A stretch of 64,000 bases of DNA from NCBI GenBank assembly GCA_016748015.1, contig JAAOMT010000553.1, positions 152,923 through 216,922 on the forward strand, given 5' to 3'. Position numbers and translations under genes: made by a program. Positions 1 through 64,000 of this stretch are shown here, one piece after another. Under the pieces are notes generated by a model that saw only the letters and a program-made list of their open reading frames with translations, was not told the origin of the DNA and searched no databases. This stretch comes from Geosiphon pyriformis (lineage: Eukaryota; Glomeromycota; Glomeromycetes; Archaeosporales; Geosiphonaceae). Position 1 is the first letter of the stretch, and each line of letters starts with the position of its first letter.

Positions 1-420
1 AACTGAATCTCTTGGAAGAATAATCCTTGATCAAGATTATTCACGTTGTTACTAATTGATAAAAGCTTTATTGTGAGAATTAGAAAAGCGCTAAAGACCA
101 TTAACATTCTGTGTTTCTAGATTAGAGAAACACATCAGGCAATTGCAAGGATAGCCTCAGAGAAGACCCCAGACAGTGGGTAGATTTCAGTTCAGCCTCT
201 GAGAAGGAGTACATAAACACACACAACAATCAAGAATTAAAGAATAACTTACATCGCAACAATAAAAAGAAAGCCTTCAGTGTAACAGTGACATTATCAC
301 ACAAATAGAATTGAGGAACTCACGAAAGACTGATTGCAATTAAAGCGGGATATCAGCAATTAAATATAACAAGAAAACCATTCCATAACAGCAGTATAGA
401 CAATCCTAGATGAAATAAAA
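1..420. other. Ordinary-composition stretch, no gene recognised
   Basis: This stretch is clearly less AT-rich than the following 6 kb. I see no open frame of useful length. It holds a near-perfect palindrome around 20-43 centred on TTGATCAA, and a hairpin at about 111-135 with arms TGTGTTTCT and AGAAACACA. The near-repeats GCCTCAGAGAAG and GCCTCTGAGAAG occur at about 154 and 197. It may be the end of a gene or repeat lying outside the window. Confidence 0.4.
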
Positions 421-1787
421 AATGATGTTTTCAAGATATTTGTTAAAAACTCAAATTGAAATATATTTACTTAAAATTTTTCTAATATAAACTTTATATA
501 AATTAAAGATTAGGGAACTTAACTCTGTAATTTGTATCTTGTTCCAATATTTTAAGCTCCTTAAATATATCTGTAATACATGTTAAATTAAATATTATAA
601 ATTTATTCTGAATTGTTTTACCTAATAGAATTCTATTTACAACATAATTAGAAATAGATTATCTTTTAAATCAACAAGTCATTTATTTTTGATTTTGTAT
701 ATTTTAAATACAAAAATTTTAACTGTAAATTTATAGATATTAAATATTCTTATTAACATTTACATTAATCTTTATTAATATGCTATTTTACATAATTAGT
801 GAGTTGTTTTTAATAAAATTGCTAAATTTCTTGAACTATTTAAGGATATTATAGTCAAAATATTAACTAGTTTAAATAATACTGCTCTCTCAATTATTCT
901 TCTTTTTAATATTATTCTTAATTATGTTAAAGACATAGTTGATAATAATAAATCTGATAAAGCATTATAATCTTAATTGTATTTATTTAGTTATTTATTT
1001 AACATATTTAATATTAGATTTATTACTTATTGTAATAACTAAGGCAGCAAAAAAAAAGTTTGTTAAATATTACTTTAAAACAATTACAATTATAATACTT
1101 TGCACTGTATTGAATTCAAAGAAAAAATTCTATTATTTTACCAAAAAAATTTTTAGATGCCAATATTAATAAAATAAAAAAATTGTAAATTATTAATTTA
1201 TTCAAATAATTTTATTTTTCAACTCTCATATGATAAATAAACTTTTAAAATATATATTTTTTTTGAAATGAAAAACACATTAAACATTATACCAACATCA
1301 AATAACAGTTTTTTGTTGAATAATAATTTTAATAATATTATAGTATTAAACACACAATTTATATTAGAGACAGATTTTAACAATAATAAAGAAGAAAAAC
1401 TTGATGAAATTGATCATTATATTTCTAAAAAAGTGGCCAAATAGAGAAATAAATATAATGATATAATAGAAGATATATTATAAAAAATATTTATTTAAAT
1501 TAACATTTTATTAATAATTTAATATTTAGACACATCAAACACAATTTTTTTGTTTTACATATATAATTTATAATTATTTAACAATTCAAAGATTATCTGT
1601 TGCTTCTAAATACACTTTTTTTGCAGGTAAAAATATGATTACAGATATGAAGTTTTGCTTAATACTTAAAACTATAAAAGCAGCACAGTGTCTTCAATTA
1701 TGAATGTAAGAATTATTAAAAAAAAAATTAAATAATAATATAATATAATATAATGTTTTTAATAGTCAAATCTAAACATGTTTATAA

Positions 1788-1960
1788 ATTTCGAACTGAA
1801 TTTAAACCAGACTTGTTGTATGTATTTAAATTCAGTTTAAGTTCAGTAATTTTAAGTCTGGTTAAGTTTAAATTTGAAATTTTGCCAAATTTTCTGTTTG
1901 AATTTGGCTTGGTTTAATGGTTTAATTGAATTTAAACCAAACTGAACTGAATATTAAAAC
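1788..1960. repeat. Degenerate direct/inverted repeat cluster
   Basis: The motif GAACTGAATTTAAACCA recurs within 170 bp in both orientations: near 1793, inverted near 1830 and 1853, and direct again near 1928. The arms could fold into imperfect hairpins. It stands out from the surrounding A/T runs by its G and C content. No coding capacity was seen. Confidence 0.4.
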
Positions 1961-3084
1961 TTTAATATTTACTAATTTTATGATAAAGCAAAAAGTGTTT
2001 TAATTAAAGTTTACCAAAAGAACAAAGAAAATTAAAAACTATTATATTTGAATCTGATTTTATTAACATATATAATACTAATAAAACAAAATTATTTTTT
2101 TATATAAAATTAAATTAAACATTTGTAAATGTCAAAATACAAAAAAAAATCAATATATTATATTTATTAATTGTTATTATTATATATTATTGTTATATTA
2201 AATTAATTGGGGTTTTTATAAAATAAATCTTGAACTACAATTTTTTTTGTTATAAATTCAATTAAATCTTACAAATTGCAACTTTTAGTAATTAAACATA
2301 TAAAAATTCAAGATTTTTTAAAAAAATTAATACTTTTAACCTACTTATAATTTATAAATTCAATTTCAAAGCATAGATACACTTAAATATATGAAAAGCA
2401 TGACTCAAATATAAATAAAAACTTTTAAATTCAAAATTTACATATATTATTTTTGGTTAATAATACAACTTTTTATTATACTCAAATCAGAAAAAATTTA
2501 TTCTAATTAATCAATATTATTTTGCACTATTTTCTTCCAAATACAACATTATATTTTTAACCAATAAATGCTGACATTATCAAATTTTTCAAAGACAAAT
2601 ATAAGTATTTATATTGTTAATATATTTTACATTAATTTAAATAAAAAATTAATATTGAACAATTAAGTAATATAATATATACAGTATTATTATTATTATA
2701 TATTATATAATTTTATCTAATAATAATTTATTTTTTAAAAATAAATTAAACATAAAACAAGTAATAAATTATGTTGTTTAATCATAATTTTAAGTAACAC
2801 CTATTATAATTCAAAACTGTTGGCAAAAAACAAATATTCTTTTCTATAATCAAGAATTCAAAACATCAATTGTTATAGATATATTCAACAATTTATTATC
2901 AAATACACAACAATTGGTCAAAAATCTCGAAGATTATAAAGCATTAAAAAAGATAATTAGATTTGAAAAACAATAAACAGAAGAAAATTTTAGTATAAAA
3001 AACCAAAATTTACTTAAAAAAAAGTATATAAATATGAAAAACTAAAGAAAGATTCTAAAAACCAGGTAATAATTAATCAATATT

Positions 3085-3086
<2 letters not shown>

Positions 3087-3119
<33 letters not shown>
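3087..3119. repeat. (TAA)n microsatellite
   Basis: About eleven uninterrupted ATA/TAA triplets inside the AT-rich desert. The kinase-intron microsatellites further on have the same unit but different flanks. Confidence 0.85.
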
Positions 3120-6100
3120 TGATTGATTTAATAAATAAATATAGTTTATTTGATAATAATTATAAAACTTTATAATAAAATATCTCTAAAATAGAACATA
3201 ATTTGCATGTTTTAACTGTGTTTTTTTATAAAAATCTGACTGTAATTATTAATGTTTTATGAAATAATTATTATAAAACTGATTAAAATATAAAAAAATA
3301 AAATTATTTTTGGTATATAAGTTTTTATGTTATTTTTGTTTTGGTATTTTCTGTGTAATTTTTTTAATTATTTTTACGAAATTGGTTCTATCTAATATAG
3401 AGAATAACATAAAATAATTTTAAGTATTAAATGTTTAGATTCAGAAATTATTTAATAATAACTATTAATTCTAAATTTCGAAAAATATTTTCAAAGTTAA
3501 TTAAAAGAAATTGTGTACTAATTTGTGGAATTAAAAATTAAAAATTGGGTTTAAAATAGTAGTGTTTAAGTTTGTTATTATGTAAAATTTTTTTCAAAAG
3601 TTTATCATTAAGTTTTAACTTGTATAATTTATTACTAAAAATTTTGTATATATAAAATAGTCTATTTTATTTATAATTGAATTTTTCACTTTATTGTTTT
3701 TTAATTTTAATTCTGTATAAGAAAACTTTATTTTCAACTTTAAATTAATTGATAACAAATAACAATTAGTTGTTATATTATTCTTTTTGTTAAACTTGAA
3801 AGTATTTTATATGAATAGCTATAATTTATTATTTTTTTTCTAGTGTACTAAAAAGAATATAAGCTTTTTATTACAATGTTTCTTAGAAATTTTTTTTTGT
3901 AATTGGTTAAATTAAATAAGTTTTTATTATAAAATTAACTAATAATATTACTGTTTTTCTATAGATTAAATTAAATAATATATGTTTTATTGTATTTTAT
4001 TTTGGTGTTTTATATATTAATAACACCAATAAAATAAAAATATCTTATTTTTGCTTAAAATTAATTAAAACTTTGGTTAATAATTCACAAAATATTTTGT
4101 TAAAATATTTTATAAGTTTATTTGTTTATAGATAATAAGATAAAAATAAAAATCTTTTAACATTAAATTGTTTACAAATTTTTTGTATTAAGTTATTTAC
4201 AAAATGTGTTTTTTAATTAAATAAAAGTTTAATTGAATATTTATGTTTATAAATAATGTTTTTATAGATAAATTTGCTATTAATTTTGTATTTGTTTGTT
4301 AAATTGCTCTTGTTTTAAGTTATTTTGTTAGATAATTTATTATAATTGTAATATATTGATTTTTTTAAGTTGTAATAGATAGTGATTAATTTGATTAAAA
4401 AATTGTTTAACTTTAATTGGATTTAAGAATTTAATAAAATGTGTTTTTTTTCTAATAACTATTATAAAATTCAATATATAATAAATATTTTTTTTATTCA
4501 AGACCAAAAATAGTGTTTTAGTGTTTTTTAAATTGTGCTAATTTTTTCAAGATATGCTAATAACAAGTTTGAATATATGTTATATAAGATTGTTTTTTTT
4601 TATGTTTTTGAATTATTCTAAGTAAATTATTTAAGTTTTTGTAATTTTAATAAAAATTACAAGATTTTAGAATTCCAGAAATTTTTATAGAAAGAATTTA
4701 AAGATTTCAAAAAATTTTATATAATAAAAATTGTATATATATAACAGTAAAAATAAAAAAAAAGACAAAAATCTAAGACTTAGTTTTTTTTTTTCCATTT
4801 TATTTTAAAAGTTAACTTGTTATTACTTAAAATAGAATTACCTACTTATTAATAAAATTATCAATTATTATTTAATTTATATTATTATTATTACTTGATT
4901 AAATTATTTACTAGTTTTTGCTATATCAACAACTTATGCTAATAATAATTAATACTTAACTATATTAAAATAATAGTTTTTTGATTATGATTATTAATAA
5001 AATATTAATTTTTTAAATTTATAATAAAATAATTAATTTTATATTAACTATTTTATTAAGTTATTTTGTAATAAAAATCAATTTTTTTACAAAAATTTTT
5101 AACTGTAAGCTTTTTAATAATATAAAAAAGAAAAAAAAATTGTTTTTTAATAACAGTTAATTACAAAATATTTGGTTTTTAAAATAGAAAAATTTATTTT
5201 ATTTTAAATTTTTTTGTTAATATTTTAATAAACTAAATATATATTTAGTAAACTATAAATTATTTTAATAAAATATTAAATAGTTTAAAATATTACATAA
5301 TTTAATTATTATATTTATTTATATTTATGTATTATATAAATTAAATTATTACTTAAATAATAATATTTAATAATTTAACTAAATAATAATTAATAAAAAT
5401 AAAATGAAATTATATTTTAATTAATAAAAAGAATCATAAAAATTTATATTAATTAATAATTCAAATTTTGTTTAATAACAACAATTGATAATTGTTTTTT
5501 AAGTACTATTCAAAACAATATTACCAAAAAACAAAAAATATATTTTTGGTTTTTATCTGATTAGTTTTATATTTAAAATTAAATAACTTAATAACTAATT
5601 GGTTAAAGTTATATACAAAAACATAACTTGTTTTGCTTTTAAAGCTGGTAATAATTAGTTAAAAACCAACATATTAGATAACATAATTAGAAACAAATAT
5701 AAATAAGAATTTGGAAAAGGAAATTGTTTTTTGGTTAACTTAGCTTTTTTAATTATTTGAATAATAGTAAGGAAAAAAATAAAAAAAATGCTATTTTATT
5801 TATAAAAAATATTTTCATAAAGTACTATAGAACAGTTTTAATAGCTGTGGATGTTTCATTGATAAAATATTATCAGATGCTTTAGAAAATAAAAAATTTA
5901 CTCTTTGTTCTAGTTATAGTTTAAAAATACATGATATGAATAAAATTTTTTTGTATTTGAAATTGAAATGTTAAGTAATAAAAATAAAATTTATTATTAT
6001 TAAAATTTGTAAATATGAAAATATAATTTTACAACTGTTTTTAATTAGATAGCAAATAAAAAAGAGCTATTTTTATTTTTTTATTAATATTAAAAATTAT

Positions 6101-6315
6101 ATTAATAAAATAATAAATAATAAAATGCCAAAAAAATTATTTGAATAAGAATGTATAAAATTTATTATGTATTATCTTTTATCAATTTATTTTACAAAAT
6201 TAGTTTAAGAAAAAAATACCAATCTAGTTATAATTTTTGGTAGATTAGTTTTTTGAATTTATCTATTACATATAATTATATTATACAGCAAATAAATAAT
6301 AGATAAATATGAATT

Positions 6316-6316
6316 A

Positions 6317-6361
<45 letters not shown>
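6316..6361. repeat. (TAA)n microsatellite in kinase-fragment intron
   Basis: About fifteen TAA triplets immediately downstream (minus-strand sense) of the splice donor of the kinase fragment at 6373-6810. The flank AATATGAATTAAA is shared with the microsatellites near 9797 and 11138, so it was inherited with the gene copies. Confidence 0.85.
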
Positions 6362-6372
6362 TGTTTGTTTAC

Positions 6373-6810
6373 CTCATTAAACACTTTTGAACTGTTCGTT
6401 GGGATAATTTTTATTGCTACTTCATCAATCTTTTCTTCAAATTTATTAGTTCTTCTCTTTTATATTCCATTAAACCATAATGTTTTATAGTTTGAGGATT
6501 AATTAATCCATCAACCCGTGCTGCTTTAGAAATTATACCGAACCCTCCTTTACCAATTTCCTTTATATTCGACAAACACTCCCATAGAATCCAAGAATAG
6601 TAATTCAATCTACCACTATTTTGATTAGGTGGAATACAGATTGGATTCTTTATTGCCGCTTGAAAGGTCGCAGTAAAGGTTTTCAAAAAATATGAACCAG
6701 TATGCTTTACAATAATTCTCTTTATTATTTTTAATCCTCTCTTGGAAACATGAATACAGGTTGCAATCATGAACTTCTGTAAGAGTTAATTTAGTTTCTT
6801 TTAATTCCAT
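6373..6810 (-). pseudogene. Protein kinase-like fragment, N-terminal exon only
   Basis: The minus strand encodes the N-terminal part of a glomeromycete protein kinase-like protein. It begins MELKETK with a His-Asp-Cys-Asn leader and runs through SWILWECLSNIKEIGKGGFGII, whose GKGGFG is the glycine-rich ATP loop. It ends with VAIKII, whose Lys is the beta-3 lysine, before a GTAAAC donor at about 6372. At least two frameshifts separate these pieces: the leader frame stops near 6625, and the loop frame drifts off before the VAIK segment. The C-lobe is absent; the sequence beyond the intron microsatellite is unrelated AT-rich DNA. It is a dead, truncated paralogue of the kinase-like gene at 10391-12400. 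Expression or function is not expected. Confidence 0.75.
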
Positions 6811-8126
6811 GATTAACTTTGAATAAAATTGAATAGTCTATTATTTGAATAGATTTTTTAACAAGAACAAGGTTTGTTTAGAAAGTTATTTTTTTAAAGA
6901 TGGAGTTACTATTGATGTTATTTCTCTGTGTTCACACACTTAACAAATTATCGTTATTCAGCAAACTATGATTCGTTATAAATCATACTGAATAGAAAGG
7001 TTTATTAATAGCCGCTTTTAATTTCTTATTTTATTAGCTCTTGAATTAACTTCGAATACTTTGATCAAAAATGAAAATTTTATGATTATTTAATTGATTA
7101 GAGAATATTAAATAAGGGTGGCAGTCTGAATTTCAAATTGATTAGTTTAACATCAATAGGTAATTCTAAATGACAGAGTGTTATTATAGATAATTCTAAA
7201 TGACAGAGTGTTATTAAAGATAATACTAAATGACAGAGTGCTATTAAAAAATCTTTGTAACAGAATATTATTAATTAATAAGAATAGGTTTGATACTGAT
7301 AAAAGTAATATTAAATCAAATTTTCTTATATGACTATTTATTTAATATAAATTTACTATTATATCTACTGTGATACAAACTTTAAAGGAATTTTATGAAA
7401 GTGGGCCGATTTACTGAAGAGCTACATATTGTAAAATACATATTAAGCTTCATAATAATTGTAAAACCTTCAAATAATGACAAAAAATAACAATAATAAA
7501 ACAAAGTATATATTAACTGAAGAATCTAGCATTGTAGCCAATAAGCTAATTTTTGTTTGGAATTTCATATATGAATTAATTTCAAAGTTTTATTTTATTT
7601 TAAAGGCCTTTGTTATTTATTTATTTTTTTTAAGAATTTTATGAAAAAAAGTAAAAAATTTAAGTAAAAATATTTATTGTAATTAATTGTTAATCATAAT
7701 CATACAAAAATTAACATCATATCTAATAATATATAAATGGAAAATTTTTAAAAATTTCATATAATAATAACTGATTATAATTAATGGTTGTTCAATTAGA
7801 TAAAAATGTAATGTTAACACAAATTTATTAAACCAAGAATTTTAAATCACTATTAAAAATTGTTATACTTTATATTGTTGGTTTTTTCCATATTTTACAA
7901 CGTGATAAATAATTTTTTTTAGATAATTTTAATTTTAATTTCAATTATTGTTTTATTACATAATGATTTTTATAAACGCTACCTACTTCAAGTAAATTAA
8001 CTTGCTCATATAAGAAAATTTTATACAGAATTTAAGAGTATGAAAAATATTTTACTTTGGCGATCTCAATATTACAACATGAAATTTTGCCCTAATTTGG
8101 TAAATCTGAACTTTTATTTTAATACT
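6811..8126. other. Intergenic stretch between kinase fragment and secreted-protein gene
   Basis: AT-rich and without a gene, apart from the exact 30-bp triplicated repeat at 7161-7250. Positions up to about 7000 resemble a decayed kinase promoter: similar text (TTATTTCTCTGTGTTCACA) also lies upstream of the kinase copy near 12470. Confidence 0.55.
7161..7250. repeat. 30-bp tandem repeat, three copies
   Basis: Units start at 7161, 7191 and 7221. Each carries TAATTCTAAATGACAGAGTG (third copy TAATACTAAA) followed by a TTATTA-type tail. The period is exactly 30 bp with only a few substitutions, implying fairly recent duplication. Confidence 0.85.
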
Positions 8127-8874
8127 CTATTTATCAATACGGAATTCACGACTATTATGAAAAAAATGAAGTTTAAAAAAGAAAATGTTAAGTTTCTATT
8201 TTAGAAATTAAAATTTTGCCTCAAATACCAATGAAAATCTCACCTGTAAATAACACAATCAGGTCCTTTGGAGGTACGCCCCCAAGTTCTAAGCATGAAT
8301 GTAGAGGCTTTATCATCTGTACCATAGGTAACCCAGTCGACGGAATCAGGAATATTGAGTGTGACAGTTTTTTCTGCAGTTGGATTCGACTCAAATGGTA
8401 ACGAACCAGTCCAAAGATTTTTGACCTCACCACCTTTGCCAGCTTGTTTATAGTAAACAGTGATCGAATTTATTTCACTAACCAAAGAATTTCCTTTTGC
8501 ATAGGAAACTTTAAGCTGGTCGCCTCTGTTGAAAATTTCGCCTCCTGCCGGTGTTATGAATTTGAAATCTGGAATAAAAAAATAAAGAATATAAGGTCTT
8601 TTAGGAACAATATTGAAATATTTTCAAAGAAATACGGCTTTAAAAACACTACCTTCACATAATGGCAATTCTTTAAATTGAGCAACATTTAAAAAAGAGG
8701 TATAAGCAATCTGTTTCAAAAGTACGTTAATTATTATTCGAAATCTTTGATAATGTTACCTCTTTTAATTAGTTTAAACGGCATTGCATTCCCATTACCC
8801 ATTTGCAAGATGGTAACAAAAAAGAGAAACGTGATAATGAATAGAAGGCTTGGTAAAAATTTTTGGTTCATCAT
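8127..8874 (-). CDS. Small secreted protein with Kre9/Knh1-like domain (4 exons, about 160 aa)
   Basis: Proposed exons on the minus strand are 8874-8760, 8670-8653, 8568-8244 and 8151-8127, each bounded by GT...AG and phase-compatible, giving a 160-residue protein. Residues 2-30 (MNQKFLPSLLFIITFLFF...) form a signal peptide. After a KR and a Cys the mature part begins FKFITPAGGEIFNRGDQL, the opening strand of the Ser/Thr-rich cell-wall Kre9/Knh1-type beta-sandwich, and continues through SITVYYK, NLWTGSLPF and ADKASTFMLRTWG-like strands. Exon 2 is only 18 nt with an AAAG acceptor and the last exon is 25 nt. These are the weakest parts, chosen because the frame stays open only that way. The likely role is extracellular, at the cell wall or host interface; the exact function is unknown. 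It appears to be an intact gene among dead kinase copies. Confidence 0.75.
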
Positions 8875-9329
8875 TTTGAAAGGTTTGAGATTGTCAAAGT
8901 TATTAAAAATGAGATGATCAAGTCAGAATGAGCTCTATTGTCTTTTACCCTATATTCTAAAGATAGGATTTGGTCAGAAATATTCAAAAATTGGCAAGAA
9001 ATTCAAGTTGAAAGGGCTTCAACACAATTTCAGGGTTAAAAAATAAACCTCTAAGTCTGTTCTTTAATTTTCGAAATAGTTAACTCTTCTTTATAGGGTG
9101 TCAAAGTGGGAATAATTTATTGTTTATAAAAAAAGGAGTTACTTTTGGCAATAAACTTTAATTTGATCACTGATCACCTAGAACTGATAAAAAGTTAAAA
9201 AATAACCTAAAAAGTAAATCAATCAATACAAAAATAATTAAACTAACTTTTAAAATTTATTTTACGTATTTATCCAATTCCTAAAAACTGATTTATTTTA
9301 GCTTTAGACTCTCTTGTAAACTTTTTGTC
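8875..9329. other. Upstream region of secreted-protein gene
   Basis: No gene seen. Its left end should contain the promoter of the minus-strand secreted-protein gene, but I recognise no TATA box or factor site with confidence. Its right end borders a decayed kinase fragment. Confidence 0.5.
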
Positions 9330-9745
9330 ATATATCTCCCAAAGTTCTCAACTTCTGTTTAACTTCAGCAGTAGGACGATTCTCAGGTAATCTTAGGTCT
9401 TTAACCATTTAAAATAGCCATTATAAGAATATGATGAAAAGGAGGCTTTCCTGTTGCTAATTCCCATAACTATAAATATCACCAGCTGTTGTAAACTTTT
9501 CTCCTCTTAAAACTTCTGGTGGGAATGTATGGATAAACTCCATATATATTTTTTTCCTCTGTTGTTGTGCTTCATGGTTGACATAATCCGAGGTCTCCAA
9601 TATTGACTGTATCTTCATATAATTGTAGGATGTAGGTCACGATGAACCATACTAGAAGAATGAATTGAATTAAGTTCAGAAGCTATATTTCCACATGGAT
9701 CGAAATTCGATAAACGAGTATTTCAGCATTTTGCGTAAGCCCATA
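9330..9745 (-). pseudogene. Protein kinase-like fragment, C-lobe exon only
   Basis: Minus-strand sequence closely parallels the C-lobe exon of the kinase-like gene near 10391-10974. It includes the segments read there as LATGKPPFH, GDIYSF, PPEVLRGEKFTTAG and the HRDLH region, but single-base and larger indels scatter them over all three frames and the segment after the catalytic loop is shortened. The (TAA)n of the shared intron lies just upstream at 9797-9831, after which no N-lobe exon is found. This is a second, more decayed paralogue that kept the opposite half from the fragment at 6373-6810. Confidence 0.7.
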
Positions 9746-9795
9746 CATTGAAAACTTAAATATCTACTCTTAATAAATATATCAAATATGAGTTA

Positions 9796-9796
<1 letters not shown>

Positions 9797-9831
<35 letters not shown>
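9797..9831. repeat. (TAA)n microsatellite in kinase-fragment intron
   Basis: About eleven TAA triplets preceded by AATATGAGTTAAA, homologous in position to the repeats at 6316 and 11138. Confidence 0.85.
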
Positions 9832-10390
9832 TATAATATTAAATGATCTTATAATTTGTTTTTATTAAACAAAATTATTTTATTATCTTGAAATTAATCT
9901 TTTTAATCATTTTATTTAATTCGCTTTTCAAATTGATCTGTTTATATTTATTTTTCGGATCTATATGCTTTTCAAAGCCTTTTACCAAACACACAATAAT
10001 ATCGTGTTTTTTTAATAATTAAAATGTTGTTAAAATAATTATATTTTAAATGTTTGTTTTAAAGTTGACTAAAGAATAATGAATTGGCCTTTAAAAAAAA
10101 TTTTTTTTAATTAAGAAAAAACTAAAAAATTCTCAAGCTGATTGATTTATTTAGTTGTGATATGAGTCAATTCTTGTCAATATTGTTTTTTAAAGCTTAA
10201 AATTTTTTCATTATGAATTGCAAAAGTAGTAATTTTTGTGTTCTCCCGAAAAACCTTTTTTCTTTTTTAATGCTAGCAGTAACGTAATCCGACTCATTTA
10301 TAACTTTCTAAAATAATGTGTTTATATGTACGAATCTATTTTTTTTATAAGAATGACACCTACGTAATTAAAACAAGTGAATTTTTTTTA
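9832..10390. other. AT-rich intergenic stretch
   Basis: No gene, RNA or repeat recognised. It separates two kinase-like copies. Confidence 0.6.
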
Positions 10391-10450
10391 TTAAAACAGT
10401 TTTAACAATTTAGAATTATTTATTCGCGTTAGTCTGATCAATTTGAAGGT

Positions 10451-11135
10451 GGAATATGTGGGGGAGGTAATCTTAGGTCTTTCATCATTATAGACAATAT
10501 CCATTACGAGAAAGTGGTCATGAGAACGATCATGAAAAGGAGGCTTTCCTGTTGCTAATTCCCATAATAACATGGGGCAAAACTATAAATATCACCAGCT
10601 GTTGTAAACTTTGCTCCTCTTAAAACTTCTGGTGGAATGTATGGATAAACTCCATATATCTTTTTCTTCTCTGTTGTTGTTGCTTCATTTTTTACTGGTT
10701 GACATAGTCCGAGGTCTCCAATTACCCAATCATCATAACTTAAGTTTAGGATGTTTCCCGAGTGCAGGCTACGATGAACCATACCAAAATAATGAATCGA
10801 ATCAAGTCCTGCAACTATTCTCCCCACCATATGTAATTTATCTTTCCAACTCACAGAATGAAAATATGTTGAGAAATATTTTCGCATGTCTCCATGTGCG
10901 GCAAACACCATCACGATTCTATACTCGAGTGTTCCAGCGTTTTGCGTAATTCCAAATATTAAATAGATACTCATACTTATTAATAAGCATAGCTCTTTGA
11001 ATATTTAACTATCAACACAGTGTAAAAAATTATAAATTAATAAATAGATAATATAATAAATAGAATAAATAAATAAATAAATAGATAATATACAGTAAAT
11101 AAATAATAGGTAAATATGAATTAAACACAAATATA

Positions 11136-11175
<40 letters not shown>

Positions 11176-11180
11176 GTTTA
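10451..11180. repeat. 730-bp exact duplicate, copy 1 (probable assembly artefact)
   Basis: Identical, as far as I can compare by eye, to 11201-11930 at a constant offset of 750. It ends exactly where the N run begins, and its partner starts exactly where the N run ends. That is the signature of two contigs overlapping by 730 bp that were scaffolded instead of merged. Confidence 0.9.
11138..11176. repeat. (TAA)n microsatellite in kinase intron (also at 11888-11926)
   Basis: About twelve TAA triplets in the single intron of the kinase-like gene. The second occurrence at 11888-11926 is the assembly duplicate. A slippage-prone repeat at the contig end is a plausible reason the assembler stopped here. 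Confidence 0.85.
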
Positions 11181-11200
11181 NNNNNNNNNNNNNNNNNNNN
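11181..11200. other. Assembly gap (20 N)
   Basis: Twenty N bases between two identical 730-bp blocks. The true gap is probably negative, an overlap. Confidence 0.98.
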
Positions 11201-11885
11201 GGAATATGTGGGGGAGGTAATCTTAGGTCTTTCATCATTATAGACAATATCCATTACGAGAAAGTGGTCATGAGAACGATCATGAAAAGGAGGCTTTCCT
11301 GTTGCTAATTCCCATAATAACATGGGGCAAAACTATAAATATCACCAGCTGTTGTAAACTTTGCTCCTCTTAAAACTTCTGGTGGAATGTATGGATAAAC
11401 TCCATATATCTTTTTCTTCTCTGTTGTTGTTGCTTCATTTTTTACTGGTTGACATAGTCCGAGGTCTCCAATTACCCAATCATCATAACTTAAGTTTAGG
11501 ATGTTTCCCGAGTGCAGGCTACGATGAACCATACCAAAATAATGAATCGAATCAAGTCCTGCAACTATTCTCCCCACCATATGTAATTTATCTTTCCAAC
11601 TCACAGAATGAAAATATGTTGAGAAATATTTTCGCATGTCTCCATGTGCGGCAAACACCATCACGATTCTATACTCGAGTGTTCCAGCGTTTTGCGTAAT
11701 TCCAAATATTAAATAGATACTCATACTTATTAATAAGCATAGCTCTTTGAATATTTAACTATCAACACAGTGTAAAAAATTATAAATTAATAAATAGATA
11801 ATATAATAAATAGAATAAATAAATAAATAAATAGATAATATACAGTAAATAAATAATAGGTAAATATGAATTAAACACAAATATA

Positions 11886-11925
<40 letters not shown>

Positions 11926-11930
11926 GTTTA
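11201..11930. repeat. 730-bp exact duplicate, copy 2
   Basis: Second copy of the block at 10451-11180. This copy is the one continuous with the kinase N-lobe exon at 11931-12400, whereas copy 1 is continuous with the 3' flank. Together they reconstruct one locus. Confidence 0.9.
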
Positions 11931-12400
11931 TTTACCTCTTTAAACACTTCTTCACAGTTCGTTTTTATAATTTTTATTGCCACATCCCATCTTCCCCTTC
12001 TTTTATATTCCATTGAACCATAATGTTTTATACTTCATAAATCAATCCGTCTATCAACCCATATTGCTTTATAAATTATACCGAACCCTCCTCTAGCAAT
12101 TTCTTTGATATTCGACAAACGCTCCCATGGAATCCAAGAATAGTAATTCAATCTATTATCATATTTATAATTACTCTTAGGTGGAATATAGATTGGATTC
12201 TTAATTATTTCATCAACTTCGTTGTTGCCGCTTGAAGAGTCGCGGTAAAGTTTTTCAAAAAATGTGAAATGGCATACAGCGCAGTCATCATTACTATTAT
12301 TTTTAATACTTTTTCGACAAAATTCACACAGGTTACAATCATGAGCCTCTGGACGAGTTGTTCTTTTAATTTCTTTTAAACTTTATGTGAATAAAAATAA

Positions 12401-13755
12401 AATTGAATGGGCTATTATTCAAATAGAAGGTATATTCTAAATGGGGAGTGAATTCGTATTTATGTTGTTTCTCTATGTTTACATAATTTCACAAATTGTT
12501 ATTTATCATACTAAATAGGTTTAGCTATAATACACAAAGACCCCAAACAACAAAACGGATAACCATCTTCAATTAAAGATTATTAAATTTTTGTTCCCCG
12601 ATCAAAACTATTCGTGCATAATGCATCTCCTGATAAGAATAAAACTTTTCATCTTTTGGAATACCAGGGTAACGTTCTTGACATCAACATTATCTTTAAG
12701 AATTTCTGCTTATTATAGACTTTATAAGCATGCTCATGCATGAATTCCAATTTTCAGGTCGAAAATAACTTTAAAAAAATTCCAAGATTCAAAATCATGA
12801 TATCATTATAAGATTCAAAAAAGTCTTAGATACATTATTTCCAAATATTATGGCTTCCGGATTAAACCTCAAAAAGATATATTTCAAAAAAAATTGTCAA
12901 CATTTTAATTTCTAGTTCTCCTCCTTATCCATACAGGGTATAAATTATTTTACTGATCGAGTTTAAATCCCTTTTTTAATTTCCTTGTTTGTTTATATAT
13001 TATCTTTAAATACTACCCATTTTAATGAATGATTTGCTTCTCGGCTTTTCCTATTCTAATTCAAAAAACAAAAAACAAAAAATTTTGCTTGTTAAAAAGG
13101 CCGAAATTCTTCTGACAAGTAATGAAAACATCAAATGAAATATTTTCATCATAACCAGAGCGGAAAATTAACCGAGATTCACACCGAGATTCACACCGTT
13201 TTATATTTGTAGAATTTTTTTTTCAAAAGTCGATATTTGTTCATAATGTCCATTTAATTTTTTTTTGAATAGTTAATTATCGGATATTAGACTTTTCCAA
13301 ATAAATACCGATGCAGTGAAACGAAAAAGTGTAAAAAATAAGACTCAAGTTATTTCCCTAAATTAGGTAATTGGTATCAAGAGTCTGGGAAAAAAACAAG
13401 ATCAGCAAAAGGAAATACTTGATAAAGGTATAAAAAGCGAAAAGCAAAGGGTGATGTTAGTAGGACAAAAAAAAAAGAAATCACAATAATAGTGCGGCCG
13501 ATTAAATCTAATGCGAGCAGTATGTGCGTCAAAAATCTATGCTCTAAGAAGTGCCCTGAGTGAATGCGTATTTGATTCGTGTCCCCAAAGCCAATCTTTT
13601 GGATATTTAAAGCACTGAGGTCAATGTAATTTTTCACTCTTTACCCATTTCCTCTTAGGGTGTGTTATCATTTCGTTCTGCTGATTTTAATCACTAAATT
13701 TCTCAAACAAAATATAATAAAAAATTAAATCAAATTACGATCAAAAATAACAATA
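12401..13755. other. Intergenic region between kinase-like gene and FAD oxidase gene
   Basis: No gene supported. A minus-strand open frame at 13377-13637 has no recognisable domain. The right part should hold the promoter of the oxidase. It contains a 12-bp unit ACCGAGATTCAC in direct tandem at 13171-13194, continuing ACCG, and an A/T-rich TATAATAAAA near 13713, about 40 bp upstream of the start codon. Both are possible promoter elements, unproven. Confidence 0.5.
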
Positions 13756-16525
13756 ATGTTTCGACTTTTACTTAATCTTATTGGGGTCATTTTGCTCGTG
13801 ATATTATGTGTCAATAACATGGTTGATGGGTTCTCAACAAATGCTTATAAAGTCGTAGAAGATTGTATCAAGGCAACCGAGGCGGATATTGTTTTACCAA
13901 ATGATCCTCTTTATTTTGACGCTAGTGCCGGTGAAAGGATAAGGTTATTTTTGTTTGAAAACTTTTCCTTTTCATAAACCAGTGAAAGTTTTGATTGACT
14001 CAAACATTTTGTATTGGAAACGCGGGTTTCTTTTAGAATTAAAACCGAGCCTAAAGCCATCAGTTACCCAAAAAACGCTACACAAGTATCATGGTTGGTT
14101 CAGTGCTCCATAAAATTCAACGTGCCTCCAGTTCCGAGGAACGGTGGACACAGGTAAGAAAGTGGCATCAGCATTTTATTGGTTGATCACAAACACATAC
14201 CATAGATTATATTGATTGGCAATATGATTTCCTAAAATGATCAACATGATTCTTATCCAACAAATCACTAATACAAAATTTCCTATTACAGCTCTGAGGG
14301 ATACTCGTCAGTGAACGGCTCGCTTGTTATCGATATTAGCTATCTCGACTGGGTAAACGTAGATAAATCTTCATCTGTAGCTGTTGTCGGTGGTGGTATT
14401 CGCCTTGGACCCTTATATATTAAATTAGATCAGGCTGGGTACACCATTGTTTCCGGTTTACACCCTACAGTCGGCTTATCAGGAATCATTGCCGTTGGAG
14501 GTTGGGGTTTACAATCACGAAAATATGGTGTCACTGGTGATTTAGTATTAGAAGCTGAAGTCGTTACTTCAGATGGCAACCTAATTACTGTTAATGCAAC
14601 AGCATATGACGATTTATTCTGGGCTCTTCGAGGTGGTGGTGGTGGTCTCTATGGGATTGTAACACAATGGAAATTAAGTTTAATTCCTGCTTGGAGGAAT
14701 GTTACAGTTTGGCACATTGGTTATCCACAGAAAGTTGTTGACAAAGCAATAGCCCTTTGGTCAAGTTGGTCTTGGGGAGAACGCGATGATATGACCACAA
14801 CACTTACTATTGCTCACGATTCACTTACAGGCAGTGAACATGATTACGGTATAAAAATCCGGGGTCATTTCTTGGGTTCTCCGGATGAAGCGAGAAATAT
14901 CGCCGACACATCCGGAATTGAAAGTGTTACACCAGAAGCTTGTATCGAAATATTAACATGTGATAATCTTCAAGCACGAGCATTTTTTCTGGGTGATGTT
15001 TTTAGTTGTGGACGTGTTGATCTGTTGAATATCGGCACTAAACCATACGCCTCCATTAATGAATCATTAAGTCTTGCTGAATCCTTCACTAGTAGCACAA
15101 ATATAACAACAACTTACTCTGCAACATGGAATGGTGCAGCCGGTAATGTAACTGTCGGTATAATTCAAGGATATAACCCTGGACCCTTACAAATTCGAGA
15201 ACTTCAAAAAACCAAATCAATCTTTTTCAGCTCAGGGTTTACCTCTGACCAAATCAAAATCATCGTGGAAATATTGAAAACTTTACCTCTAGGCGCATTT
15301 TTACAATTTGAATCATATGGTGGAATTTTGGGTCGACAAAATATCGATTACACAGCTTTCCGTCATCGAAGAAACACCGCTTTCCATGTGCAAATTAATG
15401 TCGCACTTACGGGAAACGCTGCAAAGGACGCCGTTATTTTGGCGTGGCTTAATAGATGGGATACTGAAGTTCGTGTATTTTCCAATAGCTATTCATATGC
15501 GGTATGTTTATGAATTTACTCACTTCTAATATTGACGTGAAAATTTTTTTTTTAAACAACTAATGAGTTTCAATCATAAATACATTTATTTCCAATTGCA
15601 ATAGGGGTATGTTGATGCTGATCTTGAAGGCATTCACTTTTTTGGCACATCATCATCATCCAGCTCCTCTTTGGACGGTTCAGCAAATAATAATAGTGGT
15701 TCAGCTTCAGGGACTAGTAATGGAAACACAAATAGCAATAGTGGTAACGGCTCAGCTTCAGGGACTAATAATGGAAACACAAATAGCAATAGTGGTAACG
15801 GCTCAGCTTCAGGGACTAATAATGGAAACACAAATAGCAATAGTGGTAACGGCTCAGCTTCAGGGACTAATAATGGAAACACAAATAGCAATAGTGGTAA
15901 CGGCTCAGCTTCAGGGACTAATAATGGAAACACAAATAGCAATAGTGGTAACGGCTCAGCTTCAGGGACTAATAATGGAAACACAAATAGCAATAGTGGT
16001 AACGGCTCAGCTTCAGGGACTAATAATGGAAACACAAATAGCAATAGTGGTAACGGCTCAGCTTCAGGGACTAATAATGGAAACACAAATAGCAATAGTG
16101 GTAGCGGCTCAGCTACCAATGGCAACGCTAATGGCTTAAATTCGGGCAACTCTACAAGCTCCTCATCCTCATCCTCCTCATCCTCCTCCTCCTCCTTCTC
16201 ATCCTCCTCCTCCTCTTCCTCCTCTTCCTCCTCCTCCTCGTCATCAAGCTCAAGCTCCAGCTCTTCATCTTCCTCTTCCTCTTCAAATGCCATGCAATTT
16301 TATTTCGGTGAAAATCTTCCTCGGTTGAAGATCATTAAAGCGAAATACGACTCTGGAAACCGTTTCACTAATGGTTTGTTTCAATCACTTATAAATCCTT
16401 CGTGTAATTGCACTGACGTTCAAGGACCTGGTGTAAGATCAGATGCTGCTATTTTAACTATTCAGAATTTGAGTTTGTTATCAGTTTTCTGGGCTACTCT
16501 TTCCTTGGTAATGTTTATTGTCTGA
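13756..16525 (+). CDS. Secreted FAD-linked (BBE-type) oxidase with repeat insertion, 811 aa
   Basis: Four exons are inferred: 13756-13943, 14037-14153, 14292-15501 and 15605-16525, all GT-AG and in phase. Residues 1-27 are a signal peptide. The FAD-binding PCMH domain includes YPKN, RNGGHSSEGY (residues 97-106; His101 is the expected 8-alpha flavin attachment site) and HPTVGLSG, where His159 replaces the Cys used for bicovalent FAD in BBE enzymes. GGWGLQSRKYGVTGD and DLFWALRGGGGG follow as in the family. The BBE C-terminus is split: YVDADLEG (507-514) is separated from YFGENLPRLKIIKAKYD (738-754) by about 214 residues of Asn/Gly/Ser repeat and polyserine. The last 17 residues are hydrophobic after a small-residue stretch, resembling a GPI-anchor signal. 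It is probably a wall- or membrane-attached oxidase of sugars or other alcohols; the substrate is unknown. Confidence 0.9.
15698..16105 (+). repeat. 51-bp coding minisatellite, 8 units
   Basis: Units of 51 bp encode 17 residues (GSASGTNNGNTNSNSGN). GGCTCAGCTTCAGGG recurs at 15749, 15800, 15851, 15902, 15953, 16004 and 16055, seven apparently identical copies. An imperfect first unit starts at 15698 and a diverged one begins at 16106. The unit length is a multiple of three, so copy-number change preserves the reading frame. Confidence 0.95.
16157..16285 (+). repeat. Polyserine tract (43 codons, 42 Ser and 1 Phe)
   Basis: An interrupted TCC/TCA/TCT/AGC run follows the 51-bp array inside the oxidase gene. 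It probably forms a flexible, O-mannosylatable spacer. Mixed Ser codons show selection on, or slippage among, serine codons rather than a simple trinucleotide run. Confidence 0.9.
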
Positions 16526-17452
16526 TTAAATTGTGACAGATGCTTGTAAAAAGAAACCCTTTTAAATAATAGAACCACAGAGAAAGGAGGATACGATGGG
16601 AATCTTGAGTGCGGGAAAAATCAAACATGAGATCTGGCAAAAGATGAATTTAGATCAAATGTCCGAGAAATTAGGTGATGTGCGAAACTTGGAGACAAAA
16701 CTTTAATTTTTTAAATTCATCAAAAGACAATTTATTTCTGTCAAACATAATTTCTTTGCAAAAATGATTCAAGCGCAATTCGATGTAAAGTATTTTTGAA
16801 CAATGAGATCTACAATACTACCAGCTTCATATAATTGTGGATTTAATAATAAGCAATTATAAGTTAAAGATTTAAAATAAACAAATTAATAAAGTTGTTG
16901 ACTTGGGCTTATATTATTTCGTTGAATTGGATTGGTCTTTCAAAAAAAGTGATGAGTTAAAATCAATAGATCTCAAATTCCTCTGAGGAATTGATACGCT
17001 AAACGTAATTGATAACTTTGAAATATTTTTGGGATTTGAAAATTTGCAGTTTTTCCTATTCGAATTATTTGTTTTTTCATAAATATCAAGATGATCTTGG
17101 GAGAAGGAATCCTGTGCAAATTATATTTAATCCGAAACTTATTGAATCTTGACCAATCATAGTCAGTTCGAGATCTAGGAGACGATTAGTGACGTCATAT
17201 ATCCTCGAAAAGACTACCGGCTTGTTTATCAAATAAGGAATATGATATAGAAGGCCGCTTCAGTCTGGGATTCGGATTAACAGTCCGGATTTGGCATCTC
17301 CCTTCTATGTTGCTTCACACCAAGTCTTTCTCTGCAACCTCTGTATATTGAAAAACTACTACAGCGAAGTTCGAACCGTCTCTCGCTCAAATCCCAAATC
17401 CAGTCCAGACCTCAGGCTTCTATTCGTGCTACGTTAAAGTCGGTGTCGATAG
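16526..17452. other. Intergenic region between oxidase and trihelix genes
   Basis: No gene supported. 16526-16900 is presumably the oxidase 3' region. 17100-17452 has noticeably higher G+C and is the likely promoter and 5' UTR of the trihelix gene, with a CCAAT-type sequence near 17154 and a perfect CRE at 17190. Confidence 0.55.
17190..17197 (+). promoter_or_regulatory. CRE-type palindrome TGACGTCA
   Basis: A perfect 8-bp bZIP (ATF/CREB-type) site about 255 bp upstream of the trihelix start codon, with GACCAATCA 36 bp further upstream. Motif and position are suggestive; binding is inference. Confidence 0.45.
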
Positions 17453-19254
17453 ATGGCAACAACACCCCAACGCATTGTCTGGGAAGATGAAGCAACCAAA
17501 TGTCTGATTGAGGCTCGAAGACATGCCGACGCCGAGTTTCGTGCCAATAAAAGGACGAAACCTATTTGGGAGCGAGTAGCACAATATTTGAACGCAAAGG
17601 GACACTTCTTTACCTTTCATCAATGTCATGTGAAATGGAAGAATTTGTTGCGTGATTACCGGGTAAGAAGAAAAATCATTTCGCTTGTTTAGCTGCAAAG
17701 GACAGGTTCAAACGAAGCAAAGCGAGATATTCGGACATCTTTCAGGGATTTGGAAAATTCAATGGGGAACTTTATGAAATTTGAGAAATTAATAAACTTT
17801 CAAAAATCTTCACCTCGAATTCTTTGAACAGCTCACCAAACAGCATAATGCCAATAATCCTAATGAATCTAAAGAAATGCAAGCTGGACCTGGCTTTCTG
17901 GGATTGATGGATGAATTTCTAGGTAGGGATTTCCAATCATTTTTGTAATTATCTCAAGTGTTGGCCCCCGATCGCTCGCGTTCGAATTGGATTCAAAACT
18001 GGATTATGTTTCGCTTCGTTGGCGTCAAAGTCACCAACGAACCTAACACCGTTTTAATCTGGTTTGATCTCAAGTCGATCCTAGTCTTGAACCTTGGACG
18101 TGCGAAACTTTTTCTAATTTACTTTAGCAAATAAATTTCCTCAAAACTCTGCTTTCATTTAATGCAAACATTCTTTATCAAAAAATTTCTTTTATCTGTA
18201 ATTTAGGCAACTTGAATCACTTTTTAAATCTTTTCATTACAAATGTCAATTTTTCACTTTTTATTTATATTTTGATCTCTTGGAATTCCACCTTTATATA
18301 TTTTTTATTATCTTAGGATATTTTCAGCAAAGATTTTTACCATTTAATCCAGATATGAAACTTTTGAAGGGTTTGTTATAAATTAGGTGTTTTCTTCGAA
18401 TATCTGCTCGCTTTTTTCGTTACTTCTAATAGCTCAACTTTACGAATAATATTTATGGTTCAAGGTAAATCCTTTTATCAACCATTTAAAAAAAATTACT
18501 GTCAATATATTCCCAGAATTTATTTATTTCCTTTGACTAAATCTAGCTTGCTTCGCTTTAAATATTTTCTTATTTCGACCATCACAAAAATTCAAAAATG
18601 CATTCAATTTTGATCCTTCTTCACCAAATAGTTGTTATTTTTCAGGTTTCTCCTGTCCAAAATTCTTCATGTTTGATCCCCTTTACTAAATCAATTTTAA
18701 TTGTCAATCTATGATTTAAAGAAACGAATTCCCCGACAGTGAATCCTTCGATATGGCCTCATGAGGATCAACCATCACCAGACCTCGGTAATCTTGTTAT
18801 TCCATCAGATGCAATAATTACCCGACCACCATCTACGACACCCCCTCAACTGGTGCCATTGGCTGCGTCCAATACCATCACCATCACTCCCAATTCAAGC
18901 CCTACTGCTAATAAGTCAGGTACTCGTAAAAGAGTACCTATAGTCCCACATCCTATGCCATCAACGTTTTCACAACCTCTTATGTGTGTCAGCATTCATA
19001 CTAAGAAGAAGTCACCCTATAAATCAAATGTAATTGTCACTAAAGGAATGACTTTTGAAGAATTGCTGAATCACGTGTTTCCCAACGGACCGCCCGTTGG
19101 GAAACGATTTGTGACCAGAACAGCACTCGACGACAGTGGCAAAGAATATTTACCAAATCAATCTGTTGACCAACTTATCGGGGGGATAAATGGACATGCG
19201 GATTTGTGGGTTGGTGTAGAAGATGACAATGTAAATTATGATGAGCTGTTTTGA
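17453..19254 (+). CDS. Trihelix (Myb/SANT-like) DNA-binding protein, about 271 aa
   Basis: Best three-exon model: 17453-17662, 17832-17922 and 18740-19254, all GT-AG and phase-consistent (GTAAGA donor, TTTGAACAG acceptor, GTAGGG donor, GACAG acceptor). Exon 1 is almost entirely a trihelix/Myb-SANT-like domain: VWEDEATKCLIEARRHAD, then IWERVAQYLNAKG and CHVKWKNLLRDYR, with the Trp and Tyr core residues of the three helices. The middle is polar, and exon 3 has a Pro/Ser/Thr linker. A compact C-terminal block (MCVSIHTKKK to GHADLWVGVEDD) is not one I recognise. It is probably a nuclear transcriptional regulator. A coding-like stretch at 17693-17800 (SFRDLENSMGNF) lies inside intron 1 and could be an alternative exon. 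Intron 2 is long at 817 bp. Confidence 0.7.
18015..18041. repeat. Perfect 8-bp-stem inverted repeat in intron 2
   Basis: Arms TTCGTTGG and CCAACGAA are separated by 11 bases, in a locally G/C-rich part of the long intron of the trihelix gene. Function unknown. Confidence 0.5.
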
Positions 19255-19469
19255 ATTGGATTCGTAATTTAACCAAGGTTATCACAGTTCCCTGGGATCA
19301 TAAATTAATTTTTGGAAGTTTTATTTCAAGAGAGCAAAAAATATTGTTCGCATCACATACAAACATAATTAACTTTTCATGAGAGGACAAGAATATCGTT
19401 TCTCTGTAAGCAGAGTAGAATTTATTTTTCATATATATTTATCTATTCGCTCATCAACTTTTGCGAATT

Positions 19470-19504
<35 letters not shown>

Positions 19505-19632
19505 ATTGTTTTTTATATAACCACAGTTGAATCATAACAAAAGTACAAAATTTACTATTAATTATATTGGGAAAAGGATGTAATTGTGTTTTGTTTATGC
19601 TTTGCGAATTGTTGGTTGTTTTATTTGAAATG
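19255..19632. other. Convergent 3' region with (TA)n
   Basis: The trihelix gene (+) and membrane-protein gene (-) end toward each other here. A (TA)n run of about 13 units lies at 19475-19501. No other feature seen. Confidence 0.7.
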
Positions 19633-22630
19633 CTACCGTTTACTATTGAGTTCTACTACAAAATGATTTGAATGTTCATTTAATTTAAAATCATTATTAG
19701 AATTAATAATCGTTGGGGTCGTCGTGGTATTCAAGCACCCAGAACCATCGTGGTTTTTTTCATCTTCTTCCGAAATCAATCTTTCGTTGCCTTGTACTAT
19801 TTCTTGTGGATCAGAAGAAGATTCCATTCTTTCCAACTTTTTCACACCAATAATTGTGTTCGGATCAGGGTACGACCGTGGTGGTGGTATAGGTAAATCT
19901 TCAATTCGTACCTCGATACCCAGAGATATTTTTGACTCATTTTCGTCATCTTCAAGGTTATTATCGTAATTGTTTGTATACGTATCCGTATATGATGATG
20001 TGTCTTGATTCATTGTGTTCTCAAATTGGCTACTTTCATCATGATTTTTAATTTTATTACTTTTACTCTCACTAATATTGTTGTTATTATTGACATAACC
20101 ATCATCGGCTAATTCAATGAAAACAGACGGAATTGGCATTGATCCAGAAAATGGAAGTGATGTTACAGAAGGTCCCGATGATATATCTTCTGCCGTTTCG
20201 GTGGTAACCATTATTGAATCGCAATCATCCTTGTTCGTTTTACCGGGGGGTTTTTGATGCTGATATTGTGGTTCTTTAGTTTTTATTTGTGTTGATTGAG
20301 TATCAAATAATTTTAATTTATGATCTTTTGCTTTATGAGAGATTGTAATATTTTTTTCGTTGAAGTTTCCATTTATGGGTATGTAAGCAGAATCCCTAGA
20401 TTTTTTATCAACATTCTCAACAACAATATCATCAACATTGTCATCAATATCAGTTAACTTGCTAAATCGTTCCGTGAAAGCTGTGGTCATATTTTTCAAG
20501 GGTTGTGAGAAATCATTGGGGATATCTGATAAAGTAGTTTTTGGCAGTGGCATTGATGATGATCGACGATGATGACGATAATCTCGGTTATTCGGTTGAT
20601 ACACATGTGGTAGGGTTGAATTATCCGGAATTGATTCAACTCCTGCTATTGATATTCCAGGATCAGATCCAAAAATTGTATTTCCTACTGGTTTTCCTCG
20701 CCCCTCACTCGCAAACTCCCGTTGATGTCGTAATCCACTCCCACGCCAAGGTCTGGTCGGGAATGTGCCAACCATAGGACTCAAATTCGAGCCATTAGAT
20801 GACATAGACCATTGATAGCGATGTTGATTAAACCTATGTGACAATGGTTCGATTTCTTGTGCGCTTGAAATCGAGTATGGTCGTGGATTATTGTTAGATA
20901 CAATTGAGGGAGGATAGTGTGATCCGTTCCAGATACCAGGAAGACGAGTGTGTCTTCCAAAAGATTGTAATGATCCGAGTGAACGTATTGATTGTTGTGG
21001 AGTGTTGGAGTTTGTAGAGATGTCATAGGTTGCAGCTTGATCTGCTAGAGCAACAATATGACTATTTCGTGAGGGTAAGGAAACGAGCGAATCACCAGTT
21101 GAATTAACCATTAAAGCGAATGTGGCAGTGCCGAATATGATTGGAAAGAGAAGAAGCCAAAATAAACCGAATAAAATATTGATAGTATAATTCGAATGTA
21201 TTTCGGTGCGAGCAAAGATATAGATAAATGAGATCAATGCTAAGGAAATGAGGGTTATCGAAAGTGTAAAGATTTCTTTCTTTACCTATGATCAAAGAAA
21301 TGGGAATTAATAATAATAATAATAACTTTGATTTTTATAATTAAATTATTCTCAAACTCACTTTGACCATATCCTCCTTCACCTGCTCCACTTTAATCTC
21401 CTCATTCGATGCGTTTGATTGTAAAGTCGAACGTTTTACATTCCTAAAATGATTCTCGACACTTCCTCCCAATCGATTACTGAAATAAATCAATGCACCC
21501 GTCAATAAAACCAAATAAAAACACCAGAACCCATATCGAGCCTGACGATAAAATTTGGCGGTGGTAGCGTCCCCTTTGTTGGCGAAATGACCACTGAGAA
21601 AGGCAAATAGATTTAATGTGATTATCGGGGCAACGATAAGGAATAAGGTGAAAAGGTCGATCAGAAAAGGGGATGGGGTCCAGGTTTTGACAAAGCTTGT
21701 CGCGGAATTGAATGGATAATTAAGGGAGCGTGGGATTAAGTACGTTAGGCCAATTCTACAAGAAATGGTGGGAGGTTAAAAAAAGAGAGACGAATGACAG
21801 GATTAGGATTTTGTCGAGATTTTAAACAAAAATCTAGAGATGACTACTTACAGGTAACATAAAATACCCCAAAATGCAAATTGCCAGCCAATTTCAAACA
21901 TCACTTTTTATAAATTTCGGAATAATTTAAATAGATCAATAATTTGGTTTCAAGTTCATATAGAATTTCCGAATGTTTCAAATTTTGCATGAATTTACAT
22001 ACACTCCATGAGAACATAATTTTTCATTGAATTTGAAACAATTAAAAGGCTATCAATTCCCTGTACTGTTGATAACAAACATTCCATGAGTTGATAAATT
22101 CGAGTAAGAATTACATTAATTTCATTAAAAAAGAGCAAAAAAATACTCACCTAAACAATAGATAGCTGTTAAGAGTAAAAACATCTTTTCGATTGTTGAT
22201 CCGGGTTTGAAAAAGGGACAAAGTATTAATAATAAAATTTCAATTTTGGTTTCTAATCAAAAAAGTAAATTCTCCATCATCCCACCCTATATGCACTTAT
22301 CCCGTCTCACTTAATAAGACTGACCTCAACAGGCTTAGGCCTAATATAACCCACATCACTGGCTTTAACAATCCATAAGGTTTGCTGCTTCTTCTTTATT
22401 CGATACACCAAAGTCACCAATTCACAAATAGCAACGAAAAAATTGGTACAAGCGATTAATATGTACAAATTTCGCCACATATCTCGTTCATCCCGATCTC
22501 CACAATTTTGGATTAATAGACGAAAATCGCAAGCGCATGAATAGCTATGGGTCGATCGAGTGATGCATGGTAAGGATGAAGTTGTTGGGATGTAGATTTT
22601 TGTCCAGTTTGGGGTATGGGTCGTTGACAT
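19633..22630 (-). CDS. Seven-helix membrane protein with about 490-aa polar C-terminal tail (812 aa)
   Basis: Five exons on the minus strand: 22630-22325, 22184-22151, 21903-21852, 21755-21362 and 21285-19633. All have GT-AG borders and join in frame. The N-terminal 54 residues contain several Cys and no obvious signal peptide, as in receptors with an external N-terminus. Hydrophobic segments lie near residues 55-76, 103-118, 120-138, 161-184, 206-222, 267-287 and 299-320, giving seven helices. Exon 2 is a 34-nt microexon coding MFLLLTAIYCL within the second helix. The tail (321-812) is Ser/Asn/Asp/Pro-rich without a domain I recognise, likely cytosolic and phosphorylatable. The topology resembles a fungal GPCR-like receptor, but I see no diagnostic motif, so family and ligand are unknown. 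Confidence 0.8.
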
Positions 22631-23950
22631 TTAATGAGGTCTTTTGATATTAAATTTACAAGGTGAGAACTTATTTAACAATCCTGATTTGGTTTCAAAC
22701 CTGTTCGCTTGGAGAAAATACTAGTTACTGAACTTTTTAGAAAAAGAGTACAAAATCAAGAATTCGAGGTTCGAGGTCTCAGGTCAATTTTTAATTTTTT
22801 GATATTTCGATTTGATTCAATTTGTGAAAAAGATGTATTTCATTGAACTTTCTAAACTTTCATTCATTAATTGATGGTTTTCAACCGTTTTGGACAGGGG
22901 AACAAGTAATTACCTAGTGTCACAACTATTGCTAAAACTAAAGAAAGGGTAAGATAAATTAAAAGGTAGAGAGACAAACTCGGAAAACGAGGATAATATG
23001 TAATGTCTGAAAATATATGTATTTTGGAAACGAATATAAATATTGTTTACCCAAAAAACTAAAATAGGTGATTTTTGTCTTTCTTTACGATCACATGGTA
23101 CTTTAAATCACTGCTACTTCTTGTAACTGAGACAACAATCGTGTGAATCTTGCAGCAACTAACCGTGTCCTCTGGATCTTTTTGTGTCTGAAAAGGATTT
23201 TATCTTCGGTTGTAGTTTGCGAAATGTTGAAATATGCTTTGTAAATGAAAAGAAGATATTGGTGAGCTTTCCCCCTTGACTTTTAAGGTAGGGGCTGAAT
23301 ATTTAAGAAAACTCGAGTTGAATTCGAAAAAGAAGCAAACGCTAAACTAACTAAAGTGGTAAAAGAAATTTAAAAACTCTAAAAGGAAATGTTTTGGAAT
23401 TAGCCTAAAAACGGTTAACTTTCAATAGGCAACTATAACGAGGAATTTCATGAATTCATCTCCTTATTCCAAGATTCATGTGATATAATTAGTTAGAAGA
23501 GTCGTTTGTTTGTTTGTTTGTTTGTTTGTTCGTTGTCTGTGAATGGGAAGACTGGGAAAATTTAAAGTGAATGAATCCCATCAATAATCTCCCGAGGAAA
23601 AAAAATGTGACTTTCTGATTCCTGCCTATAGGTTCTGTTTTTGCGGTTGTGTATTGATATTATGTGATTTATAAGATAAATGATGTTACTACCAAAGTTC
23701 AGGATTAATTGTTACCCATCATCACCTGTGCGCACATAAATTATGAATTAAGAAAATCAAAGAATTTGCTTTTCCTTATTTGTATTTGGCCTCAATAGTG
23801 CTAGCTTGATTTTTTTTGCCTTATCTGGCAGCTAGATGTCTTTTAAAAATGGTATGATGCGGTGTTAATATTCGAACCAATTTAAACAATGCATGTGTCT
23901 TTTTATTTTTTATGCTGGTAAACATAGATTTATGTGTGTTTGGATTTTTT
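22631..23950. other. Upstream region of membrane-protein gene
   Basis: No gene supported. The part nearest 22631 should be the promoter of the minus-strand gene. A (TTTG)n run lies at 23505-23530. Composition drifts to extreme AT toward 23950. Confidence 0.55.
23505..23530. repeat. (TTTG)n microsatellite
   Basis: Six to seven TTTG units upstream of the membrane-protein gene. Confidence 0.85.
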
Positions 23951-26104
23951 AATTTGTTAATTAATAAATTACAATTTAGCAAATTGTTATGTTAATCAAA
24001 AAAAAATTATTTAATTTAACCTGCAACTTAAAGTTATCATTTTTATTTGTATAAAAACTTGATCAAATATTCATAATAAAATTAATATTAACAATAAAAT
24101 TAAGAAAATACAAATTTGTGATAAAATACTAATATATTTTTTAAAATTTTGATTATATATAATTTTATAATATTACAAAATAATTAATAAGATGAAGATT
24201 AATTAAATACAAATTGTATTTTGATTATTCAGTTTATAATAATTATTAATTAATCTTTTAAAAAAATATTAATTATGTTTACTAACTTTTTTAATCAGAA
24301 AATATATAATAAAAACATAATTAAATTAAAGAAATTTTTAAGTATTTTAGTGTTTTAATTGGTTTAGATAAAATAACCTTAACAATATCTACGAATAATT
24401 TACTTAAAAACTTTAATATAAATAATATAATAGATAAAACTGCTGTTTATAATAATGATTTTAAAATAAATATAAGTATAAAAACACAAAAATTAATGTT
24501 TTTAATTTTTGCTAGATTATATGTTATTGCTTTTATTTTAAATATAGTGTTAATATTAAGTATATAAAATTTATAACACATTATTAAACTGTTATCAATA
24601 TATGTAATTCTGTTTTGATTAGTTTTAAATTAAACTTTAAAAACAAATATTAAATAAATTAAAATTAAAAATTATTTTAATATATTAAAAAATAAAATTA
24701 CAAATATATTAATTAATAAAATTTTTGGTTTTAAATTTTAATTATAACTTAAAATTTGTATATATTTATAATTTTAAAACTATTTTTCAAATTATTTAAT
24801 TAATGATTTAAATATTTAGCAATATTTTAATTTTTTGTTCTAAATCTTTTTAAAAATTTAAATATTAATTTTTTAAGTTTGTAATATTATAATAAGATTT
24901 TATTACCATTTATTTTTTAAATTAGTTTTAAGTTTTTTAAAACTAAATTATTTAAAATTATTTATATTATATTAATATTTTTTTAATTTTTATAAACTTT
25001 TTTAGAACTTTTAATATATTTACAAATATAAAATTCTTAAATTTAATTTAAATTAATTTAAAAATAAATTTATATTATATTTTTATTATTTTGTTTTTTA
25101 ATTAACATAAATATATAATATTATTATAATTATTATTGTTTTACAATTTGTATTAAAAAGCTTTTTAAAATTATTAAATCTATATTAATTATTATTTTAA
25201 AAAAATTTTTGTTTATAAAATATAATTAATAAGTTTTTATGCATTTTCAATTATTTTATATTTATTTACAAATAATGGGTTAAATAAAATATTATATAAG
25301 TTTAAAAGCTTGAATTTTATTAAACTGTTAATTTTTATTTAAATTATTACATAATAATTGTAATTTAACATATATATAATATTATTATTACTTTGTTTTA
25401 TCTATATTAACTTTTTTTAAATAATATAATATATATATTTAAAATTTTACTTTTAATTTTATTTTTAAACAAAAGTTAAATATTTATTAATTTATTCTTA
25501 ATTTTTATAATTTTGTTTACATACTTAGATAATTTATTTATAATATTTTTAGTATTTATTATTTAAAATAAAAATCTTAATATTATTAAATCTGTTTTTA
25601 ATTTATAATTTAATATTATTTTAAAAAATTGTTAAATCAACCAAACTATAACACATAATATTAATATATATAGAATTTTAATATTTATTTATTAGTATTT
25701 CTAATAAATATTAGTTAAATTAAAATAAAAAATAATTTTTTATTATGTTTTAAATAATTTATAGTGTTTTATAATTAAAAAACACTTTGTTGTAAACAAT
25801 TATAATATTTATTAATATGTTTTTATATACAATTAAATTTGGAATAATCTATACTAAGATAATTTATAACTTGTAATAAGCCAAAGTATTTTGAATCTAC
25901 TAATTTGGTAATTAAAAAATTCTTATGTTTATAATTTATATTTATAATACCTAATAATCCATAACTTTTTACTGTCAATATAAATTATTTCAGATGCTAA
26001 ATTTGGTTTAAATTCTGTTAATTTTGGTAAAATTGCAGTAAAACAAACCAATATTTATATGACTAAAAATACTATATAATAATATAATATTACTTATTTA
26101 ACAG
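23951..26104. other. Second extremely AT-rich gene-free desert
   Basis: Two kilobases dominated by A/T runs, with nothing recognisable as gene or RNA. It continues into the 57-bp minisatellite. Confidence 0.7.
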
Positions 26105-26925
26105 AATAATTATTAATTATATAAGTAATTAAGTTAAAGTTTTGAATTGTCTCAAGTTTTAAATTATTATCAATTATAAAAGTAATTAAGTCAAAGTTTT
26201 GAATTGTTTCAAGTTTTAAATTATTACTAATCTTATAAATAATTAAGTCATAGTTTCAAATTGTTCCAAGATTTAAAATATAATTAATTATATAAGTAAT
26301 TAAGTCAGAGTTTCAAATTGTTTTAAGTTCTAAATTATTATTAATTGTATGAATAATCAAGTCAGAGTTTTGAATTGTTCTAAGTTTTAAATTATTACTA
26401 ATCTTGTAAATAATTAAATTAAAGTTTTGTATTGTTTTAAGTTTTAAATTATTACTAATCTTGTAAATAATTAAGTTAAAGTTTTAAATTATTATTAATT
26501 ATATAAATAATTAAGTCAGAGTTTTAAATTGTCTTAAGTTCTAAATTATCATTAATTATATAAGTAATCAAGTTAAAATTTTGAATTGTTCTAAGTTCTA
26601 AATTATCATTAATTATATAAGTAATCAAATCAGAGTTTTGAATTGTTTAAAGTTCTAAATTATTATTAATTGTATAAGTAATTAAGTTGAAGTTTCAAAT
26701 TGTCTTAAATTCTAAATTATTATTAATTGTATAAGTAATCAAGTTAGAGTTTTAAATTGTTTCAAGCTCTAAATTATTATTAATTGTATAAGTAATTAAA
26801 TTAGAGTTTTAAATTGTTTTAAGCTCTAAATTATTATTAATTATATGAGTAATTAAATTAAAGTTTTGAATTGTTTCAAGTTTTAAATTATTATCAATTA
26901 TATGAATAATTAAGTCGAATTTTTG
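26105..26925. repeat. AT-rich minisatellite, period about 57 bp, about 14 copies
   Basis: Recurring frame AAGTAATTAAGTCAAAG, TTTTGAATTGTTTCAAG, TTTTAAATTATTA. The word AAGTAATTAAG starts at 26123 and 26180, and variants follow every 57-58 bp to about 26900. Most differences between units are C/T or A/G changes, indicating an old, mutated array. Confidence 0.85.
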
Positions 26926-27407
26926 GATTAGTTTTATCTGATTAAAGTTTTGATTATACTTTTTTTTTGCTTTTTAATTCTATTATATTTAATAACAAAA
27001 AAAATAATATTTTTTTAACTTATATTTTACAAAGTTATAAAAATACTATACTTTAAAATAAATTTATAGTGCTTAATTAATATTATACAAATAATAAAAA
27101 CCAATTAAAAACTGTAAAATATTTTAAAAAAAATGGTTTTTTATACATAAAACAGTCTTTAGTTTTAGCTTGGATTAAAGATAAATCAAATTTTTGTTTA
27201 TAAGCAAATACAATATATAACTTAATTAACAAGTATATATGTACAATATGTAATTCTGACTTTGATAAAACATTTGTTATTTTTGTTCAAAAGACAAAAT
27301 TATGTGAAATAATACTTATTAAAAATATAATTCAAACTACTAACATAAAGTTTTATAATTAATTAAATATTTTAGAAAATAAGTGCCAAAAACTATTCAA
27401 TAGTTAG
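26926..27407. other. AT-rich stretch, no gene recognised
   Basis: Scattered coding-like words near 27120-27300 are broken by stops and not assignable. Confidence 0.5.
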
Positions 27408-27575
27408 TGTTACAAATAAACTTGGTAGGATAAAAAAATGGTAATGTTTGGTGTTCTTAATTATTGGTAATGCATGTTTCATGTAATTTCATTAACTTAG
27501 TCTTGATTATCAGTCTCTAAAGATCTTATTTATTAGTTGTGAATTTATCTATTAAGTTTTTTGGTTATAAAGCAC
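27408..27575 (+). mobile_element. Left part of solo LTR F1, split by element A
   Basis: Starts TGTTACAAATAAAC and runs to TTATAAAGCAC, where element A begins. The same text occurs uninterrupted in the neighbouring copy F2 (38445-39305; TTATAAGGCACAGAG). The right part continues at 37731. Confidence 0.7.
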
Positions 27576-28500
27576 TATTACAGATGATTATTTGGAGTCT
27601 TAAATCAAATAACAAAACCCATAATTTGGTGCTCAAAAGCTTATTCACAATGATATGGATCTAAAGGTATTGTTATCTAAAGATTTTGGTTGAGTCTTTT
27701 GTATAATGAACAGAGATTCAATAGTTGTTTATCCATAGCTTCCCAGAATCGCAATTCTGTTAATTTTTTTTTTCAGTTTGATGGCTGACAATCCTCTGGT
27801 AAGTAATTTATATTCTTTACGTGCTCTACCCACTTGTAGAAATCTTTTACCAGGCAATTTTTAATGTTAATAATTCAGCGCTTAATCCTTAATCAATTAG
27901 TAAACCCAAAGAAATAACAAAAAAATAAAAAAAAAATAAAAAAAAATAAAAAAAATAAAAAAAAATAAAAAAAATAACCCAAGACAATTTGTGCATTAGT
28001 ATTCTGTTAATAGCTGTAATTAAGAGCTATTGTTTCAATGATGTTAAGTATTAATTACTATCAACATAAAGTGTTGATAGTGAGAGTAGATTAAGATAGC
28101 AAATAATTATTTATTTGATATTTGTGATGTGAAAGGTTGTTTAGATCAAATCTAAACTAAAAGGTCTTTAACTAAATAATTTTGTCTTTTCTACTTCTAG
28201 CACTACTGCTATATATACATAATTAAGATTTCTCAATTTCTCAATTCTTTACACCAGGAATCCTAGAATTCCTGGAATCTTACAATTCTTTTGAGAGGAA
28301 TTCTGCAATTCTGGAATCCTGCAATTCTGGAATCCTGCAATTCCTTGTATAAGAATCCTGAAATTCCTGGAATCCTGCAATTCCTTTGAGAGGAATTCCA
28401 CAATTTTTTTGAGAGAAATTCTGGAATTCTATATTTACTACAGTTACTTTTGATTGGCTAATTTATATGCTAATATACTTTCTATATTCTATAAGTAATA
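27576..28500 (-). repeat. 3' LTR of element A
   Basis: Homologous end to end with 36856-37730. In minus sense it begins TATTACTTATAG (from TGTTAC) and ends CATCTGTAATA (from TGTAACA); both terminal dinucleotide changes are transitions. It contains an A-rich (AAAAAAAT)n block near 27919-27975 and a GAATTC-rich internal repeat near 28255-28430. Confidence 0.9.
28255..28430. repeat. GGAATYCTGCAATTC internal repeat in LTR
   Basis: A 15-17-bp unit such as GGAATCCTGCAATTC is repeated about ten times imperfectly. Because it contains GAATTC-like palindromic words it can also fold on itself. The other LTR has a shortened version near 37525-37660. Confidence 0.7.
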
Positions 28501-28515
28501 TTATTCTCTCCTTTT
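28501..28515 (-). other. Polypurine tract of element A
   Basis: In minus sense the purine run AAAAGGAGAGAATAA directly abuts the 3' LTR, as expected for the plus-strand DNA primer. Confidence 0.7.
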
Positions 28516-28519
28516 AATA

Positions 28520-29200
28520 TTGAGCTCCATCAAGATCTCCTAATTCTAATTCTCTATTTTTGAATATTTCTTGAACTTCTTTTTCAAGAATTACTTGTGT
28601 TATCTTGTTCTGTAAGTCTTCAAATTGAGCATTAGTTATTTTTCCCATTTGGTTAATGATAATAGAATTTATTTCTGGATTGAATAAGATTTCTGGTCAA
28701 TCTTAAAATCCAGTATGTAATCAATAAATGGCTCTTGCTTGTGTGGTCAAATTGTTCTTCCCCACAAATTGTTCCAGTTGTTGTAGTATTGTTGTGTCAA
28801 ATAATTATTTTGTTTTATCTGTATACAAGCCCTGAATGTTCAAGTATTGTCTCAAATAAAAGTAACAAAAGTTTCTTGAAAATTGTTGTATCCACCAATT
28901 CCAAGTTTCTATAGTCAACTCTTGGTATTGGGTAACTTTTTGTTGTGTTTCTATTGCCAATTTTACCTTTGTAATTATTTTGTCAACAGTGTTTTTTGTT
29001 TTTCTCTGTATTTTATCTCGTGATTTTTTTCTGGTGTTTGTGTATTTAATAGTTTGTTGGTTAATTGTAATTTCCATTTCTTGTTGTTGGATCAGTTGGA
29101 AGAGTTGTTGTATTAGTAAGTAAATGTTGTCAGTAATCTCCATTTTTTGCTGTCTTTTGTCACATATATTGTGTCTTTTATATACTCCTTGGTTATTCAA
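28520..29200 (-). pseudogene. Third ORF of element A (unknown protein), broken
   Basis: A 131-codon frame (29200-28805) reads as a Gln/Thr/Lys-rich, mostly helical protein (IYLLIQQLFQLIQQQ). Downstream, in shifted frames, NAQFEDLQNKITQVILEKE matches in spacing and sequence the KFQEFSDQITSIILDHY segment of the intact third ORF of element B2. It sits between integrase and polypurine tract. There are no membrane helices, so it is not env-like. The role is unknown. Confidence 0.55.
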
Positions 29201-29559
29201 TTTTACATGTTTGGTTTAATAATTATAATTGGTTTTAGATCTCGTAGAATTTCATCTGGTTTGACTAGTATTCTTTGTACTCCCAATTGTGAAATATTAC
29301 TGGTAAATAATGATGCTTTATGGTAATATTGTTTCAGTCAATTACTATGTGCTGCTTTGGTTAAGATTTTGTTGTTCAACCTTAATTTATAAGCTCTATT
29401 TCCAAAAATTTCTTCTATGTGAAATGATCCATCTCATTTGGGATTGAATTTTCTACTTTATTGTTTTTCCACTTTGGTATAATGTAGAAGTACTTTGTCT
29501 CCAATCTTAAATTCAACTAGTTTCTCTGGTAGTTGGTTGTCATGTTTTTCTTTTTGTTT

Positions 29560-30600
29560 TTCTTGTGACTTTTATATGTTATCAGCTGCTCTTTACCTTT
29601 TGTTTTTTAGTGTTTTCATTAAGTTATATGTTCTTCTCAACAATGTTCTTTGGAAATTCTCTTCTGTTATTGGTTTTGTTGGATATGTTTGTACTTCTAT
29701 CTTCACTGGTAGTGTCACTGTTCTACCGTATACTAATTCAAATAGTGTTGTTTGTGTAGTGTCTTGCTTCATTGTCTGATAAGCAAATAATACCAATGGT
29801 ATAAACAAATTCCATTCATCTTGATTTTTTTGGCTGATTTTGGCAATTGCTTCACACAATGTTCTATTGAATTTTTTAACTAATCCATTGGTTTGTGAAT
29901 GGTATAGTGATAACAATGGTCTTTTGATTCCAAATTTTTGACTTAATTCTTTTAATATTCTATTTACAAAGTGAGTTCCTTGATCTGATAATAATTCTTT
30001 TGGACATTTGTGTTGACAAATTAAATCTTGATAAACAAATTCGGCAACAGATTCTGCATCTGCTTTTTGAATGGCTTTTGCTTCTGGCCATTTTGTGAAA
30101 TAGTCCATGGCTACTGCAATATATCTGTTGCCTCTACTGGTGATTGTTAATGGTCTGACTAAGTCAATTCCAATTTAGTTGAATGATTGTCCTACTTTAA
30201 TTGGTTTTAATGGTTTGCTGGGTTTTGTTCTACCTCTTTTTTGACAAGCATCACAATTTTGAACATATTAGATGATGTTTGGATACATTGATGGCCAATA
30301 GTATCTTTTTCTAGTTTTTTCTATGGTTGTTTCTTTATAAACATATCCTGCTGTTGGATCTGAGTGCATGTTGAATAATATTGTTTCTTTCTCTGGTTCT
30401 GTAATTACTCTGGTTGGTTGATCTGGATTTCTTTTGTTCTTCCAGTAAAGTATATTTTGGTGATTAATAAAATATTTTGGTTGTTGTTTTATGTTGTTTT
30501 GTTTTTTTTGAGATAATTTCTTCTTGAACAATTGGGTATTTATATAATGTTGAAGTTGTTGGTATTTTTGTATATTCATGTTTTGTTATATTTTTGGGGT
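29560..30600 (-). pseudogene. Integrase of element A
   Basis: Includes a degenerate HHCC finger (MHSDPTAG..., then CDACQ; the second His is Tyr), core motifs GIDLV and LLSDQGTHFVN (both catalytic Asp), and TNGLVKKFNRTLCE, where Lys occupies the place of the catalytic Glu. Stops lie near the finger and before GIDLV. It ends in a frame break before the 3' region. Confidence 0.8.
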
Positions 30601-30609
30601 TGAAATGTT

Positions 30610-31080
30610 TTTAGATTTGTCTCATTCATGACAAACCGTCAGCATTTCCATTGTCTCTTCTCTTTTTATAATGTACTGTAAATGTATATAGTGATAGTGC
30701 TATTTTCTATTTTGCATGACAATCATCTCCAAATTTTTGCTTTTAGATTGAAGTCAATTCTTTGTGATTAGTGTACACATCAAACTTTTGACTCAAGTAT
30801 TCTTTCTATTTGGTAACAGCCCAATAGATAGCTAAGTGTTCTAGTGCTGGAGTTCTATAGTTCTTTTTAGCTAGACTTAAGCTTCTACTGACATAAGCTA
30901 TTGAATGTTTTCTTTCATCTGGTCTTTTTTGTAATAGTATTGCTCCTAATGCTTGACCTGATGCATTAGTGGTGATAATGAATGGTTTGCTGTAATCTGA
31001 ATATATCAACACTAGAGCTTGTATAAGCTTTCTTCTTAATGTGTCGAAAGTTTTTTGCTAAGCTTCTGTCTATTTGTACT
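30610..31080 (-). pseudogene. RNase H of element A
   Basis: ITTNASGQALGAILLQ corresponds to the TDAS strand, with the first catalytic Asp changed to Asn. IAYVSRSL and ALEHLAIYWAV supply the Glu helix. Interrupted by several stops. Confidence 0.7.
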
Positions 31081-31089
31081 TCACATTTT

Positions 31090-32030
31090 TGGTTTGTAAA
31101 TAATGGAGTGGCTGGACCAGTTTAAAAAAGTCTTTGATAAAATGACAATAATAGCCTGTGAATTCCAAAAATGCTTTTAGTTCTATTAAGTTGGTTGGTA
31201 CTAGAAAGTTCTTTACTATTGCAATCTTGTCTGAATCCATTTTAATATCATTTTTGCTTATAATATGTCCTAAAAACTTGAGTTCTGTTTTTCCAAAAAA
31301 ACATTTGTTTGTATTTAACTTCAATTCTGCTCTTTTCAACCTTTCAAACACTTGTTGAAGATGACTTAGATGGTCATCAAATGTTTTGGAAAACACATTT
31401 GTGTTGTCTAAGTAAACAACTATGGATTTCTACAGTAATTCAGTATAAACAATTTCTATGAGCTGTTGGAATGTTGTTGGTACATTTATCAAGCCAAATA
31501 GCATAACTTCAAATTCGAAATTCCCTTCTCATGTTGTAAAAGCTGTTTTTTCTTTATCTTTTGACTTTATGGCTACTTGCCAGTAACTGCTGTTTAAGTT
31601 TAAAATTGAGAACCATTTCTTTCTTCCAAAAGCATTGAACAGTTCTTGAATCTTTGGAGTCAGATAGTTATCACCTTTAGTTACCCCATTTAGTTTCTGA
31701 TAATCTACACAAAAACAGATCTTTCTATTTTTCTTTCAGACTAGTATTACTGGTGATGATCATGGGCTCATTGATGGCTGAATTAGTTTGTTGTCAAGCA
31801 TCTAGTTGATTTCTTGATGAATGATCTCATGGCTGACTGGTAGTACTTTGTATGCTCTTTGTTTGATTGGCATTGCCTCTTCAGTCTTAATTTGGTGCTG
31901 GATTATGTTAGTTCTGCCAAATTTATTTTCACTGGCAAAGATGTTATTGAAATTGTTGAGTAACATTTTGAGTTGTATCTGTTGAAATGAGTTTAAGTTT
32001 TCCAAGTTCATCTGTTTCAATTTTTCTGGT
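31090..32030 (-). pseudogene. Reverse transcriptase of element A
   Basis: Recognisable order: IFASENKFGRT, MPIKQRAYKV, CFCVDYQKLN, SYWQVAI, VVYLDNTNVF (YxDD changed to YLDN at 31403-31414), then KCFFGKTELKFLGHIIS and the FIKDF connection. Stops and the lost catalytic Asp make it inactive. Confidence 0.85.
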
Positions 32031-32039
32031 TAAAGCTAA

Positions 32040-32300
32040 TAACATTCTTCTTATCCATATATTGTTTGAGATGTGATATCTACATATTCACACAGTTGTG
32101 GAAAGTCTGGAATGGAATTTGGTGGTTGTTCTTCAATTTCAGTGGTTAAATATCCAATAATGATCTCTTCTGGTATCTCAATAATGTCTTCTGTGTTGTT
32201 GTAAATGAGAATTTTAAGGTGACTGTGATTTTTGGCTGGTATGTATAGATTGACTAATTCAATCTCTCCTGATTTACAAAGTGTTGCTTCTGCCTCAAAA
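32040..32300 (-). pseudogene. Linker between dUTPase and reverse transcriptase, element A
   Basis: The beta-rich segment (IGLVNLYIPAKNHSHLKI ... TTEIEEQPP) resembles the short domain Ty3/gypsy elements usually carry between protease and reverse transcriptase. Its presence shows the dUTPase is an addition ahead of it. Confidence 0.55.
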
Positions 32301-32399
32301 ATCTGAACCTAATCCTTTACTTTTTTTTTTATAGTTATCATGTACTGGTTATATAGTAGAATGGAAATTAATTGATGAGTGGAGATAATTTCTCTCTTA

Positions 32400-32860
32400 T
32401 TAATAACCTCTTTTTCTGCCATATTGACTGGTACATCTATTCTACCTGTTGATCCGAATCTCTGTATTCTTTTAGCTGTAATCCCTAATTTTTCTTTGTT
32501 TTTTACTGATACTAATTGAGTTATTTTTACCAGAGACAGAAATATTGTTTGTACTATCTTTTTGTTTGGCTCTATGATATAAGTCTTTTCTGAATTATTT
32601 TGTAGCATTGTAATGATATTTTCTACATATCTTGCATTAATTATTCCTCCTTTGATGTTGATTCCTCTTTTTATTAAACTACTCCTAGATGCTAATTGAA
32701 CCATAGTTGTTGCTGAAATTTCTAGTGCTATTTTGAGATCAATGCATGTGTGCAAATGTGGTTCCAATTTGATGGCATCTTTCTCTGGATATCTCAGATT
32801 AAACTCTGCATCTGTATTATGCACACATTCTGGCATAATGTCTTTATTGTTGTCACTATA
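32400..32860 (-). pseudogene. dUTPase domain of element A
   Basis: Five trimeric-dUTPase motifs occur in order: DAEFNLRYP (motif 1), LASRSSLIKRGI (2), GGIINARYVENI (3; the catalytic Asp appears as Asn), EPNKKIVQTIF (4) and QRFGSTGR (5, Gly/Ser-rich nucleotide loop). The enzyme normally hydrolyses dUTP to dUMP, limiting uracil in cDNA. This copy has lost the motif 3 Asp and a motif 1 Gly and is probably inactive. Confidence 0.8.
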
Positions 32861-32959
32861 CCATCTGAGTTCCTGTTCCTTGGAGAGATCAGAAAGCATA
32901 ATGTATGTTTTGGGATTTGAATCTGAATCTGAATTGCTATTATTTTTCTTGTCATTTTA

Positions 32960-33740
32960 AGCAGAGCTGGAACCATTGTTTTTATCGTTATCATTGTCAG
33001 AGTTTGAATTAGAATTGAAAATTGATTCCAATTCCAATGTGCAGCTGTCATTTGGTCTTTTTTCCTTTGGAATTGTGTAGATCATGTATGGTGGTGAATT
33101 GTAAATAAGGTCACACTCATTACAATATTGAAAGTTACATAGAATTAGGCAGTGTTGACACAATCAAGTATTTAATTGCTCTAAGTATTGCTCTTGCTCT
33201 TCTCTTATGGGTGCTAATTCTTAGTAGTGTTCATGAAATTGTTCTGGATTCAGGAAGTTTATGACTGGTTTCAGGTTCCAGTCAAGTTCTATGAGTTTAG
33301 GTGAGTTATTTTTAATTGTTCTTATTTTTTCTGGTAACACTCCTTCAATTTTGGCAAGTGCCATTTGCCAGATTTTGTTGTCGTCATATGGACAGCCATT
33401 CAGATGTTTGATTGCTTGTCTCCAGACAGTGTCTATGGGTGTTTTCTTTCTTATCCAGTCACTTATGAGAATCATGTACTAACACAATTCATCACATGTT
33501 CTTCCTTTCTCAGGAATATCATTTCACATTCCTTCATTGAGGAGAGTTTCTCTACAAGCCAAGCATGACTCATTATCCTATTTTCCAACTCATTTTGGTT
33601 TTCCAAAGCAGTCAATAAGGCATGAGTGGCAATAAAACTTAGTTGCCATTTGGTATTCTTCATCATCATCACAGCATACATCCATTGATAATAATTTCTT
33701 GTCACAATTAACACATATAAGCTTTGGTCAGCAATAAGTA
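32960..33740 (-). pseudogene. Cysteine-rich module of element A
   Basis: Between protease and dUTPase the minus strand encodes clustered Cys: CVNCDKK, VCC, YCHSC, CLAC, CDELC and later CQHC, then CNECDLIY, spread over frames by stops and indels. The spacing matches the module in elements B and B2. It is probably zinc-binding, family not recognised. Confidence 0.6.
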
Positions 33741-34199
33741 AATTGTTGTGGTATAATATAGGTGTAGAAGTTATAAGTGGTAGTGTTGGTGGGTGTTGTT
33801 TCTTCTTCTTTCTCTTTTCTTTTTCTCTTGTCAGTTTCTTTCCACTCCTATGTTAATAATTTATTTGGATCATTGTCAGTTCCTTAGGGTTGGTTGGTAT
33901 TTCAGATAAGTTCTTCCCTTTGTTTTCCTTTTTCGTTGTTATCTCCAGAGAGTATTGGTGGTAACTTGTTGTGGTTTTTATTAGCCCAAAAGACTTGGTA
34001 GGCTTTCCAAGTAGGTTTTTTCTTTTTTTTCTTGAACTCAATGAGTGGTGCTGTCATGTTGGTGGTCTTGAAATGACCACATGTGGCTGGTACACATGTG
34101 TATTGACCATTCTGGCTGAGTTGGAGCTCTTGTGTGTTCCAATCAAGCATTGCATTGGTTTTGAACAGCCAATTGTTATCAATAAGTACTTGGTATTAA

Positions 34200-34800
34200 G
34201 TTGTTTTCATAACTAATATCTTGATTGGCATGATAATACCATTGACTTCTATAGAGAAGTCATCAATCTCACCAATCAGAGTTTTGGTCACTCTATCAGT
34301 AGTAATAATTCGCACACTGGCAGATCAATTAACTCGGTGACCTAATTGGTCCATGAGTTGTCTTGTGATGATACTGCCAGCTGATCTACTGTCTAGGATC
34401 AGTTTGATGGAGTGGCCATCAACTTTAGTATCAGTGTACATGGCAGTAATAGATTTTTTTTCAAAAGCAGCTTTACTAAATAATGGTATGGTTGACAGTT
34501 CCTCGAGTTCAAATGGGAAGATGGCATCTTGTGATTTGTTCTCAGTAATGATAACTGGTAGAATATTGCTGATAAGTATTAATTGTTGGTTGGTTTCTGG
34601 ATTATTGGGTTGGGCATCTTCTGGAGTAACCAAGAAACTTAAATAGTGTTGGAAATTTGGGTTTTGGGCATGCTCAGTTTCTGAATTCTGAGAATGTAAT
34701 CTTAATTGTTGTATGGAAGAGCTGGGAATCAGTTGGTGAACAACCATCACTGATCTCCAATTTTGAGTAACTCTTGATTTAGAGTTTTCTGATGTCATTT
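34200..34800 (-). pseudogene. Aspartic protease region of element A
   Basis: IKLILDSRSAGSIITRQLM is the retropepsin active-site region, with the DSG Gly changed to Arg. The upstream polar spacer is Gln/Asn-rich. Confidence 0.75.
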
Positions 34801-35039
34801 GAGCTAAGTTAGGTGGCAGTGTTTGAACTGCAGGTGTCTGATAAATTATTTGTGGCTGCAGTGATTGATATATTACTTGTGGCTGTGGTTGATAAACTGG
34901 AGGTTGATATATGGGTGGTTAATATATTGCCTGCTGTATCATTGACAGGTAAGTGGACTGATATTGTTCTTAATTTGAGTAATAATTTGGGATTTGAACT
35001 CTGTAATCAGGGTTTTGGTATTGATTTCCCAATTGTAAA

Positions 35040-36800
35040 TTACTATAAAAATGGCAGTTAACTCTAATGTAATCTTGTTTACCACAGTTATGGCAGACTC
35101 ATGTCTCTGGCTGCCACAGCTGATTGGATGATAATAATGAATATGACTGATTTTGGAACCAATTTGCATTTCTTAAATTATTGTATTGTTGTAGTGATTG
35201 ATAAATTGTGCAATTGTTAGCTAAGTATTCCTTGATCTTCTGATTGATCGAATCACTAAATTGCTTTAGTTTGAAATTCAAGTCAGATGATCTGTTCATC
35301 ATTAGATTTATGGCTTAGGCATAGTTAGCTTTGAGTTTAGCTGCTTTAAAATCTTTAGTATTTGTAACTGCAGCTTCAAGGTCTGCTGGATGCATTAGGT
35401 GTATGTGCTAGAGGATGCTACTGTGCAGTTCTCTAATGAATTGATTTAGGATTTGTGGCACTGTAAAATAATCAGTCTGTATGGCCTGAATTTGGTGCAG
35501 ATTTCTGTGGAAACGTCCTAAGTAAGTGGTAACTGCTTTATTTTCTTCTTGTTTAATAGTAGTAAAAGTATTTGCTAGGCAATTGATATTATTATTATTG
35601 CTAAAGTATTGTAGGAATGCAAACTTAAATGCATTGAAATCCTGAGGTTTGTTGGCTAAGCTTTGATACCATGAATTGGTAATATTCTGGAGAAAATAAG
35701 AGATGGCTTGCATGGCTCTGGCATCATCTCATCTGTTAGCTGCAATGGTTTTTTCCACATCATTTAGCTACACTTGAGTGTCATTCTCTTCACTGGTGAA
35801 TTTTTTGAGTTTTGCAATTGGAGCATAAGCCATTGGTATAATCAGTTGTTGGTATAGTGGTTAAAGTTGTTATTGTGGCTATTAAAGAGGCTGCTGTGGT
35901 TGTTGAAATGGTTGTTAAATAGGTTGCTGAAGTGGCTAATGTTGAATTGGTTCAATAATCAATTCAATTGGTGGCTGATCAATAACAATTACTGGAAGTA
36001 AGTTTTGTTGATTAATTACTTTGGGGTTTGAATTGTTTTGAGTTTGCTGGGTTTGAATATTCAGAGTTTCAACTTCCAGATTTTCTAGAATTGGGGTTTG
36101 GTAAGTAAATTCCTGATTCTTACTTTCTTCTTCTTTTTCTGATTCCATTACTTCCCATGGACTTGCAGTTCTGAAATCTGGTTGAGGTAGTGGTGATTAA
36201 AATTCTGATGGCATTGGTGATCACAATTTGAATTCTTTAAAATATTTGCCATATGATTTTAACAACTCTGCTCTTCTTTGTTTACTTTAAAATGAGAATT
36301 GTCCAAAGGTTGATGTCATGTTTGATGTGAACGCGTCTGCTGTAGAAATATTAATGGCACTTTCTGGTGTATAATGATATGATAGATTGGTTGGTAATTC
36401 AACTCTGGTTTTCTTTTAAGTGAATAGTTGTATCTTTTTAGGTGTTACTGCTGGTGTTTGCAATCTTCCTTTGTTTTTGTCTACATAGGTAATGAGAAAT
36501 TGTTGTTGAGTGTACTTTTCAATAGTTTAATTAATTTCTTTGATGATTGGTATGAAACTGTAGTTTCTTGGAAAACTGGTATATTGAAATAATTCTGTAT
36601 AAAAATTTTCTTTTGCAGATTCAATGTTAACTGTTCCTCCTAAGCAGTTTGTGATCCTATCATTGACATAAAAGTTAAAGGCTAATTCTGTGGGAAAATG
36701 ATTATTGTTTAATTCTAATTGTTGGCTGTACTGTTGAAACAAAAATTTGGCAAATCCTAAATGGTTTGCTCCTATGATTTCTGATTCTGCCACTTTTGGA
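35040..36800 (-). pseudogene. gag of element A
   Basis: The N-terminal part (36793-36527) is AESEIIGANHLGFAKFLF. The capsid-type Retrotrans_gag core at 35713-35408 has SWYQSL, FKFAFLQYF and TYLGRFHRNLHQI. The zinc knuckle near 35060-35105 reads CHNCGKQDYIRVNC, CCHC with His changed to Tyr. Several stops; no ATG at the expected start. Confidence 0.7.
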
Positions 36801-36837
36801 TAATTGTTGTTGATATTGGTTCTTTGTAAGATTATAC

Positions 36838-36853
36838 CTTACAGGGAGCACCA
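36838..36853 (-). other. Primer-binding site of element A
   Basis: In minus sense TGGTGCTCCCTGTAAG begins two bases after the 5' LTR. TGG complements a tRNA CCA end. I cannot assign the tRNA. Confidence 0.6.
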
Positions 36854-36855
36854 AA

Positions 36856-37730
36856 TGTTACAGATAATTATTTGGGGTTTCAGATCAAATAACAAACTCA
36901 TAACTTGGTACTCAAAAGCTTATTTGCAATAATTTGAATCTGAAGGTATTGTTATCTGAAGGTTTTGGTTGAGTCCTTTGTATAATAGACAGAGATTCAA
37001 TAGTTGTTTATCTGTAGCTTCCCAGAATCGCAATTCTGTCAATTTTTTTCTTTAGCTTGATGGCCAGCAATCCTTTGGTAAGTAATCTATATTCTTTACG
37101 TGTTCTATCCACTCACAAGAGTCTTTTACCAGGCAATCTTTGATGTCAATAATTCAGTGCTTAATTTTTAATCAATTAATAAACCCAAAAAAATAACAAA
37201 GAAATAAAAAAAAAATAAAAAAAAATAAAAAAAATAAAAAAAATAAGCCAAGGCAATTTGTGCATTAGTATTCTGTCAATAGTTATGATCAAAAGCTATT
37301 GTTCTAGTGGTGTTAAGTATTAATTACTATCAACATGAAATGTTGATAGTAAGAGTGAATTAAAATAGCAAATAATTATTTATTTGATATTTGTGATGTG
37401 GAAAATTGTTTAGATCAAATCTAAACTAAGAGATCTCTAACTAAAAAATTCTGCTTTTTTTACTTCTAGTACTACTGCTATATATACATAATTGAAATTC
37501 CTTAATTCCTCAATTTTTCACACCAGGAATCCTAGAATTCTTGGAATTCTGCAATTTTTTTGAGAGGAATCCTGGAATTCTGGAATCCTGTAATTTCTTG
37601 TACAAGAATCCTGAAATTTCTGGAATTCTGCAATTCCTTTGAGAAAAATCCTGGAATTTCACATTTACTATGGTTACTTTTGATTGGCTAATTTATATAC
37701 CAATATACTTTCTATATTTTATAAGTAACA
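36856..37730 (-). repeat. 5' LTR of element A
   Basis: In minus sense it begins TGTTACTTATAA and ends TTATCTGTAACA, with intact TG...CA ends and inverted TGTTAC/GTAACA. It is flanked outside by GCAC and inside by the PBS. Confidence 0.9.
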
Positions 37731-38441
37731 GCACAAAGGTTTGGCTTTTGTTAATTGCAACTTCTTATAAATGTGAGTTATCTTTTTTGAGCTAACAAGT
37801 ATAGTTGTTAGGGTCTGACATTGTTTTTTCGCCCTTCTGGTAAGCTATCAAGATAATATTAATATCCAAAACTTAGGAAGAGCTTTTCTCTTTTACCAGA
37901 CTATCATGAAGTTTATTCTTAGACAGTCAATTTTACTATGTTGCTACTTTACAAGAGGAAATAAAGAAAAAAATAAAAAGAAAAGAAAAGAAATAAAAAA
38001 GAAAAGAAAAATAAGAGAAGATAAATTAGTATTATCAATTACCATGATCAAGAGTGATTGGCCCAAATTGTTAATGGTTCGAGATAATTATGCTAAGAAC
38101 ATCTGTTCTGAAACAAAGATATGAAACAATAATTAATTCATATAAAGTTTACAAAGTTTGAAAACATGAATTTGTGATTCTGATTTCTTAATAATCGATT
38201 TATTTCAGAATATAAATATGGAATAAAATAAATAATAGAAGAGATAAGGATATTTGATTCTTGTTTAGTGATTCATATTCCTTTTGTTATTTTTTTTAAT
38301 TTCTACAATTATTCATTTTTATATATTTTTTTGGTTTTACAAGATTGCTTTTAATTATTTTGTTATTGCTAACTATTGCTTTACTATTTTTGTTATTGCT
38401 TTGTTTTTCTATATTATTTTTAGTTATCCTATATTATAACA
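37731..38441 (+). mobile_element. Right part of solo LTR F1
   Basis: Continues from 27575 after the duplicated GCAC and matches F2 throughout (CCCTTCTGGTAAGCTATC, CTCTTTTACCAG, AGACAGTCAATTTT), ending TATTATAACA. Confidence 0.7.
37906..38063. repeat. Purine-rich AAATAAAGAAAA tract inside LTR F1
   Basis: An imperfect A/G-rich run. The equivalent tract in F2 lies near 38820-38890. Open frames here are composition artefacts. Confidence 0.5.
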
Positions 38442-38444
38442 TGT

Positions 38445-39305
38445 TGTTATGGGTAAACTTAGTAAAGTATGGTAATAACATTTGATGTTCTAATTTAGTA
38501 TTCTAAAGTTGTATGTTTTTTACAGAGTTGATGTTTATCAGTTTTTAAAGGTCTTTTCTGAATGAAAATTTACCCGTTGAGTTCTTTGGTTATAAGGCAC
38601 AGAGTTTTGGTTTTTGTTGATTACAACTTCTTATAATGGTGAGCTTTCTTTTCCAAGCTAACAAACACAGTTATTAGAGTCTGATGTTGTCTTTTTGCCC
38701 TTCTGGTAAGCTATCAAGATAATGTTAATATTCAAAAACCTAGGGGGAGCTTCCCTCTTTTACCAGGCTATCACAAAGTCTATTTCCAGACAGTCAATTT
38801 TTCTATATTGCTGCTTTACAAGAGAAAAATAAAGAAAATAAAAGAAAATAAAAGAAAAATAAAGAAATAAAGAAAATAAAATAAAATAAGAAATAAATGT
38901 CCTGTTAATAGCCATAATTAAGAGCTATTGTGCCAGCAGGTTAAGTAGTAGATAATAATATGGATTTGAAAAATTGAAGAGATATTTTATTAATATAATT
39001 CTATTTTAGTTGATAGCAACTATCCTTGAAAAGAAGAGTATTTAATAATTATGGTCTGTGAGTCTAATTGACTTCTAAAAGTCTAATTTTCTTTCTGAAT
39101 GTCTTTTTAACTTCTACAGCTACTTATTTTTATACATTTTTTTTGTTCTAAAGGATTGCTTTTGATTGTTTTACTATTGCTAGCTATTGTTTTATTATTG
39201 CTAGCTATTGCTTATTATTGCTAGCCATTGATTGTTATTGCTAGTTATTGCTTGCTATTGCTAGCTATTGCTCATGTTTGTCCTATATTACTTCGAGTTG
39301 TAACA
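38445..39305 (+). mobile_element. Solo LTR F2, uninterrupted paralogue of F1
   Basis: Starts TGTTATGGGTAAAC, ends GTTGTAACA, about 860 bp. It provides the empty-site sequence (TTATAAGGCACAGAG) for the element A insertion in F1. I found no convincing target duplication. It shares CTGTTAATAGCCATAATT-type text with the element A LTR, so the families are related. Confidence 0.65.
39168..39272. repeat. TATTGCTAGCTATTG tandem repeat
   Basis: Around six units built on the palindrome GCTAGC lie in the 3' part of LTR F2. F1 has a degenerate counterpart near 38360-38400. Confidence 0.7.
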
Positions 39306-39376
39306 CATTTTTTTTGTTACATTTTTTTGTTACATTTTTCTATGACTTTTTGGTTTTTCTACTTGGATAACAACAT

Positions 39377-40459
39377 TGTTACCAGAGGTTTTTGGTCTCT
39401 TTTTTTGAATGTTGTTAATGTCTGTTTGTTGTAAATTCATGTTTTTTAGAAGTAATTGAACCTTCAATAACTGAATTTATCTTTAAATTATCTCCTATAA
39501 TTTGAATTGCTGGGTTTATAAGTAGAATAGCCAATTCTATGCCAGTTACTTTGTGTAGTTATGTTGTAGTAAATGTCAACTCTTTCCTAAGAATTGTTCA
39601 TCTGGAAGCTCACTAAAATGTGTAGTTACTTTGTTATAAAAGTCAACTCTTTTACAGGAATCTTATTTGTAAGCTATCATAATGATTATATTATTAAAAA
39701 AAAAGAAATGTAAAAGAAATGTAAAAGAAATAGAGTTGTGTCAAGGAAAACATTTTCTATTCAGGCCTAGAGTCATTAACAAATTACTGAAATTGGTAGC
39801 TAATCAATTTCAAAATGTTAGTTGTGTTGAGAGAATTTCAAGTGTAATGATTAAAGAATTTGTTTTTTTCAAATATTTTTATTTTTATTTGAGATGTAAA
39901 AAGTGATTTGTTCCAATTAAAATATCTAAAATAAGATACTATGATCAGATATAAAAAGCTACATTTTCTTGAAAAAAAAAGCTCTTCTTTTATATAACTT
40001 GTTGTAGTACCGGGCTTTTTTCTCCTCACTCTTAACAGTTAACTCGGTGGCGGTTATCTTGGCGAGTTCTTCTTCTCATATATTCTTTTGTAATATTAAC
40101 TTTTCAAGGTTTTTATTGAGAGTTCAGTCTTTGAACTTGTACTTTTCTCTTTGTTACAATTTTGGTAAACTAAAGATACATTTCAGTGAACTACAAGTTA
40201 TTTCACTGAACTATTAATTATTTCGGCCAATTTTCATTAATTTTAATGAATTTTGACTCTGTTAAATGGTTCAAGGTATTGTGTAATTTGATCATCTTAA
40301 TTTCTATGGTACAAATTGAATTATTGATTAAGTAATAATATTTAATAATTTGATTAAATAATAAGTGATATTCAAGATAATAATAATATATGCTAATTAA
40401 TAATAGGAATTATAAGGGTAATTTCATGCTAATTAATAGCTAAAATTCTACTGGTAACA
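39377..40459 (-). mobile_element. Solo LTR E, opposite orientation, with 4-bp target duplication
   Basis: Same family as the LTRs of B and B2 but on the minus strand. In minus sense it starts TGTTACCAGTAGAATTTT and ends ACCTCTGGTAACA. It is flanked by direct ACAT (39373-39376 and 40460-40463). It carries an extra 115 bp at 40011-40126. The internal region was lost by LTR-LTR recombination. Confidence 0.85.
40011..40126. mobile_element. About 115-bp insertion unique to LTR E
   Basis: The other LTRs read GTAGTACTAGTCTATGAAC across this point. LTR E has GTAGTAC, then 115 bp including ACTCGGTGGCGGTTATC, then AGTCTTTGAAC. The insert is richer in G/C than the LTR. It could be a small non-autonomous element or captured host sequence. 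Confidence 0.5.
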
Positions 40460-40563
40460 ACATTATCTGGTGTTATTATATGTTATTCTGTGTTATCTCA
40501 TATTGTAATGTATTATTCTGTATTATCTTAAGTTATAACATATTATTCAATAGTATTGTATAC

Positions 40564-41575
40564 TGTTACTAGTAGAATTTTAGCTATTAATTAGCATGAA
40601 ATTATCCTTATAATTCCTATTAGTAATTAACATGTGAATATCAATCCAAATTATTACTTATTATTTAATCAATTTATTACATATCATGATTCAATTAATA
40701 ATCCAATTAGTACAACAAAAAGTAAGATAATTAAATTACACAATACCCTGAACTTTGTAACATTCTAAAATTTGCCAAAATTTACAGAAATTTGTCGAAA
40801 TTTATATGAAATTTGCCAAAATTTATAGAAATTCGCCGAAATTATGAATAGTTTATCCAAATTAATCAATAGTTTAGTGAAATAACTTGTAGTTCATCAA
40901 AATGTATTTTTAGTTTGCCAAAATTTGAGCAAAGAAAAAAAGTGCAAGTTCATAGACTAGTACTACAACAAGTTGTATAAAAGAAGAGCTTTTCTCTTCA
41001 AGAAAATGTATCTTACTTTAGATTTATTACTTAGAACCATTCCTACATACACAAAAAGAAATAAATATCAAATAATTTGAAAAAACCAAATTCTTTAATT
41101 ATTGTACTTGGAACATTCCCAAAACCCAACTAGCATTTTGAAATTGATTAGCTACCAATTTCAGTAAACTGTTAGTGACTCCAGGCCTGGATAGAAAACG
41201 TTTTTCTTGATAAAATCCTATTTTTTTTACATTTTTTTTATTTTTTTTTTCTTTTTTTATTACAATCATTAGAGTAGCCTACAGATGAGATTCCTGTAGA
41301 AGAGTTGACTTTCACAGCAAAGTAACTACACATTTTTAGTGAGCTTCCAGACGAGCAATTCCTGGGAAAAAGTTGACATTTACTACAACATAACTACATA
41401 AAGTAACTGGCAAGAAATTGACCATTCCACTTATAAGCCCAGCAATTCAAATTATAGGAGATAATTTGAAGCTAAATTCAGTTATTGGAGGTTCAACTAC
41501 TTCTAGAAAACGTGAATTTGCAACCAACAGACAGTTACAACATTCAAAAAAAGAGACCAAAAACCTCCAGTAACA
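40564..41575 (+). repeat. LTR-A (5' LTR of element B)
   Basis: TGTTACTAGTAG ... CCTCCAGTAACA, 1012 bp. A TATA box TATAAAAG at 40976-40983 is followed by GAAGAGCTTTTCTC, the likely promoter core. Degenerate AAATTYGCCGAAATT repeats precede it. Confidence 0.88.
40976..40983 (+). promoter_or_regulatory. LTR-A TATA box
   Basis: TATAAAAG at the same place as in LTR-C (57896) and LTR-D (59816). LTR-B has TATAAAAAAAG at 48999. Confidence 0.6.
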
Positions 41576-41593
41576 TTTGGTGCTCTCTCATGG
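41576..41593 (+). other. Primer-binding site of element B
   Basis: TT then TGGTGCTCTCTCATGG after the LTR. The first nine bases after TT match element A's site, suggesting the same primer tRNA. Confidence 0.6.
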
Positions 41594-43320
41594 AAATAAC
41601 ACAGCAAACAACAAACTTCAAAGTGGCAACCACACCAGACACAACAACTCTAGAGTATTATCAGTCAATTTACACCCATTGCAAGCAGAGATTCAACATC
41701 CCAGACGAAATTGAAATTGTTGAAAGAACACTTTACCAATACATTGAAAACTGTATTAACAATTATCTTCTTAGAAATTACAACATTTTAAAAGTAAAAA
41801 GCAACCTCTACAATAATCTAGTACACTATTTACGATTGGGAACTAAAGACCTTAACAGTAAAACACTTGCCACCTACTTTTAAGAACTCAATTACAACAT
41901 TATCAAGTATTGTGAAGAAAAATACCCAGTACAGTCTAAATACTCTTTTGATTTTGAATCAGAAACAGAAACAGACAACAAAGACAAACAAAAAGTGAAA
42001 CAACACTCAAAAAACACTCCAAACATTCCAATACTACCAAAGACAATTGCCAAACACTTGCAAACACCTGAACAAGAAACCAGTATCAAATTACCACTTT
42101 CTATCACACCATTTTCAATTTCACTTGCTCGACCACAAACACTAAATTCACCACTTAACCATTTCTCCAGACCAGAAGAATTTCAGTCACCTAGAAATTC
42201 TACTCAACAGCAGAAACCTATATCAACAAGCACCAATATTATTGAATACTTGCAGGAAAACAAAAGTGATCATTCAAAAAATTTGGAAAGTAAAGAAACT
42301 AAATCAGAACAAGGAGAAGCCACAGAAAACAAAGAGGAAATGGCAACTGCTTACATTGCAAAGATTCCAGAATTCATGAGTGAAGATAATAATACCAGTC
42401 CTCAAAAATAGCTCGACAAAGTTCAAAAAGCAGGAGATGCAAATGGTTGGATTGCAGTAAGAATGCTTAAAACAATTCCCTACTTTCTCTAAGAAACAAC
42501 AGAAGAATGATTTGAAAATTTAGAAGAACCATTTGAAAACTGGCAAGCATTCAAAGATACTTTTCTACAACAATTCACTGACAACAATACCTCTATCACT
42601 CTCAGAAACTGCTTTCACAATATCAAACAAGAAACATCTGAAACTGTTATAACCTATCTTGGAAGATTTAACAAACTTCTTAGACAAATCTGACAATTGG
42701 AAACCAATGACTACTATTCTGATGCTCAAATTCTGGATCAGTTTATAGCAGGGTTAAAAGACCAACTGATTAAGAAAGTCCATCCACATGCTCCAGCAGA
42801 CTTAGCAACTGCTATTAAACATGCAAAGAGTAATGAAATGGCAATGGAAGAAGAAAATTACACCAAGCTTGTAAACCTTGCAATTGAAAAAACCAGCTCA
42901 GCAGCTAAAAAAAAGATAAACCAACTCACAAAAAAAGTTGAAAGCTACTTTACAAACCAACAACAACAGCAATAACAACCACAAAGATATCAACTCCCAC
43001 AATGATGCAACCAAAACAATTTTAGATCACCATCCAACAACCAATCTCAAAATTGTCATTATTGTGGAATTCCAAAACACTGGAAACAAGATTGTAGGAA
43101 ATTACAAAGAGACCAACAAAACAAGAATAATTAACATTACTTTTTATCACAACAATCTTATTACCAATCTCTACCACCAACCTATTATTCACCAAGACCA
43201 CAAAATCAAAACTGTTACTATTTACCAGCTCCACAACCAATGCAGCAACAATATCAGCAACCTTTACCAATTCAGCCATATTAGACACCATCCACTCAAC
43301 AATATCAAGTACTAGCAAGA
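41590..43320 (+). pseudogene. gag of element B
   Basis: Starts at ATG 41590 (MEITQQTTNFKV). The capsid core near 42420-42700 has FENWQAFKDTFLQQF and TYLGRFNKLLRQI, followed by HAPADLATAIKHAK. The zinc knuckle CHYCGIPKHWKQDC near 43050-43095 is an intact CCHC. Interrupted by more than half a dozen stops, most at positions where B2 has CAA, CAG or TGG. Confidence 0.75.
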
Positions 43321-43559
43321 AAATTGGTTTAACATAACCAATTCACACTCCAAAATCAATTGCAGAGTAACCACAACAGAATCAATTTAAATAACCAGTT
43401 GGTTTCCCAAAATTCTGGTCAGCAAAGACCCAATCACTATCACACTTAACCCAGTTATTTTACAATACCAGAGAAATCGGATTTTCAACAAACTGCACTT
43501 TCTGAAGATGAAGTTGCAGCACCAAGATCAAACCCTTCCAACCACACCATTCTACCAGT

Positions 43560-44330
43560 TCAAATTGCCCAAAATGCCAATCTGTCAGATATATTTCCAT
43601 TTGAATTTGAAGCAAATGAATTACCATTTCTGCTTAATAATGCAGCAGTCAATAAACAGAAAGCAATTACTGCTATGTACACAGAAGCTACAGTAAAAGA
43701 AAAACCCATTTGCTTAATCTTAGATAGTGGATTGGCTGGAAGTATCATCACTTACCAGCTGATGCAACAACTCAAACAAAACATAAACAGACCAGCTCAA
43801 ACAGTTATTGTCACAGCTGATGGTATGAAAAAGACTCCAGTAGGAGAAATTGATGATTTTCCCTTTACAATTAATGGAATTACCATTTCAGTTAAAGTTC
43901 TTGTTATAGATGCATCCCAATACTAAGCTCTAGTCAGAAATGATTGGCTTCTCAAGGCCAATGCAAACCTGAACTGGAAAACTCAAGAACTTAAAATCTT
44001 ATACCAAGGACAATATACCATAGTACCTGCAACTTGTGGTATCTTTAACAAATGATCAGAAAAAGCTCTAGTATTTAAATTTGAAGAAGAGAAGGAAATG
44101 CCACTCACTGAAACCTACATGGCTCTTGAATTACTATCCAATTGGGCTGAGGAAACAGAACAAAAGATTTTTGAAAAATCAAGAGGATGGAAGAAAGTTA
44201 GATATTACACCAAAATCATGAAAAAAACCACTATATATTCCACTAAAATACAAAGATTGCAAAAAAAAGCTTTCATCTATGGGAGTCTGTATCTCCCCAG
44301 AAAAAAAATATGAAACTCATACTTGTTACT
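43560..44330 (+). pseudogene. Aspartic protease of element B
   Basis: LILDSGLAGSIITYQLM keeps the DSG catalytic triplet (near 43721-43740). GEIDDFPFTINGI and NDWLLKANANLNW follow as in gypsy proteases. TAA and TGA codons interrupt it near 43924 and 44054, and a frame change follows near 44270. Confidence 0.8.
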
Positions 44331-44985
44331 TCTGCAAAGCATGCCATAGAGAACAATTTGGATCCCCAAAGAGAAGTGAAAAATGAGACAAAACTCTTTG
44401 TCTTACTTGTGGAGAAAGGCTACCAGAAGAATACAATTGGATTGATGTAGCAATGAAAGGAGAAATATGTGATCAGACCTGTCAATATGCTCTATCAATT
44501 TTAGAAAAAGTCAGAAGAGGAATACCATTTGATGCAGCATACAACAGTGCTTTCAATAAACTTTACCACTACCCTCATAATGCTGAAATGATTTTTGACC
44601 TAGCAATAGCATTGATCAATGGAGCCACCCAAGAAGATGTCCACCAAATGAAAGAAGCTGAATACATTGAGTATACCATAGAATTAGCTGGATTTGATTA
44701 TGAAGATGAAGTAAAAACCTACCACCAAATTGCAAGCCACATATATTCGACCAAAGAAGCTCAAATTCAATGATTAGAGCAAATAAACATTCAATTGTGT
44801 AAAGAATGTGTTATGTCTTGTGATGACCAATGGTGTTTAGAATATTATGCTCTTAGCATTCCTCTGCCAGATAAGAATGATAAAAATGAAATCGAATTTG
44901 GAGTATCTGAACTAGTAGAAAAACTACCAACCACTCCTATCTATCTTCTTGAAAAGCAACCACCTCTACAACTTAAATATTTTTT
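44270..44985 (+). pseudogene. Cysteine-rich module of element B
   Basis: CYFCKACHREQFG, CLTCGERLPEE, CDQTCQYA, a helical segment (FDAAYNSAFNKLYHYP), then CKECVMSCDDQWCLEY. At least ten Cys lie in CxxC-like spacing between protease and dUTPase. Probably a zinc-binding module of unknown role. Confidence 0.65.
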
Positions 44986-45425
44986 GACAACCATGGCCAA
45001 AGAATCAGACCAGAAAAAGCACACAAAATTGATGCTAGATATGATCTAAGATACCCAGAAAAAGATACTTTGGTTCTCCAACCAAAGTCCTTGACAAAAA
45101 TTAATCTCAAAATTGCTCTTGAAATTCCACAAAGAACAATGGTTCAAATTGCCTCCAAATCATTATTGGCAAGCAAAGAAATCAATATTAAAGGAGAAGT
45201 TATAGATACAGAATACACTGGAGACATTACCATCATGTTGCAGAATAAGACAGACAAACCATTCAAGATTGAACATGCTGAAAAAATTGCTCAAGCAATT
45301 TACCTACCCTTAATTAATATTTCGGGATTACAATCAGTTAACAACAGAGAACAATTGGGAAAAAGTGAAAAAGAAATGCAAGATTTTGGTTCAACTGGAC
45401 AATTTACAGTTTCAGTAAACATAGC
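44986..45425 (+). pseudogene. dUTPase domain of element B
   Basis: A two-base insertion in a T run near 44985 puts motif 1 (DARYDLRYP) out of frame with the upstream module. Motif 2 is QIASKSLLASKEI, motif 3 GEVIDTEYTGDI with the catalytic Asp kept, motif 4 EKIAQAIYLPLI and motif 5 DFGSTGQ. The fold is recognisable, but the first motif's frame break makes it a pseudogene. Confidence 0.85.
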
Positions 45426-45840
45426 TCTTAATACACAAAATGAATTTCACCAGATTCTTCAACTTCTCCAGCCAATTACTATTTCACTTTTTGGAGAACA
45501 TCACGAAATTTACACTTGCTTAAAACCCACTACTACACAACAAATCTTTGAATTCAATGAACAAATCTGTTTGAAGCATGAAATCTCAAATTCAAATGTT
45601 TATATTCCCAAAGAAATGAAAAAATTTTGAGTTACATTCTACAACTCCAATAATTACCCTATTGTCTTATTAAACAAACTAAAGATTGGAATCATACACA
45701 GCAATATTTTTCAAGATGAAAACCCTCAAATTGTCTTTAATTTCATCGAAATTGTAAGGCACACTCTACTCCCAAATCCAAATATCATTCTAACTACTGA
45801 AAACTACTACTTTTTGGAAGAAAAACTCTCTTGAATCAAC
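45426..45840 (+). pseudogene. Linker between dUTPase and reverse transcriptase, element B
   Basis: NVYIPKEMKKF, then FYNSNNYPIVLLNKL and EIVRHTLL form the beta-type spacer common in gypsy pol. Interrupted by two TGA codons. Confidence 0.5.
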
Positions 45841-46740
45841 ATGGGTCCCTTAGAACCTCAACAACAAAGACAATTAAAACAATTGATAGCTGAATTTGCA
45901 GATATATTTGCAAAAGACAACAATGAACTGGGAAAAATGGATATGGTTCAATATCAGATCTATACAGGAGATGCTCCACCAAAATGTCAGCAAGCTTACA
46001 GAATGCCACCTACCAGCCACCAATTCATCAGTGAAAAAGTCCAGAGAATGCTCAATAACAGATTGATTCAACCATCAAGAAGTCCTTGGGCCTTATCAGT
46101 AGTTCTTGTCAAAATGAAAAATGAAAAAATCAGATTTTGTGTTAACTATTGCCAATTGAACAGTGTGACAATTGGAGATGCCTATCCTCTTTCAAGAATT
46201 GATGACATGCTAGATGCTCTAAGAAAAGCCAAGTTTTTCTCAACTTTAGACTTGAAAAGTGGATACTGGCAAGTCAAAATAGACCCAAAAGACCGACCCA
46301 AAACAGCATTTACCACTCAAAGAGGAAACTATGAGTTCAATGTTATGGCTTTTGAACTCTGCAATGCACCAGCAACATTCCAGTGACTTATGGATGTTGT
46401 ATATAAAAGACTCTTGTGGCAATCAATAGTTGTCTATCTTGATGACACTAATATATACTCACCAAGCTTTGAGACTCATCTTATTTACCTGTGAGAAGTT
46501 TTTCAATGATTACAGAAAGCAGGATTAAAGTTAAACATTGAGAAATGTCACTTTGGAAAAACAAGCTTGATCTTTCTTAGACACATAGTTAGTAAAAATG
46601 GAGTCAAACCAAATCCAGAAACAATTAGTGCTGTGAAAAACTTCCAAACTCCAAAAAATACCACAGAGCTATGAAGATTTATAGGATTAGTCTCCTATTA
46701 CTGAAAATTCATCAAAGGATTCTCAGAAATTGCCAAATCA
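45841..46740 (+). pseudogene. Reverse transcriptase of element B
   Basis: FADIFAKDNNELG, APPKCQQAYRMPP, FCVNYCQLNSVT, FSTLDLKSGYWQV, FELCNAPATFQ and an intact catalytic YLDD at 46435-46446, then KCHFGKTSLIFLRHIVS. TGA codons at 46384 and further downstream break the frame. Confidence 0.88.
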
Positions 46741-46764
46741 CTCAATTATCTCACCAATAAAAAT

Positions 46765-47248
46765 GTGCCATACAAATGGACTGAAGAACAACAAAAAACA
46801 TTTGAAACCCTCAAAACAAAGCTGACAACAGCCCCAGTTCTTGCTTATCCAGACTTCAACAAACAATTTCAACTAGCCACTGATGCTTTACACATAGCAT
46901 TTGGTGCCATCTTATTACAATTGAATGAAAATAGCCAGGAACAAGTTATCACCTATGCCAGCAGAACATTCAAGCCAACAGAACTCAAATATGGCTCAAC
47001 TGAATTGGAAGCCACTGTAGTCATCTGGGCTCTCAAACACTTTCAACAATACCTGAAGAATGGAAAAAAATTTAACATAATAACTGACAATATTGGCCTC
47101 AAATGACTTAATAAAAAGAAAACTGAACAAAGTGCTAAACAGTATCAATAGAATGACTTCTTAGCAGACTACAGATATATTGTACATCACAAACCAGAAA
47201 AACTACACACCAATGTTGATAGCCTCTCAAGAATAAGACAATATTAAT
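46765..47248 (+). pseudogene. RNase H of element B
   Basis: PYKWTEEQQKTFETLK connection, LATDALHIAFGAI (catalytic Asp), ELEATVVIWALKHF (Glu helix) and IITDNIGLK (Asp). A TGA follows LK, where B2 has TGG. Confidence 0.8.
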
Positions 47249-47329
47249 ACCAACATCAACACCAACAAAACACCAACAAACTTAACAGCAGAACAAAAAA
47301 CAAAATTAACAACAATAGATCCAAAAAAC

Positions 47330-48605
47330 TACAACAACATCAAAAACTATTTGGAGACTCTTACCATGCCAGAAAATTGGTCTCCAAGTAAAAAACATCA
47401 ATTACAACACCAATCCAAACAATATTTTATACACCACAACAAAATCTATTACAAAAATTGTAAAAACCCAAACCAACCACTCAGATTAGTACAAGAAAAT
47501 GAAAAAAAAACAATTCTATACAACATGCACACAGATTCTTCTTCAGCACACTTGGGAAGAGATGAAACAATTCAAAGAACTCTTGAACATTATTTTTGGC
47601 CTCACATGCAAAAAGACATTCGACAATATGTAGAATTTTGTGATAGTTGTCAAAGAAAAAGAGGAACTCGCCACACAGAACTTTTAAATCCAATTAAAGT
47701 TGGACAGAGTTGAAATTGATTTAGTCGGACCATTACCTATCACAACCCAAGGAAATTAATATATTGCAGTTGCAGTGGATTATTTTACCAAATGGCTTGA
47801 AGCTAGAGCCATCCAAAAAGCAGATGCAAAATCAGTAGCAAATTTCATCTATGAAAACATTATCTGTAGACATGAATGCCCAATTGAACTCTTATCTGAT
47901 CAAAGAACACATTTTGTGAACAACTTAATACAAGAAATTTGTGAATGATTCAATGTCAAAAGACCTCTATCATTATCTTATCACCCTCAAACAAATGTAC
48001 TTGTAAAATGTTTTAACAAAACATTGTGTGAATCTCTAGCCAAAGTTTCAATAGACTTTGAACAGAAATGGGATATCTTTATTCCATCAGTATTACTAGT
48101 ATACAGAACACTAAAACAAGATATTATGAAACACACACTATTTGATCTTACTTATGGAAGAACAGCAATATTACCAATTAATTTTACAGTGGAAACATAT
48201 CCTGTGCAACCAATTAATGAAGAGAACTTGCAAGAAACACTCCAAAGAAGGGCCTACACTCTCCTTAGTACACTGGAAGGAAAAAAAAGGATAGCAGCAA
48301 CTTATATTGAATATTCTCAAGCTTAACAAAAAGAAAGACATAACAACAAATTACCACTCATAACCAACGAATTTAAAATAGGAAATAAAGTTCTCTTATA
48401 CAGAACTAAGGCTGAAAAACAATAGAATGGGAAATTTGAAAACAAATGGGATGAACCATTTTATATTCACGAAATTCTAGGCAATAGATCATGCAAGTTA
48501 AGACTTGATAACAAAGTACTAGCAAAAGTTGCACATGAAGATAGATTAAAATACTATCATTCCAGAAACAATCCTGAACTATTAATTCCACAAATTGGTA
48601 CACAT
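47330..48605 (+). pseudogene. Integrase of element B
   Basis: HHCC finger (MHTDSSSAHLGRDETI, CDSCQ) present. Core: IDLVGPLPI, LLSDQRTHFVN, then TNVLVKCFNKTLCE with Lys (48006-48008) for the catalytic Glu. The GPY/F-type end (DEPFYIHEILG) follows. The end is cut at 48605 by insertion of element B2. Confidence 0.82.
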
Positions 48606-49597
48606 TGTTACCAGTAAAATTTTAGTTATTAATAAGCATGAAATTACTCTTATAATTCCTATAATTAATTAGTATATTAATATCATTTCAAATTATCATT
48701 TATTATTTAATCAATTATCACATATCACGATTCAATCAAAATAATCTAATTAGTATAACAGAAAGTAGGATGATCAAATTACACAATACTCTGAACTTTA
48801 TAATATTCAAAAATTCGCCGAAATTTACAGAAATTTGCCAAAATTTATAAGAAATTCGCCGAAATTATGAATAGTTCACCCAAATTAATCAATAGTTCAG
48901 CAAAATAACTTGTAGTTCATCAAAATGTATCTTTAATTTGCTGAAATTTGAGCAAAGAGAAAAAGTGCAAGTTCATAGACTAGTACTACAACAAGCTGTA
49001 TAAAAAAAGAGCTTTTCTCTTCAAGAAAAGATATCTTACTTTAGGTTTATTACTTAGAACCATTCCTATACACACAAAAAGAAATAAATATCAAATAATT
49101 TGAAAAACCAAATTTTTTAATTATTACACTTGGAAAATCTTCAAAACCCAACTAACATTTTGAAATTGATTAGCTACCAATTTCAATAAACTGTTAGTGA
49201 TTCCATGCCTGGATAGAAAATGTTTCTCTCAATAAAATTCTATTTCTTTTACATTTCTTTTATTTATTTTTTCTTTTCTTATTACAATCATTAATGTAGC
49301 CTACAGACAAGATTTCTGTAGAAGAGTTAACTTTCACAGCAAAGTAACTACACATTTTAGTGAGCTTCCAGATAAGCAATTTCTGGGAAAGAGTTAACAT
49401 TTACTACAATGTAACTACATAAAATAACTGGTAAGGAATTGGTCATTCCCTTCATAAGCCCAGCAGTTCAAATTATAGGAGATAATTTGAAGATAAATTC
49501 AGTTATTGGAGGTTTAATTGCTTCCAGAAAACGTGAAATTAACAACAGACAAACAGTAACAACATTCAAAAAAAGAGACCAAATATCTCTGGTAACA
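48606..49597 (+). repeat. LTR-B (5' LTR of element B2)
   Basis: TGTTACCAGTAAAATT ... CTCTGGTAACA, 992 bp, followed by PBS TTTGGTGTTCTTCC. TATA-like TATAAAAAAAG at 48999. Confidence 0.9.
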
Positions 49598-49611
49598 TTT
49601 GGTGTTCTTCC

Positions 49612-51300
49612 ATGGAAATAACACAGCAACAACAAATTCAAAGTGACAATCACACCAGAAACAGCAACTCTAGAGTATTATCAGTCAATTTACACCCACT
49701 GCAAGCAAAGATTCAACATTTCAGACAGAATTGAAGTTGTCAAGAAATCAGTATACCAATACATTGAAAACCACATCAACAATTATCTTTTTGGAAACTA
49801 CAACATTTCAGAAGTTAGAAACAACCTCTACAATAATTTAGTGCACTATTCACAATTGGGAACAGAAGATCTGAACAGTGAAACACTTGCTACCTACTTC
49901 CAAGAACTTAATTTTAACATTATTGAGTATTGTGAAGAAAAATACCTAGTACAGTCTAAATACTCTTTTGACTTTGAATCAGAGATAGAAACAAGCAACA
50001 AAGACAAACAAGGATTGAAGCAATACTCAAGAACCACTCCAAACACTTCAACACTACAAAAGACACCTGCCAAATACTTGCAAACACTTGAACAAGGAAC
50101 TAGTGTCAAATTACCACTTTTTATTACACTATTTCTAATTTCACTTGTTTAACCACAAACACCAAATTCACCACTCAACTGCTTCTCTAGACCAGAAGAT
50201 TTTCAGTCATCTAGAAACCCTACTCAACAGCAGAAACCAATATCAACAAGTGCCAATATCATTGATTACTTACAAAAAAATGAAAGTAATCATTCAGAAA
50301 GCTTGGAAAGTGAAGAAACTGAATCAGAACCAGAAGAAATTACAGAAACCGAAGAAAAAATGGCAACTGCTTACATTGCAAAAATCCCAGAATTCACTGG
50401 TAAAGACAATGATACCAGTCCTCAAGAATGGCTTGACAAAGTTCAAAAAGCAGGAGATGCTAATAGTTGGATCGCAGCAAGAATGCTCAAAGCAATTCCC
50501 TATTTTCTTTAAAGAACAGCAGGAGAATGGTTTGAAAATTTAGAAGAACCATTTGAAAACTGGCAAGCATTCAAAGATGCTTTTCTACAATAATTTACTA
50601 ACAACAATACCTCTATTACTCTCAGAAACCACTTTCACAATATCAAACAAAAAACATCTAAAACTGTTATGACCTATCTTAGAAGATTTAACAAACTTCT
50701 CAGATGAATCTAACAATTAAAAACCAATGACTACTATTCTGATGCTTAAATTCTGGATCAGTTTATAGCAAGGTTAAAAAACAAATTGATTAAAAAAGTC
50801 CATCTACATGCTCCAGCAGACTTAGCAACTGCTATTAGACATGCAAAGAGCTATGAAATGGCAATGAAAAAAGCAAATCACACCAAGCTTGTAAATCTTG
50901 CAATTAAAGAAACCAGCTCAGCAGCTGAAGAGAAGATAGACCAACAACAACAGCAACAACAACCACAAAGATATCAACCCCCACAACGACACAACCAAAA
51001 CAATTTTGGATCACCATCCAACAACCAATCTCAAAATTGTCATTATTGTAGAATTCCAGAACACTAGAAACAAGATTGTAGAAAATTACAAAGAGACCAA
51101 CAAAACAGGAGTAATCAACATTACTCTTCACCACAACAATCCTATTACCAATCTCTACCACCAACTTATTATTCACCAAGACCACAAAATCAAAACAGTT
51201 ACTATCCACCAGCTCCACAACCAATGCAGCAACAATATCAGCAACCTTTACCAATTCAGCCATATCAGACACCACCCACTCAACAATATTAAGTACCAGC
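49612..51300 (+). pseudogene. gag of element B2
   Basis: The ATG at the PBS edge is followed by two 1-base deletions relative to B, so the coding frame (TITPETATLEYYQSIYTHC) starts out of phase. Capsid motifs are present (FENWQAFKDAFLQ, HLHAPADLATAI). Zinc knuckle CHYCRIPEH-stop-KQDC: the Trp codon TGG of B is TAG here (51065-51067). Confidence 0.78.
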
Positions 51301-51307
51301 AAGAAGA

Positions 51308-52250
51308 TTGGTTCAATATAACCAATTCACACCCCAAAATCAATTACAGAGTAACCACAACAGAATCAATCCAAATAACCAGTTGGTTTCCCAAAATTCT
51401 GGTCAGCAAAGACCCAATCACTATCACACTCAACCCAGTTATCTTACAATACCAGAGAAATCGGATTTTCAACAAACTGCACTTTCTGAAGGTGAAGTTG
51501 CAGCACCAAGTTCAAACCCTTCCAACCACATCATTCCACCAGCTCAAATTGCCCAAAATTCCAATCTGTCAGATATATTTCCATTTGAATTTGAAGCAAA
51601 TGAATCACCATTTCTGCTTAGTAATGTAGCAGTCAATAAACAGAAAGCAATTACTGCTATGTGCACAGAAACTACAGTGGAAAGAAAACCTATTCGCTTA
51701 ATCTTAGATAGTGGATTGGCTGGAAGTATCATCACTTACCAGCTGATACAACAACTCAAACGAAACATAGACAGACCAGCTCAAACAGTTATTGTCACAG
51801 CTGATGGTATGAAGAAGACTCCAATAGGAGAAATTGATGACTTCCCCTTTACAATTGATGGAATTATCATTCCAGTTAAAGTTTTTGTTATGGATGCACC
51901 CCAATATCAAGCTCTAATTGGAAATGATTGGCTTCTCAAGGCCAATGCAAACCTGAACTAGAAAACTCAAGAACTTAAAATCTCATACCAAGGACAATAT
52001 ACTATAGTATCTGCAACCTGTGGTATCTTTAACAAACGATCAGAAAAAGCTCCAGTATTTGAATTTGAAGAAGAAAAGGAAATGCCACTCACTGAAACCT
52101 ACATGGCTCTTGGATTATTATCCAATTGGGCTGAGAAAACAGAACAAAAGATTTTTGAAAAATCAAGAGGATGGAAGAAAGTTAGATATTCCACACCAGA
52201 ACCATAAAAAAAACCACTATACATTCCACTAAAATACAAAGATTGCAAAA
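51308..52250 (+). pseudogene. Aspartic protease of element B2
   Basis: A long open stretch (51308-51961) includes a Gln/Asn/Pro-rich spacer, LILDSGLAGSIITYQL with intact DSG, GEIDDFPFTIDGI and IGNDWLLKANANLN. A TAG ends it at 51959, where B has TGG. Confidence 0.85.
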
Positions 52251-52254
52251 AAAA

Positions 52255-52970
52255 GCTTTTATCTATGGGAGCCTGTATCTCCCCAGAAGAGAAATACGAA
52301 ACTCATACTTGTTACTTCTGCAAGACATGCTATAGAAAACGATTTGGATCCCCAAAGAAAAGTGAAAAATAGGACAAAACTCTTTGCTTCACATGTGGAG
52401 AAATGCTACCAGAAGAATGCAATTGGATTGATGTAGCAATGAGAGGAGGAGTATATAATCAAACCTGTCAATATGCTCTATCAATTGTGGAAAAAGTCAG
52501 AAGAGGAACACCATTTGATGCAGCATACAACAGTGCTTTCAATAAACTTTACCACTACCCTTATAATGCTGAAATAATTTTTGACCTAGTAATGGCATTA
52601 ATCAATAGAGCCACCCAAAAAGATGTTCACTAAATGAAAGAAGCTGAATATATTGAATATACTATAAAATTAGCTGGATTTGATTATGAAGATGAAGTAG
52701 AAACCTACCACCAAATTGCAAGCCACACATATCCGACCAAAAAAGCTCAAATTCAACAATTAGAGCAAATGAACATTCAATTGTGTGAAGAATGTGTTAT
52801 GTCTTGTGATGACCAATGGTGTTTAGAATATTATGCTCTTAGCATTCCTCTGCCAGATGAGAATGACGAAAATGAAATCGAATTTGGAGTATCTGAACTA
52901 GTAGAAGAACTACCAACCACTCCCATCTATCTTCTTGAAAAGCAACCACCTCTACAACTTAAATATTTTG
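52255..52970 (+). pseudogene. Cysteine-rich module of element B2
   Basis: CYFCKTC, CFTCGEMLPEEC, a YNQTC that is CDQTC in B, then CEECVMSCDDQWCLEYY at 52780-52830. One TAG near 52370 and one TAA at 52631. Between the Cys clusters lies a roughly 100-residue helical part. No known family recognised. Confidence 0.68.
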
Positions 52971-53395
52971 ACAACCATGGCCAAGGAATCAGACCAGAAA
53001 AAGCACACGAAATTGATGCTAGATATGACTTAAGATACCCAGGAAAAGATACTTTGGTTCTCCAACCAAAGTTTTTGAAAAAAATCCATCTCAAAATTGC
53101 TCTTGAAATTCCACAAAGAGCAATGGTTCAAATTGCCTCCAGATCATTATTGGCAAGCAAAGGAATCAATATTAAAGGAGGAGTTATAGATGCAGGATAC
53201 ACTGGAGACATTTCCATCATATTACAGAATGAGACAGACAAACCATTCAAAATTGAACATGCTGAAAAAATTGCTCAAGCAATTTACTTACTCTTAATCA
53301 ACATTTCGGGATTACAATCAATAAACAACAGAGAACAATTGGAAAAAAGTGAAAAAGGAACTCAAGGTTTTGGTTCAACTGGATGATTTACAGTT
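52971..53395 (+). pseudogene. dUTPase domain of element B2 (best preserved copy)
   Basis: All five motifs are in one open frame: DARYDLRYPGKD (only the motif 1 Gly is replaced by Arg), QIASRSLLASKGI, GGVIDAGYTGDI (catalytic Asp and Tyr present), EKIAQAIYLLLI and GTQGFGSTG. The frame is continuous with the preceding Cys-rich part from 52634 and stops with TGA directly after GSTG, where B has CAA. The family is a homotrimeric dUTP pyrophosphatase; it would act on the nucleotide pool during reverse transcription. Confidence 0.9.
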
Positions 53396-53823
53396 CTAGT
53401 AAACATAGCTCTTAATACACAAAATGAATCTCACCAGATTTTTCAACTTTTCTAGCCAATTAACATTTCACTTTTTGAAGAACATCACAAAATTTATACT
53501 TGCTCAAAACCCACTACCACACAACAAATCTTTGAATCCAATGAACAAATCTGTTTGAAGCATGAAATCTCAATTCCAAACGTTTATATTCTCAAAGGAA
53601 TGAGAAAATTTTGAGTTACATTCTACAACCCAATAATTACCTTATTGTTTTATTAAACAAACTAGAGATTGAAATCATACACAGCAATATTTTTCAAGAT
53701 GAAAACCCTCAAATTGTCTTTAATTTCATCGAAATTGTAAGGCACACTCTACTTCCAAATTCAAATGTCATTCCTACTACTGAAAACTACTACTTTTTGG
53801 AAGAAAAACTCTCTTGAATCAAC
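53396..53823 (+). pseudogene. Linker between dUTPase and reverse transcriptase, element B2
   Basis: Same beta-type spacer as in B (NNYLIVLLNKLEIEIIHSN, EIVRHTLLPN), with stops and one small deletion near 53627. Confidence 0.5.
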
Positions 53824-54740
53824 ATGGGTCCTTTAGAATCTCAACAACAAAGACAATTGAAACAATTGATAGCTAAATTTGCAGATATATTTGCAAAAGA
53901 CAACAATGACTTGGGAAAAACAGACATTGTTCAATATCTGATCCATACAGGAGATGCTCCACCAAAACATCAACAAGCCTATCAAGTGTCACCTGCCAGC
54001 CACCAATTCATCAGAGAAGAGGTCCAAAGAATGCTCAATAATGGATTGATTCAACTATCAAAAAGTCCTTGGGCCTCACCAGTAGTTTTAGTTAAAAAGA
54101 AAAACGGAAAAATCAGATTCTGTGTTGATTATAGACAACTGAATAGTGTTACAATTGGAGATGCCTACCCTTTTCCAAGAATTGATGACATGCTAGATGC
54201 TCTAAGAAAAGCCAAGTTTTTCTCAACTTTAGACTTGGAAAGTGGATACTGGCAAGTCGAAATGGACCCAAAAGACCGACCCAAAACAGTATTTACCCCA
54301 AGAAGGAAACTATGAGTTCAATATTATGCCTTTTGGACTCTGCAATGCACCAGCAACATTTCAACAACTCATGGATGTTGTATATAAAAAACTCTTATGG
54401 CAATCAGTAGTTGTTTACCTTGATAACACTAATGTGTACTTACCAAGTTTTAAAGCCCATCTTATTCATTTGCAAGAAGTTTTTCAATGATTACGGAAAG
54501 CAGAATTGAAGTTGAATATTGAGAAATGTCACTTTGAAAAAACAAGCTTAATCTTTCTTGGGCACATTATTAGCAAAGATGGAGTCAAATTAAACCCTGG
54601 AACAATTAGTGCTGTCAAAAACTTCTAAACCCCAAAAAATACTACAGAGCTACGAAGATTTGTAGGATTAGCTTCCTATTACCAAAAATTCATTAAAGGA
54701 TTCTCAGAAATTGCCAAACCACTCAATTATCTTACCAATA
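53824..54740 (+). pseudogene. Reverse transcriptase of element B2
   Basis: Open from 53824 to 54315, with FADIFAKDNNDLGK, WASPVVLVKKKNGKIRFCVDYRQLN and FSTLDLESGYWQVEMD. A frameshift near 54300 joins FTPRR to EGNYEFNIMPFGLCNAPATFQQL. The active site is YLDN (54416-54427), not YLDD. Confidence 0.88.
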
Positions 54741-54745
54741 AAAAT

Positions 54746-55228
54746 GTGCCATACAAATGGACTGAAGAACAACAAAAAGCATTTGAAACTCTCAAAACAA
54801 AGCTGAAAACAGCCCCAGTTCTTGCTTACCCAGACTTCAACAAACAATTTCAACTAGCCACTGATGCTTTACACATAGCATTTGGTGTCATCTTATCACA
54901 AGTAGATGAAAATGGGCAAGAACAAGTCATCACTTATGCTAATAGAACACTCAAATCAACAAAACTAAAATACAGCTCAACTGAATTAGAAGCTGTCACA
55001 GTTATTTGGGCTCTTAAACATTTTCAACAATATCTGAAGAATGAAAAAGAATTTGACATAATAACAAACAACATTGGCCTCAAATGGCTCAATAAAAAGA
55101 AAACTGAACAAAGTGCCAAACAGTCTTGATAAAATAACTTCCTAGCAAACTACAGATATATTGTACACCACAAACCAGAAAAACTACATACCAATGTTGA
55201 TAGCCTCTTAAGAATAAGACAAGATTAA
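54746..55228 (+). pseudogene. RNase H of element B2
   Basis: LATDALHIAFGVI, ELEAVTVIWALKHF, then IITNNIGLKWL with Asp changed to Asn. Ends in a stop-rich tether before integrase. Confidence 0.8.
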
Positions 55229-55285
55229 TACCAACAACAATTCCACCACAGCTTACCAACCTACCAACAAAATAACCAAACAAAA

Positions 55286-56660
55286 ATGAATCCCAGAAAT
55301 TACAGCAATCTTAAAAATTATTTGGAGACTCTTACTATGCCAGAAAACTGGTCTCCAAGTGAAAAACATTGTTTACAACACCAATCAAAACAATATTTTA
55401 TACACCAGAACAAAATCTATTATAAAAATCACAGAAACCCAAACCAACCACTTAGATTAGTACAAGAGAATAAAAAAGAAACAATTTTATACAACATGCA
55501 TACAGATCCATCTTCAGCACACTTGGGAAGAGATGGAACAATTCAAAGAACCCTTGAACATTATTTTTGGCCTCACATGCAAAAAAACATTTGACAATAT
55601 GTAGAATTTTGTGATAGTTGTCAAAGAAGAGGAGGAACTCGCCCCACAGAACCTTTAAATCCAATCAAAGTTGGACAACCTTTTGACAGAGTTGGAATTG
55701 ATTTAGTCGAACTATTACCTATCACAATCCAAGGAAATTGTTATATTGCAGTTGCAGTGAATTATCTTACCAAATGGTCTAAAGCTAGAGCCATCCAAAG
55801 AGCAGATGCAAAATCAGTAGCAAATTTCATCTATGAAGACATTATCTGTAGACATAGATGCCCAATTGAACTCTTATCTGATCAAAGAACACATTTTGTA
55901 AACAACTTGATACAAGAAATTTGTGAATGATTCAATATCAAAAGATCTCTATTATCACCTTATTACTCTTAAACAAATGAACTTGTAGAACGTTTCAACA
56001 GAACATTGTGTGAATCTTTAGCCAAAGTCTCAACAAACTTTGAGCAGGAATAGGATATCTTTATTCCATCAGTATTACTAGCATACAGAACACTGAAACA
56101 AGATACTATGAAACACACACTATTTGATCTTACTTATGGAAGGACAGCAATATTACCAATTAATTTTACAGTAGAAACATACCCAGTGCAACCAATCAAT
56201 AAAAAAAACTTTCAAAAAACACTCCAAAAAAGAGCCTACACTCTTTTTAGTACACTGGAAAAAAAAAAAAAATAGCAGCAACTCATATTGAACATTCCCA
56301 AGCTCAACAAAAAGAAAGACATAACAACAAATTACCATCTATTACCAACGAATTTAAAGTTGGAAATAAAGTTCTCTTACACAGAACTAAGACTGAAAAA
56401 CAATGGAGTGGGAAATTTGAAAACAAATGGAATGGACCATTTTATATTCACGAAATTCTAGGCAATAGATCATACAAATTAAGACTTGATGACAAAATAC
56501 TAGCAAAAGTTGCACATGGAGACAAATTGAAATACTATCATTCCAGAAACAATCCTGAACCATTAATTCCACAAATTGGGACACATCCCCTTTTAATTAA
56601 TTCTGAAGATATTTCCCGAAATTTAGAACCAATAATTATAATAAACAACAACCAAACTTA
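55286..56660 (+). pseudogene. Integrase of element B2
   Basis: HHCC finger complete (MHTDPSSAHLGRDGTI, CDSCQ). Core GIDLV, LLSDQRTHFVN and TNELVERFNRTLCE with the catalytic Glu kept (55988-55990). The GPY/F module KWNGPFYIHEILG near 56425-56465 follows, then LIPQIGTHPLLINS. Five or more stops interrupt it. This uninterrupted 3' part shows what the nested insertion removed from B. Confidence 0.85.
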
Positions 56661-56814
56661 AACACTTAAATTTTACAATAATTCTCCAATAAAAACACAA
56701 AGACAAAAATAGTAAATAAATTACAAAAACACCCAAACCCAAAAACAAATAAAAATCTCATATCCCAAAAATAATTTTCCTTATTCTCTCTTTTCATAAT
56801 TAGTCAATTTTATT
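56661..56814 (+). other. Spacer between pol and third ORF
   Basis: A-rich, non-coding, homologous to 58560-58737 of element B. It could hold a subgenomic promoter or splice site; nothing diagnostic seen. Confidence 0.5.
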
Positions 56815-57522
56815 ATGATTATTCCCCAAAATATTCAACAAATATCCCAAAAGTTAATGTTAGTCTTAAAAACACTTCCTGACTTATCCATAACAATTAA
56901 TAGAAGTCAAATTAATTACATTCAGAAAAAAACCACAGTTCCAATAGCAAATCATTTACAGAACTATCACCCCTATAGAAGAAAAACAAGAAGTCACTCT
57001 GAGAATAGATTACCAAGACTTTTGAAGCAGGCACTAGAAGAAAATCTTTTAATTGCCTCTATTGACATTTCACCAAATACTACAATACAACAAAAACTTC
57101 TACTACTTCTTAATGAACAGAACAATGAACACACCCCTATCTATAAATACTTTCAAATTGGAAAAACACTTTATGAACAAAAACTAGAACTTGAAGCAAC
57201 AAATATCACTTCTGAAGTTATACAAAAACAAATCCACAATGAATTCAAAACAGCAGCTGGACCAACAAACACTCATTACAGACTGAGAGCAGCTCTTAAA
57301 CTCTATGACTTGTTCAATACTTGTGAAAATGTTTTACAAAATCCAATACTGCAACCAATGAAAGTCCAATACATTAGCAAGCTCACAGAACTGAAATTTC
57401 AAGAATTTTCAGACCAGATTACTTCAATTATTTTGGATCACTATCTCAATATTACAGATAGTGCTTGGACTTTGACGGAGCTCAGTCTTGAAGAGGAGAT
57501 TATGTTACCAGTAGAATTTTAG
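56815..57522 (+). CDS. Third ORF of element B2, intact, unknown protein (235 aa)
   Basis: An uninterrupted frame from ATG 56815 to TAG 57520-57522, the only long intact gene in the four elements. The protein has a leader MIIPQNIQQISQKLMLVLK, a basic patch YHPYRRKTRSHSEN, a helical mid-part (TIQQKLLLLLNEQNNEH, YRLRAALKLYDLFNTC) and an acidic end LSLEEEIMLPVEF. It has no signal peptide or membrane helix, so it is not env-like. Its last codons encode the polypurine tract and the first 20 bases of LTR-C, so the stop codon lies inside the LTR. A frameshifted homologue is at 58738-59444 and a distant one in element A. I do not recognise the family. Confidence 0.75.
   Translation: MIIPQNIQQISQKLMLVLKTLPDLSITINRSQINYIQKKTTVPIANHLQNYHPYRRKTRSHSENRLPRLLKQALEENLLIASIDISPNTTIQQKLLLLLNEQNNEHTPIYKYFQIGKTLYEQKLELEATNITSEVIQKQIHNEFKTAAGPTNTHYRLRAALKLYDLFNTCENVLQNPILQPMKVQYISKLTELKFQEFSDQITSIILDHYLNITDSAWTLTELSLEEEIMLPVEF
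57489..57502 (+). other. Polypurine tract of element B2
   Basis: TTGAAGAGGAGATTA abuts LTR-C directly. The same text precedes LTR-D at 59411-59424. Confidence 0.7.
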
Positions 57523-58494
57523 TTATTAATTAGCATGAAATTACCCTTATAATTCCTATAATTAATTAGTATATTAATATCATTTCAAATTATCATTTAT
57601 TATTTAATCAATTATCACATATCACGATTCAATCAAAATAATCTAATTAGTATAACAGAAAGTAGGATGATCAAATTACACAATACTCTGAACTTTATAA
57701 TATTCAAAAATTCGCCGAAATTTACAGAAATTTGCCAAAATTTATAAGAAATTTGCCGAAATTATGAATAGTTCACCCAAATTAATCAATAATTCAGCAA
57801 AATAACTTGTAGTTCATCAAAATGTATCTTTAATTTGCTGAAATTTGAGCAAAGAGAAAAAGTGCAAGTTCATAGACTAGTACTACAACAAGCTGTATAA
57901 AAGAAGAGCTTTTCTCTTCAAGAAAAGGTATCTTACTTTAGATTTATCACTTAGAACCATTCCTATACACACAAAAAGAAATAAATATCAAATAATTCGA
58001 AAAACCAAATTCTTTAATTATTACACTTGGAAAATCTTCAAAACCCAACTAACGTTTTGAAATTGATTAGCTACCAATTTCAATAAACTGTTAGTGATTT
58101 CACGCCTGGATAGAAAACGTTTCCCTTGATAAAATCCTATTTCTTTTACATTTCTTTTATTTTTCTTTTTTTTTCTTATTACAATCATTAGGGTAGCCTA
58201 CAGATGAGATTCCTGTAAAAGAGTTGACTTTCACAGCAAAGTAACTACACATTTTAGTGAGCTTCTAGACAAGCAATTTCTGGGAAAGAGTTGATGTTTA
58301 CTACAATGTAACTATATAAAATAACTGGCAAGGAATTGGCCATTCCTTTCATAAGCCCAGCAGTTCAAATTATAAGAGATAATTTGAAGATAAATTCAGT
58401 TATTGGAGGTTCAATTGCTTCCAGAAAACGTGAAATTAACAACAGACAAACAGTAACAACATTCAAGAAAAAAGACCAAAAACCTCTGATAACA
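57503..58494 (+). repeat. LTR-C (3' LTR of element B2)
   Basis: TGTTACCAGTAGAATTTT ... CTCTGATAACA, 992 bp, near-identical to LTR-B. TATA box TATAAAAG at 57896-57903. Confidence 0.9.
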
Positions 58495-59424
58495 ATATTC
58501 TCCTTTAATTAATCTTGAAGATATTCTCTGAAATTTAGAACCAATAATTATAATAGAATAACAACCAAACTTAAACACTTAATTCAACATAATTTTACAA
58601 TAATCTTTAATAATACACAAAAGACAAAAATAATAAATAATTACAAACACCCAAAACCCAAAAACAAATAAAACCCCAGACCCAAAAAAAAATATTTTTC
58701 TTTATTTTTCTTTTTCACTAATTAGTCAATTTTATCATGATTATTCCCTAAAATATTCAACAAATATTCCAAAAATTAATGTTAGTCTTGAAAACACTTC
58801 CTGACTTATCCATAACAATTAATGAAAGTCAAATCAATTACATTCAAAAAGAAACCACAGCCCCAGTAATAAATAATTCTCAGAACTACCACCCCTATAG
58901 AAGAAAAACAAGAAGTCACTCTGAGAATAAGTTACCAGAACTTTTGAAGCAGGCACTAAAAGAAAACTTTTTATCTGCCCCTATTGACATTCCACCAAAT
59001 GCTACAATGCAACAAAAACTTTTACTACTTCTCAATGAACAGAACAATGAACACATTCTTATATTTAAATACTTTCTGCATTGGAAAAGCACTTTATGAA
59101 TGAAAACTAGAACTTGAAGCAACAAATACCAACCCAGAAGCCATACAAAAACAAATTCACAATGAATTCAAGACAGCAGCTGGATCAACAAATACTCGCT
59201 ACAAACTTAGAGCAGCTCTTAGACTCTATGACTTGTTTAATACTTGTGAAAACGTCCTACAAAGCCCAATACTTCAATCATTGAAATACAATACATTAAA
59301 AAGCTCACAAAACTGAAATTTCAACAATTTTCAGAGCAAATCACTTCAATTATTTTGGATCACTATCTCAATATTACAGATAGTGCTTGGATTTCGACGG
59401 AGCTCAGTCTTGAAGAGGAGATTA
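58495..59424 (+). pseudogene. 3' internal remainder of outer element B with decayed third ORF
   Basis: Resumes B exactly where 48605 stopped: ATATTCTCCTTT corresponds to ACATCCCCTTTT of B2. The third-ORF homologue starts at ATG 58738, is open from 58779 as MLVLKTLPDLSITINES, and breaks by frameshift near 59080 (KYFLHWKSTL). Further fragments (RAALRLYDLFNTCENVLQ) run to the polypurine tract. Confidence 0.85.
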
Positions 59425-60406
59425 TGTTACCAGTAGAATTTTAGTTATTAATTAGCATGAAATTACCCTTATAATTCCTATCATTAATTAACATATTAAT
59501 ATCAATCCAAATTATCACTTATTATTTAATCAATTTATCACATATCACGATTCAATTAATAATCTAATTAGTACAACAGAAAGTAGGATGATCAAATTAC
59601 ACAATACTCTGAACTTTGTAACATTCTAAAATTCGCCGAAATTTACAAAAATTCGCCGAAATTTATAGAAATTTGCCGAAATTATGAATAGTTTATCCAA
59701 ATTAATTAATAGTTCAGCGAAATAACTTGTAGTTCATTAAAATGTATTTTTAGTTTGCCAAAATTTGAGCAAAGAGAAAAAGTGCAAGTTCATAGACTAG
59801 TACTACAACAAGTTGTATAAAAGAAAAGCTTTTCTTTTCAAGAAAATGTATCTTACTTTAGATTTATTACTTAGGACCATTCCTATATACACAAAAAGAA
59901 ATAAATATCAAATAATTCAAAAAAACCAAATTCTTTAATTATTGCACTTGGAAAATCCCCAAAACCCAACTAGCGTTTTGAAATTAATTAGCTACCAATT
60001 TCAGTAAACTGTTAGTGACTCCAGGCCTGGATAGAAAACGTTTCTCTTGATTTCTTTTACATTTTTTTTATTTTTTTATTTTTTTTCTTATTATAATCAT
60101 TAGGGTAGCCTACAAACGAGATTCCTGTAGAAGAGTTGACTTTTACAGCAAAGTAACTACACATTTTTAGTAAACTTCCAAATGAGCAATTCCTGGGAAA
60201 GAGTTGACATTTACTACAACGTAACTACATAAAGTAACTGGCAAGAAATTGGCCATTCCACTTATAAGCCTAGCAGTTCAAATTATAGGAGATAATTTGA
60301 AGATAAATTCAGCTATTAGAGGTTTAACTACTTCTAGAAAACGTGAATTTGCAACCAACAGACAGTTACAACATTCAAGAAAAGAGACCAAAAACCTCCA
60401 ATAACA
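59425..60406 (+). repeat. LTR-D (3' LTR of outer element B)
   Basis: TGTTACCAGTAGAATTTT ... CTCCAATAACA, 982 bp, pairing with LTR-A by shared variants. TATA box at 59816-59823. The right flank is inside the integrase gene of element C. Confidence 0.88.
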
Positions 60407-61270
60407 CCGTATACTAATTTAAATGGTGTTGTTTATATAGTGTCATGCTTTATTGTCTGATAAACAAATAACACTAATAGTATAATTAAATCCCATTTAT
60501 CCTGGTTTTTTTGGCTGATTTTGGCAATGGCTTCACACAATGTTCTGTTGAATCTTTTGACTAACTCATTTGTTTGTGGATAGTATAGTGATAATAATAG
60601 TCTTTTAATTCTAAATTTTTGACTTAATTCTGCTAGTGTTTTATTTACAAAGTAAGTTTCTTGATCTGATAGTAGTTCTTTTGGACATCTGTGTTGACAA
60701 ATCAAATCTTGATGAACAAATTTGGCAATGGATTTTGTATCTGCTTTTTGAATTGCTTTTGCTTCTGGCCATTTTGTGAAATAGTCCATGGTTACTACAA
60801 TATATCTGTTGCCTTTGCTGGTTATTGTTAATGGTTTGACTAAGTCAATTCCAATGCAGTCAAATAGTTGTCCCACTTTGATTGGTCTCAATGGTTCACT
60901 GGGTTTTGTTCCTTCTTTTCTCTGACAAGCATCACAATTTTGAACATATTAGATGATATCTGGATACATTGATGACCAATAGTATTTTTTTTTGGTTCTC
61001 TTTATTGTTGCTTCTTTATGGAAATGTTCTGCTGTTAGATTTGAGTGCATGTTGAACAATATTGTTTCTTTCTCTGGTTTTGTGATTACTTTGGTTGGTT
61101 GATCTGTATTTTTTTGTTTTTGTGATAAAGTATATTTTGGTAGTTGATAAAATATTTTGATTGTTGTTTTATGTTGTTTTGTTTCTTTTGAAATAATTTC
61201 TTCTTGAACAATTGGGTATTTATATAATGTTGGAGTTGTTAGTATTTTTGTATATTTATGTTTTGTTATA
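60407..61270 (-). pseudogene. Integrase of element C, 3'-truncated
   Basis: Finger region MHSNLTAEHFHKEATI keeps both His. Then IGIDLVKPLTITSKGN, LLSDQETYFVN and TNELVKRFNRTLCE, with Lys in place of the catalytic Glu as in A. Stops between finger and core. The C-terminal GPY/F part is absent because LTR-D abuts it. Confidence 0.82.
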
Positions 61271-61279
61271 TTTTTTGGG

Positions 61280-61720
61280 TTAAAATGTTTTTAGATTTGT
61301 CTTATTTGTGACAAACCATGAGCATTTTTATTGCCTTTTCTTATTTTATAATATATTGTAAATATATATGGTGATAGTGCTATTTTCTATCTTACATGAT
61401 GATCATTTTCAAATTTTTGCTTCTGGATTAAAGTTAATTTTTTATGATTAGTATACACATTAAACTTTTGACTCAAGTATTTTTTCTATTTTATGACTGC
61501 CCAATAGATAGCTAAGTGTTCCAATGCTGAAGTTCCATAGTTTTTTTCAGCTGGATTTAAGCTTCTACTGGTATAAGCTACTAGATGTTTTCATTCATCT
61601 AGTTTTTTTTAAGATAATACTGCTCCAAATGCTTGACCTGATGCATCTGTGGTAATGATAAATAGTTTGCTGTAATCTGAATACATCAACACTGGAGCTT
61701 AAATAAGCTTTTTTTTTAGT
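61280..61720 (-). pseudogene. RNase H of element C
   Basis: ITTDASGQAFGAVLS-type strand (61630-61670) with the Asp retained, and the Glu helix near 61510-61550. Stop-rich. Confidence 0.65.
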
Positions 61721-62700
61721 GTGTCAAATGCTTCTTGTTGAGCTTCTGTCCATTTATACTTTATATTCTTGGTTTGTAAATGATAGAATAGCTGAGCTAG
61801 TTTAGAAAAATTTTTAATAAAGCAGTGATAATAGTCTGTAAATCCCAAAAATGCTCTCAGTTCCATCAAGTTGGTTAGTACTGGAAAGTTTTTTACTATT
61901 GCAATTTTATCTGGATCTGTTTTAATGCTATCTTTGCTTACAATATGTCCCAAAAATTTCAACTCTGTTTTGCTAAAAAAACATTTGGTTATATTTAATT
62001 TCAATCTTGCCCTTCTCAATCTTTCAAACACTTGTTGAAAATAATGTAGATGGTCATCAAATGTCTTGAAAAACACATTGGTGTCATCTAAGTAAACAAC
62101 TACTAATTTTCACAGTAGTCTAGTATAGACAATTTCTATAAGCCATTAAAATATTGCTGGAGCATTTATCAAGCCAAATGGTATTACTTCGAACTCAAAA
62201 TTTTTTTTCTGGGTTGTGAAAGCTGTCTTCTTTTTATCTTCTGGTTTCATGGCTACTTACCAGTAATTACTGTCTAAGTCCAAAGTTGAGAACCATTTTT
62301 TTCCTCCAAAAGCATCGAAAAGTTCTTGGATCTTTGGAGTTGGATAGCTATCTCCTTTTGTTACTCTATTTAGTTTCCAGTAATCCACACAAAAGCAGAT
62401 TTTTCTATTTTTCTTATGGACTAATACCATTGGTAATAACCATGGGCTTATTAATGACTGAATTAGCCTGTTGTCAAGCATTTGATTGATTTCTTGATGA
62501 ATGATTTCATGGCTGGCTGGTGGTACTCTGTATGCTCTCTGTTTAATTGGCATTGTATTTCTAGTCTTGATTTGATGCTGGATAATATCAGTTCTGCCAA
62601 ATTCGTTTTCACTGACAAAGATGTTATTGAAGTTGTTAAGTAACATCTTGAGTTCTATACATTGTAGTGGATCTAGATTTTCCAAGTTCATCTGTTCCAA
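61699..62700 (-). pseudogene. Reverse transcriptase of element C
   Basis: FVSENEFGRTDIIQHQI, KQRAYRVPPASHEII, CFCVDYWKLNRVTKGDSYP, FSTLDLDSNYW, intact VVYLDDTNVF (YLDD at 62083-62094) and KCFFSKTELKFLGHIVS. The first half and the linker are open from 62982 to 62257. TAG and TAA codons break the rest. Confidence 0.85.
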
Positions 62701-62990
62701 CTGTTCTGGTTGGAGCAGATAACATTTTTCTTGTCTGTATATGGTTTGAGATATAATATCTACATATCCACACAGTTGTGAAAAGTTTGGAATAGTGTTT
62801 GGAAGTTGGTTCTCAATTTCTGTAGTCAAACATTCAATGGTGGTTCCTTCCAGTATCTCAATGATATTTCCCATGTTATTATAAATGGGAATTTTAATGT
62901 GTTTGTGGTTTTTGGCTGGTATGTATAGATTGACTAATCCAATCTTTTCTGATTTACAAAGTGTTGTTTCTGCTTCAAACATCTAAACCT
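62700..62990 (-). pseudogene. Linker domain of element C
   Basis: KIGLVNLYIPAKNHKHIKI, YNNMGNIIEILEGTTIECL and TTEIENQLPNTIPNF, in frame with the reverse transcriptase downstream. It matches the beta-type spacer of gypsy pol. Confidence 0.6.
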
Positions 62991-63109
62991 GATCTTTTAC
63001 TTTTCTTTCTATGACTACTATGTATTAATTATATGGTGAAATAGAGATTGATTGACAGATAGAGATAATTTCTTTCTTGTCAATAATCTTTTCTTCCACC
63101 ATATTGACT

Positions 63110-63600
63110 GGTACATCTATTCTACTTGTGGACCCGAATTCCTGCATCCCTCTAGCTGTAATCCCTAATTCTTTCCTGTTTCCTACTGACACTAACTGAG
63201 CTATTTTTATCAGAGGTAGAAATATTGTCTGTGCTATTTTTTGTTTGGCTCTATAATATAGGCTTTTTCAGAGTCATTCTGTAGCATTACAATAATGTTT
63301 TCTACATATCCTGTATTAATTATTCCTCTTCTGATGTTTATTCCCTTTTTTGCTAAACTACTCTTAGATGCTAGTTGAACCATTGTTGTTGCTGGGATTT
63401 CCAGTGCTATTTTGAAATCAATATAGATGTGCAAATGTGGTTCTAATTTGATGGTGTCTTTTCTGGGATATTTCAGATCAAATCTTACATCAGTATCATG
63501 TGCACATTCTGGCATAATACTTTCATTATTATTACTGAACCATCTGAGTTTCTGCTTTTTGGAGAGATCAAGAAGTGTGATGTATGTTTTGGAATTTGAA
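63110..63600 (-). pseudogene. dUTPase domain of element C
   Basis: DVRFDLKYP (motif 1), QLASKSSLAKKGI (2), RGIINTGYVENI (3, Asp to Asn), then a 1-base frameshift after EPNKK, KIAQTIFLPLIKI (4) and MQEFGSTSR (5, last Gly to Ser). Clearly homologous to the copy in A. Confidence 0.8.
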
Positions 63601-64000
63601 TTGGAGTCTGAATCATTGTTATTTTCATTGCCATATTGAGCAGAGCTAGAACCATTGTTTTCATTATTATTGTTGTTGGAGTTTGAATCAGAATTGAAAA
63701 TTGATTCCAATTCTAATGCACAGCTGCTGATTGGTCTTTTTTCTTCTGAAATTGTGTAGATTATGCATAGTAGTGGATTGTAAATAAGGTTACAATCATC
63801 ACAATATTCAAAATCACTGGAAATTAAACAATGTTAGCATAGTCTGGTATTTAATTCTTCTAGCTGTTGTTCCTGTTCTTTTTTTGTTAGTGCTAGGTTC
63901 TGATAGTGCTTGTGAAATTCCTTTGGGCCTGCTTTAATATCAAAAAAAACATCAGAATTTGGAATGAAAACTGTCTCTACTGGTTCTGATGAATTGTTTT
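63600..64000 (-). pseudogene. Start of Cys-rich module of element C, runs off window
   Basis: An acidic Asn/Asp/Ser spacer (SIFNSDSNSNNNNNENNGSSS) precedes the dUTPase, as in A. Further out the CxxC-type region near 63780-63850 begins. The rest lies outside the window. Confidence 0.5.

Follow-up and report, generated by a model that had tools for sequence, protein, structure and literature searches.

dUTPases hydrolyze dUTP to dUMP, the attacking water being coordinated by the aspartate of motif 3, and the retroviral enzymes that have been studied are homotrimers (PMC4531489). Fungal Ty3/gypsy LTR retrotransposons can carry such a domain. PosPlaTy3-5 of Postia placenta, described by 2010, has a dUTPase between the protease (PR) and the reverse transcriptase (RT), and the same source cites earlier elements with a dUTPase from Phanerochaete and Tuber (PMC2864245). 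The LTR elements Juno, Vesta and TelKA of bdelloid rotifers have the dUTPase between PR and RT (PMC5408684), as do the giant Gypsy elements of planarians (PMC6431247). In the Glomeromycotina, dUTPase is named among transposon-derived domains (PMC11878562), and in Entomophthora muscae PF00692 is enriched along with retroelement domains (PMC11105155). A term search of the main text of a fungal LTR survey (PMC3248453) returned no dUTP, and searches of one open-access library found no detailed description of such elements in Geosiphon or the Glomeromycotina.

The sequence-only reading of the Geosiphon pyriformis locus described here had taken a dUTPase in a Ty3/gypsy element to be hardly known, a view which the published elements of Postia, bdelloids and planarians overturn. 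The Geosiphon elements extend the well-documented dUTPase-bearing gypsy elements to the Glomeromycotina, at high copy number. They share with PosPlaTy3-5 and the other fungal elements both the Ty3/gypsy type and the position of the dUTPase between PR and RT. The fungal elements are discussed in PMC2864245 as chromodomain elements, whereas the broken frames of the Geosiphon element E2 that were searched gave no chromodomain match, only SH3_Tf2-1 under its cut-off (the two are compared by description only). For Juno, Vesta and TelKA, too, no chromodomain is reported; these elements differ by their animal host and their extra ORF3 types, and the zinc knuckle of Juno follows the dUTPase, whereas the cysteine-rich region of the Geosiphon elements precedes it (PMC5408684). 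The planarian elements also have an animal host, and their very large ORF includes further captured domains (PMC6431247). The dUTPases of betaretroviruses and non-primate lentiviruses are likewise of the trimeric type and part of a retroelement polyprotein, but the domain lies between RT and integrase (IN) in the lentiviruses and is joined to parts of NC and Pro in MMTV, unlike the PR–RT position in Geosiphon (PMC4531489).

The window, that is, the whole stretch of 64,000 nucleotides that was analysed, contains four copies of the dUTPase domain, all of which score above the PF00692 cut-off of 22 bits in a Pfam profile search of the window's frames (Table 1). A trimeric dUTPase had been proposed at 52971-53395, and the profile search confirms it: the domain of E2 has the five motifs in order, including the catalytic aspartate of motif 3. 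The same domain had been placed at 44986-45425, 32400-32860 and 63110-63600, and each of these matches PF00692. The last covers only profile positions 3-93, the remainder of the dUTPase being out of frame. The elements on the minus strand are both members of a third lineage, C. The proposed setting in a fungal Ty3/gypsy element, with the protease on one side and RT on the other, also stands, on the evidence of Pfam domains and LTRs.

Table 1. Features of the dUTPase-bearing elements in the window (B1 and B2 are the names used in the sequence-only reading)
Feature	Position	Strand	Evidence
Element E2 (B2), Ty3/gypsy LTR element with dUTPase	48606-58494	+	LTR pair, domains, frames; broken by stops and frameshifts
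E2 5' LTR (TG...CA)	48606-49597	+	self-comparison
E2 candidate primer-binding site (TGG..., 2 nt past LTR)	49600-49611	+	read by eye
E2 aspartic protease domain	51650-51949	+	PF13650 3.3e-8, PF13975 2.5e-7
E2 region between protease and dUTPase	51950-52993	+	Cys-rich in relatives with open frames
E2 dUTPase domain	52994-53383	+	PF00692 73.3 bits, 2e-20; frame 52634-53383, residues 121-250; PDB matches
E2 linker	53384-53817	+	
E2 frame with start of RT domain	53818-54312	+	PF00078 9.5e-12
E2 RNase H domain	54758-55117	+	PF17919 1.6e-34, PF17917 3e-26
E2 integrase zinc-binding domain	55460-55591	+	PF17921 1.1e-8
E2 integrase core	55676-55927	+	PF00665 3.9e-7, 30.7 bits, below cut-off 32.6
E2 integrase C-terminal SH3-like (Tf2-1 type) module	56362-56541	+	PF24626 2e-5, 25.1 bits, below cut-off 30
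E2 candidate polypurine tract	57490-57499	+	read by eye
E2 3' LTR	57503-58494	+	self-comparison
Element E1 (B1), split by E2	40564-60406 (parts 40564-48605, 58495-60406)	+	LTR pair, self-comparison
E1 LTRs	40564-41575 and 59425-60406	+	self-comparison
E1 dUTPase domain	45010-45399	+	PF00692 63.1 bits, 2.9e-17; frame 44977-45627, residues 12-141
dUTPase domain, third-lineage element (C)	32447-32836	-	PF00692 49.5 bits, 4.6e-13; frame 32956-32312, residues 41-170; RT tree
dUTPase domain, second lineage C element	63243-63521	-	PF00692 35.7 bits, 8.7e-9; frame 63833-63237, residues 105-197; RT tree

Self-comparison of the window shows that B1 and B2 are not merely adjacent: E2 sits inserted within E1. 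Their LTRs are about 1 kb long, start with TGTTA and end with TAACA, and are 947/992 (E2) and 919/981 (E1, with 32 gap columns) identical within a pair. Read by eye, both elements have a PBS-like site starting with TGG two bases inside the LTR and a purine-rich stretch ahead of the 3' LTR. The target-site duplication of E2 is imperfect (ACAT / ATAT), and E1 has no clear one. The Pol of E2 is distributed over several reading frames, and the window copies no longer code for a whole Pol. No gag match to Pfam was obtained in the window frames searched; the gypsy-type gag PF03732 is above its cut-off in two annotated Geosiphon proteins, P0122 and P0125, both of which have PR and dUTPase, while PF19259 (Ty3_capsid) is below its own in these proteins. 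Past the E2 integrase region there is an open frame of 240 residues without Pfam match (56800-57519).

B2 had been regarded as the best copy, but it is decayed: its dUTPase frame has a stop codon directly after GFGSTG, and two of its residues are minority states among 40 other copies read (the R of DARYDL in 3/40, the K before GTQGFGSTG in 5/40). Decay by C-to-T change after insertion would explain these odd residues. In the LTR pairs, 41 of the 45 differences in E2 and 58 of the 62 in E1 are transitions, with four transversions in each. The transitions are of both kinds (24 C/T and 17 A/G in E2, 33 C/T and 25 A/G in E1), and CpG sites differ most often between paired LTRs (5/15 in E2, 11/17 in E1). 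Hypermutation of one cDNA strand, or any strand-specific cause, is therefore unsupported; the differences fit post-insertion C-to-T decay that affected both strands, perhaps at methylated cytosines. The CpA preference of classical RIP was not observed in the LTR pair differences of E1 and E2. The prevalence of transitions on both strands, commonest at CpG, suggests that decay in this member of the Glomeromycotina is linked to methylation or resembles RIP.

Geosiphon belongs to the Archaeosporales, within the Glomeromycotina. A profile search of its genome with the dUTPase model gave 3181 candidates, of which 150 were scored, all above cut-off. At least 150 places are at least 78% identical to the window domain and belong to lineage B; 19 further copies that were read are members of lineage A and share about 50-56% identity with that domain. 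The dUTPase-bearing copies in this genome thus number at least 169, which is a lower bound. The architecture was read in the best 40 of the 150 scored places, each with 3 kb on either side, and wherever domains are detected their order is PR, dUTPase, RT, RNase H, IN, consistently in 40/40 copies. All five domains are found in 24 copies, PR to RNase H in six, PR to RT in 2/40, PR and dUTPase only in seven, and dUTPase to IN without PR in 1/40. The best 120 of 448 protein matches, those listed, are all Geosiphon pyriformis proteins. This is a warning for annotation: well over a hundred annotated Geosiphon dUTPase-domain proteins are transposon pieces.

These results make it likely that the stretch is a retroelement-encoded dUTPase of the homotrimeric type, inside the Pol polyprotein of Geosiphon pyriformis Ty3/gypsy LTR retrotransposons, with a role in cDNA synthesis. 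In a Pol laid out as PR, Cys-rich region, dUTPase, linker, RT, RNase H and IN, the domain would trimerise and would convert dUTP to dUMP within the particle or close to it. With dUTP held low during the copying of RNA by RT, the cDNA would be spared uracil incorporation and uracil-directed repair. Non-dividing cells have low dUTPase (PMC4531489), and the benefit would be greatest in nuclei and hyphae without ongoing DNA replication. By analogy with the known enzymes, it is plausible that the element dUTPase limits uracil in cDNA, as the sequence-only reading had suggested.

That the domain resembles a dUTPase by chance, or is some other beta-barrel, could be argued from the match of all four window frames to PF22769, a related dCTP deaminase model, and from a PHROGs search in which the dCTP deaminase family appears beside the dUTPase family. 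Both matches are the weaker ones, however: scores against the dUTPase models are far higher, and dUTPases are the top fold matches among those listed, so that the element domain has the dUTPase fold. This explanation is refuted, its remaining probability being negligible; the lack of any family match or a fold unlike dUTPase, which had been named in advance as grounds for giving up the assignment, was not encountered. It is also conceivable, if unlikely, that the domain was kept for a non-catalytic role, either as a regulator or as a component of Pol with a structural or trimer-forming function, hydrolysis being lost or incidental. Motifs 2 and 4 are indeed altered relative to cellular enzymes (SRSSLA instead of PRSGLA, EKIAQ instead of GDRIAQ), and there is a retroviral precedent in the dUTPase-related protein of BIV, which is inactive yet matters for replication (PMC4261571, PMC4531489). 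The substrate site nevertheless appears intact, which a mere spacer would not need: of 40 copies, 36 keep the motif 3 Asp, and all 40 keep the motif 3 Tyr, the motif 4 Gln and the motif 5 GFG. Three aligned metagenome relatives likewise keep Asp, Tyr, Gln and GFG. The Asp of motif 1 is kept in 38/40 copies and the Arg of motif 2 in 34/40. The substitution ratios show, at the level of codon comparison, that the dUTPase lineage is under constraint. Within lineage B, the JC dN/dS is 0.19 for the dUTPase, 0.16 for RT, 0.17 for RNase H and 0.17 for PR, in a sample picked by dUTPase score, which lowers the apparent dN of the dUTPase and biases the comparison in its favour. Between A and B it is 0.23 for the dUTPase and 0.22 for RNase H, dS being saturated for PR and RT; within lineage A, in which six regions were compared and copies differ little, it is 0.41 for the dUTPase and 0.33-0.67 for the other domains.

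Capture of the domain from a host gene, also proposed in the sequence-only reading, is not borne out for Geosiphon's own gene. The host does possess a dUTPase, encoded by a separate gene at about 402.2-403.1 kb of contig C262, with canonical motifs and some five exons by eye; its joined exons score 200 bits against the Arabidopsis enzyme. Searches with the dUTPase profile and with yeast DUT1 did not distinguish this gene from element copies, and it was located via DNA patterns of the cellular motifs 2 and 3. (A second motif 3 match, on C309, was rejected as a host dUTPase, since by eye it is a decayed element copy.) The host protein is 59% identical to the yeast enzyme and 70% to that of Arabidopsis, but shares only 32-34% identity with the domains of the Geosiphon element lineages A, B and C. 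Among ten compared rows, element and cellular domains are 28-38% identical, and elements of different lineages 36-65%. In a tree of 25 element and cellular rows, a branch supported at 99/99 separates all 19 element domains from the six cellular ones; long branches lead to P0152 and to the lineage C row of the window. A recent capture from this host is thus very improbable, given this branch and the low identity to cellular domains. The dUTPase is an old component of its pol lineage, common to metagenome relatives.

These relatives are the metagenome pols P0143, P0152, P0155-P0160 and P0163, in which the listed Pfam domains include a dUTPase with RT; all except P0160 also have PR ahead of the dUTPase. 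No relative was confirmed when viral contigs were scanned with P0143. P0163 has a Cys-rich region as in the Geosiphon elements and a linker of similar length, whereas in P0143 and P0155-P0159 the distance from PR to dUTPase is only 112-157 residues, with one CxxC (P0143) or none. The Cys-rich region spans about 300 residues and contains 17-20 cysteines, with five CxxC both in L007 and in P0163, relatives whose frames are open; that of L007 has no Pfam match. In E2, L007 and P0163 it is probably zinc-binding. The linker of P0163, between dUTPase and RT, scores above all 300 shuffles when compared with dUTPases and could be a degenerate relative of them. Three other linker rows do not exceed all 300 shuffles, a profile comparison of linker and dUTPase gives a probability of 4.7%, and the structure model of the linker is of low confidence. 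An undescribed pol layout for the Geosiphon elements, with the dUTPase placed between a long, probably zinc-binding Cys-rich region and a degenerate dUTPase-like linker, is thus quite doubtful. Under such a layout, the dUTPase and the ordinary PR–RT linker found in many gypsy elements would both be versions of a single ancient module.

Not all gypsy elements of Geosiphon carry a dUTPase. Among the 20 places with the best RNase H scores, four have one at the expected distance; the remaining 16 have, in the corresponding stretch, a protease in 15 cases and neither domain in one. Twelve of the 20 places, two of them dUTPase-bearing, were included in an RT tree, in which the ten dUTPase-less places (including the one that lacks the protease) branch together (100/100), separately from the Geosiphon lineages with a dUTPase, which make up one group (100/97). 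The outgroup pols P0143 and P0152 carry a dUTPase too, so that either loss in the dUTPase-less family or gain in the others is compatible with the tree. Since a dUTPase-less gypsy family is common in this genome, the domain is not needed for spread in Geosiphon. The presence of both family types in one genome offers a natural comparison of the benefit of the dUTPase, for example in copy number, in mutation or in where the elements are active.

Two repeats lie elsewhere in the window. A 51-bp unit is repeated 8.1 times at 99% identity (15701-16114), within a region of FAD_binding_4 and BBE domains (14272-16522) which is likely a gene for an oxidoreductase of the berberine-bridge type. Two 730-bp copies, 100% identical and 20 bp apart (10451-11180 and 11201-11930), are either a recent duplication or an assembly artefact.
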